The notes under the pieces: model-generated
What the model saw: only the letters and a program-made list of their open reading frames with translations
Told to the model about the DNA's origin: nothing
Database searches by the model: none
From: Croceibacterium segetis
Lineage (GTDB): Bacteria > Pseudomonadota > Alphaproteobacteria > Sphingomonadales > Sphingomonadaceae
NCBI RefSeq assembly: GCF_011320115.1
Contig: NZ_JAANOZ010000017.1
Coordinates: 1 to 48,332 of the forward strand
Length of the DNA: 48,332 bases
Reading direction: 5' to 3'
Position numbers and translations under genes: made by a program
Shown here: one piece after another, positions 1 through 48,332 of the stretch
Layout of the letters: every line of letters begins with the position of its first letter
Position numbering within the stretch: position 1 is the first letter of the stretch

Positions 1-210
1 CGCCCTGTCCCGCCCAATCGTGACCGCGTCGCCTTCGCCCGGCACTTTACCGTCGGGCCACGACGCCGGATCGGACCAGCGCGACGGATGGGCCGCGGAA
101 AGCGCTGCCTGCGCGGGCATGTCCATGCGCGCGTGCGTTTCCTCCGCAGCGGCGTGCGCTCCCACACCGAGCATGACGGCTACAGGAAGAAGCAAAGACA
201 GAATGCGCAT
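1..210 (-). CDS. G8-domain secreted protein, N-terminal fragment (runs off left edge)
   Basis: This reading frame is open from the window edge to an ATG at 210, with a purine-rich GGAGGGG ribosome site about 9 bases upstream. Seventy codons are visible. Residues 1-22 form a signal peptide (MRILSLLLPVAVMLG, cleavage near AHAAA). Residues 44-64 read RWSDPASWPDGKVPGEGDAV, which matches the opening of the G8 domain, a beta-rich module of extracellular hyaluronidase-like and polycystin-like proteins. The mature protein is therefore probably exported. Its enzymatic role cannot be judged because most of it lies outside the window. The gene diverges from nothing visible and ends the lower-GC segment on the left. 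Confidence 0.7.
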   Translation of the reverse strand, partial: MRILSLLLPVAVMLGVGAHAAAEETHARMDMPAQAALSAAHPSRWSDPASWPDGKVPGEGDAVTIGRDRA

Positions 211-407
211 GATGTTGACCCCTCCCGCGGGACTGCGAGTCCCGTATTTCTTGTTTGAGGTCGCTTTTGTCCTGAACGAGCCGGTTTGCCAAGCGGCCAG
301 CAGGCGTGCGTCGGGCTGGCGGAGATTGGAATGCCGAATGACGGCAATCAAGTTCGCCACGGCCTAAAGCTGCCAGTCCACAACCGGCCATAAGGAGACG
401 TTCTAGA

Positions 408-773
408 TTACGTCTCGCGGTTCAATGCCCGAAGGGTCAGATCCGACCAATTCACGATCAATAACATGCCAAGAGAAAGTGCAGTAACAATCGGCAAATA
501 GAGCCAAGCACCTTCGTAAACAATTAGGACAAGACACGGCGGTACCAACAATCCTGTAAGCCAAGCCAGTGCGCGGATCGTCTTTATTAGGATCGTTCCA
601 AGTTGCACGACCAAACGCTCCGCCGTGGCACTGGCCTGACCAAGATTCGCTGCCTCAACGGCTTCGGCTCTTGAGTCCAACTTGTCGTTCAAAAGCCCCA
701 ACAGCCAAATATGCGCGGCGAACAAGGCCAATACGACGATACCGCCGACAAATATCTTAAGGCCTTCAGGCAT
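408..773 (-). CDS. Small hypothetical inner-membrane protein
   Basis: This 121-residue protein has no family I recognise. The sequence shows a first hydrophobic helix at about residues 6-28 and a polar amphipathic stretch at 29-60 rich in Ala, Glu and Arg. Two further hydrophobic segments follow at about 68-88 and 90-112, so it is probably an integral inner-membrane protein with three spans. Start ATG at 773 lacks an obvious ribosome site. It lies 277 bases downstream of the TIR-like gene on the same strand, and both have the lower GC and weak codon bias of an acquired segment. They could be functionally linked, but the gap argues against tight co-translation. Confidence 0.5.
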   Translation of the reverse strand: MPEGLKIFVGGIVVLALFAAHIWLLGLLNDKLDSRAEAVEAANLGQASATAERLVVQLGTILIKTIRALAWLTGLLVPPCLVLIVYEGAWLYLPIVTALSLGMLLIVNWSDLTLRALNRET

Positions 774-869
774 TGTGTCGATAGATCAGTCACAAACTTC
801 AGCGTCAACGCCTACCATCGAGGCTTGCCCACGAACGGCAGCTTTGCGAGTTTTTCCCCTCGAAAGGCG

Positions 870-948
870 ACAGTCCGCATTCGGCCCAGGTCTTGCCGAT
901 TCAATGGTAACCTGCAGATGACCGGTTTCAGGGTCGGTAGAATTTCGT
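870..948. repeat. Diverged intergenic repeat, copy A
   Basis: The non-coding stretch between the two hypothetical genes contains TCGGCCCAG-N3-TTGCCG followed about 53 bases later by TCGGTAGAATTT. The same two blocks in the same order occur at about 1833-1909. This looks like an eroded copy of a short interspersed element. I see no transposase and no intact terminal inverted repeats. Confidence 0.3.
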
Positions 949-1050
949 CCGACGGTGGACTTTTGGGGTGAGGAACTGCTGGTCCGCCTCCGCTGCTCCG
1001 AATTCTCGCGCTAGTTTCAACCTGGCTAAAAGGCGGTTTGCTATGAGCCA

Positions 1051-1701
1051 CTAACCTGCGAGTTTGGCGCCCAAAGCAAAGGCGCCGGCTAGCGCTCCGG
1101 CCATAGCAATGAGCGCGGCCCAAAATTGAGGAGGTTTGAGAGCGCCAACGAGCTCCGAGATTGTCATCTTGGAAGGATCGATGGTGGCTTCAGTGCTCCG
1201 ATCCGCGGGCAACTTCGGCTGTCGTTGAGACAAACGGTTTCGCCAGCTTTCTAAGACCCCATTGAAGGTGGCGCTATTAAGGGCTGCCGGGTCAACTGCT
1301 AGCTCTTGGACAAACCAGTCGTTGCCCTTTTCCAATAAGCCATCACAGCGCAGGTGCTCATCAACAAGGACGAGCAAAGGAAGCCCTTGGGCGTAAGCCA
1401 TTGCCGCTTCAATCTGGTTCCATGGCGTAGGCAGAGCGACAACCCCAGTTTGCTTTTCTTTGGCTGACCCACGGCGCTCCAGCCCATCTGTAAAATGGTA
1501 ACGCTCAAGAGCAATGACCACTGTTCCCGCACAGCGGTTCATTAGGTCAACCACAGCACGCAGAGGTGCATCTGCACTGAAAGTATTTCGCCCGATCGTG
1601 CAGGGCACGAGGCCGGCGGCGCGCAGCCGAGCCTCGACGGCGCTAACAAACGCCTCTTGGTCAGGGTTCAAGCCAGTCCCGACGCTGACGAAAATTTCCA
1701 T
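1051..1701 (-). CDS. TIR-like / deoxyribosyltransferase-like protein with C-terminal membrane anchor
   Basis: The N-terminal half looks like a small Rossmann-type domain of the TIR/nucleoside-deoxyribosyltransferase-like group. Beta strand IFVSVGTG opens it, VVIALERYHF is a middle strand, and PWNQIEAAMAYAQGLPLLV carries a glutamate (E98 from the chosen start) at the position of the catalytic Glu of NAD-cleaving relatives. A charged linker follows at about 150-185, then one hydrophobic helix (FWAALIAMAGALAGAFALG) before a short tail. A soluble nucleotide-binding or NAD-processing domain plus a membrane anchor is a common layout for bacterial immune effectors, but no partner sensor gene is present, so this is inference. 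I chose ATG 1701; an in-frame TTG at 1716 would add five residues. Low GC suggests acquisition. Confidence 0.5.
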   Translation of the reverse strand: MEIFVSVGTGLNPDQEAFVSAVEARLRAAGLVPCTIGRNTFSADAPLRAVVDLMNRCAGTVVIALERYHFTDGLERRGSAKEKQTGVVALPTPWNQIEAAMAYAQGLPLLVLVDEHLRCDGLLEKGNDWFVQELAVDPAALNSATFNGVLESWRNRLSQRQPKLPADRSTEATIDPSKMTISELVGALKPPQFWAALIAMAGALAGAFALGAKLAG

Positions 1702-2064
1702 ACCTACTCGTATCAACCATGGCGGATGATGGCAAAGCTTCCGAAAATCGGATGCTCCTCTTCAGCATCAATGAATGGCCGCTAGAGAGTTGCTTGCTAA
1801 AGAGCCGCTCCCCGCGCCTTGACCCTTAGAAGCAGACGGTCTGGAATCGGCCCAGCTGTTGCCGTACGCACAGACTTACCGCCCCTTCGTCGGTCGGCAG
1901 AAATTTCTCGGGTGTGTGCGACCACACCATTCCAGCAGCTGACGCAAAATCGCACCTAAGAAAAATGTGGTACCCTTGAGGAATGGATGCCTCGAGTCGT
2001 GATACCTATTTGCTACCTGGATTGAGGTCGCCTCCGCCCTCTTGCTCCTAAGCCATTGAAAACG
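1702..2064. other. Gene-free stretch between TIR-like gene and tRNA-Lys
   Basis: No convincing coding frame is present on either strand. The stretch has lower GC than the chromosome backbone and contains the second diverged repeat copy. It ends at the 3' end of tRNA-Lys. I see no integrase gene and no repeated tRNA 3' end that would mark an att site inside the window. Confidence 0.5.
1833..1909. repeat. Diverged intergenic repeat, copy B
   Basis: This stretch holds TCGGCCCAG-N3-TTGCCG and, about 46 bases on, TCGGCAGAAATTT, the same two blocks as copy A at about 870-948. The bases between are only loosely conserved. It is probably a degraded mobile or REP-like element. Confidence 0.3.
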
Positions 2065-2140
2065 TGGTGAGCCCTGCTGGATTCGAACCAGCGACCTACT
2101 GATTAAAAGTCAGTTGCTCTACCGACTGAGCTAAGGGCCC
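2065..2140 (-). tRNA. tRNA-Lys (anticodon TTT)
   Basis: The minus strand folds as a complete 76-base tRNA including an encoded CCA end. The acceptor arms GGGCCCT and AGGGCTC pair with one G-T. The D arm is GCTC...GAGC, the anticodon arm is ACTGA-CTTTTAA-TCAGT, and the T arm is GCTGG-TTCGAAT-CCAGC. The anticodon TTT reads lysine codons. The gene lies at the junction between accessory DNA on its 3' side and the housekeeping block, a common integration position. The folK reading frame runs into it. Confidence 0.95.
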
Positions 2141-2654
2141 GACCGACGGATCGCTTAGGCAGCGGGCGGGGGCCGGTCAACCGGGCGTGAAGCTGGCGCA
2201 CGGTCAGGCCGGTGATGGGATCGCGCCAGGCGGGGGCGATCGTGGCGGCCGGGGTGAGGACGAAGGCGCGGGTGCGGAACAGCGGGTGGGGGATCGTCAG
2301 GTCCGCCGAGGCGTAAGGGCCGCCGCTCCACAGCACCAGGTCGAGGTCGAGCACGCGGGCGCGCCAGCGCTGGCCGCCGGGGCGGCGGCCGAAGTCGCGT
2401 TCGATGCGCTTGAGCAGGGCGAGCAGGGCTTCGCGGTCGAGGCTCGTTTCGATCACCGCCGCCGAGTTCGCGTAGCGGCGGATCGAGGGGCCGATGGGCG
2501 CGGTCTCGATCACCGGCGCGGCGGCGGTGACGCGCAGGCCTTCGGCCGCCATCCGCTCGAGCGCGGCCGCCAGCACCTGGCGCGGCGGGCCGAAGCGCGG
2601 GTGGCGCTGGTTCGAGCCGAGCGCGATCAGGTAGCGGTGGGCAGGTGCGGCCAT
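2103..2654 (-). CDS. folK: 2-amino-4-hydroxy-6-hydroxymethyldihydropteridine pyrophosphokinase
   Basis: FolK transfers pyrophosphate from ATP to 6-hydroxymethyl-7,8-dihydropterin in cytoplasmic folate synthesis. Signature segments are in order: ALGSNQ at residues 11-16, a pterin-binding ETAPI near 51, and RRPGGQRWRARVLDLDLVLW at about 94-113, with the Mg-binding DLDL pair typical of HPPK. IPHPLFRTRAFVL follows near 121. At 183 residues it is slightly longer than usual. The extra tail is translated from the neighbouring tRNA: the last 11 residues are ALSSVGRATDF and the stop codon sits in the anticodon loop of tRNA-Lys. ATG 2654 is the natural start, although its ribosome site is weak. Confidence 0.92.
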   Translation of the reverse strand: MAAPAHRYLIALGSNQRHPRFGPPRQVLAAALERMAAEGLRVTAAAPVIETAPIGPSIRRYANSAAVIETSLDREALLALLKRIERDFGRRPGGQRWRARVLDLDLVLWSGGPYASADLTIPHPLFRTRAFVLTPAATIAPAWRDPITGLTVRQLHARLTGPRPLPKRSVGRALSSVGRATDF

Positions 2655-2709
2655 TCGTGCGGCTTACCCGCTGGCCAGGTGCGTGGAAATCGCTTTCCTA
2701 CACACCTTC

Positions 2710-2724
2710 GTTCTGCTTATGTTC
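2710..2724 (+). promoter_or_regulatory. Candidate LexA (SOS) box
   Basis: The sequence GTTC-N7-GTTC occurs here exactly, which is the direct-repeat LexA site of alphaproteobacteria. It lies 56 bases upstream of folK on the other strand and 6 bases before a plus-strand ATG at 2730. That plus-strand frame has no stop until it is deep inside aguB on the opposite strand, so it does not look like a real gene. One exact match could arise by chance. Confidence 0.4.
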
Positions 2725-2885
2725 TATCCATGCGGACGAACCCCATGCCACCACTCCAGCCGGCTGCGTGGGTCTTTTCGCGCAGGAAATGTGTCACCCG
2801 TCGCTCGGCCCGGAAACCCGCGGAAAGGCGTGGTTCCTTGGGCGACACCAGGGTGACAGGGTCCGTAAAGTGTCACCCCGTTTCG

Positions 2886-2901
2886 CCCGCGCCGGCGCGG
2901 G
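2886..2901. other. 16-bp perfect GC palindrome
   Basis: CCCGCGCC is followed directly by its reverse complement GGCGCGGG, just beyond the stop codon of aguB. Upstream of it, TGTCACCC occurs twice directly and once inverted between about 2790 and 2880. The palindrome could help terminate aguB transcription, but no run of T follows on that strand. Confidence 0.35.
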
Positions 2902-2912
2902 TGCGACTCGCG

Positions 2913-3764
2913 CTAGATGTCCTCGCAGATCCGCCCGTAGAGTTGCGGGCGGCGGTCGCGGAAGAAGCCCATGCTGGCGCGGTGGCGGCGGGCGGCGGCG
3001 AGGTCGAGCTCGACCACCAGCGCGCCGGTGTCCTCGCGGCCGAACTCGGCGAGCCGGTCGCCCCATTCGTTGGTCACGAAGCTGTGGCCGTAGAATCTCT
3101 GCCCGCCTTCGTCGCCGATGCGGTTGGCGGCGATCACCGGCATGCAGTTGGAGACGGCGTGGCCGACCATCGCCCGGCGCCACATGCGGTGGGTATCGAA
3201 ATCGGGCGCCTGCGGCTCGGAGCCGATCGCGGTCGGGTAGAACAGCATTTCCGCGCCCATCAGCGCCATCACCCGCGCGCTTTCGGGGTACCACTGGTCC
3301 CAGCAAACGCCGACGCCCACGCGGGTGCCGCAAACGTCCCACACCTTGAAGCCGGTGTTGCCGGGGCGGAAATAGAACTTCTCCTCGTAGCCCGGCCCGT
3401 CGGGGATGTGACTCTTGCGGTAGGTGCCGAGGATCTCGCCCGCATCGTCGATCATCGCCAGGGTGTTGTAGTAGTGCTGGCCGTCCTTCTCGAAGAAACT
3501 GGTCGGAATGGCGATTTTGAGCGCTTTCGCCAGCTTCTGCATCGCCAGCACCGAGGGATGCTCCCCGGTCGGCCGGGCGAGCACCCAGAAGCGGTCGTCC
3601 TCCTCGCGGCAGAAATAGCCGCCGGAAAACAGCTCGGGCGGGAGGACGATCCTGGCGCCCTTCCCCGCCGCTTCTTCCACGAGCGCGGAGACGGCGGCGA
3701 TGTTGTCGGCCTCGGCCTCGAGGTTGAGGTGCAGCTGCAGCGCGGCGACGGTGAGCGTGTCCAT
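2913..3764 (-). CDS. aguB: N-carbamoylputrescine amidase
   Basis: This is a 283-residue nitrilase-superfamily enzyme. It hydrolyses N-carbamoylputrescine to putrescine, CO2 and ammonia, the last step of the agmatine route, in the cytoplasm. The catalytic triad is visible: Glu44 in PPELFSGGYF, Lys117 in YRKSHIPDGPGYEEKFYF, and Cys154 in VGVCWDQWYPE. The PDGPGY and GVCWDQWYPE forms are typical of the AguB branch rather than of general nitrilases. Length is close to the usual 290. The usual partner agmatine deiminase (aguA) is not in the window. The gene diverges from msrA across about 77 bases. Confidence 0.88.
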   Translation of the reverse strand: MDTLTVAALQLHLNLEAEADNIAAVSALVEEAAGKGARIVLPPELFSGGYFCREEDDRFWVLARPTGEHPSVLAMQKLAKALKIAIPTSFFEKDGQHYYNTLAMIDDAGEILGTYRKSHIPDGPGYEEKFYFRPGNTGFKVWDVCGTRVGVGVCWDQWYPESARVMALMGAEMLFYPTAIGSEPQAPDFDTHRMWRRAMVGHAVSNCMPVIAANRIGDEGGQRFYGHSFVTNEWGDRLAEFGREDTGALVVELDLAAARRHRASMGFFRDRRPQLYGRICEDI

Positions 3765-3841
3765 CGGCGCCGATTAGGGCTTCGCTTGCGGGCTGGCAAC
3801 GATGCGCGCGCGTGCTTATCTCGGCGGCAAAGGAGACCAGC

Positions 3842-4381
3842 ATGAGCGATAACGAAACCGCCATCCTCGCCGGCGGCTGCTTCTGGTGCACCGAGGCGGT
3901 GTTCCGCGACGTGGTCGGGGTGAGCGAGGTCGAGAGCGGATACATCGGCGGCACCGTGGCCAACCCGACCTACAAGCAGGTCTGCGGCGGCCAGACCGGC
4001 CACGCCGAGGCGATCCGGGTGACTTACGATCCGTCGGCGATTTCCTACGGCGAGATCCTCGACGTGTTCCTCGGCACGCACGACCCGACCCAGCTCAATC
4101 GCCAGGGCAACGATGTCGGCACGCAGTACCGCAGCGCGATCTTCCCGCTCGACGAGGCCCAGCGCGCTGAGGCCGAGGCGGCGATCGCGCGCTGGAACGC
4201 CGAGCACGAAGGCAGCCGCGCGGTCACCACCATCGAGGGCCCTGCCGTGTGGTACCCGGCCGAGGACTACCACCAGGAATACTGGGAAGGCGAAGGCCAG
4301 CGGAATCCTTATTGCCTGGCGACGATCCCGCCCAAGCTGCTGAAACTGCGCAAGAGCTTCCAGGCGAAAGTGAAAGCCTAG
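3842..4381 (+). CDS. msrA: Peptide-methionine (S)-S-oxide reductase MsrA
   Basis: MsrA reduces the S-epimer of methionine sulfoxide in proteins, using thioredoxin. The catalytic cysteine is Cys13 in GGCFWCTEAVF. YIGGTVANPTYKQVC, the TGHAE block and HDPTQLNRQGNDVGTQYRS are the family core. At 179 residues the length is normal. ATG 3842 is preferred over an in-frame upstream start because AAAGGAGA lies about 7 bases before it and the upstream residues are not conserved. The gene converges with rsmB and their stop codons overlap by four bases. msrB, for the R-epimer, is about 12 kb away on the other strand. Confidence 0.95.
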   Translation: MSDNETAILAGGCFWCTEAVFRDVVGVSEVESGYIGGTVANPTYKQVCGGQTGHAEAIRVTYDPSAISYGEILDVFLGTHDPTQLNRQGNDVGTQYRSAIFPLDEAQRAEAEAAIARWNAEHEGSRAVTTIEGPAVWYPAEDYHQEYWEGEGQRNPYCLATIPPKLLKLRKSFQAKVKA

Positions 4382-5613
4382 GGCGCGCGCCAGCGGGCGA
4401 CGAAGAATCCGTCGAGGCCGCCCGCTTGGGCGAGCATGCCAGGGTCGGTGCGCAGCCAGCCTTCGGAAGTGGGTTGCAAGCCGGCGGGGAGTTCGGCGGC
4501 GGTTATGGGCAAAGGAGCGAGATAGACGTGAGCCGCCTGGTCCTCACCCTCTTCGCGCTCGAGCGAACAGACGGCGTAGACCAGCACCCCGCCGGGCTTG
4601 AGCCAGCGCTGGGCGTGTTCGAGCAGGCGGGCCTGGAGCGCGGCCATCTCGGCAATCTGCCTTGGCCCGATGCGGTGGAGCACGTCGGGGTGGCGTCGGC
4701 AGGTGCCGGTGGCGGTGCATGGGGCGTCGAGCAGGATCGCGTCGAACGGCTCGGCCGGCTCCCAGGTCAGCGCGTCGGCGATCCAGATCTTGGCGTCGAG
4801 CCTGGTGCGCTTGAGGTTGTCGCGCAGGCGGTCGAGGCGCTTGTCGCTCTTGTCGACGGCGGTGACTTGCCAGCCCGCGCTCGCCAGCTGCAGCGCCTTG
4901 CCGCCGGGCGCGGCGCACAAGTCGAGCGCGCGGCGGCCCTCGCCCGGGCCGAGCAATCGCGCGGGGAGCGAGGCGGCGAAGTCCTGCACCCACCACGCGC
5001 CCTCGCCATAGCCGGGCAGCTCGGCGACCGAGCTGCCGCGCGGCAGGCGGACATGGCCGGGGGCGAGGCTCACGCCGGGGAGCTTGTCGGCCCACTCGCC
5101 GGTCGCGCCGGGGTCGCGCAAGGTGAGGTCGAGCGGCGGCGGCTCGGCGAGGTCGGCGGCAATCGCCTCGCCGCGCTCGCCCCAGCGGGCAGTGACCGCG
5201 GGCGGCAGAGTCGGCGCGGCCGGCAGGGCGACGCCGCGCTTGTGCAGGGCCGAGAACACTCCGTGCGCCAGCCGCCGCGGCCCGCCGGCGAGCAGCGGCA
5301 GCCCGGTGGCGACCACCGCGTGCGGCGGCGTGTCGAACCGCAGCCACTGGGCCAGCATCATCCGCAGGACGGTGCGCGGCTTGGCGTCGTCGGGCAGGTT
5401 GTTCCGGGTCGCGCTGTCGATCAGCGCATCGAGATCGATGAGCCAGCGCAAGACCTCGCCGGCGATGGCGCGGGCGAGCGCGCGGTCGGCGGGCGCGCCC
5501 ACCCCCCGCGTGGCCGCGGCCTCGGCGTTCTCGAGCGTCTCGCCGCGGCGCAGCACCGCGTCGAGCAACTTGAGCGCGGCGCGGCGCGCGGGCAGTCCGG
5601 AGGTATCGGGCAT
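4378..5613 (-). CDS. rsmB: 16S rRNA (cytosine-967-C5)-methyltransferase RsmB
   Basis: The protein has an N-terminal NusB-like RNA-binding domain (about residues 5-130, with ARRAALKLLDAVL and ATRNNLPDDAKPRTVLRMM) and a C-terminal SAM-dependent Rossmann domain. Motif I is LDLCAAPGGKALQLA. The two catalytic cysteines of the RsmB/Nop2 family are in LDAPCTATGTCRRHPD and VYAVCSLEREEGE. It would methylate 16S rRNA in the cytoplasm. The second RsmB-family substrate motif and the terminal FFVARW are present. I chose ATG 5613 because GGATAGGG precedes it; ATG 5640 would add nine residues. Confidence 0.9.
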   Translation of the reverse strand: MPDTSGLPARRAALKLLDAVLRRGETLENAEAAATRGVGAPADRALARAIAGEVLRWLIDLDALIDSATRNNLPDDAKPRTVLRMMLAQWLRFDTPPHAVVATGLPLLAGGPRRLAHGVFSALHKRGVALPAAPTLPPAVTARWGERGEAIAADLAEPPPLDLTLRDPGATGEWADKLPGVSLAPGHVRLPRGSSVAELPGYGEGAWWVQDFAASLPARLLGPGEGRRALDLCAAPGGKALQLASAGWQVTAVDKSDKRLDRLRDNLKRTRLDAKIWIADALTWEPAEPFDAILLDAPCTATGTCRRHPDVLHRIGPRQIAEMAALQARLLEHAQRWLKPGGVLVYAVCSLEREEGEDQAAHVYLAPLPITAAELPAGLQPTSEGWLRTDPGMLAQAGGLDGFFVARWRAP

Positions 5614-5669
5614 CGCGTCGCGCCCTATCCGCGATTGCATCGCGGCGCCAGCGGGCCCATTTCCATGGC

Positions 5670-5831
5670 ATGAGCAAGCGCGCGATCAAGCGGCCCGACG
5701 GCTTCAGGAAGCCCGCGCACTGGAGCAGCGATCCGCCGCCCGAGCCCCGGCCCGGTGCGGAAGCCGACGAGGAGCTGAGTCCGACGCGCTATGGCGACTG
5801 GGTCAGGAACGGCATCGCCGTCGACTTCTAA
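5670..5831 (+). CDS. DUF1674 / SDHAF4-family succinate dehydrogenase assembly factor
   Basis: This is a 53-residue protein. It begins MSKRAIKRPDGFRKPAHW and ends LSPTRYGDWVRNGIAVDF, the C-terminal signature of DUF1674, the bacterial counterpart of mitochondrial SDHAF4 (typically GPTRYGDWE..G...DF). By family knowledge it helps flavinate or protect the succinate dehydrogenase flavoprotein subunit. The N-terminal half is basic, proline-rich and probably disordered. It starts 56 bases beyond rsmB on the opposite strand and converges with the VTT-domain gene, the stop codons overlapping at 5828-5831. No sdh genes are nearby. Confidence 0.82.
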   Translation: MSKRAIKRPDGFRKPAHWSSDPPPEPRPGAEADEELSPTRYGDWVRNGIAVDF

Positions 5832-6403
5832 TCGCGCGCTTCCTTCGCCAGCAGCTTTGCCCAATCGACCTTCACCAGCACGACCAGCGCAACGAGCATC
5901 GCCACCTGGATGGCAATCCCGACCGGACTTGTCAGCGTCTCCTTGAACGTGTCGCCCAGCGTCAGGCCTTCGACCGCTTTCGCGCTGCCGGCATAGATCG
6001 CGTAAGCGACCAGCCGCCCGGCGAAGAAGGCCAGTGTGAAGGGCAGCAATCGCACCCCCGTGAGTCCCGCCGCCTCGAACAACTGGGCCGACGGCAGCGG
6101 CGACAGCGCGAACAGCCCCAGCCCGATGAAACCGCTGCGCCTGTTGCGCTCGAGAGCCTCTCGCGCGGCATTGAGATTGGCCTTGGCCTTCTGCGAGACG
6201 TGATGGGCGAGCAGCCGAAATCCATTCGCCAGGGTGAAACGGCCCGAAGCCGCGGCAAGCGCGCCGAGGATCACGATGATCGGAACCGGCAGGCTCGAAT
6301 TGAGGCCATACAGTACGATGATCGTCCAGGTCGGCGGACCAAATGCGGGCATCAGGTTTACGCCGAAAACGATAGCGAAGAGGATCAGGTATTCGACCGT
6401 CAT
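5828..6403 (-). CDS. VTT/DedA-like (SNARE-associated) small membrane protein
   Basis: The 191-residue integral membrane protein opens MTVEYLILFAIVFGVNLMPAFGPPTW. The NLMPAFGPPTW re-entrant-like segment, the central FALSPLPSAQLFEAAGLTGVRLLPF and a following GRL helix resemble DedA/VTT-domain proteins, which move or scramble lipids or support envelope homeostasis. About five hydrophobic segments are visible, and the middle cytoplasmic loop (about residues 62-95) is highly charged. ATG 6403 is preferred: longer frames would overlap hemH and lack hydrophobic character. It follows hemH by seven bases and is probably its operon partner. The exact substrate is unknown. Confidence 0.65.
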   Translation of the reverse strand: MTVEYLILFAIVFGVNLMPAFGPPTWTIIVLYGLNSSLPVPIIVILGALAAASGRFTLANGFRLLAHHVSQKAKANLNAAREALERNRRSGFIGLGLFALSPLPSAQLFEAAGLTGVRLLPFTLAFFAGRLVAYAIYAGSAKAVEGLTLGDTFKETLTSPVGIAIQVAMLVALVVLVKVDWAKLLAKEARD

Positions 6404-6410
6404 CAAGACG

Positions 6411-7430
6411 TCAGGCGATCCAGCCGGACAGCTCGCGCCGCACGATCGCTTCGAGCATGTCCATCCCGGCGTCTCCGGCATTGAGGCAGGCCAGCGCGGC
6501 GTAGTGCTCGCCGCCCGCGGCGAGGAATTGCTCGCGCCCGCGGATCGCCAGCTCTTCGAGCGTTTCTAGGCAATCGGCCGCGAACCCCGGCGCGGCGATG
6601 GCCAGGCGGCGGGTACCCTTCGCGGCCTCCTCGCCTAGCACCGCATCGGTCGCCGGCTCGAGCCACTTGGCGCGGCCAAAGCGGCTCTGGAACGTCGTCA
6701 CCATGCGCAACCTGGGGCGGGAGAGCGCTTCTTCGAGCAACCGCGCGGTCTTGCGACACTGGCAGTGATAGGGGTCGCCGAGGTGCAGCGTGCGCTCAGG
6801 CATGCCGTGGAAGCTGAGCAGGAGGACCTCCGGCTGGAAGGTCAGCGCATCGAGCTGGCGTGAGAGGTCCTTCGCCAGCGCCTCGATATAGAGTGGATCG
6901 TCGTGGTAGGCCGGCAGGGTGCGCAGCGCCGGTTGCCAGCGCATCGCCCGCAGCGCATCGGCCGCCTTGTCGACGACCGTGGCGGTCGTCGCCGCCGAGT
7001 ACTGCGGATAGAGCGGCGCCAGCAGGATACGCTCGCAGCCCCCGGCCACGAGCTTCTCCAGCTCGGCGGCGATGCCCGGGTTGCCGTAGCGCATGGCGTG
7101 GGCGACCTTGACCGCCGCGCCCAGACGCTGCTGCAGCTTCGCCGCCTGCTCCCGGGTGATCGCCGCGAGCGGCGAGCCGGCCTCGGTCCACACCTGCTTG
7201 TAGGCATGCGCGCTCTTCTTCGGCCGCGTGGTGAGGACGATCCCGCGCAGGATCGGCTGCCAGGCCCACCACGGGATCTCGACGACCCGGCGGTCGGAGA
7301 GGAACTCGGCGAGATAGCGCCGCACCGAAGCGGGGTCGGGTGCGTCGGGCGTGCCGAGGTTGAGCAGCAGCAGGCCGATCTCTCCGCTCGCGACCGGCGG
7401 GTGATCCTCGGGAAGGTTTCTCGCGCTCAT
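6411..7430 (-). CDS. hemH: Ferrochelatase
   Basis: HemH inserts ferrous iron into protoporphyrin IX, the last step of haem synthesis. The 339-residue product has the family order: IGLLLLNLGTPDAPDPASVRRYL at the start, RYGNPGI near residue 120, and LLAPLYPQYSAATT, a classical ferrochelatase block. LLSFHGMPERTLHLGDPYHCQC contains the metal-site histidine, and TTFQSRFGRAKWLEP and the late AIAAPGFAADCLETLEEL carry the conserved Glu. The start overlaps the stop of the upstream gene (ATGA, 7427-7430), showing translational coupling. A longer in-frame extension exists but lies within the upstream gene and is rejected. Confidence 0.95.
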   Translation of the reverse strand: MSARNLPEDHPPVASGEIGLLLLNLGTPDAPDPASVRRYLAEFLSDRRVVEIPWWAWQPILRGIVLTTRPKKSAHAYKQVWTEAGSPLAAITREQAAKLQQRLGAAVKVAHAMRYGNPGIAAELEKLVAGGCERILLAPLYPQYSAATTATVVDKAADALRAMRWQPALRTLPAYHDDPLYIEALAKDLSRQLDALTFQPEVLLLSFHGMPERTLHLGDPYHCQCRKTARLLEEALSRPRLRMVTTFQSRFGRAKWLEPATDAVLGEEAAKGTRRLAIAAPGFAADCLETLEELAIRGREQFLAAGGEHYAALACLNAGDAGMDMLEAIVRRELSGWIA

Positions 7431-9700
7431 TCTTCGCCCGATAGCAGCGGGAGGCGGCGCACGCGAAGCCCGGTCGCGGAATAGAGCGCGTTGGCGACCG
7501 CCGGCCCGACTGGGGCTACTCCGATCTCGCCGGGGTCGAACGGCTCTTCGTCGCTGTCGATCAGCTCGATCGCGATCTCCGGGCAATCGGCCAGGGAGGG
7601 CAATTGCAGCGAGGCGAGGCGGCCCGAGGTCGGCAACCCGCGCTCGTAATCGGTCGCCGAGCCGAGCGCGAGGCCAAGGCCGAAGACCAGCCCGCCCTCG
7701 ATCTGCTGCAAGGCGAGGTCGCGATTGACCACCCGGCCGATATCGACCGCAGCCGCCAGCTTACTCACTCGCACGCCACCCTCGCCGGTGCTCGCGGTGG
7801 CGACCAGCGCGATGCGCCCGCCGGTCTTCTCGTCACCCATCCGGTGACAGGCGATGCCTTGGCCGGCGCCGCCGCCGCCACCGCTCCATTCGCCGAGCTG
7901 CGCCGCGCGCTGCAGGCAGATCGCCAGCCGCAGGTCCTGCCCGAGCATCGACATTCGAAAGGCGAGCGGCTCCTGGGCGTGCTGGTGGGCGACCTCGTCG
8001 ATGAAGCTTTCGACCATGAACGCCGTGTAGCCATGTGCGTTGCCGCGCAGGCGGCCGGTCGGCAGGCCGATCGCCACCGGCACGTGATCGACCGCGACGT
8101 TGGGGATCGAATAGGCCGGCATCAGGCCTTCGAGCGCCATCGCGTCGGTTTCGCCGTCGACCGCCGCGATCGCCGCCCAGCCGGTCTTGTTGTCGAACAG
8201 CCTCCGCCCGAATTCGAGCGCCGAGGGCGGCGTGGCGAGGCGCGCGCGAAAGGTTTCGATGAACCCGGTCGGGGTGGTGGTGCGCGCCGACAGCACCGCG
8301 GCGACTGGCGCCCGCGGACGCAGCTCGAGATGCTCCTGCCAGCGCGACCACACCAGCGAGATCGGCCGCCCGGCCTCGCGCGCGATCAGCGCGGCCTCGA
8401 TTGCGTGATCGTGCTCGAGCCGCCGGTCGAAGCTGCCCCCGGCGGGCATCGGGTAGAGCACGACGTCGCCGAGCCCGAGCCCGAGCGCCTTAGCCGCCGC
8501 GCGGCGCGCCCGCTCCGGCGCCTGGCTCGCGAGCCACAACTGGAGCTTGCCGTTCTCGAACCGGGCGGTGCAACTCGCGGTCTCGATCGTGCCGTGCAGG
8601 GCCGGGGCGACGTCGTAGCGCGCGGCAATCGTCAGGGCGCCCATCGTCTCGTCGCCCTTGCCGCGGGTGGCGACGCGCTGCGGCTTGCCGCGCCGCACGC
8701 CGCGATCGAGCGCCTCGTCGATCTGCGAGCCTTCGATGGCGCGGGCCACCTTGAAGCGCGGAGCCATCTTGTCGAGCGCCTGTTCGGCGGCCCACCAGGT
8801 CTCGGCCACGGCGGCGAGCCACCGCTTTCCCTTGACCACCGCCAGGAGCCCGCGCGTGGCCGCGTCTTCCACTTCGAAAGTGGTCAGCTCGGCCTCGTCG
8901 AGGGGGCCGTGGCGGATCGCCGCATAGGCCATGTTGGGCAGCCGCACGTCGCCGGCGAACAGGTAGCTGCCGTCGACTTTCGAAGGCAGGTCGAGCCGCG
9001 GATACTCCGTTTGCAACGCCTCGGGATCGGGAAACCGGGCGGCCTTCTCGGCCGGGGGCTCGGAGCGCAGCGGCGGCGGATCGGGCGGGTCGTACGCGGC
9101 GGCCTCGCGCGCCAGCTCGCCGAAAGTGAGCGTCTTGCCCTGATGCCCAACCAGCCCGCCGCTGGCGTCGCATTCCTCCCAACGGACGTTCCAGCGATCG
9201 GCGGCGGCCATGCACAGCAGCGCCCGCGCCGCGGCGGCGGCCTCGCGGCATGGCTGCTCGTGAGCGGCGAGCGTGGTGCCCTCGGCGGTGGCGGTGAACG
9301 CCTCGTCCTGCGCCCAGCGCTTGAGCAGCAGGTCGTCGGGATCGTCGGCGAGGAACGGCACCCCGGGGCGCCACAGCGGCGCCCAGCGCGCGGCGAGCGG
9401 GAAGTTCGCGTAAGCGCCGCTGATCGGCGCGGGCACGACGGCGACCTGGCGCCAGTCGGCGCCGAGCTCGCCGGCGACGATCTGCGGCAGCAGCGTGGTC
9501 ACCCCCTGGCCCATCTCGAGCTGCGGCACCGCCACCGCGACCACGCCGTCCGTGCCGATGGAGAGCCAAGCCCCGAACGCGGTCTCGCCCGGCCCGGTCG
9601 AAAGCGGCGCGTCGTAGCGGCGCGGCATGAGCGCCCAAGCGACGAGCAGCCCGCCGCCGGCCGCTCCGCCGATCAGCAAGCCTCGCCGCGAAACATGCAC
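7427..9700 (-). CDS. Xanthine-dehydrogenase-family molybdopterin-binding subunit (IorB-like), Tat-exported
   Basis: This is the 757-residue large subunit of a molybdenum hydroxylase of the isoquinoline 1-oxidoreductase beta/aldehyde oxidase group. The N-terminus SRRGLLIGGAAGG is a twin-arginine signal. Cofactor-domain features include AVPQLEMGQGVTTLLPQIVAGELGAD near residue 60 and the late AAVDIGRVVNRDLALQQIEGG and GVAPVGPAVANALYSATG. Such enzymes hydroxylate aldehydes or N-heterocycles with water. The 2Fe-2S partner subunit that normally sits beside it is absent here. It starts with GTG three bases after mrp and overlaps hemH, so it is inside an mrp-hemH operon. The substrate is unknown. Confidence 0.85.
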   Translation of the reverse strand: MHVSRRGLLIGGAAGGGLLVAWALMPRRYDAPLSTGPGETAFGAWLSIGTDGVVAVAVPQLEMGQGVTTLLPQIVAGELGADWRQVAVVPAPISGAYANFPLAARWAPLWRPGVPFLADDPDDLLLKRWAQDEAFTATAEGTTLAAHEQPCREAAAAARALLCMAAADRWNVRWEECDASGGLVGHQGKTLTFGELAREAAAYDPPDPPPLRSEPPAEKAARFPDPEALQTEYPRLDLPSKVDGSYLFAGDVRLPNMAYAAIRHGPLDEAELTTFEVEDAATRGLLAVVKGKRWLAAVAETWWAAEQALDKMAPRFKVARAIEGSQIDEALDRGVRRGKPQRVATRGKGDETMGALTIAARYDVAPALHGTIETASCTARFENGKLQLWLASQAPERARRAAAKALGLGLGDVVLYPMPAGGSFDRRLEHDHAIEAALIAREAGRPISLVWSRWQEHLELRPRAPVAAVLSARTTTPTGFIETFRARLATPPSALEFGRRLFDNKTGWAAIAAVDGETDAMALEGLMPAYSIPNVAVDHVPVAIGLPTGRLRGNAHGYTAFMVESFIDEVAHQHAQEPLAFRMSMLGQDLRLAICLQRAAQLGEWSGGGGGAGQGIACHRMGDEKTGGRIALVATASTGEGGVRVSKLAAAVDIGRVVNRDLALQQIEGGLVFGLGLALGSATDYERGLPTSGRLASLQLPSLADCPEIAIELIDSDEEPFDPGEIGVAPVGPAVANALYSATGLRVRRLPLLSGEE

Positions 9701-9703
9701 CGG

Positions 9704-10669
9704 CTAGCGACCTGTCTCGTCGAGCCAGGCGGCAAGCCGTTGGGCGATCGCCGCGAAGGCCTGGCCTTGCGAAGTGTCGTTGGCTGCCGGCGGCTGGCCG
9801 GTGTCGCTGGCGACGCGAATCTCCATCGCCAGCGGCACGCGGCCGAGGAACGCCTCGCCCAGCGAGCGCGCCGCTGCCTCGGCCCCGCCCGAGCCGAACG
9901 GGTCCGACACTTCGCCGCAATGCGGGCAGACATAACCGGCCATGTTCTCGACCAGACCGACGATCGGTACCCCGGCCTGTTTGAACAGGTTGAGTGCGCG
10001 GGTGGCGTCGATCAGCGCCAGGTCTTGCGAGGTGGTGACGATGACCGCGCCGGCCGGGCGGAATTTCTGCAGCATGGTCAGCTGGACGTCGCCGGTGCCG
10101 GGCGGCAAGTCGACCAGCAAGACCTCGGTGTCGCCCCAGTCGGCGTCCATCATCTGCCCGAGCGCGCTGCCGACCATCGGCCCGCGCCAGGCGATCGCCC
10201 GGCCTGGCTCGACCAGCTGGCCCATGCTGAGCAACTTGACGCCGAACTCGGTTTCAACCGGCAACAGCGTCTGCTCGCGCGCCTGCGGGCGTTGGTTCGC
10301 GGCATCGAGCAGCGTGGGCTGCGAGGGTCCGTAGACGTCGGCATCGACGACGCCGACCTTGCGCCCCATCCGCGCCAGCGCGACCGCGAGATTGGCCGTC
10401 AGCGTCGACTTGCCGACCCCGCCCTTGCCCGAGCCGACCGCGACGATTCGCCGGGTGACCTTGTCGGCCATCAACGCAACGCGCGCGGTGTCGATGCCTT
10501 CGAGCCCCTCGAGGCGCGTACGGATCGCCGCCTCGAGCGCTTCGGCGTCGCCCCGCGACAGGCCCGAGGCGTCGACCACCAGCGTCGCCGTGCCATCCTT
10601 CAGCGTAATCGTCCTGACGCGGCCGACCGCCTGGGTCGGCAGGGCTTCCCTGATTTCTTGCTCCGTCAT
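9704..10669 (-). CDS. mrp: Mrp/ApbC-type iron-sulfur cluster carrier ATPase
   Basis: This 321-residue P-loop ATPase transfers Fe-S clusters to apoproteins in the cytoplasm. It has a short N-terminal MIP18/DUF59-like domain (residues 1-70). The deviant Walker A is GSGKGGVGKST at 79-89, the switch region is LLVDLPPGTGD near 185-193, and the cluster-binding CPHC is at Cys248/Cys251. It is the first gene of a four-gene minus-strand operon with a molybdo-enzyme, ferrochelatase and a VTT protein. A role in supplying clusters to the molybdo-enzyme partner is plausible inference. It diverges from hflK. Confidence 0.9.
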   Translation of the reverse strand: MTEQEIREALPTQAVGRVRTITLKDGTATLVVDASGLSRGDAEALEAAIRTRLEGLEGIDTARVALMADKVTRRIVAVGSGKGGVGKSTLTANLAVALARMGRKVGVVDADVYGPSQPTLLDAANQRPQAREQTLLPVETEFGVKLLSMGQLVEPGRAIAWRGPMVGSALGQMMDADWGDTEVLLVDLPPGTGDVQLTMLQKFRPAGAVIVTTSQDLALIDATRALNLFKQAGVPIVGLVENMAGYVCPHCGEVSDPFGSGGAEAAARSLGEAFLGRVPLAMEIRVASDTGQPPAANDTSQGQAFAAIAQRLAAWLDETGR

Positions 10670-10761
10670 GATCAGGCGCCCTAACGCACCTCCCGCCGCC
10701 GCGCAGCGAAAACTTGGGACCGCCCCTGTTTTTCCGCAGGGCGATACTTATAAGGGTGTCG

Positions 10762-11919
10762 ATGGAACGAACGGGCGGGCTGATCGAAAGGATCGCGCTG
10801 GCGATGGCGGGCAAGCGCAGCCCTTGGGGCAAGGGGCCGTCCGGCGGCGACGAGGACAATGACGGCGAGGCAACCCCTCCGCCGTCGAGCGAAGAGCCGA
10901 AAGGCCCGCGCAATCCGTGGCTGCCCGGCGCTGGCGGCGGCGACGAAGAGAAGCCGCGGCGCTCGGCCGGCATCGAGGACATCTTCAAGCATCGCGGCCG
11001 CGAAGGCCCGCGTCGTGGCGGACCCGGCGGACCCGGCGGCGGCTTTCGCCTGCCGCAGCGGCCGGACGGCAAGAGCTGGTTCCCGCTCGCCATCGGCGCG
11101 ATCGTGCTGCTGTGGCTCGCCGTGACCACCACGCATCAGATCGGCCCCAAGGAACAGGGCATCGTCACCACCTTCGGCAAGTACACGAGCACGCTGCACC
11201 CCGGCCTGAGCTGGACGCTGCCGTGGCCGCTGCAGCATGTCGACGTCGAGAACACGAGCGAGTTCCGCATCGAAGCCATACCCGCGGGAAGCGGCCAGCA
11301 ATTGATGCTGACCGGCGACCAGAACCTGGTCGACCTGAGCTACGTGGTGCGCTGGAACATCAAGGACCTGAAGCAATTCCGTTTCCAGCTGCTCAATCCC
11401 GAGGACACCGTGAAGGAAGTCGCCGAATCGGCGATGCGCTCGTCCGTGGCCGAGGAATCGCTCGACAGCATCTTTTCCGGCGCCGGCCGCGCCGACACCG
11501 AGGCGGCGGTGAGGCTGCGCATGCAGCAGGTCCTCGACGCCTATCGCTCGGGCATCGCGGTCCAGGGCGTGCAAATCAAGAAGACCGACCCGCCGAGCGA
11601 AGTGATGGACGCGTTCAAGGACGTCTCGGCCGCGCAGCAGGAAGCGCAAGGTTACGTCAACCAGGCCGAAGCGGTCGCCCAGCAGGTCCTCGCCCGCGCG
11701 CAGGGCGACGCCGCCTCGTTCGACAAGGTCTACGTCCAGTACAAGCTGGCGCCCGAAGTGACCCGCCGAAGGATGTATTACGAGACGATGGAGCGTGTGC
11801 TGCGCAAGACGGACAAGGTTGTGGTCGAGGCGCCGGGGGTGACGACCTACCTGCCGCTGCCCGAGCTCAAGCGCCGCGCCGAGCCCGATCTCGGCGCCGC
11901 ACCGGACCAGGGGCAGTAA
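10762..11919 (+). CDS. hflK: FtsH protease modulator HflK
   Basis: HflK is a bitopic inner-membrane SPFH protein. With HflC it forms the cage that controls FtsH proteolysis. A Gly/Pro-rich cytosolic N-terminus (to about residue 95) contains SPWGKGPSGGDED. One membrane helix follows (FPLAIGAIVLLWLAVTTTHQI), then a periplasmic SPFH domain with GIVTTFGKYTSTLHPGLSWTLPWP, EESLDSIFSGAGRADTE, and a helical tail rich in QQEAQGYVNQAEA. Start is uncertain: ATG 10762 follows AAGGGTG by about 6 bases, whereas ATG 10804 (MAGKRSPWG) follows AAGGA. The stop is one base from hflC, so the two are translated together. Confidence 0.92.
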   Translation: MERTGGLIERIALAMAGKRSPWGKGPSGGDEDNDGEATPPPSSEEPKGPRNPWLPGAGGGDEEKPRRSAGIEDIFKHRGREGPRRGGPGGPGGGFRLPQRPDGKSWFPLAIGAIVLLWLAVTTTHQIGPKEQGIVTTFGKYTSTLHPGLSWTLPWPLQHVDVENTSEFRIEAIPAGSGQQLMLTGDQNLVDLSYVVRWNIKDLKQFRFQLLNPEDTVKEVAESAMRSSVAEESLDSIFSGAGRADTEAAVRLRMQQVLDAYRSGIAVQGVQIKKTDPPSEVMDAFKDVSAAQQEAQGYVNQAEAVAQQVLARAQGDAASFDKVYVQYKLAPEVTRRRMYYETMERVLRKTDKVVVEAPGVTTYLPLPELKRRAEPDLGAAPDQGQ

Positions 11920-11920
11920 G

Positions 11921-12763
11921 ATGGAAAGCGTCTGGCAGAACCACAAGCTGAGCCTGATCGCGCTCGCCGTCCTCGTCGTCGCGGCGCTCTCGACGATAAT
12001 CGTCGTTCCCGAGACCCAGCAGGCGGTGATCATCCGCACCGGCGAACCGATCTCGGTGGTCAACAAGTTCAAACCCAACCAGCCGTACGGCAGGACCGGC
12101 GCCGGCATCTGGTGGCGCATCCCGTTCTTCGACCGCGTCGAGTACATCGACAAGCGCGTCCTCTCGCTCGACATGCAGCCGCAGCAGGTGCTGTCGACCG
12201 ACCAGCTGCGGCTCAACGTGGACGCCTACGCGCGATACCGCGTGATCGATCCGGTGAAGATGGTGCAGACCGCCGGAACGGTCGAGAACGTCGAATCGCA
12301 GCTCGCCCCGATCCTCTCATCCGTGGTGCGACAGGAACTAGGGCGCCGCAGCTTCGCTTCACTGCTGACGGCGGAGCGCGGAACAACGATGCAGAACATT
12401 CGCAAGCTGCTCGACACCCAGTCGCGCGAGTACGGCGCGCAAGTGATCGACGTGCGGATCAAGCGGGCCGACTTGCCCGATGGTACACCGCTGGAATCGG
12501 CGTTTGCCCGCATGCGCACCGCGCGCCAGCAGGAAGCGGCGACGATCCGCGCGCAGGGCCAGCGCAACGCCCAGATCATCCGCGCCACCGCCGACGCCTC
12601 GGCCGCCAAGATCTACGCCGACGCTTATGGCAAGGACCCGCAGTTCTACGATTTCTACCGCGCGATGCAGAGCTACGACACGACTTTCGCCGGCGACGGC
12701 GGGTCGAGCCAGATCATCATGTCGCCCGACAACGAGTATCTGCGGCAATTCCGCGGCCGCTGA
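11921..12763 (+). CDS. hflC: FtsH protease modulator HflC
   Basis: This is the 280-residue partner of HflK in the periplasmic SPFH cage around FtsH. The N-terminal membrane anchor is HKLSLIALAVLVVAALSTIIVV (residues 6-27). The SPFH domain follows with QQAVIIRTGEP, GIWWRIPFFDRVEYIDKR, and ARYRVIDPVKMVQT. The long helix includes IRAQGQRNAQIIRATADASAAKIYADAYGKDPQFYDFYRAMQSY, a strongly conserved HflC block. It ends in a typical short tail. It begins one base after the hflK stop. It is followed after about 100 bases by the Do-like protease, a common alphaproteobacterial arrangement. Confidence 0.94.
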   Translation: MESVWQNHKLSLIALAVLVVAALSTIIVVPETQQAVIIRTGEPISVVNKFKPNQPYGRTGAGIWWRIPFFDRVEYIDKRVLSLDMQPQQVLSTDQLRLNVDAYARYRVIDPVKMVQTAGTVENVESQLAPILSSVVRQELGRRSFASLLTAERGTTMQNIRKLLDTQSREYGAQVIDVRIKRADLPDGTPLESAFARMRTARQQEAATIRAQGQRNAQIIRATADASAAKIYADAYGKDPQFYDFYRAMQSYDTTFAGDGGSSQIIMSPDNEYLRQFRGR

Positions 12764-12864
12764 GCGGGCGACATTAAAGCGCGGTTCAGCCTTGGGCGGC
12801 TGAAAGGCGACGACATTTGTAATTCTGGGCGCTGCGGCGCCCGTGAAGAGAGGATAAAGAGGAC

Positions 12865-14400
12865 GTGAAGCCCGTGCGCTATTCATACGCCATCACCTCG
12901 GCCCTGCTGCTCGGAGGAGCGGCCATCTCGCTCGCAACCGGCTATCCGGCGGGCGCGCAAGTGGCGCAGAACGACGACCGCGCCATAGCTCGCGTCGTGC
13001 CCCGCGCCGGCGCCCCGGCGAGCTTTGCCGACCTGACCGCGCAGCTCATGCCGGCGGTGGTGAATATCTCGACCCGGCAGAAGATCACGGTCAGCAGCAA
13101 TCCGTTTGCCGGCACGCCGTTCGCCGACTTGTTCGGCGGCCAGGGCGGCAGCGCCCAGCCGACCACGCGCGAGGCGCAGTCGCTCGGCTCCGGCTTCTTC
13201 ATTTCGGCCGACGGCTATGTCGTCACCAACAACCACGTGATCACCGCCGACGGCCAAGGCAAGGTCGAGCAGATTACCGTCACCACATCCGACGGCACCG
13301 ACTACGAGGCGACACTTGTCGGCAACGACCAGGCCTCGGATCTGGCGGTGCTCAAGATCAAGGGCACCAAGCCGTTCCCGTTCGTGCACTTTGGCGATTC
13401 GCGTCATGCGCGCGTGGGCGACTGGGTGATCGCCATCGGGCAGCCATTCGGCCTCAACGGCACGGTCACCGCCGGCATCATCTCCGCAGTGCTGCGTAAC
13501 ACCGGCGGCGGCGCTTACGAGCGCTACATCCAGACCGACGCGAGCATCAACCGCGGCAACTCCGGCGGGCCTCTGTTCGACATGGATGGCGACGTCATCG
13601 GCATCAACAACGCGATCTACTCGCCGACCGGCGGCAGCGTCGGCATCGGTTTCGCTATTCCGGCCGAGATCGCCTCGCCGATCGTGCAAAAGCTGATCAA
13701 TCACGAGGAAATCCTGCGCGGCTACCTGGGCGTGCGCATCCAGCCGGTAACAGGCGACTTGTCCGACGCACTGGGCATTCCCAACAACCGCGGAGAATTC
13801 GTCCAGTCGGTCGAAGCCGGTGGGCCGGCCGAGAAAGCCGGCCTGATGGTCGGCGATGTCGTGCTGAGCGTCGGGGGCAAGGAAATCACTCCCGATCAGA
13901 CGCTGTCGTACATCGTCGCCAACCTCGCGCCGGGTACGCGGGTGCCGATCGCCATCCTGCGCGACGGCAAGCGCTCGACGATCACAGCGACCGTCGGCCG
14001 CCGGCCGAGCGAAGACCAGCTCGCCCAGCAGTATTTCGACCCGAACGCCAAGGGCGATAACCAGACGCCGGCCCCGCAGGGCGACACCGGCAGCGGTGTG
14101 CTCGAGAAGGCCCTCGGCATCCGTGCGATCCCGCTGACTCCGCAGATCGCCGGCCAGCTCGGCCTCGATCCGACTACCAAGGGGCTCGTGGTGACGGACG
14201 TCGACCCGAACTCGGACGCCGGCCAGAAAGGCATGGACCGGGCGACGGTGATCTTTTCCGCCAACGGCCAGCCAGTCACTACCGCGGCCCAGCTCGAAAC
14301 GATCGTCAAGAGCGCCCAGGCAGCCGGACGCCCGGCGATCCTGCTGCGGGCCCAGGCCCGCGGCGGTCCGGCGATCTCCGTGCCGATCCGTCTGCGCTAA
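12865..14400 (+). CDS. degP: Do/DegP-like periplasmic serine endoprotease
   Basis: The 511-residue HtrA-family protease and chaperone acts in the periplasm on misfolded envelope proteins. An N-terminal signal peptide covers residues 1-31. The trypsin-like domain carries the triad His124 (VTNNHVI), Asp159 (NDQASDLAVLKI) and Ser233 (INRGNSGGPLF). Two PDZ domains follow, at about 275-365 (GYLGVRIQPVTGDLSDALG, GGPAEKAGLMVGDVVLSV) and about 415-505 (GLVVTDVDPNSDAGQKG). GTG 12865 is the start, with AGAGGA six bases upstream. The gene follows hflKC on the same strand and shares their envelope quality-control function. Confidence 0.93.
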   Translation: MKPVRYSYAITSALLLGGAAISLATGYPAGAQVAQNDDRAIARVVPRAGAPASFADLTAQLMPAVVNISTRQKITVSSNPFAGTPFADLFGGQGGSAQPTTREAQSLGSGFFISADGYVVTNNHVITADGQGKVEQITVTTSDGTDYEATLVGNDQASDLAVLKIKGTKPFPFVHFGDSRHARVGDWVIAIGQPFGLNGTVTAGIISAVLRNTGGGAYERYIQTDASINRGNSGGPLFDMDGDVIGINNAIYSPTGGSVGIGFAIPAEIASPIVQKLINHEEILRGYLGVRIQPVTGDLSDALGIPNNRGEFVQSVEAGGPAEKAGLMVGDVVLSVGGKEITPDQTLSYIVANLAPGTRVPIAILRDGKRSTITATVGRRPSEDQLAQQYFDPNAKGDNQTPAPQGDTGSGVLEKALGIRAIPLTPQIAGQLGLDPTTKGLVVTDVDPNSDAGQKGMDRATVIFSANGQPVTTAAQLETIVKSAQAAGRPAILLRAQARGGPAISVPIRLR

Positions 14401-14464
14401 CGGCTCACGCACCAGGCAAATACAGGCCGCGCGCGCGGGGAGGGCCACTTCTTTGGTGCAATAG

Positions 14465-16627
14465 CTACTGCTGCGGCTGATAACCGCGCGGCGTGGCGTT
14501 CGGCGCGGGGCGCCTGGGAGCAGGCTCGCGCGGGACGTTGCTGCCGGTCGCGCGTTCGAGGAAATCGTCGCTTGCCGCCTGGGTGGGCAGTCCGGAAACC
14601 GGTGGGCTACTGGGTCGACGTTCGGGCTCGGTCGCGTCGGGAGGGGACGAATTTGCGCGCGGCTGTTCGGGTCCCGGCGGCGACACCAGGTTGCCGTTCT
14701 CGTCGATGAAATAATAGTCCTGCGGATCGCCCTGCATGTATTCGTCGTCGGGTTCGAGCTGCCAATCGGGCAGCTTGGCTTCGGTCTCGAATTGCTCGAC
14801 CGGACGATCTTTCACCGCGACCCGCATGAAATCGGAAAAGGCCCGCGCCGGCGCGGTCCCGCCGTAGAGCCCGCCGACCGGCTTGGCATCGTCACGGCCC
14901 ATCCACACGCCGGTGGTGATCCCGCTCGAGAAGCCGAGAAACCAGCCGTCCTTGTTCGAATTGGTGGTGCCCGTCTTGCCGGCCACCGGCCGGCCGATCT
15001 GCGCGGCCCGGCCCGTTCCGGTATTGACGGCGGTCTGCAGCAGGTCGGTGATCCCGGCGGCGACATAGTCGGGGACGAGCTGGCTGCTGCCCTGCGCCTG
15101 GTGCTGGTAGAGCACCCGGCCGCCAGCCGTGGCCACCTTGATGATTCCGTAGGGTTCGAGCGACTGCCCCTTGGCGGACACCTCGGCAAAGGCACGGGTC
15201 ATGTCGAGCACCCGCACTTCGGAAGCGCCGAGGACCATCGAGGGATAAGTCGAGATCGGCGTGGTGATGCCGAAGCGCCGCGCCATCGACGCGACCGTGC
15301 CGAAGCCGACTTCGTTGCCAAGCTGTGCGGCGACGGTATTCTTGGAGTAGGCGAACGCGCTGCGCACGTCGATCTCGCCGGCATAGCCGCCCTCGTTCTT
15401 CGGACTCCAGCCGTCGATCGTCACCGGCACGTCCTTGACCTTGTCGTCGGGCCTGTAGCCGGCCTCGAGCGCGGCGAGGTAGACGAACAGCTTCCACGCC
15501 GAACCGGGCTGGCGCACCGCTTCGGTGGCGCGATTGTAATTTGTCTTCACGTAGTCGGTGCCGCCGACCATCGCCAGGATTGCGCCGTCGCGGTCCATGC
15601 TGACGAGCGCCCCTTGCGCGCCCTTGGGCACGTTGGCGTCGATCGCCTTGGTCGCCGCGTTCTGCATCGCAAGGTCGATCGTGGTCCACACCTGGATCGG
15701 CTCGGTATTGCCCTCGGGCAGCAGCAGGTCGAGCTGCGGCAGTGCCCAGTCGGTGAAATAGCGGACCGAGTTCTGCCCTTCCTCGCTCTTGAGATGCACC
15801 GTGCTGGGATCCACCGCAGCCTCGGAGGCCGAGATCATCCCCTGGTCGCGCATCAGACCGAGCACGACGTTCGCGCGGTCGACGGCGGCATCGACATCGG
15901 CAGTCGGCGAGAAGCGGCTCGGCGCCTTGACCATGCCGGCGATGATTGCCGCCTCGGGAACGGTAATCTCGGTGCCCGGATGACTGAAGAACTTTCGGCT
16001 CGCTGAATCGATGCCGTAGGCGCCGCCGCCGAAGTAGACCTTGTTGAGGTAGAGCTCGAGGATTTGCTGTTTCGAGAACTTGGTTTCCAGCGCCATCGCC
16101 AGCACGGCTTCGCGCAACTTCCGGTCGAAGGTACGGTTGGAGTTTAGGAACACGTTGCGGGCCAGCTGCTGGGTAATCGTCGAGGTCGCCGACAACCGCT
16201 TCGACCCGGTCGCCCAGACGTAGACCGCGCGGGCCAGCCCCAGCGGATCGACGCCGAGGTGATGGTAGAAGCGCCGGTCCTCGACGGCGACCATGGCATC
16301 CTTCATCGGCTGCGGGATCTGGTTCCAGCTCAGCCATTGCCCGTAGTTCGGCCCCAGCTCGACGATTTCGCTGCCGTCGCGGGCGCGGACGACGATGGTC
16401 TGTCCGTTCTGGCTGCCCATCAACGTGGTGTAGCTCGGCATCGAGCGGGCCGCGAAGAACACCGCACAGCCAAGCGCAAATGCAAGGAGGAACGCGAACG
16501 AGCCGCCCCAGACGAGCGCGCGGCGGAGCCAAAGGCGCCAGCCCCTGCCGCTGCGCGAAGGCTTCTCCTGCCGCCGCCGCTCGTTTTCGCGTCTTTGCCT
16601 GGAGCGCGAGCCCCGCTTGTCAGCCAT
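14465..16627 (-). CDS. Class A penicillin-binding protein (PBP1A-type, bifunctional)
   Basis: The 720-residue inner-membrane peptidoglycan synthase has a basic N-terminal tail (RSRQRRENERRRQEK) and one membrane helix at about 35-60. The GT51 glycosyltransferase domain carries the catalytic Glu in VAVEDRRFYHHLGVD and the motif TITQQLARNVFLN. The transpeptidase domain has the SxxK serine in RQPGSAWKLF, an SKN block in FAYSKNTVAAQLG and KTGTTNSN. The C-terminal 80 residues are Pro/Ser-rich and probably disordered. GSAWK in place of the commoner GSTFK is a mild deviation. The gene converges with the Do protease gene and is probably monocistronic. Confidence 0.9.
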   Translation of the reverse strand: MADKRGSRSRQRRENERRRQEKPSRSGRGWRLWLRRALVWGGSFAFLLAFALGCAVFFAARSMPSYTTLMGSQNGQTIVVRARDGSEIVELGPNYGQWLSWNQIPQPMKDAMVAVEDRRFYHHLGVDPLGLARAVYVWATGSKRLSATSTITQQLARNVFLNSNRTFDRKLREAVLAMALETKFSKQQILELYLNKVYFGGGAYGIDSASRKFFSHPGTEITVPEAAIIAGMVKAPSRFSPTADVDAAVDRANVVLGLMRDQGMISASEAAVDPSTVHLKSEEGQNSVRYFTDWALPQLDLLLPEGNTEPIQVWTTIDLAMQNAATKAIDANVPKGAQGALVSMDRDGAILAMVGGTDYVKTNYNRATEAVRQPGSAWKLFVYLAALEAGYRPDDKVKDVPVTIDGWSPKNEGGYAGEIDVRSAFAYSKNTVAAQLGNEVGFGTVASMARRFGITTPISTYPSMVLGASEVRVLDMTRAFAEVSAKGQSLEPYGIIKVATAGGRVLYQHQAQGSSQLVPDYVAAGITDLLQTAVNTGTGRAAQIGRPVAGKTGTTNSNKDGWFLGFSSGITTGVWMGRDDAKPVGGLYGGTAPARAFSDFMRVAVKDRPVEQFETEAKLPDWQLEPDDEYMQGDPQDYYFIDENGNLVSPPGPEQPRANSSPPDATEPERRPSSPPVSGLPTQAASDDFLERATGSNVPREPAPRRPAPNATPRGYQPQQ

Positions 16628-16735
16628 CTGGCCCTATCAGCCGTCTAATGGGCGCGTCCCGCCGCCCGGTGTTCTAACGCTGCCGTGCATAGGGCAAACA
16701 AAACGCAGCGTTAACGGCCAGGCCGCAAGCCGCGC

Positions 16736-17140
16736 TCAGTTATCCTCCGGCCTGAAATCGAGCGCGGCGCTGTTGATGCAATAGCGCAGCCCGCCTTCCT
16801 CCTGCGGGCCGTCGGGAAAGACGTGCCCGAGATGCCCCTCGCAGCGTGCGCAGACAACTTCGGTGCGAACCATTCCGTGGCCGACGTCGCGATGCTCTTC
16901 GACGGCGCCGTCCTCGGCCGGCCGGGTGAAGCTCGGCCAGCCGGAACCGGAATCGAACTTGGCGTCGCTCTCGAACAGCGGCTGTCCGCAGGCGGCGCAG
17001 ACATATTCGCCGGCTGCCTTATTCTTCTCGTACTGTCCGGTAAACGCCCGCTCGGTGCCCTTCTGGCGCAGGATCGCGTACTGCTCCGGGGTCAGTCGCT
17101 CACGCCACTCGGCGTCGGACAAGTGCATCTTCTCGGCCAT
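16736..17140 (-). CDS. msrB: Peptide-methionine (R)-S-oxide reductase MsrB
   Basis: MsrB reduces the R-epimer of methionine sulfoxide in proteins. The 134-residue product has two zinc-binding CxxC pairs ([11 protein letters not shown] and [12 protein letters not shown]). The SGWPSFTRP core is present, and the catalytic cysteine is in [12 protein letters not shown] near the C-terminus. The start ATG 17140 follows GGAGAAT. It complements msrA in the same window, although the two are not in one operon. The glutathione transferase gene lies just upstream on the same strand, 28 bases away, so the two may be cotranscribed. Confidence 0.95.
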
Positions 17141-17168
17141 CGGATTCTCCTTCGGCTGAAATATGGGG

Positions 17169-17840
17169 TCAGGAGTTCGGATCGCTATATCCTGCCGGCG
17201 CGGGAATGCCTTCCATCTTCTCGACCAGCAGCGGACGGAAGCTCGGCCGGCTCTTCATCACGCGGTACCAGCCGTGCGCCTCGTCATGCCCCGACCAGTC
17301 GATCCCGCCGAGGTAGTCGGCGACCGAGATCTGCGCCGCGGCGGCGAAATCGGCGAGGGTCAGCTGCGCGCCGGCGAGCCAGCGCCGGTTGTCGATCAGC
17401 CAGTCGATGTAGTCGAGGTGCTCGTGCGCAAGCCGCATGGTCTCTCTCAGCAGCTTGGAATCCGGCGGCGTGCGCAGGATCAGCCGCTTCTTCATCCGCT
17501 CGTGCAGCAGCGGATGGGTAACCTCGCCGAAGAACTGCTCGTCGAACAGCGAGACCAGCCGGCGGATCTCGGCGCGCTGCGCGGCGGTGCCGAGGATCAG
17601 CGGCGCCTTGTCGACTGTCTCTTCGAAGAACTCGCAGATCGCCTGGCTGTCGATCAGGGTCAGCGGCTTGCCCGGGTCGCGCAGCACCGGGGTGCGGCCC
17701 GCCGGATTGAGCGCATAGAACGCATCGCTACCTTCCCAGGGATTCTCGCGGACAAGCTCGAAGGCCACCCCCTTCTCGCTGAGGGCGAGGCGGACCTTGC
17801 GGCTGAACGGACAGAGGGGAAAGCAATGCAATTGCCACAT
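17169..17840 (-). CDS. Glutathione S-transferase family protein
   Basis: This is a 223-residue cytosolic GST-fold protein. The N-terminal thioredoxin-like domain holds [19 protein letters not shown], with the CPFS site where Cys or Ser would contact glutathione. [11 protein letters not shown] carries the cis-proline loop and [13 protein letters not shown] the Glu-Ser-type glutathione contact. An alpha-helical domain follows at about 90-215, with [24 protein letters not shown], the GST N-capping motif. The helical insertion [20 protein letters not shown] is specific to a sphingomonad/rhodobacterial subgroup I cannot name. The substrate is unknown. Confidence 0.85.
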
Positions 17841-17891
17841 GGCGGCTCGCCATGCCGCAAGGCGCGCGGCGCGTCTACTGCCCGCTTGAAG

Positions 17892-18251
17892 TTACAGTTT
17901 GGAGGCGTCGAGCGAGGCCAGGCAGTTGGGCATCTGCTTGAGTAACTCGGCCGAATCCTGCAGCTTCGCGGCCTCCGCCTGCACCAGCCTGGCGACGGTC
18001 TCGTGGTCGAGCCCGGCCTCGTCCATCAGCTGGACCAGGGCGCGCACGAAATACTCGCGGCCGCGAGCTGTGACGTCGGGAAAGGCGAGCGCTTCCTTGT
18101 CGCCGGCATGCTGGCGGCCCGAAACGAGCGCAAAGGTCGCCGAGCAATGCAGCAGGGTTTGCTGCGCAACGGTGAGCTGCGGAGCAGGATGCTGGCCGAG
18201 CACCGGAGTGGCGGCAAGCGCGAGGGCGGCGGCGATGAGGATGCGCGTCAT
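17892..18251 (-). CDS. Small secreted hypothetical protein
   Basis: This 119-residue protein has a clear signal peptide (MTRILIAAALALAATPVLGQ, cleavage after GQ or just before). Its mature part is helical: LTVAQQTLLHCSATFALVSGRQ, YFVRALVQLMDEAGLDHETVARLVQAEAAKL, and a late MPNCLASLD. The two cysteines (in LHCSA and PNCLA) could form a disulfide bond in the periplasm. I chose ATG 18251 because AGGAG lies seven bases upstream; an in-frame GTG at 18257 is too close to it. I recognise no named family and cannot assign a function. Confidence 0.65.
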   Translation of the reverse strand: MTRILIAAALALAATPVLGQHPAPQLTVAQQTLLHCSATFALVSGRQHAGDKEALAFPDVTARGREYFVRALVQLMDEAGLDHETVARLVQAEAAKLQDSAELLKQMPNCLASLDASKL

Positions 18252-18289
18252 GGCCACGCTCCTAACCGAGCGAAGCTGAATGGCAACCG

Positions 18290-18778
18290 TCAGGTCGCAG
18301 GCATGGCGTCCATGGTCCGCACCGGATTGCCCGGGCCCGACTCACGACCGGGAAGGAATTCATTGCAAATCTTGCGCCGGGTGAACAGCCAGCGGCCATC
18401 GATCCGCGCGAGCTCGTCCTCGTAGATGCCGAAGCTCGGCAAGGCGATCGAGCAGTCCGGGCCGCCGTTGGTCATCTCGAACCAGAAGCCGGTATTCCAC
18501 GCTCGGTCGCCCTCAACACGGATCGCCTTCTGCGCAACCACGTGGCGCAGATTGGCCGGGTTGCCGCTGCTGTCCTTGAATATCTCACCGATCCGCGCCT
18601 TGAACGATAGCGCCTCGGCGCGGATCGCCTCGCGCCCCTTCGCCACGCCCATGGCCCAGTCGAGTTCGCCGTCTTCGGTGAAGCATTCGGCATAAGTGTC
18701 GGCGTCGTGGTAATCCATCGCAAAAAGATACCGGGCCATGAGGTCCTCGATCTCCGCGCGGTCGGCGGCGTAGCTCAT
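18290..18778 (-). CDS. SnoaL_4/NTF2-like protein (dehydratase/isomerase fold)
   Basis: The 162-residue protein has the SnoaL_4 N-terminal pattern DRAEIEDLMARYLFAMD and YAECFTEDGEL. Family members with this fold include scytalone dehydratase, steroid isomerases and the hexachlorocyclohexane dehydrochlorinase LinA. The Asp and His that form the LinA-type catalytic dyad appear as Asp22 and His79 (in LRHVV), so it is probably an active lyase or isomerase rather than only a binding protein. No signal peptide is present. It overlaps the upstream secreted paralogue by four bases (ATGA), so the two are coupled. The substrate is unknown; the aromatic-catabolism setting is suggestive. Confidence 0.8.
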   Translation of the reverse strand: MSYAADRAEIEDLMARYLFAMDYHDADTYAECFTEDGELDWAMGVAKGREAIRAEALSFKARIGEIFKDSSGNPANLRHVVAQKAIRVEGDRAWNTGFWFEMTNGGPDCSIALPSFGIYEDELARIDGRWLFTRRKICNEFLPGRESGPGNPVRTMDAMPAT

Positions 18779-19371
18779 TTCTTCGAAGCCACCGCCAGCG
18801 CGTCCATGTCACGGACGGGGTTGGTCGGGCCCGACTGGCGGCCCTTGAGGAACTCGTTGAGCACGCGGCGCTTGGCGATCAGCCATTTGCCGTCGAGCTT
18901 CACGAACTCGTCCTCGTAGATGCCGTAGGTGCCCATCTTCATGGTGTCCTTGGGGCCGTGGTTGGCCATCTCGACCCACAGCGTGCGACCCCAGGCGCGA
19001 TTGCCCTCGACGCGGATCGACGACTGCAGGATCACGTGGCGCAGGATCGCCGGCTTGCCGTCCTCGGTGTGGTAGAATTCGCCGATCCGCTTGCTGAAGC
19101 TGGTCACCGCCGCGCGGATCGCCTCGCGCCCCTTCGAGGTGCCGCTGGCGAATTCGAGCTCGCCGTCGGGGGCGAAGGTCTCAACGTAGGAATCCCAGTC
19201 GAAGTAATCGATTGCGAAGAGGTAGCGCGCCATCAGGTCCTCGATCTCGGCGCGATCCTCGGCATAACTCTTGGAATAAGTCGGCTGCTTGGCGTCTGCG
19301 GGCATCGAGGCAACTCCGGTCAAGGTGAGAAGGGCGGCGGCGAAGGCCGCGCGGGCGATGGATTTCGGCAT
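18775..19371 (-). CDS. Exported SnoaL_4/NTF2-like protein
   Basis: The 198-residue protein is a paralogue of the gene that follows it, sharing EDRAEIEDLMARYLFAID, RHVILQSSIRVEGNRAW and the end ...GRQSGPTNPVRDMDAL. It differs by an N-terminal signal peptide (MPKSIARAAFAAALLTLTGV, cleavage near ADAK), which places it in the periplasm. The Asp/His dyad is Asp55 and His112. I chose ATG 19371 because longer frames lack the signal. It diverges from the MFS transporter at 19515, so the 143 bases between hold promoters for both directions. Confidence 0.78.
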   Translation of the reverse strand: MPKSIARAAFAAALLTLTGVASMPADAKQPTYSKSYAEDRAEIEDLMARYLFAIDYFDWDSYVETFAPDGELEFASGTSKGREAIRAAVTSFSKRIGEFYHTEDGKPAILRHVILQSSIRVEGNRAWGRTLWVEMANHGPKDTMKMGTYGIYEDEFVKLDGKWLIAKRRVLNEFLKGRQSGPTNPVRDMDALAVASKK

Positions 19372-19514
19372 GTGATTCTCTCTCCCCGAGGCGCGTTCGC
19401 ACGCCACAACTGGCGACAACTTTTCGCTTCGCCTTTGTCTATTCGCCACTTACAAACCGCCGCAAGCAGATTCACGAAAGGCCCGCGCCAGACGGGCCCC
19501 AAGGGAGAGAGTGA

Positions 19515-20927
19515 ATGGCTATCGCGCCCACCGCCACCGAAATGGTGGTCGAGGCCCAGAATGCGCAGCCCGGATCGAGCGCGCAGCCGTGGCCCCCCGA
19601 GGGCGCCGGCTGGTTCGCGCTGGCCGCAATCGTCTTCGCGACTTTCGTGACGTTCTTCGACCAGACGGTGTTCGCCATGCTGGCCGAACGGATCAAGGGC
19701 AGCTTCGGCATCTCGGATTCGACGCTCGGCTTCCTGCTCGGACCGGCCAGCGTGATCGCCTACGTGATCGTCGGCATCCCGCTCGCCCGGCTGGTCGACA
19801 TCTACGCCCGCAAGTATGTCCTGGCGGCGGGCATCGCCGTGCTGGGCCTGATCATGGCGCTCGGCGGCATCGCGCAGAATTTCGGCCAGCTGATCGGCAC
19901 GCGGCTGTTCGTCGGGGCATCGAGCTCGGCCAACGGCCCCGGCTCGTACTCCCTCCTGGTCGATGCCTTCCGGCCGATGCGCATCCCGCTCGTCTTCGCC
20001 CTCCTCCAACTCGGCTATATCGGCGGCAGTTCGCTCGGCAACATCATCGGCGGGCAGATGATCGCGTGGACGGCGACCATGCCGGAGACAATCTCGATAC
20101 TCGGGATTCCGGCATTCAACTGGCAGCTGGTGCTGGTGATCATCGGCTCGCTCGGTCTTGTCGCCGGCGGCATCCTCCTCCTGGTCCGCGAGCCGCCGCG
20201 GCGCAGCCCCGCAGGGGCGCACAAGCTGGTGGCCGAGGACACGGGTTTCGGACGCAAGGTCGCGGCGTTCATGGGTTGGGACGCGGCAGTAGCGATCTGG
20301 CAGCGCAAGCAGGTGTTCGTGCCGCTGTTCGCCGCGCTCGCCCTGTCGGCCGTCGAGAGCCAGGGGCTGCCGGCGTGGCGCGTGCCGTTCATCGCCCGCA
20401 CCTATGGCTGGAACGAGGCGGAGATCGGCGGCCTGCTCGGCACTCTGCTGCTGGTCTCGATGCTCGCCGGCATCTTCGTCGGCGGGCTCTTCGTGACCTG
20501 GATGGGCAAGCGCTACAAGGACGCCAACATCCGCGCGACGGCGATCATCTTCGCCTGCACCACGGTGACGACGATATCCGCCCCGCTGATGCCGACCGGC
20601 GAGCTGGCTATCGGGGCGATGGCGCTGGGCACCTTCTTCGGCCTTGCCGGGGCGCCGGCTCAGAATGCGGCGATCCAGCGCATCGCGCCGAACGAAAAGC
20701 GTGGGCAGGTGAGCGCGCTCTACCTGTTCATGTTCACCTTCTTCGGGGCGATGGGCAGCTTCGTCATCGGCTGGGTCAGCACTTACATCGTCGTCGACGA
20801 GAGCCAGGTGTGGAAGGCAATCCTGATCACCGCCGTCATCTTCTTGCCCACTGCCACCTTCTTCATGTTCCGTGGCATTCGGCCCTATCGCGAGGAAGTC
20901 GAGCGGCTGGAGAAGCTCGGCCTCTGA
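19515..20927 (+). CDS. MFS transporter, aromatic or organic acid type
   Basis: This is a 470-residue inner-membrane protein of the major facilitator superfamily with twelve hydrophobic segments. The first helix is at about 35-57 (FALAAIVFATFVTFFDQTVF). The cytoplasmic loop 2-3 has GIPLARLVDIYARKYVLAAG, a variant of the MFS G-x-x-x-D-R/K motif. There is a central charged loop at about 225-260. The start follows GGGAGAGAG by about five bases. It is the first gene of the plus-strand catabolic operon and probably imports its substrate across the inner membrane. The ligand cannot be told from the sequence. Confidence 0.85.
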   Translation: MAIAPTATEMVVEAQNAQPGSSAQPWPPEGAGWFALAAIVFATFVTFFDQTVFAMLAERIKGSFGISDSTLGFLLGPASVIAYVIVGIPLARLVDIYARKYVLAAGIAVLGLIMALGGIAQNFGQLIGTRLFVGASSSANGPGSYSLLVDAFRPMRIPLVFALLQLGYIGGSSLGNIIGGQMIAWTATMPETISILGIPAFNWQLVLVIIGSLGLVAGGILLLVREPPRRSPAGAHKLVAEDTGFGRKVAAFMGWDAAVAIWQRKQVFVPLFAALALSAVESQGLPAWRVPFIARTYGWNEAEIGGLLGTLLLVSMLAGIFVGGLFVTWMGKRYKDANIRATAIIFACTTVTTISAPLMPTGELAIGAMALGTFFGLAGAPAQNAAIQRIAPNEKRGQVSALYLFMFTFFGAMGSFVIGWVSTYIVVDESQVWKAILITAVIFLPTATFFMFRGIRPYREEVERLEKLGL

Positions 20928-20953
20928 TCTCCCGTTGACAGCAGCAGGCGATA

Positions 20954-20992
20954 TCTCCCAAATCGTCAGCAACACTTACAAAATTTGGGAGA
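20954..20992 (+). promoter_or_regulatory. Stem-loop covering the ribosome site of the 20999 gene
   Basis: TCTCCCAAAT at 20954-20963 is the exact reverse complement of ATTTGGGAGA at 20983-20992. The 3' arm contains the GGGAG ribosome site of the gene starting at 20999. The 19-base loop includes the CACTTACAAA motif. Such a hairpin could hide the ribosome site and make translation conditional, or act as a weak attenuator after the MFS gene. Confidence 0.45.
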
Positions 20993-20998
20993 GTCGTG

Positions 20999-21778
20999 AT
21001 GTCCGAAGACAAGCTCGCCGCGCTCGAAGCGAAGCTCGAGGCGATGGACAAGCGCCTGCAGCGGCGCGAGGACGAGCTCGACGTGCGCAAGCTGCAGTTC
21101 CTCTATGGTTACCTGATCGACAAATGCATGTACGACCAGGTGATCGAGCTGTTCACCGATGACTGCGAAGTGCGCTTCTTCGGCGGCGTGTGGAAGGGCA
21201 AGGAAGGCGCCCGGCGGCTGTATTGCGAGCGCTTCCGCAAGCGCTTCACGCATGACAACAACGGCCCCGTCGACGGCTTCCTGCTCGACCACCCGCAACT
21301 GCAGGACATCGTCGACATCGAGCCCGACGGCGTCACCGCCAAGATGCGCGCCCGCTCGACGATGCAGGCCGGCCGCCACAAGGACTACACCGACGAGGCC
21401 GCCGGTCTCGGCGTGCGCCAGTGGTGGGAAGGCGGCCTTTACGAGAACACCTACAAGAAGGGCGCCGACGGTAAGTGGCGCATCCACGTGCTCAACTACT
21501 TTCCGCACTGGCACGCCGATTTCGACAAGGGATGGGCTTACACCGATCCCGAGTACACCCCGTTCATTCGCACGACCTACCCGAGCGACCCGGCCGGGCC
21601 CGACGAGCTGATCGAAGATCACTGGCTATGGCCGACGCACAAGCTGCTGCCGTTCCATATGAAGCACCCGATCACCGGCGAGGAGATGGTCGCCCAGCGC
21701 TGGGAAGGCGACAGGAAGCGCGACGAAGAGCGAGCCGCGCGCAACAAGGCCGAAGCCGCGGCGGCGGTGACGGGGTAA
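20999..21778 (+). CDS. SnoaL_4/NTF2-like protein, long form
   Basis: This 259-residue soluble protein starts with a coiled coil (EDKLAALEAKLEAMDKRLQRREDEL, residues 3-27). An NTF2-like domain follows with YGYLIDKCMYDQVIELFTDDCEV and FLLDHPQLQDIVDI. The dyad residues are Asp41 and His98. The C-terminal half carries YPSDPAGPD, WPTHKLLPFHMKHPITGEEM and a charged tail. The same layout and motifs occur in the gene at 40374. ATG 20999 is preferred over the overlapping GTG 20996. It is second in the operon, after the MFS gene, and is probably a catabolic lyase or isomerase. No characterised member is recognised. Confidence 0.75.
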   Translation: MSEDKLAALEAKLEAMDKRLQRREDELDVRKLQFLYGYLIDKCMYDQVIELFTDDCEVRFFGGVWKGKEGARRLYCERFRKRFTHDNNGPVDGFLLDHPQLQDIVDIEPDGVTAKMRARSTMQAGRHKDYTDEAAGLGVRQWWEGGLYENTYKKGADGKWRIHVLNYFPHWHADFDKGWAYTDPEYTPFIRTTYPSDPAGPDELIEDHWLWPTHKLLPFHMKHPITGEEMVAQRWEGDRKRDEERAARNKAEAAAAVTG

Positions 21779-21790
21779 GCGTCTTTACCT

Positions 21791-21830
21791 CGTCATCCCG
21801 GACTTGATCCGGGATGACGCCTCCCTTTTT
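21791..21830 (+). terminator. REP-like hairpin with T-run, candidate terminator
   Basis: CGTCATCCCGGA (21791-21802) pairs perfectly with TCCGGGATGACG (21808-21819) around a CTTGA loop, and a run of five T follows at 21826-21830. The stem sequence matches the common alphaproteobacterial palindrome 'TCATCCCGGACTTGATCCGGGATGA'. It lies between the NTF2-like gene and the aldehyde dehydrogenase gene and may reduce read-through inside the operon. Confidence 0.7.
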
Positions 21831-21890
21831 GACCAACTCGCGATCAAGCGGGCCTCCCGGTTCCGCGGGGGCGACGAAGAAAGTTCAACG

Positions 21891-23321
21891 ATGACAAGCT
21901 ACCCCTCCCTGCACATGATCATCGACGGCGAGAAGGTCTCCGGCGGCGGCCGGCGGACCTTCGACGTGGTCAACCCGGTCACCGGCGAGGCGATCGGCGC
22001 GCTGCCGCTGGCCGAGGCCGCCGATCTCGACCGCGCGCTCGAAGTCGCGGCCGAGGGCTTCAGGATCTGGCACAAGTCGACCCCGCAGGAACGCTCGGCC
22101 GTGCTGCAGGGCGCCGCGCGGCTGCTCCACGAACGCGCCGACGACATGGCCCGCATCGCCACCATGGAAGAAGGCAAGCCGTTCCCCGAGGCGCGGCTCG
22201 AGCTGATGATGGTGGTGCACCTGTTCGAGTTCTACGCCGGCGAGGTCTTCCGCCTCTACGGCCGTGAGCTCGTCCGCCCGGTCGGCATGCGCTCGACGGT
22301 GCGCCACGAGCCTGTCGGCCCGGTGGCCGCCTTCGCGCCGTGGAACTTCCCGCTCGGCAACCCGGGGCGCAAGCTCGGCGCGCCGATCGCCGCGGGCTGC
22401 TCGGTCATCATGAAGGCCGCCGAGGAAACCCCGGCGAGCGCGCTTGGGGTGCTCCAGGCCCTGCTCGACGCCGGGCTTCCGAAGCAGGTCGCCCAGGCGG
22501 TCTTCGGCGTGCCCGACGAGGTCAGCCGCCACCTGCTGGCAAGCCCAGTGATCCGCAAGTTGAGCTTCACCGGCAGCACCGTGGTCGGCAAGCACCTCGC
22601 CAAGCTCGCCGCCGACAACATGCTGCGCACCACGATGGAGCTGGGCGGCCACGGCCCGGTTCTGGTGTTCGACGACGTCGACGTCGAGCAGGTCCTGAAC
22701 GTCGCCGTGGCGGGGAAGTACCGCAACGCCGGCCAGGTCTGCGTCAGCCCCACGCGCTTCATCGTCCAGGAAGATGTGTTCGAGCGCTTCCGCGACGGCT
22801 TCGCCGAGCGCGCCAAGGCGGTGAAGGTCGGGGACGGCCTTCTCGATGGCACGCAGATGGGCCCGATGGCCAACAAGCGCCGCCCCGAGGCGATGGACCG
22901 GCTGATCGGCAACGCCAGGGACAAGGACGCGACGCTCAATGCGGGCGGGAGCCGCATCGGCAACCAGGGCTTCTTCTTCCAGCCGACGGTGCTCAGCGAA
23001 GTGCCGCTCGAGGCCGACATCATGCACGAAGAGCCGTTCGGCCCGGTCGCGCTGATCAACCCCTACAAGGGCGAGGACGAGATGATCGCCGAGGCCAACC
23101 GCGTGCCCTACGGCCTGGCGGGCTATGCCTGGACCAACGACGTCAAGCGCCAGCGGCGCCTCGCCGATGCGATCGAGACCGGCATGGTCGGCATCAACAG
23201 CCACATGATCGGCGGCGCCGACAGCCCGTTCGGCGGCGTCAAGTGGTCGGGCCACGGCAGCGAGGACGGGCCCGAAGGCGTGCTCGCATGCATGGTGACA
23301 AAAGCAGTTCACGAAGGATGA
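21891..23321 (+). CDS. NAD(P)-dependent aldehyde dehydrogenase (succinate-semialdehyde dehydrogenase type)
   Basis: The 476-residue ALDH-superfamily enzyme oxidises an aldehyde to the acid. Catalytic residues are visible: Asn152 (FAPWNFPLGNP), Lys175 (IMKAAEETP), Glu250 (MELGGHGPVLVFDD) and Cys284 (GQVCVSPTRF). The best-known relatives are GabD-type and benzaldehyde-type dehydrogenases. The start is ATG 21891; the upstream in-frame extension overlaps the REP hairpin and is rejected. It precedes the LigW-like gene by two bases. The ThDP decarboxylase later in the operon would supply an aryl aldehyde as substrate, which is an inference from context. Confidence 0.88.
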   Translation: MTSYPSLHMIIDGEKVSGGGRRTFDVVNPVTGEAIGALPLAEAADLDRALEVAAEGFRIWHKSTPQERSAVLQGAARLLHERADDMARIATMEEGKPFPEARLELMMVVHLFEFYAGEVFRLYGRELVRPVGMRSTVRHEPVGPVAAFAPWNFPLGNPGRKLGAPIAAGCSVIMKAAEETPASALGVLQALLDAGLPKQVAQAVFGVPDEVSRHLLASPVIRKLSFTGSTVVGKHLAKLAADNMLRTTMELGGHGPVLVFDDVDVEQVLNVAVAGKYRNAGQVCVSPTRFIVQEDVFERFRDGFAERAKAVKVGDGLLDGTQMGPMANKRRPEAMDRLIGNARDKDATLNAGGSRIGNQGFFFQPTVLSEVPLEADIMHEEPFGPVALINPYKGEDEMIAEANRVPYGLAGYAWTNDVKRQRRLADAIETGMVGINSHMIGGADSPFGGVKWSGHGSEDGPEGVLACMVTKAVHEG

Positions 23322-23323
23322 CG

Positions 23324-24379
23324 ATGACCCACGAACTCAAGACCGGCGGTGACCGCGGCTACCTGCGCATCGCCACGGAAGAAGCGTTTGCCACCCAGCA
23401 GCAGTTCGACGCGATCATGCGGCTGATCAAGGAAGGCCGCGCCGACAAGGGGACCCAAAGCCTGTGGGGCTTCTACGGCACGTCCCCAAGCGAACGGACG
23501 ACGTTCATCCGCGAGCGCCTGCTCGACCTCGGCGAACTGCGCATCCAGGCGATGGACGACACCGGCATCGACAAGGCGGTGCTGGCGATGACCAGCCCGG
23601 GCACGCAAACGCTGTTCGACGTCGAAGAAGCGCGCGAGATCGCCCGCGACGGCAACGACCAGCTCAAGGCCGCGTGCGAAAAATATCCCGACCGCTTTTA
23701 CGGCATGGCCGCGGTCGCCCCGATCGACCCCGAATGGTCGGCGGGCGAGCTGCGCCGCGCGAAGGAAGAGCTCGGCTTCCACGGCGTGCAGATCAACAGT
23801 CACACTCACGGTCACTATCTCGACGAGCCGCAGTTCGACCCGATCCTGCGCGCCTGCGCCGATCTCGACCTGCCGCTATACATCCACCCGCAGGGCCTGC
23901 CCGACGACATGATCGGCGACATGGTCGGCGTCGGGCTCGACGGGGCGATCTTCGGTTTCGCGGTCGAGGTCAGCTATCACGCGATGCGCCTGCTCACGAC
24001 CGGCGTGTTCGACCGCTATCCAAACCTTCAGCTGATGCTCGGACACGGCTGCGAGGGGCTGCCGCACATGCTCTACCGGCTCGACTACATGCACAAGGCG
24101 GGCCTCCGGAGCGGACGTTACCCGCGCCTCAAGCCGCTGCAGCACGACCTGTTCCATTACTTCCGCAACAACGTGCTCGCGACCAACAGCGGCCTGCCGT
24201 TCGGCCCGGCGATCAAGACGATGATCGAGGTCATGGGCGAGGACCGCGTGATGTACGCGATGGACTATCCCTACCAATACGTGCCCGACGAGGTCCGCTG
24301 GATGGACGATCTCGAGATCCCGTTCGAGCAAAAGAAGAAGTTTTTCCAGACAAACGCCGAGCGCTGGTTCAAGCTGTAA
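23324..24379 (+). CDS. LigW-like metal-dependent aromatic carboxylate decarboxylase (amidohydrolase family)
   Basis: This 351-residue amidohydrolase-2 enzyme is closest in motif to 5-carboxyvanillate and gamma-resorcylate decarboxylases, which remove a ring carboxylate ortho to hydroxyl using Mn or Zn. The metal ligands fall at Glu19 (IATEEAF), His188 (YIHPQG), His241 (LGHGCEG) and Asp314 (YAMDYPYQ). Arg58, Thr90, Phe212 and Arg252 also match positions I recall for the Novosphingobium LigW active site. Start ATG 23324 has GAAGG upstream, and an overlapping ATG 23318 is also possible. No ligX, ligZ or ligY is nearby, so the natural substrate may not be 5-carboxyvanillate. Confidence 0.8.
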   Translation: MTHELKTGGDRGYLRIATEEAFATQQQFDAIMRLIKEGRADKGTQSLWGFYGTSPSERTTFIRERLLDLGELRIQAMDDTGIDKAVLAMTSPGTQTLFDVEEAREIARDGNDQLKAACEKYPDRFYGMAAVAPIDPEWSAGELRRAKEELGFHGVQINSHTHGHYLDEPQFDPILRACADLDLPLYIHPQGLPDDMIGDMVGVGLDGAIFGFAVEVSYHAMRLLTTGVFDRYPNLQLMLGHGCEGLPHMLYRLDYMHKAGLRSGRYPRLKPLQHDLFHYFRNNVLATNSGLPFGPAIKTMIEVMGEDRVMYAMDYPYQYVPDEVRWMDDLEIPFEQKKKFFQTNAERWFKL

Positions 24380-24403
24380 GGCGATTCCCAAGGGAGAGAG
24401 ACG

Positions 24404-25258
24404 ATGACGACCTATGCGGTGACCGGCGCGACGGGCAAGCTCGGCCGGCTGGTGCTCGACGAGATGCTGGAGAAGGTTTCGCCCGGCGATATCGTGGCCC
24501 TGGCGCGCGACCCGGCGGCGCTGTCCGACTACGCGATGAAGGGCGTGCAGGTCCGCCAGGCCGACTACGACGATCCGGCGAGCCTCGACGCGGCGCTCAA
24601 GGGAGTCGACCGGGTACTGCTGATCAGCGGCAACGCCGTCGGCCAGCGCGGCCGGCAACACGGTAACGTGATCGAGGCGGCGAAGAAGAACGGCGTGAGC
24701 TATCTTGCCTACACCTCGATTCTCAACGCCCGGAACTCCAGGCTGGCGCTCGCGCCGGAGCACAAGGAGACCGAGGAAATTCTCGAGAAGGCCGGGATCA
24801 ACCACGACGTGCTGCGGATGCCGTGGTACTCCGACAACTACGTCGGCGGCCTCGCCCCGGCGATCGAGCAGGGGGCGATCTACGGCGCCGCCGGTAACGG
24901 CCGCTTCTCAACCGCGAGCCGCGCCGATCTCGCCGCCGGAGCCGCGGCCGCGCTGGTGAACGGCCAGGGCGGTGACATCTACGAGCTCGCGGGCGACCAG
25001 AGCTGGACGATGGACGACTTCGCCGCCGAGGTCAGCAAGCACTCGGGAAAGCCGGTGAAGTACGTCAACCAGAGCGAAGCCGACTTCGCCAAGACGCTCG
25101 AAGGCGCGGGCCTGCCGCCGCCGATCGCGGCGATGCTGGCGAGCACGAGTTACCTCGCCGGCCACGGCGAGCTGTACAACGATGAGCGCCAGCTGAGCCG
25201 TCTTTCGGGACGGCCGACGACGCCCATCGGCGAGAGCATCAGGCAGGCGTTGGGATGA
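24404..25258 (+). CDS. NmrA/QorB-like NAD(P)H-dependent oxidoreductase
   Basis: The 284-residue atypical SDR has an N-terminal Rossmann fold with VTGATGKLGRLVLDEML (residues 6-22), ALARDPAAL and QADYDDPASLDAAL. It also shows YLAYTSILNARNS and LRMPWYSDNYVG. This is the QorB quinone-oxidoreductase branch, which binds NADPH but lacks the classical Tyr-x-x-x-Lys pair. It could reduce quinone-type intermediates from ring oxidation in the cytoplasm. Translation starts 24 bases after the LigW-like stop with GGGAGAGAG upstream, so it is in the same operon. The specific substrate is unknown. Confidence 0.8.
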   Translation: MTTYAVTGATGKLGRLVLDEMLEKVSPGDIVALARDPAALSDYAMKGVQVRQADYDDPASLDAALKGVDRVLLISGNAVGQRGRQHGNVIEAAKKNGVSYLAYTSILNARNSRLALAPEHKETEEILEKAGINHDVLRMPWYSDNYVGGLAPAIEQGAIYGAAGNGRFSTASRADLAAGAAAALVNGQGGDIYELAGDQSWTMDDFAAEVSKHSGKPVKYVNQSEADFAKTLEGAGLPPPIAAMLASTSYLAGHGELYNDERQLSRLSGRPTTPIGESIRQALG

Positions 25259-25261
25259 TCC

Positions 25262-25282
25262 AATCCTCCCCGCCCGGGGAGG
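25262..25282 (+). promoter_or_regulatory. Inter-gene hairpin before the second MFS gene
   Basis: CCTCCCC and GGGGAGG flank GCCC and form a 7-bp stem shortly upstream of the GGGAGAGGGAGAG ribosome site of the MFS gene at 25304. The C-rich arm could alternatively pair with that ribosome site. No T-run follows, so it is not a clear terminator. Confidence 0.3.
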
Positions 25283-25303
25283 TCCTTGGGAGAGGGAGAG
25301 ACA

Positions 25304-26926
25304 ATGGCTACGATCGCCGAGCAAGCGCCGCCGCAATCGGACCGCGTCAGCCGCGCCGGATGGTACGCGCTCACGCTGGTCGCCTCGGCGCAGGGCCTGA
25401 GCCTCCTCGACCGGCAGATCCTTTCGATCCTCGCGCCGTCGATCAAGGCCGACCTGCACATCGGCGATTCCGAGCTCGGCCTGCTCTACGGCACCGTTTT
25501 CTCGCTGTTCTACGCTCTGTTCTCCCTGCCGCTCGGGCGGCTGGTCGACGGCTGGATCCGCACGCGACTGCTTTCGATCTGCATCTTCGCCTGGTCGATC
25601 TTCGCCGGTCTATCGGCTTTCGCCGGCGGCTTCACGCTGCTGGCGATTTCGCGCCTCGGCGTCGGCATCGGCGAGGCGGCTGCGCAGCCTTCGGCTAACT
25701 CGATCATCTTCGACACTTTCCCCCGCTCCAGGCGCGGCACGGCGATGGCATCGATGGGCATCGCCACCGCGCTCGGGCTCGGGCTGTCGATGACGCTCGG
25801 CGGAGTGGTCGCGGGCTGGTTCGACGCACGTTTCCCACAAGGCGCGGCCGGCTTCTCCGGCTGGCAGTTCGCTTTCCTCGTCGCCGCGTTGCCCGGACTG
25901 CTGCTCGCCTGGCTCATTTCGCGCCTGCCCGAGCCGGTCCGCGGCGGGGTCGACGGCATTCGCTCGCCCGAAGATCCGCACCCGTTCAGGGCCAGCGGCG
26001 CGGTGCTCGCCTCGGTCACGCCGGGGATCAACTGGGTCTCGCTGTGGAGCCGCAAGGCGCCGCCACGGCAGTGGGCGATCAACCTGATCGGCCTCGCGGC
26101 CATCGCTCTGTTCTGCTGGATCATGACCCAGCTCACCCAGGCGTTTTCCCCACGTCCGCCGACGGACGTGCTCGGCGCGAAAATCGACCCGCATGTGCTG
26201 CAATGGTCGGTGGTCGGCTTCGGCGCGTTCGTGATCCTCAACATGTTCCAGTCGCTGCGGCTGACCGACCGGGCGAGCTACAACGTCATCGCGTCTCCTT
26301 CGGTGATCCTGCTGATTGTCGTCGCCGGGCTGCAGACCTCGATCAACTACGGGGTGATGGGCTTCACGCCCTCGCTGCTCAACCGCTCCTTCGGGCTCTC
26401 GCAGGCGCAGACCGGCCTGCAGTTCGGCCTGCTCTCTGCCGGACTGGCGATGGTCGGGCCGATCGTGGCGGGGCCGCTGTCGGACTGGCTGACGGCACGC
26501 ATGGGCGGCCGCGGCCGGGTGTGGCTGACGATCTTCTCGCTCGGTATCTCGCCGCTGTTCGGCATATGGACCTACAGCGCGCAGGACCTGACGAGCTTCT
26601 ACCTGCGCTTCAGCGTGTTCAGTCTGATCCTGACGCTGTGGCTGCCGCCGCTCTATTCGCTGCTCTACGATCTCGTGTTGCCGCGGATGCGCGGGGTGAC
26701 CAGCTCGATCTTCATCATCATCACCACCCTGCTCGGGCTCGGCATGGGGCCGTACTTCGTCGGCATCGTCTCCGACCGCAACGGCGGCGACCTGGCCCAG
26801 GCGATCATCTCGATCAACGTCGTGTGGCTGCCGATCCTCGCCTGCCTGTTCATCGTCCTGTGGCGGGTCAACCGCGACGAGACGACCGTGCTCGACCGCG
26901 CCCGCGCCGGAGGAGAACCGATCTAG
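25304..26926 (+). CDS. MFS transporter with long central loop
   Basis: This 540-residue major facilitator has an N-terminal half with YALTLVASAQGLSLLDRQIL, GRLVDGWIRTRLLSIC (the loop 2-3 motif) and ISRLGVGIGEAAAQPSANSI. The central region between helices 6 and 7 is unusually long (about residues 200-300) and includes an additional hydrophobic segment. The C-terminal half has AGPLSDWLTARMGGRGRVW. Family relatives move organic acids, hexuronates or aromatic acids with protons. The stop codon overlaps the GTG start of the ThDP decarboxylase, indicating coupling. It is the second MFS protein of the operon, perhaps for a different intermediate or for efflux. Confidence 0.85.
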   Translation: MATIAEQAPPQSDRVSRAGWYALTLVASAQGLSLLDRQILSILAPSIKADLHIGDSELGLLYGTVFSLFYALFSLPLGRLVDGWIRTRLLSICIFAWSIFAGLSAFAGGFTLLAISRLGVGIGEAAAQPSANSIIFDTFPRSRRGTAMASMGIATALGLGLSMTLGGVVAGWFDARFPQGAAGFSGWQFAFLVAALPGLLLAWLISRLPEPVRGGVDGIRSPEDPHPFRASGAVLASVTPGINWVSLWSRKAPPRQWAINLIGLAAIALFCWIMTQLTQAFSPRPPTDVLGAKIDPHVLQWSVVGFGAFVILNMFQSLRLTDRASYNVIASPSVILLIVVAGLQTSINYGVMGFTPSLLNRSFGLSQAQTGLQFGLLSAGLAMVGPIVAGPLSDWLTARMGGRGRVWLTIFSLGISPLFGIWTYSAQDLTSFYLRFSVFSLILTLWLPPLYSLLYDLVLPRMRGVTSSIFIIITTLLGLGMGPYFVGIVSDRNGGDLAQAIISINVVWLPILACLFIVLWRVNRDETTVLDRARAGGEPI

Positions 26927-28482
26927 TGCCCACCGTCCGTGAAGCCGCCTTTGCCGTGTTCGAGCATTTCGGCGTCGACAAACTGTTCGGCAATCCGGGC
27001 AGCACCGAGATCCCGATGCTTCGCGCGCTCCCCGTGCCCTACGTCATGGGGCTCAACGAGGCGGTGGTGGTGGCGATGGCCGACGGCTACTCGCGCGCTT
27101 CGGGCAAGCCGGCGCTGGTCAACCTGCATAGCGCGGCGGGCACCGGGCATTCGCTCGGGAACCTGTTCACAGCCTTCCGCAACTGCGCCCCGGTAGTGGT
27201 CACCGCCGGCCAGCAGGCGCGCTCGATCCTGCCGTTCGACCCGTTCCTCTACAACGAGCGTGCCGCCGAATTTCCGCGACCGTACGTGAAATACTCGATC
27301 GAGCCGGCACGCGCCGAGGACGTGCCGCTGGCGCTGATCCGGGCCTTCGTCACCGCGCTGACTCCGCCGATGGGGCCTTGCTACGTCTCGATCCCCGTCG
27401 ACGACTGGGACCGCGAATGCGAGATGCCCGCGCTGCCCGAGCTGACGCTGGAGACCGTGCCCTCCGCAACCGGCATCGAGCGGCTTGCCGCGTTGCTCGA
27501 CGGGGCCGAACGGCCTGCGCTGGTGATCGGCACCGGCGTCGCCAATTCCGGCGGCTGGGAGTGTGCGATCCGGCTGGCCGAAAAGGCCGGCTGCGCGGTG
27601 TGGGCCGCGCCTTACGCCGCGCGCGAGACGTTTCCCGAAGACCACCCGCAGTTCGCCGGCTTCCTCCCGGCCTGGCGCGACCAGCTGCGCGGCCTGTTGG
27701 CTCCGTACGACGCGATCCTCGTCGCCGGGGCGCCGGTGTTCACCTGGCACGTCGAGGGCAGCGGACCACACTTTCCCGAGCATGCCAAGCTGATGGTCCT
27801 CAGCGACGATCCGCAGCACCTCGCCGCGCTGCCCGGCGGCGGGGGCGTGCTCGGCAATGTCGCCGAAGGCCTCGCGCTGCTGTGCGAGCGGGCCAACAAC
27901 CGCGCCTACACCGGCAAGTCGCGCACTTTCGCCGATCCCGAGCCGGCGATGACCGCGGCCTACGTCCTCAAGCGCGTGGCCGCGCTCCGGCCCGCAAACG
28001 CTGTGACCGTCGAGGAAGCCCCCACGGCGCGGGGCCCTGAGCACGAGGTCATGCCGATCGTCCGCGAGGGCGGGTTCTACACCTGCGCCAGCGGCGGCCT
28101 CGGTTACTCGCTCCCGGCCGCGGTAGGAGTAGCGCTCGGCCAGAACGACAAGGTGATCGCCGTGCTCGGCGACGGCGCGGCGATGTACACCATCCAGGGC
28201 CTGTTCTCGGCGGTCGCCGAGAACGCTGATGTCAGCTTCCTGATCCTCAACAACGCCGCCTATGCCGCGCTAACCGGATTCTCCTCCGAGTTTGGGATGA
28301 ACCACGTGCCGGGCTGCGACTTGTCGGGGCTGGAATTCGTCAAGCTCGCCGAGGGGCACGGGGTCACGGCAAAGCGCGTCGATTCCGTCGAGGAGCTCGA
28401 CGAAGCGCTAGCGTGGAGCTTCGCGGCGAAGGGCCCGACCCTGCTCGACCTGAGGATCGAGTACGCGGTCCACAAGCACTAG
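26926..28482 (+). CDS. mdlC: Benzoylformate decarboxylase-like ThDP enzyme
   Basis: The 518-residue ThDP-dependent decarboxylase is predicted to convert an aryl glyoxylate to an aryl aldehyde and CO2. Catalytic residues of Pseudomonas benzoylformate decarboxylase are conserved: Ser26 in GNPGSTEIP, Glu45 in GLNEAVVV, His68 in NLHSAAGTGH and His275 in VFTWHVEGSG. The ThDP-binding motif runs GDGAAMYTI...LILNNAAY. GTG 26926 is the start: it overlaps the stop of the MFS gene (TAGTG) and GGAGGAGA lies upstream. A longer open frame exists through the MFS gene but is a shadow. The ring substituents of the substrate are not known. Confidence 0.85.
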   Translation: MPTVREAAFAVFEHFGVDKLFGNPGSTEIPMLRALPVPYVMGLNEAVVVAMADGYSRASGKPALVNLHSAAGTGHSLGNLFTAFRNCAPVVVTAGQQARSILPFDPFLYNERAAEFPRPYVKYSIEPARAEDVPLALIRAFVTALTPPMGPCYVSIPVDDWDRECEMPALPELTLETVPSATGIERLAALLDGAERPALVIGTGVANSGGWECAIRLAEKAGCAVWAAPYAARETFPEDHPQFAGFLPAWRDQLRGLLAPYDAILVAGAPVFTWHVEGSGPHFPEHAKLMVLSDDPQHLAALPGGGGVLGNVAEGLALLCERANNRAYTGKSRTFADPEPAMTAAYVLKRVAALRPANAVTVEEAPTARGPEHEVMPIVREGGFYTCASGGLGYSLPAAVGVALGQNDKVIAVLGDGAAMYTIQGLFSAVAENADVSFLILNNAAYAALTGFSSEFGMNHVPGCDLSGLEFVKLAEGHGVTAKRVDSVEELDEALAWSFAAKGPTLLDLRIEYAVHKH

Positions 28483-28925
28483 CCCTCGAAGCGCGCCAGC
28501 ACCTCGCCGCTCCAGCCCATGATCGCCTTGGCGGCGATCTTCCACTGGCCGCCTTCCCTGGCGACCACGTCGCGAATGTGGCCGCACCAGTGGAGGTAGG
28601 GATGCGCGGGCGGGCGGTTGATCGTCGCCCAGGCATAGCTGCGGACGATCCAGCGATCCGGTCCGTCGGCTTCGAACACCAGTTGCGCCATCTGGTGCTG
28701 GTGGCCGGGAAAGTCTGGCCGCTCGTGGAACTTGAGCACCAGCTTGCGAATCTCCTCGCGCCCCTTGCGTACCTCGAGCTCGCCGCTCGCGGTTTCCTCG
28801 GTCGCTTCGGCGTCCTCGGTGAACAGCGCGCAATAGCCGTCGGTGTCGCCGGTATCGAGCGCCCAGCAGTAACGCGCGTAAAGCTCGCGGATCGCCAGCT
28901 CGTCTTCGACCGGGGGACGGGTCAT
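28479..28925 (-). CDS. SnoaL_4/NTF2-like protein
   Basis: This 148-residue protein has the SnoaL_4 opening DELAIRELYARYCWALDTGD and YCALFTEDAEATEE, with the dyad Asp24 and His77 (in GHQHQMA). WKIAAKAIMGWSGEVLARFEG closes the fold. It is the last gene of the minus-strand operon. Its start overlaps the stop of the upstream MFS gene by four bases (ATGA), and its stop overlaps the stop of the facing mdlC-like gene. It probably acts on the same catabolic intermediates as the other NTF2-like proteins; the reaction is unknown. Confidence 0.8.
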   Translation of the reverse strand: MTRPPVEDELAIRELYARYCWALDTGDTDGYCALFTEDAEATEETASGELEVRKGREEIRKLVLKFHERPDFPGHQHQMAQLVFEADGPDRWIVRSYAWATINRPPAHPYLHWCGHIRDVVAREGGQWKIAAKAIMGWSGEVLARFEG

Positions 28926-30163
28926 GCGGGAACTCCTTGCAAAGCGGCGCGCCGGGCGACGACGCGGGGCGCGGTCTCGCGCAGGAACAGCGCGGTCAGG
29001 CCGCCGAACAGGGCGAGACCCATCAGCAGCCACAGCGGCGCCTGCAGGCCATAGATATCGGAGAGCTTGCCGGCGAGCGAGGGCGACAGCACCCCGCCGA
29101 GGATCTCGCCCAGGCCCATGACGATCCCGATCGCCGTCGCCGCCTGCCGCGGGCTGACGGACTCGGTCGGCACGGTGGCCATGAACATCGGGAAGATGCC
29201 GTTGAACAGCCAGCCGACGAAGAAGATCGTCCCCATCGTCAGCGCCGAGCCGTGGAAGGTCATCACCCCAAGCGGCAGCAGCACGCCCACGAAAGTGGAA
29301 ACGGCCATCACCGGCCGCCGCCCCACGTAGTCGGAGATGCCCGGCACCAGGAACGCCGCGATCGCAGAGGACACGCCGAGCACCGCCATCAGCCACGCCG
29401 CGGTGTCCGGATCGTAGCCGCGCAGCTGGACGAGGATCAGCGGCATGAACGCCCAGGTCACCACCAGGTAGCTGACCAGCAGCACCGCCATCACCGCGCA
29501 GGCGATCACATTGCGGTTCGCGAGCGTTTCGAGCAGCGGCGCACGGTCGCCCGCATTGCGCACCTCGGGCTTGGGCAGCGGCCGCTCGATCACGAACAGC
29601 GCGACCAACCCGCACGAGATCAGCCCCGGCACGGCGGCGAGGAAGAATCCGCTGCGCCAGCCCCAGGCAAGCGCGATCGGCGTCAGCACCAGCGGCGCGA
29701 CGGTCGAGCCGAGCAGGCTCGAACCGAGGTTCTGGGCAATGCCCATTGCGACCCCGCGCCGCTCGGGCGTGACCTCGGCGGCGACCATCGCATGGCTGAT
29801 CGGCATCACCCCGCCTTCGCTGAGGCCCATCAGCAGCCGCGCGCCGAGCAGCATCAGGAACCCGGTCGCCAAGCCCGACGCCACCGAGCACAGCGAGAAC
29901 ACCAGCGTCGAGACGACGATGATCACCTTGCGCCGCGCCACCTTGTCCGACAGCCAGCCGACGAAGATCGCCGCCAGCGCCCAGGTGAACGACAGCGCCG
30001 AACCGAGCAGGCCGACCTCCGTATAGCTCAGCCCGAGGTCCGGCTGAATGAACGGCATCAGGAAGTTGAGCGCGTTGCGGTCGAAGAACAGGATGCCGAA
30101 GTTGAGGCACAACAGCGTCACCAGCAGCACCTGGTACGCGCGTGTCGATCGTCCTGCCGTCAT
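28922..30163 (-). CDS. MFS transporter (ACS-like)
   Basis: This 413-residue major facilitator has twelve hydrophobic segments and the anion/cation symporter style: NFGILFFDRNALNFLMPF in helix 1, IFVGWLSDKVARRKVII as the loop 2-3 motif, and RLLMGLSEGGVMPISHAMVA in helix 4. Late TVPTESVSPRQAATAIGIVMGLGEILGG is typical of aromatic-acid and glucarate transporters. It lies in the minus-strand operon between the exported-family paralogues and the last NTF2-like gene. It is the third MFS protein of the island and probably brings an organic acid into the cytoplasm. Confidence 0.85.
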   Translation of the reverse strand: MTAGRSTRAYQVLLVTLLCLNFGILFFDRNALNFLMPFIQPDLGLSYTEVGLLGSALSFTWALAAIFVGWLSDKVARRKVIIVVSTLVFSLCSVASGLATGFLMLLGARLLMGLSEGGVMPISHAMVAAEVTPERRGVAMGIAQNLGSSLLGSTVAPLVLTPIALAWGWRSGFFLAAVPGLISCGLVALFVIERPLPKPEVRNAGDRAPLLETLANRNVIACAVMAVLLVSYLVVTWAFMPLILVQLRGYDPDTAAWLMAVLGVSSAIAAFLVPGISDYVGRRPVMAVSTFVGVLLPLGVMTFHGSALTMGTIFFVGWLFNGIFPMFMATVPTESVSPRQAATAIGIVMGLGEILGGVLSPSLAGKLSDIYGLQAPLWLLMGLALFGGLTALFLRETAPRVVARRAALQGVPA

Positions 30164-30252
30164 CGCTCTCCCCTCGCTCCCGCCGGCGCAGGGTGGCGGG
30201 TCAAAGGTCGCGAGGCAAGATGCCCTGTGTGCATGGAGTCAATGAGCGTCGG

Positions 30253-31293
30253 CTACCGGCGGACCTGGCTTCGCGCGTCATTCCGCCGCTGGGCCCGCGA
30301 GGCGGTGATCCACTCGCGCACGCCGTTGCCTTCGTGGCAGGCGTATTCGTATATCCGATAGGTATCGTCGCGAAGCCATTCGACCTCGGCGGTCCAAGGC
30401 GCGGTGAACACATCGGGGTCGCTGTAGGTGACCTGGTAGGTCAGCGAGCCCGGGCCGGTCATCGTCAGCCGCTCGGTGGTGTGCGCCCGGGGGCCGATCG
30501 GCACCGTACCATGCCCCCGTCCGGTGATCGGTGAGCTTGAACGCTTCAGGTGGTCGCCGCTGACGCTGTCGCCGGCAACGATCTGGTTGGTCTCGATCAC
30601 CAGCGTATTGCCTTCCCAGTGGCCTGAGCTCGCGCCACGCCAGCTGCGCGGCATGGGACGATCGCCGCGGCCGATGGGCACGATGCGCGCGCCGAAGACC
30701 TCGAGCTGGAGGGCAACGAAACCCGGCGACTGAAATATGCGCACGCCGTTGTTGTTCGGCCACGGAAGGATCGCCGAATCCACTCCGCGCGCGACGCAGC
30801 GGTCGTAGCTGTCGAGGTCGGCCACCCAGTCGATCGGCTGCTTGTCGAGCCAGCTGTTGCGCCCGGCCTTGAACAGCGCTTCGCCTTGCACCGTCATCGG
30901 CGGCAGGCGGCCGTTCGCCGGGCTGACGATCAGCGACGTCCGGTGCGCGAACGTCGCCGATTGCACCCACTGCGCCAGGCTGACGGTGCCGTTGGCGTCG
31001 ACGTCCTCCTGGTAGCCGGCGTCCGACTTCTTCGCCGCGTCCAGTCTCTTGGCGAACTCCTCGTTCGTCAGCCACGCGCGATCCCCCTGCGCGACCGGCC
31101 GCTCGAGCGGAATTCCCGCCTCGGCAATCCGATCGGTCGTCCAGGTCGCGCGAAAGTCCGGGTCTCCCCATTGCGTCAGCCTGGGAACGTACGCGGCCCG
31201 CTTGGCGTGCGCACTCGCCTCGCCAAGCGTAAGCGCCGCGGCGAGGAGCAGCATGAAAGCAAGGGCCTCCACCGATTGACGGAACGACTTCAC
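30253..31293 (-). CDS. Exported hypothetical protein, 'TxWGDPDxxxTW' family, paralogue 1
   Basis: This 346-residue protein has a signal peptide (SVEALAFMLLLAAALTLGEA, cleavage near SAHA). The mature part carries the motifs shared with two neighbours: LTQWGDPDFRATW, SPANGRLPPMT, QPIDWVADLDSYDRCVARG, RIFQSPGFVALQLE, GHWEGNTLVIET, ERLTMTGPG, YSDPDVFTAPW and YEYACHEGNGV. Related secreted proteins are frequent in Acidobacteria and sphingomonads but are uncharacterised as far as I know. The conserved Asp, His and Glu could form a metal or sugar site. GTG 31293 overlaps the upstream stop (GTGA); longer frames lack the signal. Confidence 0.72.
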   Translation of the reverse strand: MKSFRQSVEALAFMLLLAAALTLGEASAHAKRAAYVPRLTQWGDPDFRATWTTDRIAEAGIPLERPVAQGDRAWLTNEEFAKRLDAAKKSDAGYQEDVDANGTVSLAQWVQSATFAHRTSLIVSPANGRLPPMTVQGEALFKAGRNSWLDKQPIDWVADLDSYDRCVARGVDSAILPWPNNNGVRIFQSPGFVALQLEVFGARIVPIGRGDRPMPRSWRGASSGHWEGNTLVIETNQIVAGDSVSGDHLKRSSSPITGRGHGTVPIGPRAHTTERLTMTGPGSLTYQVTYSDPDVFTAPWTAEVEWLRDDTYRIYEYACHEGNGVREWITASRAQRRNDARSQVRR

Positions 31294-32384
31294 TTGGACG
31301 CCGCCGTGGCCGCATCCTTCTTCCGTTGCGCGCGCGAAGCGTTGATCATGGTTCGGACCTGCACGTTTCCTTCGTGACAGGCGAATTCGTAGATATGGTA
31401 CTTGTCGTCCCGCACCCACTCGACCTGGGCTGTCCATGGCGTGGTGAACACGTCGGGGTCGGTGTAAGTCACCTGGTAAACCATCGTGCCGGGACCGGTC
31501 ATCGTCAGCCGTTCAACCGTGCTCGCCCTGTCGCCGGTCGGAATCGTCGAGTTCGCGCTCGACGGGCTCGCGCCGCGTTGCCACCGGTCGCCGCTGGCGC
31601 TGTCGCCAGGATGGATGTTGGCAGTCTCGATCACCAGCGTGCCGCCTTCCCAATGGCCGCGGCTCCGCCCCAGCCAGCCGCGCACCGCTGACGGCCAGGC
31701 GGCGCCCCGGCCGATCGGAATGACCCGCAGGCCCTCCATTTCCAGCTGGAACGCGACGAAGCCGGGCGCCTGGAAGATGCGGATACCGTTGTCGCTATCC
31801 CGGTCGGTCGGCATCATCGCGGCTGGAAAGCCGCGGGTGATGCAGCGATCGACCGCGTCGAGGTCGGACACCCAGTCGATCGGCTGGCCCCTGTTCCAGC
31901 TGGTGCGGCCGGCTTTGAACAGTTCCTCGGCGCGCGGCGTCAGTGGCGGCAGGCGCCCGTTCGCCGGACTGACGATGAGCGAGGTTCGCCGCCCAAACGA
32001 CGACGTCCGCAGCCATGCGGCGAGGCCGATGGTGTTGTCGGGCATCAGGTGGGCGTCAAAGTCGGTCTTGTCGGCATCCGACTTCTCCGCCTCCGCGACA
32101 CGCTTGGCGAACCCCTCGTCGCTCAGCCACAGGCGGTCTCCTTGCTTGGCGTCCCGCTCCAGCTCGACTCCGACGTAAGCGAGGTTGTCGCCCGACCAGG
32201 TGGCGCGAAAGTCGGGATCGCCCCATGGCGTGCGTTTCGGAGCGTAGGAATGCGGGACGGCCGGCACAGCCCTATCATCTCTCGGCCCCTCGTGCCCGGT
32301 TGCCGAGCCCGCCAGCGCCAGCGCGGCGGCCAAAGCGAAGGTTGCGATAAGTCGACCGCGCACGAAAGCCCCCCGGCAGTGCAT
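31290..32384 (-). CDS. Exported hypothetical protein, 'TxWGDPDxxxTW' family, paralogue 2
   Basis: This 364-residue paralogue has a signal peptide (LIATFALAAALALAGSATGH) and the full motif set: RTPWGDPDFRATW, SPANGRLPPLT, QPIDWVSDLDAVDRCITRG, RIFQAPGFVAFQLE, GHWEGGTLVIETANI, ERLTMTGPGTMVYQVTY and YEFACHEGNVQVRTMI. Two starts are possible: ATG 32384, or GTG 32363 with GGGGGG upstream. It is translated just after the DUF3237 gene (22-base gap) and overlaps paralogue 1 by four bases. Function unknown; a periplasmic enzyme or binding role in the same pathway is plausible. Confidence 0.72.
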   Translation of the reverse strand: MHCRGAFVRGRLIATFALAAALALAGSATGHEGPRDDRAVPAVPHSYAPKRTPWGDPDFRATWSGDNLAYVGVELERDAKQGDRLWLSDEGFAKRVAEAEKSDADKTDFDAHLMPDNTIGLAAWLRTSSFGRRTSLIVSPANGRLPPLTPRAEELFKAGRTSWNRGQPIDWVSDLDAVDRCITRGFPAAMMPTDRDSDNGIRIFQAPGFVAFQLEMEGLRVIPIGRGAAWPSAVRGWLGRSRGHWEGGTLVIETANIHPGDSASGDRWQRGASPSSANSTIPTGDRASTVERLTMTGPGTMVYQVTYTDPDVFTTPWTAQVEWVRDDKYHIYEFACHEGNVQVRTMINASRAQRKKDAATAASK

Positions 32385-32406
32385 TCGCTCGCCTATTAGC
32401 GCCGGC

Positions 32407-32868
32407 TCACATCACTCGCCAGACCCACAGCTTGATGCTGCTGGCATAGCGGGCCCCGGCGCAGACGAAGATCGACTTGTTGAGCCAGTCGTAGGGGCCG
32501 TCGGGGGCGATGAACTCGGGCACGGTGCGGAAGTAGTATTCGGACGGATCGACGTCCTCGCCGCGGCGCAGCCGGTCCATGACTTCTGCCGGGCCGTGGC
32601 GGAGGCCCTTGTTGCGGATCTGGATCAGCGCGCCGTCGTCGGTCTCGATCGCGTAGATCGCGTCGGCCACTGTCACCCCGTCGGGCCGAGTGAGCTGCCA
32701 GTCGGCCGAGTTGCCCATCAGCTGGCCGCTGATCTTCGGACCCTTCACGTAGCCGCCGCTCTTGATCGCGATGATCCGCCGCGCGCCGTCGTAGACCGGC
32801 CCGATCTCGCGCGGCGCTTCGAGCTCGCCGCCGGCTTCGTAGACGAATTCCAGCTCCGGCTTGATCAT
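32407..32868 (-). CDS. DUF3237 family protein
   Basis: The 153-residue protein matches DUF3237. It has GARRIIAIKSGGYVKGPKISGQLMGNSADW, DAIYAIETDDGALIQIRNKGLRHGP, and EYYFRTVPEFIAPDGPYDWLNKSIFVCAGAR. No signal peptide is seen, so it is cytoplasmic although its neighbours are exported. Most members have no known role. From memory, two Sphingobium DUF3237 proteins (PhcF, PhcG) decarboxylate a lignin-derived phenylcoumaran acid, giving a precedent for a decarboxylase here. Its start overlaps the stop of paralogue 3 (ATGA) and the gene lies inside the operon of exported-family paralogues. Confidence 0.85.
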   Translation of the reverse strand: MIKPELEFVYEAGGELEAPREIGPVYDGARRIIAIKSGGYVKGPKISGQLMGNSADWQLTRPDGVTVADAIYAIETDDGALIQIRNKGLRHGPAEVMDRLRRGEDVDPSEYYFRTVPEFIAPDGPYDWLNKSIFVCAGARYASSIKLWVWRVM

Positions 32869-33941
32869 GGCCGTGCCGGTACCGGCCAGTTGCCCAGTCC
32901 GTCCTCCGGCCTGGCAGCTGCCGCGACCGCTTGGCCCGACTTTCGCTGCGCGCGTGATGCCGCGATCATGTTTCGCACCTGCTGATTACCTTCGTGGCAA
33001 GCGAACTCGTACAAGCGATAGCCGGCATTGCGAGTCCATTCGAGCTCGATGGTCAAAGGCGCGGTGAATACCTCCGGATCGGTGTAGGTAACCCGGTAGG
33101 CGATCGTGTTCGGCCCGGTCATCGTCAGGCGCTCGACCGCGCTCGCCTGCTCGCTCACCGGAATCGTGATGCTCTTGCGACCCTGCAGCGGCGGGGCGGC
33201 GCGCTTGGCGACATCGTTCGCAGCGCTGTCGCCGGCAACCAGGTTGGTCGTCTCGATCACCAGCGTATCGCCTTCCCAGCGGCCGCGGCTCTGCCCCAAC
33301 CAGCCGCGCACCGCCTGCGGCCACTGCTCACCATGCCCGACGGGGATGATCCGCGTGCCGAGGACTTCCAGTTGCAGCACCACGAACCCCGGCGACTGGA
33401 ACAGGCGGATGCCGCCGTTGTAGGGAAACGGCAGCATCGAGGTGGGGAAGCCGCGCGACACGCAGCGGTCGTAGCTGTCGAGGTCGGTCACCCAGTCGAT
33501 CGGCTGCCCGGGTTTCCAGCTCGTCCGCCCTGCGCGATAGAGGACCTCGGCTTGCGGCGTCAGCGGCGGGACGCGGCCGTTGGCGGGGGCGACGAGCAAG
33601 GAGGAGCGGCGGGCGAAGGGTGTCGACTGCAACCATTCGGCGAGCCCGCTGGTGCCCTGCTCGACCACGTCCCTGGTCACTCCGGCGTCGGACTTCCTGG
33701 CCGCGGCCAGCCGTGCGGCGAATTCCTGGTCGTTGAGCAACAGCCGGTCGCCAAAAGGTTCCGGCCGTTCGAGCGGAATGCCGGCATCGGCGATGCGATC
33801 GATCGGCCAGGTTCCCTGCAAGTCGGGATCGCCCCAGGCGGTCCTGCCCGGCGTGTAGGCCGATTTCGCGGCGGCAGCATGCGCCAGCACGATAGCCGAG
33901 CCCGTTATCAGGATTTGAAGAGCCAGGTGACGCCGGTTCAT
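32865..33941 (-). CDS. Exported hypothetical protein, 'TxWGDPDxxxTW' family, paralogue 3
   Basis: The 358-residue protein is the first gene of the minus-strand operon. Its signal peptide is LALQILITGSAIVLAHAAAA, and the mature protein begins near KSAYTPGRTAWGDPDLQGTW. The remaining family motifs follow in order: IPLERPEPFGDRLLL, APANGRVPPLT, QPIDWVTDLDSYDRCVSRG, RLFQSPGFVVLQLE, GRWEGDTLVIETTNLVAG, ERLTMTGPNTIAYRVTYTDPEVFTAPL, and YEFACHEGNQQVR. Function is unknown. The gene overlaps DUF3237 by four bases. The upstream 172 bases are shared with the divergent GMC gene and should hold both promoters. Confidence 0.72.
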   Translation of the reverse strand: MNRRHLALQILITGSAIVLAHAAAAKSAYTPGRTAWGDPDLQGTWPIDRIADAGIPLERPEPFGDRLLLNDQEFAARLAAARKSDAGVTRDVVEQGTSGLAEWLQSTPFARRSSLLVAPANGRVPPLTPQAEVLYRAGRTSWKPGQPIDWVTDLDSYDRCVSRGFPTSMLPFPYNGGIRLFQSPGFVVLQLEVLGTRIIPVGHGEQWPQAVRGWLGQSRGRWEGDTLVIETTNLVAGDSAANDVAKRAAPPLQGRKSITIPVSEQASAVERLTMTGPNTIAYRVTYTDPEVFTAPLTIELEWTRNAGYRLYEFACHEGNQQVRNMIAASRAQRKSGQAVAAAARPEDGLGNWPVPARP

Positions 33942-34113
33942 TTGCCCTCAGCGACGGCAGTGCGGTCTTGGGAGCTTTTACGCGGCGAAGGCTTGCCTGA
34001 CCAGCCGAAGTGCCGCGCGTCTCGGCCATTGCCCGCGCGGGGCACGAACCCTAGCGTGGCTGCCAAGCGAATCGCGCGAAAATTGCGCGAGCGCACCCTG
34101 AGAGGAGCATAAA

Positions 34114-35772
34114 ATGGCGGCGGACCTTTACGCGGACTACGTGATCGTCGGCGCGGGCAGCGCGGGCTGCGTGCTGGCGGCGCGGCTGACCGAGAGCGGC
34201 GAGCACAAGGTGGTGCTGCTCGAAGCCGGCGGCGACGACCGGCCGCTGAAAGAGCCGAGCCAGATCTGGTCGAACCTGATGATCCACACCCCGATCGGCT
34301 TCGGCAAGACGCTCAACGATCCCAAGGTCAACTGGCTCTACGAGACCGAGGTCGATGCCGGCACCGGGAACCGGGCGCACAAGTGGCCCAAGGGCAAGGT
34401 GCTCGGCGGCTCGAGCTCGATCAACGGCCTGCTCTACGTGCGCGGCCAGTCTGCGGACTACGACAACTGGGCGCAGATGGGCGCGCGCGGATGGAGCTGG
34501 GACGAGGTCCTGCCTTACTTCAAGAAGGCGCAGAACCAGGAACGTGGGCCGATCGACACCCACGGCGTCGGCGGCCCGCTCAACGTGTGCGACTTCCCCG
34601 AAAAGCACCTCGTCTCCGCCGCGCTGATCGAGGCCTGCCAGGAAGCCGGCATTCCCTATCGCGAGGACCTCAACAACGGCGACCAGGAAGGCTGCACCTG
34701 GTTCCAGATGACCGCCAAGAACGGCAAGCGCCACTCGGCCGCGGTTGCCTACCTGCACCCGGCGATGAACCGGCCCAACCTGCAGGTCGAGCTGCGGGCA
34801 ATGACCACGAAGATCCTGTTCGAGGGCAAGAAGGCCGTGGGCATCGAGTTCATGCAGAACGGCGAGAAGCGCAAGGTCATGGTCGCGCGCGAAGTGATCC
34901 TCGCCGCCGGCTCGGTCGAAAGCCCCAAGCTGCTCGAGATCAGCGGGATCGGCCAGGGCGCGCTGCTGCAGGAGCTCGGCGTGCCGGTGATCCACGAGAG
35001 CAAGATGGTCGGCGAGAACATGCAGGACCACGTCATGATCGGCTGCCAGGCGCGCCTCAAGGAGGACTGGCACTCGATCAACCACCGCGCGACCGGGCTG
35101 AATCTCATCAAGGAGATCGCCAAGTACGGCATCAGCAAGACCGGCATCCTCAGCATGGCGGTGGCCCACGGCTGCGCCTTCGTGAAGAGCCGCAAGGAGC
35201 TCGAGCATCCCGACGTGCAGATCCACATGATGGCCGCGTCGATGGACCTTCAGGTGCTCGCCACCACCCAGGCCCTGCAGCTCGAAAAGGAGCCGGGGCT
35301 CGCCAGCAACCCCTGCCAGCTGCGCCCGGAATCGCGCGGCTCGATCCATGCCAGGTCGCCCGACGGCATGGTCGCGCCGAAGATCGTGCCGAACTACCTC
35401 AGCGACCCGATCGACCAGGAGATGGCGGTCACCCAGCTCAAGATCATCCGCAACATCTGGCAGCAGCCGGCGCTCGAGCCATACATGGCGGCCAAGGGCG
35501 ACCCGTTCGGCGACAACGATCAACAGATGTTCGAATACGCCAAGATCGCCAGCGGCACCGTCTACCACCCGGTCGGCACCGTCGCGATGGGCGACGAGCG
35601 CTATCCGGTGACGCCCGACCTCAAGGTCCGCGGGGTCGAAGGCCTGCGGGTGATCGACGCCAGCGTGTTCCCCAAGATCACCAGCGGCAACACCAACGCC
35701 CCGACGATCATGATCGCCGAGAAGGGCGCCGAGATGGTGCTGGCGGAAGCGAAGGAAGCGGTGGCGGTTTGA
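34114..35772 (+). CDS. GMC-family FAD oxidoreductase (choline dehydrogenase-like)
   Basis: The 552-residue flavoprotein oxidises an alcohol to an aldehyde or further. The dinucleotide motif is VIVGAGSAGCVLAARL (residues 10-25), followed by LLEAGGDD. The GMC signature 1 is KWPKGKVLGGSSSINGLLYVRG and signature 2 is REVILAAGSVESPKLLEISGIG. The catalytic pair is His485 (VYHPVGTVAMG) and Asn528 (GNTNAPTIMIAEKGA). AGGAG lies seven bases before ATG. It has no signal peptide. It is divergent from the operon carrying DUF3237. Oxidation of an aryl side-chain alcohol, as with sphingomonad PhcC/PhcD enzymes, is an attractive but unproven role. Confidence 0.88.
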   Translation: MAADLYADYVIVGAGSAGCVLAARLTESGEHKVVLLEAGGDDRPLKEPSQIWSNLMIHTPIGFGKTLNDPKVNWLYETEVDAGTGNRAHKWPKGKVLGGSSSINGLLYVRGQSADYDNWAQMGARGWSWDEVLPYFKKAQNQERGPIDTHGVGGPLNVCDFPEKHLVSAALIEACQEAGIPYREDLNNGDQEGCTWFQMTAKNGKRHSAAVAYLHPAMNRPNLQVELRAMTTKILFEGKKAVGIEFMQNGEKRKVMVAREVILAAGSVESPKLLEISGIGQGALLQELGVPVIHESKMVGENMQDHVMIGCQARLKEDWHSINHRATGLNLIKEIAKYGISKTGILSMAVAHGCAFVKSRKELEHPDVQIHMMAASMDLQVLATTQALQLEKEPGLASNPCQLRPESRGSIHARSPDGMVAPKIVPNYLSDPIDQEMAVTQLKIIRNIWQQPALEPYMAAKGDPFGDNDQQMFEYAKIASGTVYHPVGTVAMGDERYPVTPDLKVRGVEGLRVIDASVFPKITSGNTNAPTIMIAEKGAEMVLAEAKEAVAV

Positions 35773-35868
35773 CGTTTCAAGCGCGCGAGACCGCAAGTGG
35801 CCCTTCGCTCACATCAGTCGATTCGACTACCAGAATGCGTGCAACAACCCGGCCTTCCGAATGACCGT

Positions 35869-35898
35869 TTGACTTACCTTGGGCCCCGGCACAAAAAT
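35869..35898 (+). promoter_or_regulatory. Possible sigma-70-like promoter for the lipoprotein-Slam pair
   Basis: TTGACT at 35869-35874 resembles a -35 element and AAAAAT at 35893-35898 follows after 18 bases, 27 bases before the lipoprotein ATG. The -10 match is weak. This is a guess based on spacing. Confidence 0.25.
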
Positions 35899-35924
35899 GC
35901 GACTTCCACGTCTGGGGTCGCCAC

Positions 35925-37721
35925 ATGCACACTACAGTTCGACTGGTCGCTTCTGCGACCTTCATCCTGTTGGCGGCGTGTGGCAGTGGCGGAGGCGTCC
36001 AGAGCACGCCCCCACCGATCCCGACTCCCGCGCCAACTCCAACTCCAACTCCAACTCCGACTCCAACTCCCACGAACGCGCTGATTTCGGACCTCAAGGC
36101 TGATCAAACATTTACAGGTGAAGCCAGCACCACAAACGTCACGCTGACCTTGCCCGACGGCATCGTGCAATCGAATGCGCAATCACGCGATGCCATTTCA
36201 GTCGACTTCGACGCCTCGTCCCAGACGTATACAGTCACGACGGACGGGCGCAGTGCGTCGTTCGGGCCCGCCGAAAGCCAGACGCCGCGTTATGACGGGG
36301 AACAGGCCTGGTCCCGCTCGGACTCCACGGGAAGCGAACACCTCACGCTTGTTACCAATCCCTATTTTGGGTCCCAATATGCGAACAAATACGTGGGCAT
36401 GGGCTATTGGCAGCGCAACGCGCTGACGGCAGGCGTCCAGCAAACCTATTTCGACACCTTCACGTACGGCTTCAACACCGCGGCCGCCAATGTGCCGCGC
36501 ACCGGCGCAGCGCACTGGCTGACCGATGTATTTGGGCTGCTCTCGATTCCCGGAGTCGAGCTCAAGGTCGTCCAGGGATCGGGAGATTTCCAGGTTGATT
36601 TCGCCGATGGTACTTTCCAGACCCTGGCATATCTCAACGAAGGCAACGTCGTGACCGATGGGGGTGCCAGCGGCGCGTTACGGTTCGACGGCGGGGGATC
36701 ACTGAATTCGACTGGCGGATTTGCTGGGTTGTTCTCCTATGTTTCCCCAAGTGCTCGATTGAACGGCGCGATCGGGGGTTCATTCTATGGCCCGAGCGGC
36801 GATGAAATCGGGGGTACCTTCAACGGAAGCGGCAATGGCGCGACATTGACCGGTGCTTTTACCGGCCAGAAATTCGATGTGGGCGCAACTAGCGATGGAA
36901 TCCCCAACATCAGCCTGACCAACCTGCTCACCCCGCAGCGCCTGTCTGGGCCGTCGATCACGTTCTTCTATCGGCAGAGCAGCACTCCCGGGTTCGAAAA
37001 TCTCGTTCGGGGCCAATCAGAAGGACAGGTTTCAATCGAACCGGACGGAGTTAAGTCGCTGAATTTCAACAACGGCAGCTACACTCTTGTTCCCAGTGAT
37101 ATTGACACGGTCGGTCCGGCCAATTTTTCGACTTACCGCTCGACGTTCAATGGCGAGCCATTGACGGTATCACTATACAAGACAGGATCCGCCAATGGCG
37201 AATTGGCCCTGACCTACGCGAGTTTTGTCGACTGGCGATCGAGCGAGCCGACCACGCTGCCGTCCGGAGACGCCGCGACCAATTATTATCACCAATATTT
37301 GGTCTACGGATTTGAAACTCCGACGGGGATCATCGCGGCTCGTACGGGTAGCGCGACCTATTCCGGAGTTGTCTACGGAGCGGGAGCAGCACCGGACGGA
37401 CGTGCTTTCAACGTGAGCGGGTCCTCATTCTTCGACGTTCGGTTTGATGCCGACACCTATAGCGGCTGGATGCAGCTCCTTGGCAACGAATCAAATGGCA
37501 CAGTAACCGACTTTGGCCGCTGGACTTTCTCCGGCGCGGCGAACAACAGCATGGTCAGCGCGCCGTTGATCGGACCCGGAGCATTCGATCCTGGCAGCGC
37601 GATCTATCCTCGCTTCTACGGACCGACAGGACAGGAGATTGGTGCGACTTTCTGGTTGAAGACCACTCCGGCCCTCGATCCTTCCGGGGTTCAAATAGTC
37701 GGCGCAACCCTCGCCAAGTAG
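35925..37721 (+). CDS. TbpB-like beta-barrel surface lipoprotein
   Basis: The 598-residue protein is a predicted outer-membrane lipoprotein. The signal peptide ends in the lipobox LAAC, with Cys19 as the acylated residue. A low-complexity linker of Pro-Thr repeats at about 27-50 would reach away from the membrane. Two C-lobe-like segments contain the transferrin-binding-protein barrel hallmark: FYGPSGDEIGGTF near 284 and FYGPTGQEIGATF near 561. Proteins of this group bind metal carriers or haem and are moved to the surface by Slam proteins. The next gene, two bases away, is a Slam homologue. GC and codon bias are lower than in the flanking catabolic genes, so transfer is likely. The ligand is unknown. 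Confidence 0.78.
   Translation: MHTTVRLVASATFILLAACGSGGGVQSTPPPIPTPAPTPTPTPTPTPTPTNALISDLKADQTFTGEASTTNVTLTLPDGIVQSNAQSRDAISVDFDASSQTYTVTTDGRSASFGPAESQTPRYDGEQAWSRSDSTGSEHLTLVTNPYFGSQYANKYVGMGYWQRNALTAGVQQTYFDTFTYGFNTAAANVPRTGAAHWLTDVFGLLSIPGVELKVVQGSGDFQVDFADGTFQTLAYLNEGNVVTDGGASGALRFDGGGSLNSTGGFAGLFSYVSPSARLNGAIGGSFYGPSGDEIGGTFNGSGNGATLTGAFTGQKFDVGATSDGIPNISLTNLLTPQRLSGPSITFFYRQSSTPGFENLVRGQSEGQVSIEPDGVKSLNFNNGSYTLVPSDIDTVGPANFSTYRSTFNGEPLTVSLYKTGSANGELALTYASFVDWRSSEPTTLPSGDAATNYYHQYLVYGFETPTGIIAARTGSATYSGVVYGAGAAPDGRAFNVSGSSFFDVRFDADTYSGWMQLLGNESNGTVTDFGRWTFSGAANNSMVSAPLIGPGAFDPGSAIYPRFYGPTGQEIGATFWLKTTPALDPSGVQIVGATLAK
36010..36072 (+). repeat. Hexanucleotide tandem repeat encoding a Pro-Thr linker
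   Basis: About ten near-perfect copies of a six-base unit (ACTCCA and variants ACTCCC, ACTCCG) follow one another and encode the PTPTPT linker after the lipobox of the TbpB-like lipoprotein. Copy-number change would alter linker length in units of two residues without a frameshift. Confidence 0.75.
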
Positions 37722-37723
37722 TC

Positions 37724-39037
37724 ATGCGCGCATTCATCTGGTTATTTGCTGCCGGCTGCGTTGGAATTCCGGTGAGACCGGCGCTGTCCCATCAGGTAAT
37801 AAAAGGGCTGTCGGCCTCTGACCTGTTCGATGCTGCTGCCCGAGCGACCGCAGCCGGAAAAAGTGGGGAGGCGCTCGCCATGTATCGGGCACTGGCGAAT
37901 GACCCCGATCTCGAGGTGCGCTCTGAAGCCCGTTTCCGGATGGGCGGCCTGTTAACCAGGCTCGGCCGAGAGCCTGAAGCGGCGCGCGCCTACCGCGCGA
38001 TACTTGACGAAAAGCCAAATGCGACGCGAGTTCGTTTCGAATTGGCGCGTCTGCTCGAAAGGATGGGCGACGAGGCAGAAGCGCGACGGGAGCTGCGCCA
38101 GGTTCGCGCCGTACCACTACCAGCCGATGTGGCGATGTTTGTCGATCGCTTCGCGGATGCCCTTCGCTCACGCAAGCCAATAGGCGGATCGTTCGAGATC
38201 GGCTTTGCCCCAAACTCGAACATCAACCGCGCCACCGACGCCCGCATATTGGAAACCGTTATCGCCCCCCTCACTTTGGACGACGCGGCTCGCGCCCAAT
38301 CCGGTGTTGGCGTCGAAGGAAGCGGGCAGGCCTATCTTCGCTGGCCCCTCAGCGACGAAGTTAATGTCGTCCCGCGCGTCTCGGGCGAAGGGGAATTTTA
38401 CCGCAAAAGCGAGTTCGATGACGTTTCCGTGTCTGCACAGGCAGGCATTGAATGGCACGCCGGCAAGGATCGGATCACGCCCTCGGCAGGCAGGACTTGG
38501 CGCTGGTTCGGCGGCAAACCCTACGCGACGACTGACACACTATCAGCAGCTTGGGTGCATTCGCTGGGACCAAGGGCGCAATTGACCCTCCGAGGAGGGG
38601 CAGGACAAGCATCGTACAAGTTCAACAGGCTACAGTCCGGTGGCCTCTATAATGTTTCTGCCACCGCCGAATTCGCGGTGAGCGCTCGGACTGGCGTTGG
38701 TGGCTCGCTTGGAGCAACTCGGCAATCGGCTCGGGATCCGGGCTACGCGACGACATCAGGCTACGTTTCGCTTTTTGGCTGGCGCGAAGCCGGACCGATG
38801 ACCGTCTACGCTTCATCCACCCTACGCCGGACGTTGGGTGACGCACGCCTATTCCTGTTCGACGACCGGCGACGGGAGTGGTTTGCAAGCGTCAGCGGCG
38901 GCGTAACGCTTCGCCAACTTGCGGTCGCTGAGTTTGCTCCGTTCGTACGGGTAACCCTCGAGCGCAACTTTTCGACCGTCGGCATTTACGACTATCGCCG
39001 GATGAAGGCGCAAGTCGGACTCACTCGGGCCTTCTAG
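37724..39037 (+). CDS. Slam/DUF560-type outer-membrane translocator (type XI secretion)
   Basis: This 437-residue protein has an N-terminal signal peptide (FIWLFAAGCVGIPVRPALS). A TPR-like helical region covers about 28-145 (ALAMYRALANDPDLEVRSEARFRMGGLLTRLG, RVRFELARLLERMGDEAEARREL). A C-terminal beta barrel starts GSFEIGFAPNSNINRATD and ends in a terminal Phe (VGLTRAF). The PNSNINRAT segment and the TPR-plus-barrel order are those of surface lipoprotein assembly modulators (DUF560). Its role would be moving the adjacent TbpB-like lipoprotein across the outer membrane. It starts two bases after the lipoprotein stop, so the pair is cotranslated. The lower GC matches the lipoprotein. Confidence 0.8.
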   Translation: MRAFIWLFAAGCVGIPVRPALSHQVIKGLSASDLFDAAARATAAGKSGEALAMYRALANDPDLEVRSEARFRMGGLLTRLGREPEAARAYRAILDEKPNATRVRFELARLLERMGDEAEARRELRQVRAVPLPADVAMFVDRFADALRSRKPIGGSFEIGFAPNSNINRATDARILETVIAPLTLDDAARAQSGVGVEGSGQAYLRWPLSDEVNVVPRVSGEGEFYRKSEFDDVSVSAQAGIEWHAGKDRITPSAGRTWRWFGGKPYATTDTLSAAWVHSLGPRAQLTLRGGAGQASYKFNRLQSGGLYNVSATAEFAVSARTGVGGSLGATRQSARDPGYATTSGYVSLFGWREAGPMTVYASSTLRRTLGDARLFLFDDRRREWFASVSGGVTLRQLAVAEFAPFVRVTLERNFSTVGIYDYRRMKAQVGLTRAF

Positions 39038-39042
39038 GCTTT

Positions 39043-39075
39043 GATTTGACGCCAGCCGAAATTCTACGTCAAATC
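39043..39075. terminator. 9-bp inverted repeat downstream of the Slam gene
   Basis: GATTTGACG (39043-39051) and CGTCAAATC (39067-39075) are exact reverse complements separated by 15 bases, starting five bases after the Slam stop codon. There is no T-run, so it may be a weak terminator, an mRNA-end stabiliser or the border of an inserted segment. Confidence 0.4.
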
Positions 39076-39372
39076 ATGCGGCCTGATCCTCGCCATCTGC
39101 TCCGCTGCCTACATCGCTTCGCGCTTGGCAATTCCGTCAATCGACCTCGTCCCGGCCGATAAGCCTTTCCTACACGCCCGCGATCTGAAAGACTCGCGGC
39201 GGCTCTTTCCAATCGTCGGTTCCCCTCAATCCCAGGCTCGCTCCGCCCCTTTGGCGCGCGCGAGTCCTGCGCGTGTTTCGTCAACTTGCATCTTGCGCAA
39301 CACGTCCGGCGGCTCCTCGCGCTGGTGCGACTTTTGTGCGACTTTTGGCTTTGCGCGGCAGCCGGCTTTTCC
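39076..39372. other. Gene-free stretch between Slam gene and SDR gene
   Basis: With the inverted repeat just before it, this makes about 335 bases without a convincing gene. A minus-strand frame through about 39225-39345 contains MQVDETRAGLARAKGAERAWD but has no ribosome site or recognised family. I treat the stretch as non-coding, possibly the remnant of an insertion boundary. Confidence 0.4.
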
Positions 39373-40302
39373 TCAGGTCAAATCGTCGAGCCTGATCTTC
39401 AGCCCCCGCTCCGCCGCCTTCATGGCGTCGCGCCTTAGCTGCTCGATCTTGAGCCGCCCCGGAGGCGCCTCCTCGTCCGGCAGGGCGGCCATGATCGCGG
39501 CGTGGATTTCCTCGAAGTCGGGGCCGTGCTCGGGGTGGGTGAGGATCAGGCCGCGTTGCTCGGTCATGCCGTTCAGGATCTTCTGGCCGACCACGTACGG
39601 GTCCATGCCTTCCTCGAACGCGGTGCCGAACTGCTCGAGCTCGGCCTGCTCGACCGGGGAGAAGCCGCTCTCGGCGAAGCTGTCGGGGCGCTTGAGCGCG
39701 CTGGTCCAGGCGTTGGTCCTGGTCAGCGCCGGGCACACCAGCGAACAGCCGATGCCGTGCGGGGCGAGATTGTAGCGCAAGCTTTCGGTCAGGCCGCGCA
39801 CGGCGAACTTGCTGGCGGTATAGATGCCCGCCTGCGGCCCCGGGAGGAAGGCGGCCATGCTGGCGACGTTGGTCACGTGGCGGCGGCCCCTGGCGGCCTT
39901 GATCTTCGGCAGGAGGCTGACGAGCCCGTTGACCACGCCGCCGAAGTTGACGCCCATGATCCAGTCGTAATCGTCGTAGCTCGCTTCGTCGGTCGGGCCG
40001 AACACCGAGACCCCGGCGTTGTTCACCAGCACGTGCACCTCGCCGAAGCGGTCGACGACTTCGTCGGCCACGTCAGCGAAGCGCGCCCGGTCGGTGACAT
40101 CGAGCTTGCAGTAGAGCGGCTGCTCGTAGCCCTTGCTCTCGAACCAGCGCTCGGTCAGCGCGCGATCGTCCTCGTTGCGGTAACTGAGCGCCAGGCGAAA
40201 GCCGTTGTCGGCGAAGGCTTGCGCCACGCCGAGGCCGATCCCGGTCACCGCGCCGGTGATGAAAGCCACACGGCCCTCCCAGGGGCGCCGCTCGTTGCTC
40301 AT
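39373..40302 (-). CDS. Short-chain dehydrogenase/reductase
   Basis: The 309-residue classical SDR has the NAD(P) glycine motif TGAVTGIG at residues 16-23, NNAG at 94-97, and the catalytic Ser148, Tyr161 and Lys165 (NVASMAAF and YTASK). Arg42 in SYRNEDD after strand 2 suggests NADP preference. A C-terminal extension of about 60 residues is longer than typical. It probably oxidises or reduces a hydroxyl or keto intermediate in the cytoplasm. It diverges from the NTF2-like gene at 40374, and the 71 bases between carry the GTAACGCATACAAAC motif. The substrate is unknown. Confidence 0.88.
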   Translation of the reverse strand: MSNERRPWEGRVAFITGAVTGIGLGVAQAFADNGFRLALSYRNEDDRALTERWFESKGYEQPLYCKLDVTDRARFADVADEVVDRFGEVHVLVNNAGVSVFGPTDEASYDDYDWIMGVNFGGVVNGLVSLLPKIKAARGRRHVTNVASMAAFLPGPQAGIYTASKFAVRGLTESLRYNLAPHGIGCSLVCPALTRTNAWTSALKRPDSFAESGFSPVEQAELEQFGTAFEEGMDPYVVGQKILNGMTEQRGLILTHPEHGPDFEEIHAAIMAALPDEEAPPGRLKIEQLRRDAMKAAERGLKIRLDDLT

Positions 40303-40339
40303 GTCCGAAATCCTCTACCCAAAACAGTCACGTTCGTTA

Positions 40340-40354
40340 GTAACGCATACAAAC
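40340..40354. promoter_or_regulatory. GTAAYGCATACAAWC motif in the SDR / NTF2-like divergent promoter
   Basis: GTAACGCATACAAAC here matches GTAATGCATACAATC at 44388-44402 in 13 of 15 positions and GCAACACTTACAAAA at 20969-20983 in 11 of 15. It lies about 20 bases before the NTF2-like start. It could be an operator half-site or a shared promoter element. Confidence 0.4.
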
Positions 40355-40373
40355 ATAATCCGGAGAGTCGAGA

Positions 40374-41072
40374 ATGAGCGACGTCGAAGCCCGCCTTGCG
40401 GAGCTTGAGCACAAGGTGGGCGTACTGGAGGATATCCAGGCGATCCGCCGCCTTCACTGGGCCTATGGCTACTACATCGATTTCAACCGCCCGGACGAGG
40501 TCGCCGACCTGTTCGCCGAGGACGGCGCAGTGGTGTTCCTCAGCGGCGAATACATCGGCCACAAGGGCGTCAAGCGGCTCTACGGCGACTGGATTGCCGG
40601 GCGCTTCACCGGCGGCAAGCCGGGACCGGTCAACGGCCTGCTGCTCGACCACTTCCAGATGCAGGACGTGATCACCGTCGCGCCCGACCGCAAGACCGCC
40701 AAGGGCCGCTTCCACGGCATCCTGCTCGGCGGCTGGCACGACGACTTTCAGGAGACGCGCGAGGAGATGATGCCGCAGCAGTTCATGGAAGCCGGCATCT
40801 ACGAGAACGACTACGTCAACGTGGACGGCGTGTGGAAGATCAAGCGGCTCGATTACATGATGCAATGGCAGGCCAACTACGAGGAAGGCTGGGCGCATAC
40901 CACCGCGCACCTGCAACCGGCCGAGAAGACCTACCCCGAGGACCCGCTCGGCCCCGACCGCCTGCTGCCGCCCGAGCAGCACCGCAAGACCTGGCCCTAT
41001 CGCCAGGACGTGCCGATGCACTTCGCGCACCCGAAGTTCGGCGCACTGCTGGCGGGGCAGGAGAAGCGGTGA
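40374..41072 (+). CDS. SnoaL_4/NTF2-like protein, long form
   Basis: The 232-residue protein has a short N-terminal coiled coil (VEARLAELEHKVGVLEDIQAI) followed by the NTF2-like core: WAYGYYIDFNRPDEVADLFAEDGAV and LLLDHFQMQDVITV. The dyad positions are Asp36 and His93. The tail carries YPEDPLGPDRLLPPEQ, WPYRQDVPMHFAHPKFGALL, the same layout as the 20999 protein. CGGAGAG lies eight bases before ATG. The stop overlaps the GTG start of the next gene (GTGA). It is probably a lyase or isomerase of the catabolic pathway; the substrate is unknown. Confidence 0.76.
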   Translation: MSDVEARLAELEHKVGVLEDIQAIRRLHWAYGYYIDFNRPDEVADLFAEDGAVVFLSGEYIGHKGVKRLYGDWIAGRFTGGKPGPVNGLLLDHFQMQDVITVAPDRKTAKGRFHGILLGGWHDDFQETREEMMPQQFMEAGIYENDYVNVDGVWKIKRLDYMMQWQANYEEGWAHTTAHLQPAEKTYPEDPLGPDRLLPPEQHRKTWPYRQDVPMHFAHPKFGALLAGQEKR

Positions 41073-41530
41073 AGCCGGCCGCGGGAGCGCTGCCGTGGGA
41101 CACCGGGGCGCCGCCGTTCGATCCGCGCGACACGTCGGATCGGGAGGCGCTCTCCGCGCGGCAGGTCGCCGAGCGTTTCATCCAGCTGTTCTACGTCGAG
41201 GACAACCCGACCGACGCTTTCACCTGCTGGATGCATCTCGACTACATCCAGCATAACCCCAATGCGCCCACCGGCCGCGATGCGACGCTGGCGATGATGC
41301 AGGCGAGCATGGCCCGGCTGCCCGACCTCAGCCACGAGGTGAAGCGGGTCGTCTGGGGGGATGCCGACCTCGTCGCCGTGCACTTCCACTTCCTGCGCGA
41401 GAAAGGCACCCGCGGCTATGCGATCGTCGACCTGCTGCGGGTGCAGGACGGCTACATCGTCGAGCATTGGGACGTGATGCAGGAAGTGCCCGATCCGGCG
41501 GAAACCAAGAACCCCAACGGGATGTTCTGA
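41069..41530 (+). CDS. SnoaL-like (polyketide cyclase-type) NTF2 protein
   Basis: This 153-residue protein belongs to the SnoaL polyketide-cyclase-like branch of the NTF2 fold rather than to SnoaL_4. It has ALSARQVAERFIQLFYVEDNPTDAF, MHLDYIQHNPNAPTGRDAT, and the closing VDLLRVQDGYIVEHWDVMQEVP, in which the last Asp and His (EHWD) are typical. GTG 41069 overlaps the upstream stop. The two adjacent NTF2 proteins from different branches may act in succession. Its stop is followed within six bases by a LacI-type palindrome, the start of the TonB receptor control region. Confidence 0.78.
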   Translation: MKPAAGALPWDTGAPPFDPRDTSDREALSARQVAERFIQLFYVEDNPTDAFTCWMHLDYIQHNPNAPTGRDATLAMMQASMARLPDLSHEVKRVVWGDADLVAVHFHFLREKGTRGYAIVDLLRVQDGYIVEHWDVMQEVPDPAETKNPNGMF

Positions 41531-41535
41531 GCCGG

Positions 41536-41547
41536 GTTAGCGCTAAC
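41536..41547. promoter_or_regulatory. LacI-type palindrome GTTAGCGCTAAC, upstream of first TonB receptor
   Basis: The 12-bp sequence is a perfect palindrome with the central TAGCGCTA seen in LacI/GalR-family operators of sphingomonads and caulobacters. It lies 138 bases before the TonB receptor ATG. Confidence 0.5.
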
Positions 41548-41567
41548 AATGTTGCGCAATTGCATCA

Positions 41568-41585
41568 GGTTAGCGTGCGCTGACC
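41568..41585. promoter_or_regulatory. Second, imperfect LacI-like palindrome
   Basis: GGTTAGCG and CGCTGACC flank TG with one mismatch. Its left edge is 32 bases from the left edge of the perfect palindrome, about three helical turns, which would suit cooperative binding of one regulator. Confidence 0.35.
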
Positions 41586-41603
41586 TCGTGCGCCTCTCCA
41601 GCG

Positions 41604-41636
41604 ATTGCAACGATCGTTAATGTATGCACAGCATAC
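41604..41636. promoter_or_regulatory. Shared operator module of the first TonB receptor
   Basis: The module contains the palindrome AACGATCGTT (41609-41618), the spacer AAT, and the inverted repeat GTATG-N5-CATAC (41622-41636). The same order and spacing recur at 44366-44398 upstream of the second receptor, with 23 consecutive bases identical. It lies about 50 bases before the ATG at 41686. Probably a binding site of a shared regulator. Confidence 0.6.
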
Positions 41637-41685
41637 CAACGCCGCCGACTCCCCCAGATGGCGGCTCCCAGACTTGGAGAGATCA

Positions 41686-44229
41686 ATGACCGCTGTTTCG
41701 CCGCGCCTGCGCGCCGGCTCGCCCCTCATGCTCGGCGCTTCGCTCGCCGCCCTGACCATCGCCGGCCCCGCCTTCGCGCAGGACGCCGCCATGCCGGCCC
41801 CGCAGGCTCAGGCACAGGCCGCCAACCCCGATCCCGCCGCCACGACCGACAACAGCCAGGTCAGCAACGAGATCGTCGTCACCGCGCAGTTCCGCGCGCA
41901 GAACATCCAGGACACCCCGCTCGCCATCACCGCGGTCAACGCCGCGACCATGGAGGCCAAGAGCCAGACCAACCTCGCGCAAGTCGCCGACAGCGCGCCG
42001 AACGTCACCCTCAAGCCGCAAGGCGCCTCGTTCGGCCCGTCGATCGCGGTTTCGATCCGCGGCATCGGCCAGGGCGACTTCAACCCCGCTTACGAGCCCG
42101 GCGTCGGCATCTACATCGACGACGTCTACTATCCGCAGCTGACCGGCGCGGTGTTCGACCTGCTCGACCTCGACCGCGTCGAGATCCTGCGCGGGCCGCA
42201 GGGCACGCTCTCGGGCCGCAATTCCGAAGGCGGCTCGATCAAGATGTTCACCAAGAAGCCGACCGGCTCGGGCGACGGCTTCGTCGAGGGCACTTACGGC
42301 AGCCGCCAGCGCATCGGCATGCGCGCGGGGGTCGACTTCAAGCTGACCGACAACCTCTTCGCCCGCGTCTCGGGGGTCTACAAGCACCAGAACGGCTACG
42401 TCGACCAGCTCGACTTCGGCTGCGTCTATCCGGCCGGCGGCCCGGCCACCTTCACCGCCAACGACGGCACCACCAAGCAGACCAATCCCACCGGCGGCAT
42501 CCCGGCGATCAAGGCCAACGGCGCGTGCCGCGTCGACAAGCTCGGCGAGGTCGGCTACCAGGCGATCCGCGGCGCGCTGCGCTACAACCCGTCGAACGCG
42601 GTCGATATCAACCTGACCGCCGAATACATCCACGACAAGCACAGCGCCGCCGGCGAAGTGCTTGCGGCGACCGCCGTGATCGATAACCCGAACACCAACA
42701 TCGGCACCAACCCGCCGCAATATGCCGGCGGCAGCCCTGGCGTGCCGTACGACAACCGCTTCATCTGCGGGAAGTTCTGCAACTTCTCGTCGTACTCCTC
42801 GCCGGCGATCGTCTATCACGGCATCCTGGCGCCCAACCAGCCGCTGCTCGCCACGCAGAACAACAACACCAGCGTCTACGACGGCTACAACCTGGCGGCG
42901 AACGCGCACTTCGCGCTGAGCGACATGTTCTCGATCGACAACATCCTCGCCTACCAGAACTGGAAGTCGAAGTTCGGCGTCGACGACGACCTTTCGCCGA
43001 TCCCGCTGTCGGGCGGCTTCAACAGCCTGACCCACTGGAACTGGAGCGAGGAAATCCGCCTCAACGCCGAACTCGCCAGCAACATCCACGCGGTGCTCGG
43101 CGGCTACTGGTTCGAGCAGGAGACCGACTACTTCTCGTACCAGGACCTGCGCTACATCAACGCCGCGCCCGGCCTCGGGCTGTTCCCGCTGCAGTTCATC
43201 CAGCCCGACCGGACCCCGGCGCAAGCCAAGGCCGCGTTCGGCAACGTGAACTGGGAGATCGTGCCCGGCCTGACCTTCGACGGCGGCCTGCGCTACACCG
43301 ACGAGAAGAAGCAGTATCACTACTTCCGCTACAATCCCGACGGCGTGACCATCAACCCGTATGTCGACCCCGTCGGCGCGGTGGCGGGCGCCGGCGCGCC
43401 GGGCGCGCTGACCGGCCTCGTCGCGCGCTACCACGGCAACCGCTGGGATTACCGCGCGGCGCTCAACTACCGCTTCTCGCCCGAGGCGATGGTCTACGTG
43501 AGCACCGCCACCGGCTTCAAGGGCGGCGGCACCAATCCGCGGCCGTTCTACGCCAGCCAGGCGATCGCGTTCGCCCCCGAAGTGCTGACCAACTACGAAG
43601 TGGGTCTCAAGACCGACCTGTTCGACCGCCGGCTGCGCTTCAACGTCGACGCCTTCTACGGCAAGCTGAAGAACGCCCAGGTCGGCGTCTCGGTCTGCCC
43701 GGACGGCTCGACCCCGTGCGCCGCGCTGATCAACGGCGGCAACGCGCGTGAATGGGGTGTCGAGGCGGACTTCCTCGCGCGACCGATCGACGGCTTCAGC
43801 ATCGACGGCTCGCTCAGCTACCTCAACTTCAAGTACACCAAGCTGGCCCCCGGAACGACGATCTCGCTCGACGAACCCTTCGCCGGTTCGCCGAAGTGGA
43901 AGTGGACCCTGGGCGCGCAGTTCGAGACCGACCTCGGCAGCTTCGGGTCGCTCACCCCGCGCGTCGATGCGACCTACCAGGACAAGATCTACAGCGGCTT
44001 CACCTACAACACGGTGCCGCAGTTCATCGACGCCTACACCTTGCTCAACGCGCGCCTGACCTGGCAGAACGAGGACAAGGACCTGTCGGTGTCGCTCGAG
44101 GGGACCAACCTCACCAACAAGTACTACTATGTCACCCTGTTCGACTTGCGCGCCGCCGGCGCCGGGCTCGACAAGGCCCAGCCGGGCCGGCCGCGCGAAT
44201 GGGCAGTGACGGTCAAGAAGACGTTCTAG
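41686..44229 (+). CDS. TonB-dependent outer-membrane receptor, paralogue 1
   Basis: This 847-residue receptor has a signal peptide (SPLMLGASLAALTIAGPAFAQ) and a TonB-box-like NEIVVTAQF. The plug domain includes DTPLAITAVNAATMEAKSQ, VSIRGIGQGDFNPAYEPGVG, VYIDDVYY-like IDDVYYPQLTG and VEILRGPQGTLSGRNSEGG. A 22-strand barrel ends in the aromatic Phe (WAVTVKKTF). Extracellular loops contain the paired cysteines LDFGCVYP with NGACRVD, and FICGKFCNF, likely disulfides. It takes up a substrate too large for porins using TonB energy. The ligand is presumably the aromatic substrate of the neighbouring enzymes. ATG 41686 follows GGAGAG. Confidence 0.9.
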   Translation: MTAVSPRLRAGSPLMLGASLAALTIAGPAFAQDAAMPAPQAQAQAANPDPAATTDNSQVSNEIVVTAQFRAQNIQDTPLAITAVNAATMEAKSQTNLAQVADSAPNVTLKPQGASFGPSIAVSIRGIGQGDFNPAYEPGVGIYIDDVYYPQLTGAVFDLLDLDRVEILRGPQGTLSGRNSEGGSIKMFTKKPTGSGDGFVEGTYGSRQRIGMRAGVDFKLTDNLFARVSGVYKHQNGYVDQLDFGCVYPAGGPATFTANDGTTKQTNPTGGIPAIKANGACRVDKLGEVGYQAIRGALRYNPSNAVDINLTAEYIHDKHSAAGEVLAATAVIDNPNTNIGTNPPQYAGGSPGVPYDNRFICGKFCNFSSYSSPAIVYHGILAPNQPLLATQNNNTSVYDGYNLAANAHFALSDMFSIDNILAYQNWKSKFGVDDDLSPIPLSGGFNSLTHWNWSEEIRLNAELASNIHAVLGGYWFEQETDYFSYQDLRYINAAPGLGLFPLQFIQPDRTPAQAKAAFGNVNWEIVPGLTFDGGLRYTDEKKQYHYFRYNPDGVTINPYVDPVGAVAGAGAPGALTGLVARYHGNRWDYRAALNYRFSPEAMVYVSTATGFKGGGTNPRPFYASQAIAFAPEVLTNYEVGLKTDLFDRRLRFNVDAFYGKLKNAQVGVSVCPDGSTPCAALINGGNAREWGVEADFLARPIDGFSIDGSLSYLNFKYTKLAPGTTISLDEPFAGSPKWKWTLGAQFETDLGSFGSLTPRVDATYQDKIYSGFTYNTVPQFIDAYTLLNARLTWQNEDKDLSVSLEGTNLTNKYYYVTLFDLRAAGAGLDKAQPGRPREWAVTVKKTF

Positions 44230-44254
44230 CTTCCCTGAGCCGGCGACAATCGAA

Positions 44255-44284
44255 GGGCGGTCCCGCGGGGCCGCCCTTTCTTTT
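44255..44284 (+). terminator. Rho-independent terminator after first TonB receptor
   Basis: GGGCGG and CCGCCC pair, with TCCCGCGGGG between able to pair further, and TTTCTTTT follows directly. The hairpin begins 26 bases after the receptor stop codon. Confidence 0.8.
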
Positions 44285-44365
44285 GGCGGCCGTTTCCAGC
44301 ACCGGAAAACCTGTTGCCGGCATGCATCATCATCGCCGCATTGGGCTGCCGCGCCGGTCGCGACA

Positions 44366-44402
44366 ATTGCAACGATCGTTAATGTATGTAATGCATACAA
44401 TC
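44366..44402. promoter_or_regulatory. Shared operator module of the second TonB receptor
   Basis: AACGATCGTT (44371-44380), AAT, and GTATG-N5-CATAC (44384-44398) repeat the arrangement found upstream of the first receptor. The right half also reads GTAATGCATACAATC, matching the motif in the SDR promoter. The module ends 48 bases before the receptor ATG. Confidence 0.6.
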
Positions 44403-44449
44403 GCTGCCACTCGAGTGCGCGGCCAACGATTCATAAGGGAGAGGTTTCG

Positions 44450-46882
44450 ATGGCATATGCCAATTCGCGCGTCCGGACGCGCACGTCCTTGGTTCTTGGT
44501 GCTTCTCTTGCGGCGATGACCCTGGCATCGCCCGCGCTGGCTCAATCGGACGACGCCAAGGCGGCGGGCGACCAAACCGCTCAGTCCGCCGCATCGACGG
44601 CGGATGCCGGCGGAAGCGAGATCGTCGTCACGGCCCAGTTCCGCGAGCAGAAGCTCCAGGACACCCCGCTGGCGATTACCGCCGTCAATGCCGCGATGCT
44701 CGAGGCGCGCAGCCAGACGGACATCTCGCAAATCACCGCCCAGGCGCCCAACGTGACGCTCAAGCCGCAAGGAGCGGCGTTCGGTCCCTCGCTGGCGGCA
44801 TCGATCCGCGGCGTCGGCCAGTACGACTTCAACCCGGCGCTCGAGCCCGGTGTCGGCCTCTACGTGGACGACGTCTATTACGCGACGCTCACCGGCGCCA
44901 TCTTCGACCTGCTCGACCTCGACCGGGTCGAGGTTCTTCGCGGCCCGCAAGGGACCCTGGCAGGCAAGAACTCCATCGGCGGCGCGGTCAAGCTCTACTC
45001 GAAGAAGCCGACCGGCGACGGCAGCGGCTACGTCTCGGGCACTTACGGCAGCCGCAACCGGATGGACCTGCGGGCGAGCGCCGACTTCAAGCTGGCGCCG
45101 GATCTCTACATGCGCCTGGCGGGTGTCGCCAAAAAGCAGGAAGGCTACGTCAAGCGGCTCGACTTCGGCTGCGTCAATCCGCCCGGCAGCGCGCTCAACC
45201 CGGCGGTGGGCGGAGTGCAGCCGACGACGAACGCGGGCAACTGCGTCGTCGCGCGTGACGGCCAGGTGAACTACCAGGCCGTGCGCGGCCAGCTGCGCTA
45301 CAACCCGAGCGACCGCATCGATATCAACATCATCGGCGATTACACGAACGATGATCGCACCGACGCCGCGAGCATTCTCCTGCAGGCGAACAACGCCAAC
45401 CCCAACATCCGCGGCAATGCGGTCAACGTGCCGTACGACAGCCGTTTCGTCTGTGGCCGCTATTGCAACTACGCCAGTTACTTCTCGCCTGCCGGCGCCT
45501 GGCTTACGCCGCCGGTCGCGGGATACCCGCTGATCGAGACGCGCGGCGACGGCCGGACCAAGTTCAAAGGCTGGGGCCTGTCGGGCCAGGCCGACTTCCA
45601 GATCACCGACAGCCTGCAGCTGCAATCGATCACATCCTACCGCGAATACACGCTCCACTTCACCAACGACGACGACGCGTCGCCGCTGTCGATCGGCAAC
45701 GGCGAAGGTGACCTCGACTACTGGGGCTTCACCCAGGAATTGCGCCTCAACGGGCAAATGCTCAATGACACGCTGAACTGGACGCTCGGCGGTTTCTACC
45801 TCGACCAGCGTTCTACGTACGCGACCTTCCAGGACCTGCGCTATGCGCCGATCCCGCTGCAGTTCCAGGGCGACGATCCGGTCAACGCCGATACCAAGGC
45901 GGTGTTCGGGGCCGTATCCTGGGAACTGGTCAAGGACCTGACCTTCAACGGCGGCCTGCGCTATACCGAAGAGCACAAGGACTACACCTTCAGCCGCCGC
46001 AACCGCGACGGCACGCTCAATCCGTTCCTCGGGGCGCTCGACGGGGTGACCGGCAATTACGACGGCAACCGCGTCGACTGGCGCGCCAACCTGCAATACC
46101 GCTTCAGCCCCTCGCTGATGACTTATGCGCAGGTCTCTACCGGCTTCAAGGGCGGCGGCATCGGCCCGCGGCCGTTCAATCCGGCGCAAGTCCGGCCGTT
46201 CGGGCCGGAAACGCTGACCGCCTACGAAGTCGGCTTCAAGAGCGACCTGTTCGACCGTGTCGTGCGGTTCAACGGCGCGGCGTTCTATTCCGACTACAAG
46301 GACATCCAGCTGACGCTGCTTTCGTGCCCGCAGTTCGGTGGCCCCGGGCCGTGTGCGCTGCCGCAGAATGCCGGCAACGCGCATATCAAGGGTTTCGAAC
46401 TGGAAACCACGATCGATCCGCGCAACGGGCTGCTGATCGACGGATCGTTCAGCTATCTCGACTTCAAGTACACCTCGATCAACCCGCAAGCCGGCGGGCC
46501 CAGCGCACCCGGAGGCGTGCAGGTCGGCATGGTGCCGCCGTACACCCCGGCATGGAAGTGGGCGGTCGGCATCCAGTACGAGATCGACCTCGGCGGTTCC
46601 GGTTCGCTGACGCCGCGCTTCGACGCCAACTACCAGTCGAAGATCTGGTCGAACGCGGTCAACAAGCCGAGCAATCAGATCGCCGCCTACACCTTGGCCA
46701 ACGCACGGCTGACGTGGCGCAACGCCGACCGCGATCTCGAGATCTCGGCCGAGGTGACCAACCTGTTCGACAAGTATTACCTGCTGACCAGCTTCGACCT
46801 CACCGGGGCTGGCGCCGGCTTCGTCGGCGCCCAGCCGGCCCGTCCGCGCGAGTGGGCGGTGACGGTCAAGAAGACCTTCTGA
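44450..46882 (+). CDS. TonB-dependent outer-membrane receptor, paralogue 2
   Basis: The 810-residue receptor is closely related to its upstream neighbour. It has a signal peptide (TSLVLGASLAAMTLASPALAQ), a plug with SEIVVTAQFREQ, SIRGVGQYDFNPALEPGVG, VDDVYYATLTGAIFDLLDLD and VEVLRGPQGTLAGKNSIGG. The barrel ends WAVTVKKTF. The loop cysteines recur as LDFGCVNP with NAGNCVVA, and FVCGRYCNY. Differences are concentrated in extracellular loops, suggesting related but not identical ligands. GGGAGAGG precedes ATG. It has its own promoter module and terminator, so it is probably transcribed separately. Confidence 0.9.
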   Translation: MAYANSRVRTRTSLVLGASLAAMTLASPALAQSDDAKAAGDQTAQSAASTADAGGSEIVVTAQFREQKLQDTPLAITAVNAAMLEARSQTDISQITAQAPNVTLKPQGAAFGPSLAASIRGVGQYDFNPALEPGVGLYVDDVYYATLTGAIFDLLDLDRVEVLRGPQGTLAGKNSIGGAVKLYSKKPTGDGSGYVSGTYGSRNRMDLRASADFKLAPDLYMRLAGVAKKQEGYVKRLDFGCVNPPGSALNPAVGGVQPTTNAGNCVVARDGQVNYQAVRGQLRYNPSDRIDINIIGDYTNDDRTDAASILLQANNANPNIRGNAVNVPYDSRFVCGRYCNYASYFSPAGAWLTPPVAGYPLIETRGDGRTKFKGWGLSGQADFQITDSLQLQSITSYREYTLHFTNDDDASPLSIGNGEGDLDYWGFTQELRLNGQMLNDTLNWTLGGFYLDQRSTYATFQDLRYAPIPLQFQGDDPVNADTKAVFGAVSWELVKDLTFNGGLRYTEEHKDYTFSRRNRDGTLNPFLGALDGVTGNYDGNRVDWRANLQYRFSPSLMTYAQVSTGFKGGGIGPRPFNPAQVRPFGPETLTAYEVGFKSDLFDRVVRFNGAAFYSDYKDIQLTLLSCPQFGGPGPCALPQNAGNAHIKGFELETTIDPRNGLLIDGSFSYLDFKYTSINPQAGGPSAPGGVQVGMVPPYTPAWKWAVGIQYEIDLGGSGSLTPRFDANYQSKIWSNAVNKPSNQIAAYTLANARLTWRNADRDLEISAEVTNLFDKYYLLTSFDLTGAGAGFVGAQPARPREWAVTVKKTF

Positions 46883-46905
46883 GCGCAAGCGCTTTGGAAC
46901 TCGGG

Positions 46906-46930
46906 AAGGGCGGCCCCTGTGGCCGCCCTT
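46906..46930. terminator. Bidirectional terminator between TonB receptor 2 and DUF418 gene
   Basis: AAGGGCGGCC and GGCCGCCCTT form a perfect 10-bp stem around CCTGT. It lies 23 bases after the receptor stop and directly next to the DUF418 stop, so it can serve both convergent transcripts. A short T-rich stretch (CTTTC) is on the receptor side. Confidence 0.75.
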
Positions 46931-48094
46931 TCACGTTTGGCGGAACGGCACGGCGAGCGTTGTCCGGGTGGCCGCGCGCCAGAGCCATTCGAGCGGGCCG
47001 TAGCGATAGGCGCGGAACCACAGTGCCGCGAGCGCGGCCTGGACGGCGAAGAGCAGCGCTCCGACCAGCGCCAATTGCCCTTGCGACAAGTCGTCCCACA
47101 GCCCCAGGCCGAAACCGTAGAGCAGCGGCGCGGCGACCAGCGACTGGCCGACGTAGAGCGTCAGCGTCATCTTCCCCGGGGGCGCCAGCCAGCCCAGCGG
47201 TCGCCGCAGCGGGCTCAGCCAGAGAAGCACGAACAGCGCGACCTGGAAGCCGGTGGCGCCGAGCGCGCGCCACTGATCGACCGCCGATTCTAGCGACTGG
47301 CGCACCATCGGCGCGCCGCCCGCATCCGCGCCCGCCGGAAGCACAGATGGCCCTGCCCAACGCGCCAGCGCCCACAGCGCCGCAGACACGGCGAGAACCG
47401 CGAACCAGCCTGACCGGTGGTGCCCGGCGTCGGCGAACCAGCCGCGCCGCTGGATGACCGTGCCGAGGAAGAACAGTCCGGCGATCTCTACCACCCGGCC
47501 GGTTTCGAGATAGTAGGACCACTTGCTCATCATCCCCGGCCCGGCGTTCGCCGCCAGCACCTCGCCGAAGCTGCCGTAAGCCAGCGCGGCGAGGTTGCTG
47601 TCCCCGAAGAACAGCGGGTTGGCCTGCGCCCACGCCGCGCCGTGGCTTGCGGCCCAGGCTCGCCCCAGCAGCGGCAACTGGAGGAACAGCAGCGCTGCCA
47701 GCGCCAGCAACAACCTGTCGGACCTGACGCGGTCGAACGGGATCAGGATCAGCCCGGCGAGGGCCAGCACCTGCAGGATGTCGCCGCGATAGACCAGCGC
47801 GTGGAGCGTGCCGATGGCGAACAGCAGCATGAGCCGCCAGGCGAAGCGCAGCGTAAAGTCCCCGCCCCGCGCCCGCTCGTTGGCCATGATCGTCGCGAAG
47901 CTGAAGCCGAACAGCAGCGCGAAGATCGCGAAGGCCTTGCCGGAGAACAGCGCGAACACCGCATCGAACCAGAAGCCCGGCTTGGGATCGAGCCAGTGCA
48001 GTTCGAACCGCTCGACGCAATGGACCAGGAACAGCCCGAGCAGCGCGTAACCGCGCAGGGCGTCGACCATCGTGATGCGGTTGCTGGCCTGCAT
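46931..48094 (-). CDS. DUF418 family membrane protein
   Basis: The 387-residue multi-spanning membrane protein begins RITMVDALRGYALLGLFLVHCVERFEL, the DUF418 opening (related to acyltransferase-3-like membrane proteins). About ten hydrophobic segments are visible. The C-terminal DUF418 block includes PPGKMTLTLYVGQSLVAAPLLYGFGLGLW and WFRAYRYGPLEWLWRAAT, the R-Y-G-P-L-E-W-L-W signature of the family. Function is unproven; roles in envelope modification or transport are suggested. The ribosome site GGGGAGAG before ATG 48094 lies in one arm of a hairpin, and a LacI-type palindrome lies 45 bases upstream. Confidence 0.88.
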   Translation of the reverse strand: MQASNRITMVDALRGYALLGLFLVHCVERFELHWLDPKPGFWFDAVFALFSGKAFAIFALLFGFSFATIMANERARGGDFTLRFAWRLMLLFAIGTLHALVYRGDILQVLALAGLILIPFDRVRSDRLLLALAALLFLQLPLLGRAWAASHGAAWAQANPLFFGDSNLAALAYGSFGEVLAANAGPGMMSKWSYYLETGRVVEIAGLFFLGTVIQRRGWFADAGHHRSGWFAVLAVSAALWALARWAGPSVLPAGADAGGAPMVRQSLESAVDQWRALGATGFQVALFVLLWLSPLRRPLGWLAPPGKMTLTLYVGQSLVAAPLLYGFGLGLWDDLSQGQLALVGALLFAVQAALAALWFRAYRYGPLEWLWRAATRTTLAVPFRQT

Positions 48095-48123
48095 GACCCT
48101 CTCCCCTTGACGGAGAGAGGGTC
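48095..48123 (-). promoter_or_regulatory. Leader hairpin covering the DUF418 ribosome site
   Basis: On the minus strand, GACCCTCTC at the 5' side pairs exactly with GAGAGGGTC that ends one base before the ATG of the DUF418 gene, around an 11-base loop. The ribosome site GGGGAGAG overlaps the 3' arm, so the fold would limit translation. Confidence 0.4.
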
Positions 48124-48138
48124 TAACAGGCGTCTTTT

Positions 48139-48150
48139 GGTAGCGCTACC
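48139..48150. promoter_or_regulatory. LacI-type palindrome GGTAGCGCTACC
   Basis: A perfect 12-bp palindrome with central TAGCGCTA lies 45 bases upstream of the DUF418 start and only three bases beyond the stop codon of the MetE-like gene. This form, TGGTAGCGCTACCA, is a usual LacI-family operator core for sugar-uptake genes in sphingomonads and caulobacters. Confidence 0.5.
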
Positions 48151-48152
48151 TT

Positions 48153-48332
48153 TTAGTCCGCCATCGCCGGGACGGTGCCCCAGACTTCGTCGGCGACATC
48201 GACGACGAGGCGGATCTTGTCGGCCTGCTGCTCGGTGGTGATGTCGTTGCCGTGGACGGTGCTGGCAAAGCCGCACTGCGGGCTCAGCGCGAGCTGCTCG
48301 ATGGGGACGAACCTGGCCGCCTCGTCGATCCG
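48153..48332 (-). CDS. MetE-like cobalamin-independent methionine synthase family protein, C-terminal fragment
   Basis: The last 59 residues of a gene that continues beyond the right edge are visible. They read ...FVPIEQLALSPQCGFASTVHGN, then DKIRLVVDVADEVWGTV, ending MAD. The LALSPQCGFAST motif, with the zinc-binding cysteine, is the C-terminal hallmark of MetE and of MetE-like 'methionine synthase II' proteins found in catabolic clusters, some of which demethylate aromatic ethers or other donors. Full methionine synthase function cannot be judged from the fragment. Confidence 0.75.
   Translation of the reverse strand, partial: RIDEAARFVPIEQLALSPQCGFASTVHGNDITTEQQADKIRLVVDVADEVWGTVPAMAD

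Follow-up and report, generated by a model that had tools for sequence, protein, structure and literature searches.

A benzoylformate-decarboxylase-type gene added to a probable beta-5 lignin-dimer cluster in Croceibacterium segetis

Described routes for lignin dimers and two-carbon side chains

The beta-5 (DC-A) pathway of Novosphingobium aromaticivorans involves PcfL, LsdD, FerD and LigW, and Saro_0796-0797-0799 are arranged in the order pcfL-ferD-ligW (PMC11323797). In that paper, PcfL releases formaldehyde, FerD oxidizes the aldehyde at ring C5 (ArCHO to ArCOOH) and LigW then removes the carboxylate to give ArH, and FerD also oxidizes vanillin; the terms "thiamine" and "benzoylformate" do not occur in it. 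In Sphingobium SYK-6, a further route uses PhcC/PhcD, GMC oxidoreductases according to the title of a reference, and PhcF/PhcG, which are placed in the DUF3237 type by their similarity to PinX: PinX has a DUF3237 domain and matches PhcG and PhcF with 42 and 38%, respectively (PMC12607616).

Aryl-C2 fragments of lignin are handled by a second kind of gene cluster. 4-Hydroxybenzoylformate decarboxylases are used on these fragments, and the bzf cluster of Pseudomonas LLC-1 and Pf-5 is described as encoding a benzoylformate decarboxylase (BFD), an MFS transporter, an aldehyde dehydrogenase (ALDH), a porin and a LysR regulator (PMC7760541). The aryl-C2 pathway of Rhodococcus jostii RHA1 consists of glycolate oxidase, BFD and the vanillin dehydrogenase vdh, and the section of PMC9811514 that describes it does not mention LigW.

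A probable beta-5 core in the window

The window, the whole stretch of 48,332 nucleotides of C. segetis DNA that was analyzed, harbors genes related to both kinds of cluster. The original prediction was concerned with the region from 21891 to 28482 and did not include the gene that decides how the cluster is interpreted, a PcfL-like SnoaL/NTF2 gamma-formaldehyde lyase gene on the plus strand (20999..21778; SnoaL_4), whose product matches PDB 8abv (E 1.4e-48) and 8abt (E 1.7e-47), both of which we take to be LdpA. This gene adjoins genes for a FerD-like ALDH (21891..23321, plus strand; Aldedh PF00171) and a LigW-like ring decarboxylase (23324..24379, plus strand; Amidohydro_2 PF04909), and the block thus matches, in order, the published beta-5 genes, so that the ALDH-then-LigW steps are already in print as FerD/LigW. 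Compared to the cluster of N. aromaticivorans, the window has additional genes for a ThDP enzyme, a QorB/NmrA-like protein and a GMC oxidoreductase. What is new is the ThDP gene; the core looks like the known beta-5 lignin-dimer kit.

The same core was found in a related cluster (L167) of genome G438, which, judged from its LigW (91% identical to PDB 4inf), is a near relative of N. aromaticivorans. Its order is mfs1-pcfL-ferD-ligW-mfs2, followed by DUF3237-lsdD, and it shares with the window the flanking of the core by MFS genes and the proximity of a DUF3237 gene. The FerD-like ALDH is 79% and the LigW-like protein 65% identical to the L167 proteins, and the likeness to FerD is drawn through this homologue; the PcfL-like protein is 67% identical to the product of the gene between mfs1 and ferD, and MFS transporter 1 (19515..20927, plus strand; MFS_1 PF07690) is 57% identical to the homologue preceding pcfL. 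The LsdD-type dioxygenase of the C. segetis genome is encoded on another contig (locus L131) and is 79% identical to LsdD of L167. The regulator beside it exceeds the cut-off of the NCBIfam "Saro_0803 family", a class III (glutathione-dependent) formaldehyde dehydrogenase and an S-formylglutathione hydrolase are encoded with it, and LigA/LigB-type proteins are found on the same contig.

The assignment of the enzymes to the ThDP decarboxylase, ALDH and LigW-like families is supported by profiles and PDB matches, and the catalytic residues named in the original prediction were all found: Ser26, Glu45, His68 and His275 in the ThDP enzyme, Asn152, Glu250 and Cys284 in the ALDH and Glu19, His188, His241 and Asp314 in the LigW-like protein. 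The latter are numbered from the ATG at 23324 and shift by two if the in-frame ATG at 23318 is used instead; their roles are taken as given in that prediction. The best PDB match of the LigW-like protein is the 5-carboxyvanillate decarboxylase 4inf (E 1.8e-152; 64% identity over 351 residues), and it is predicted from its sequence to be of the 5-carboxyvanillate/5-carboxyferulate decarboxylase type.

The genes for ALDH, LigW, a QorB/NmrA-like NAD(P)-binding protein (24404..25258; PF13460, PF05368), MFS transporter 2 (25304..26926; PF07690) and the ThDP enzyme (26926..28482) form a tight run on the plus strand with spacings of 2, 24, 45 and -1 bases (MFS from the ATG at 25304), the ThDP gene start overlapping the MFS stop codon; this agrees with the proposal of one operon. 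Two MFS transporters had been placed in this region. Only transporter 2 lies inside it; transporter 1 is upstream on the same strand and transporter 3 (28922..30163, minus strand; PF07690) is convergent, as is the gene of a SnoaL-like protein (28482..28922, minus strand; SnoaL_4). Homologues of both convergent genes are found near lsdD in three loci (L066, L075, L079). The SnoaL-like protein also matches SgcJ/EcaC (35.1 bits; cut-off 33.95), to which we give no weight. Between the pcfL-like and ferD-like genes is a possible terminator, a 12-pair hairpin with a T-rich tail (21791..21819, plus strand) that has one exact copy in the genome; a scan for promoters and terminators gave no excess over shuffled sequences (2 vs a mean of 1.3 and 7 vs 9.2, respectively). 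Genes for a DUF3237 protein (32407..32868, minus strand; PF11578) and a GMC oxidoreductase (34114..35772, plus strand; PF00732, PF05199) lie 3.9 and 5.6 kb from the ThDP gene. Homologues of the GMC gene (at least 61% identity) were found in 29/52 genomes. Since both families are present, the window can be likened to the Phc route of SYK-6, at family level only.

The ThDP enzyme and its distribution

The ThDP enzyme scored 634.5 bits with the NCBIfam benzoylformate decarboxylase model NF005485 (cut-off 493), the next NCBIfam match having 222 bits. BFDs are among its PDB matches, and positions Ser26, Glu47, His70 and His281 (P. putida numbering) are invariant in all 58 rows of an alignment of close ThDP enzymes in which some loci occur twice. 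The predicted structure superimposes on BFD structures with a Foldseek TM of about 0.90, and its nearest folds include 6qsi and 7orx, which are 4-hydroxybenzoylformate decarboxylases. Residues 98-109 and 275-277, which according to the alignment hold pocket and active-site positions, are below pLDDT 50, and the model is therefore taken only as confirmation of the family, and not for reading the pocket. Thr377 and Phe397 of the P. putida BFD correspond to Pro366 and Thr386, and the specificity may thus differ from benzoylformate. The BFD used as alignment reference, 4mpp, carries four substitutions (H281Y/T377P/F397T/A460I), and PDB titles were therefore the source of the wild-type residues there.

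With its ALDH and MFS neighbors, this same-family decarboxylase resembles the bzf cluster; it is 37-38% identical to the BFD of Pf-5 in a structural alignment. The window has LigW and PcfL in addition, and no OprD porin or LysR regulator was found among 20 genes scanned at 14-36 kb. Oxidation of an aromatic aldehyde after BFD is also common to the RHA1 pathway (PMC9811514), from which the window differs in having LigW and in that its contig encodes no FMN-dependent oxidase. The resemblance to the mandelate pathway (mdlABCD) is to the MdlC and MdlD steps; this pathway was rejected because an FMN-dependent mandelate dehydrogenase/glycolate oxidase is missing from the window contig, the four PF01070 matches of the genome being located on two other contigs.

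LigW and ThDP searches in 397 genomes of the family each, taken as one set in view of their equal size and the same genomes listed, found LigW in 50, ThDP in 56 and both in 48 genomes (Fisher 7e-51); by genus, 16 have both, 2 LigW only, 6 ThDP only and 72 neither (p 1.5e-11). These statistics are uncorrected for relatedness and for a shared aromatic-degrading lifestyle, which may explain the co-occurrence. In 32 of the 48 genomes with both, the distance between ThDP and LigW is no more than 8 kb; for a close ThDP, this holds in 31 of 34 genomes. The close ThDP enzymes form one clade (SH-aLRT 100, stem 0.89). At the 42 loci with a ThDP enzyme at least 60% identical, the most constant neighbors are ALDH (39/42) and LigW (38/42); homologues of MFS transporter 2, the DUF3237 protein and the QorB/NmrA-like protein were found in 35, 33 and 17 loci, respectively. 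These tblastn counts are lower bounds, since the loci reach at most 10 kb per side and some are truncated by the end of a contig, as are L069 and L071, which count among the misses. The ORF-based gene calls with a GC3 filter missed or mis-called genes, for example the ALDH in L078, L081 and L184. Two pairs of entries, G292 and Aurantiacibacter luteus G476 as well as G396 and N. arvoryzae G477, each appear to be one genome. A chance grouping of three unrelated enzymes is rejected by the ALDH and LigW counts, and the recurrent synteny shows that the trio is conserved in relatives.

Many Erythrobacteraceae and some Novosphingobium (e.g. L086) have the ThDP-bearing form of the beta-5 cluster. L167 has no ThDP gene; the only ThDP relative found in its genome is 50% identical, is flanked by Rieske oxygenase genes and is separated from LigW by about 486 kb. 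Two LigW genomes (G029, G078) have no ThDP at 1e-80, and a search at E 1e-20 found no LigW in three genomes with a close ThDP (G049, A. luteus and the Novosphingobium MAG G475, of unstated completeness). The FerD-like ALDH of A. luteus still adjoins ThDP. In G049 and G263, the neighbors of ThDP are another ALDH and an aromatic acid/H+ symport-like MFS, with no LigW near; the C. segetis genome encodes a counterpart of this MFS beside LsdD (66-69% identity).

Possible positions of the ThDP enzyme in the pathway

It is probable, in our judgement, that the window encodes a beta-5 (phenylcoumaran, dehydrodiconiferyl alcohol) cluster with an added aryl-alpha-keto-acid decarboxylase, whichever the position of the keto acid on the ring. 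As suggested by homology and synteny, the FerD-like ALDH would oxidize the 5-formyl group that ferulate retains once the stilbene is cleaved, and the 5-carboxylate formed in this way would be removed by LigW; both are known steps. The added enzyme probably decarboxylates two-carbon side chains of aromatic compounds: most likely it turns a phenolic aryl glyoxylate, an aryl-C2 lignin remnant, into an aromatic aldehyde, which FerD would then oxidize. If the glyoxylate is para to the phenolic OH (vanilloylformate type), LigW is outside the series; if it is ortho (C5), all three enzymes act in series. The original prediction had all three in series. Its second half, ALDH then LigW, is published (PMC11323797), and ThDP feeding ALDH has precedent, but genomes that keep ThDP without LigW speak against an obligate series, as does the ThDP-less cluster L167. 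It had also held that no described pathway joins the three; none was found in the literature searched, but two of the three steps have been described.

For the para case, in which a bzf-like aryl-C2 module (BFD, ALDH, MFS) shares the operon and handles vanilloylformate-like glyoxylates with LigW not in series, precedents exist in the Pseudomonas bzf clusters (PMC7760541) and in RHA1 (PMC9811514). The arrangements in G049, G263 and A. luteus would fit such a module, and the oxidation of vanillin by N. aromaticivorans FerD (PMC11323797) agrees with it. A module of this kind alone leaves the near-constant company of LigW unexplained (31/34 genomes; 38/42 loci compared to 39 for ALDH), and we hold this case only tentatively, at somewhat less than an even chance. 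That company, with ThDP at most 8 kb from LigW, is what speaks for the ortho case, an undescribed phenylcoumaran branch in which ThDP, FerD and LigW strip the C-beta/C-gamma remnant at ring C5 in series. Here, the gamma carbon would be oxidized by the GMC enzyme and kept, alpha-beta cleavage would leave 5-oxalylferulate, and this would be converted by ThDP to 5-formylferulate, by FerD to 5-carboxyferulate and by LigW to ferulate, with loss of two CO2 instead of formaldehyde. Known substrates of LigW-type enzymes have the carboxylate ortho to the OH, which agrees with C5. The final two reactions are the published ones of FerD and LigW (PMC11323797), and cluster-type GMC genes are more frequent in LigW genomes with a close ThDP (23/31) than in the others (6/19; Fisher 0.007). 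This association is weak and confounded by lineage, however: genus g15 has a close ThDP in 5/5 genomes and GMC in none, whereas g76 has GMC in 3/3 and no close ThDP. Against the ortho case, no enzyme forming 5-oxalylferulate is known to us, and a search for papers linking lignostilbene to arylglyoxylate found none; ThDP is kept in some genomes without LigW; and the predicted replacement of PcfL by ThDP failed, PcfL being present in 13/31 LigW genomes with a close ThDP and in 10/19 others (p 0.56). We regard the ortho case as unlikely.

Much less probable still is a role of the ThDP enzyme as a carboligase, either using up the formaldehyde from PcfL or joining aldehydes. Formolase variants of the P. 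putida BFD exist (PDB titles 6m2z, 8xbo), and PcfL does yield formaldehyde (PMC11323797). However, the enzyme retains the natural BFD signature, formaldehyde dehydrogenase and S-formylglutathione hydrolase are encoded next to LsdD in the C. segetis genome, and PcfL, at a threshold of 64% identity, is missing from 18 of the 31 LigW genomes that carry a close ThDP.

Returning to the proposed aryl-alpha-keto-acid decarboxylase, the ThDP enzyme is a conserved, clade-specific addition inside a lignin-dimer cluster, and because the core enzymes of this cluster are characterized, its function is directly testable. An enzyme serving aryl glyoxylates would join beta-5 catabolism to that of aryl-C2 compounds, a point of importance where lignin streams are to be funnelled into single products. 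One acting at C5 would provide a further route for the phenylcoumaran gamma carbon, beside formaldehyde release and decarboxylation.

Gene run and likeness to the beta-5 cluster

The residues on which the original prediction based its assignments of the ThDP enzyme (26926-28482), the aldehyde dehydrogenase (ALDH; 21891-23321) and the LigW-like decarboxylase (23324-24379) are indeed all present in the sequence, and the genes of the proposed operon are tightly packed, all on the + strand. However, of the two MFS transporters expected within 21891-28482, only one is encoded there. With the NCBIfam model for benzoylformate decarboxylase (cut-off 493) the ThDP protein scored 634.5 bits, as against 222 bits for the next family, and the LigW-like protein matched PDB 4inf (E 1.8e-152), a 5-carboxyvanillate decarboxylase that we take to be the enzyme from Novosphingobium aromaticivorans. 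The ALDH reached the cut-off of none of the 25 NCBIfam families listed. An upstream SnoaL/NTF2 gene (20999-21778) matches PDB 8abv and 8abt, presumably structures of the diarylpropane lyase LdpA. Between this pcfL-like gene and the ferD-like ALDH gene lies a hairpin of 12 pairs (21791-21819; one exact copy in the genome), which may divide two transcription units.

According to PMC11323797, the beta-5 pathway of N. aromaticivorans includes PcfL (Saro_0796; 44% identity to LdpA), the 5-formylferulate dehydrogenase FerD (Saro_0797), LigW (Saro_0799), which forms ferulate by decarboxylation of 5-carboxyferulate, and LsdD (Saro_0802). The window carries homologues of pcfL, ferD and ligW in the identical order and, therefore, the step from ALDH to LigW is published chemistry. 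The same genes are found in G438, a genome with a LigW that shares 91% identity with 4inf. G438 falls into one genus group (g96) with G396, in which the LigW coordinates coincide with those in Novosphingobium arvoryzae. The layout in G438 is mfs1-pcfL-ferD-ligW-mfs2, followed by DUF3237-lsdD on the opposite strand, and the window proteins are 57% (mfs1), 67% (pcfL), 79% (ferD), 65% (ligW) and 54% (mfs2) identical to their counterparts.

Further genes of the genome and the window

Contig C40 of the window genome encodes an LsdD-type dioxygenase (79% to LsdD of G438), adjoined by a regulator that scores above the cut-off of the NCBIfam 'Saro_0803 family'. Nearby are the genes for a glutathione-dependent formaldehyde dehydrogenase (class III alcohol dehydrogenase), an S-formylglutathione hydrolase and an MFS transporter of the aromatic-acid type; LigA- and LigB-type proteins are also encoded on C40. 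Altogether, the window genome has six RPE65-family (carotenoid/lignostilbene oxygenase) genes, on contigs C2, C39, C40 and C41.

Further along the window, past the ThDP run, there are genes of the DUF3237 and GMC oxidoreductase families. PinX, which contains a DUF3237 domain, shares 42% identity with PhcG and 38% with PhcF (PMC12607616); PhcC and PhcD are GMC enzymes, going by the title of a cited reference. The two window genes fit the prediction in PMC11323797 that Erythrobacteraceae, Novosphingobium excepted, commonly have an oxidation-decarboxylation route.

Three predicted proteins on the - strand (30253-33941) have N-terminal signal-like stretches by eye, share 58-59% mutual identity and have no match in Pfam; homologues of one or two of them occur in several related clusters. 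At 35925-39037 a gene for a SLAM protein (surface lipoprotein assembly modifier) stands next to one for a TbpB-barrel-like lipoprotein that contains a long Pro-Thr tract, and two TonB receptors follow at some distance (41605-44229 and 44450-46882).

Distribution and neighbours of the ThDP gene

ThDP relatives (E 1e-80) were found in 23 of 197 relatives. In a survey of 397 family genomes (LigW E 1e-100, ThDP E 1e-80), 50 had LigW, 56 had ThDP and 48 had both (Fisher 7e-51); by genus, 16 had both, 2 only LigW, 6 only ThDP and 72 neither (p 1.5e-11), both values being uncorrected for relatedness and lifestyle. The LigW genomes G029 and G078 gave no ThDP at E 1e-80. Close ThDP relatives (at least 65% identity) occur in 34 genomes, 31 of which have LigW, every one at most 8 kb away; distant ones (44-52%) occur in 22 genomes, 17 with LigW, but within 8 kb in G395 only. 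Outside the family, G161 has ThDP (51%) and LigW (61%) about 47 kb apart. A quick tree (69 rows), built after some rows were left out and with long branches elsewhere, places the close relatives in one clade (43 rows, SH-aLRT 100, stem length 0.89), mostly of Erythrobacteraceae with some Novosphingobium.

At the 42 loci whose ThDP is 60% identical or more, homologues of ALDH (39), LigW (38), MFS2 (35), DUF3237 (33), LsdD (30), MFS1 (30), PcfL (19), QorB (17), GMC (13), a vanillyl-alcohol-oxidase-like flavoprotein (9) and an O-methyltransferase (6) were counted; L069 and L071, which showed neither ALDH nor LigW, are truncated by contig ends. ALDH and LigW are thus equally constant in the common ThDP context, and the predicted co-occurrence across relatives holds. 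In many of the 42 loci the flanking genes pbp, msrB and gst are those of the window.

In some relatives a vanillyl-alcohol-oxidase/eugenol-oxidase-like flavoprotein gene is inserted between ferD and ligW (L039 8379-9944; L064 3784-5349), with the O-methyltransferase after ligW (L064 6404-7417). In L191, from G395, a ThDP relative (50%) outside the close clade lies near LigW and an LSD-type dioxygenase. In L185-L188 a ThDP relative (49-51%) has a common neighbour, which in L185 codes for the alpha subunit of a Rieske ring-hydroxylating oxygenase. The beta subunit is encoded in L185 as well, as are a ketopantoate-reductase-like protein and, by eye, a LysR-like gene. This set is another aromatic operon.

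Probable function of the ThDP enzyme

By sequence and fold, the neighbours of the ThDP enzyme are benzoylformate decarboxylases, and the 50 nearest structures listed include the 4-hydroxybenzoylformate decarboxylases 6qsi (Pf-5) and 7orx (RHA1). Pseudomonas LLC-1 and Pf-5 carry the genes for such a decarboxylase, an MFS transporter and an ALDH in one cluster (PMC7760541), as in the window, and the RHA1 enzyme converts 4-hydroxy-3-methoxybenzoylformate to vanillin (PMC9811514). Because of these neighbours and precedents, we favour a function as aryl-glyoxylate decarboxylase that would feed FerD. In 58 aligned rows of close relatives, which include loci fetched twice, Ser26, Glu47, His70, His281, Leu110, Ala460, Leu461 and Phe464 are kept throughout, position 377 is Pro in 56 and position 397 is Thr or Ser in 57. 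Pseudomonas putida benzoylformate decarboxylase differs at both 377 and 397 (wild-type residues taken from PDB titles) and, therefore, the substrate may be other than benzoylformate.

It is rather unlikely that ThDP, FerD and LigW strip one two-carbon remnant in turn from ring C5. The gamma carbon would be oxidized and retained, cleavage of the alpha-beta bond would leave ring A with CO-COOH at C5, and the three enzymes would take this group off with two CO2. Among the 50 LigW genomes, the predicted association of ThDP with a GMC oxidase was indeed seen (23/31 versus 6/19, p 0.007), but it is confounded by genus; the predicted replacement of PcfL by ThDP was not seen (PcfL in 13/31 genomes with close ThDP versus 10/19 without, p 0.56). 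Moreover, ThDP is kept in G049, Novosphingobium MAG G475 and the A. luteus genome (G476), in which no LigW was found at E 1e-20. ThDP can therefore do without LigW, which counters a fixed three-enzyme series; the ALDH-LigW part, two thirds of the pathway originally predicted, stands as the published FerD/LigW chemistry.

In A. luteus a FerD-like ALDH (72%) still adjoins the ThDP gene. The 50 LigW genomes (E 1e-100) include neither G263 nor G292. The ThDP genes of G049 and G263 are grouped with a different ALDH (39-40% to that of the window) and with MFS transporters 66-69% identical to the one beside LsdD in the window genome; that of G263 matches the NCBIfam aromatic acid/H+ symport family best, under the model's cut-off. 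Locus L083 encodes a homologue (70%) of the LsdD-side transporter and a GCV_T-domain protein, which presumably resembles O-demethylases.

In the literature consulted, supplementary files and most subscription papers aside, no beta-5 cluster was described as containing a ThDP enzyme, and the word 'thiamine' is absent from the accessible text of the beta-5 paper (PMC11323797), the pinoresinol paper (PMC12607616) and a 2026 review (PMC12997858). The original observation is thus correct and its interpretation about half so. Mechanistically, the most probable picture is a beta-5 lignin-dimer cluster to which a bzf-like aryl-glyoxylate decarboxylase has been added.
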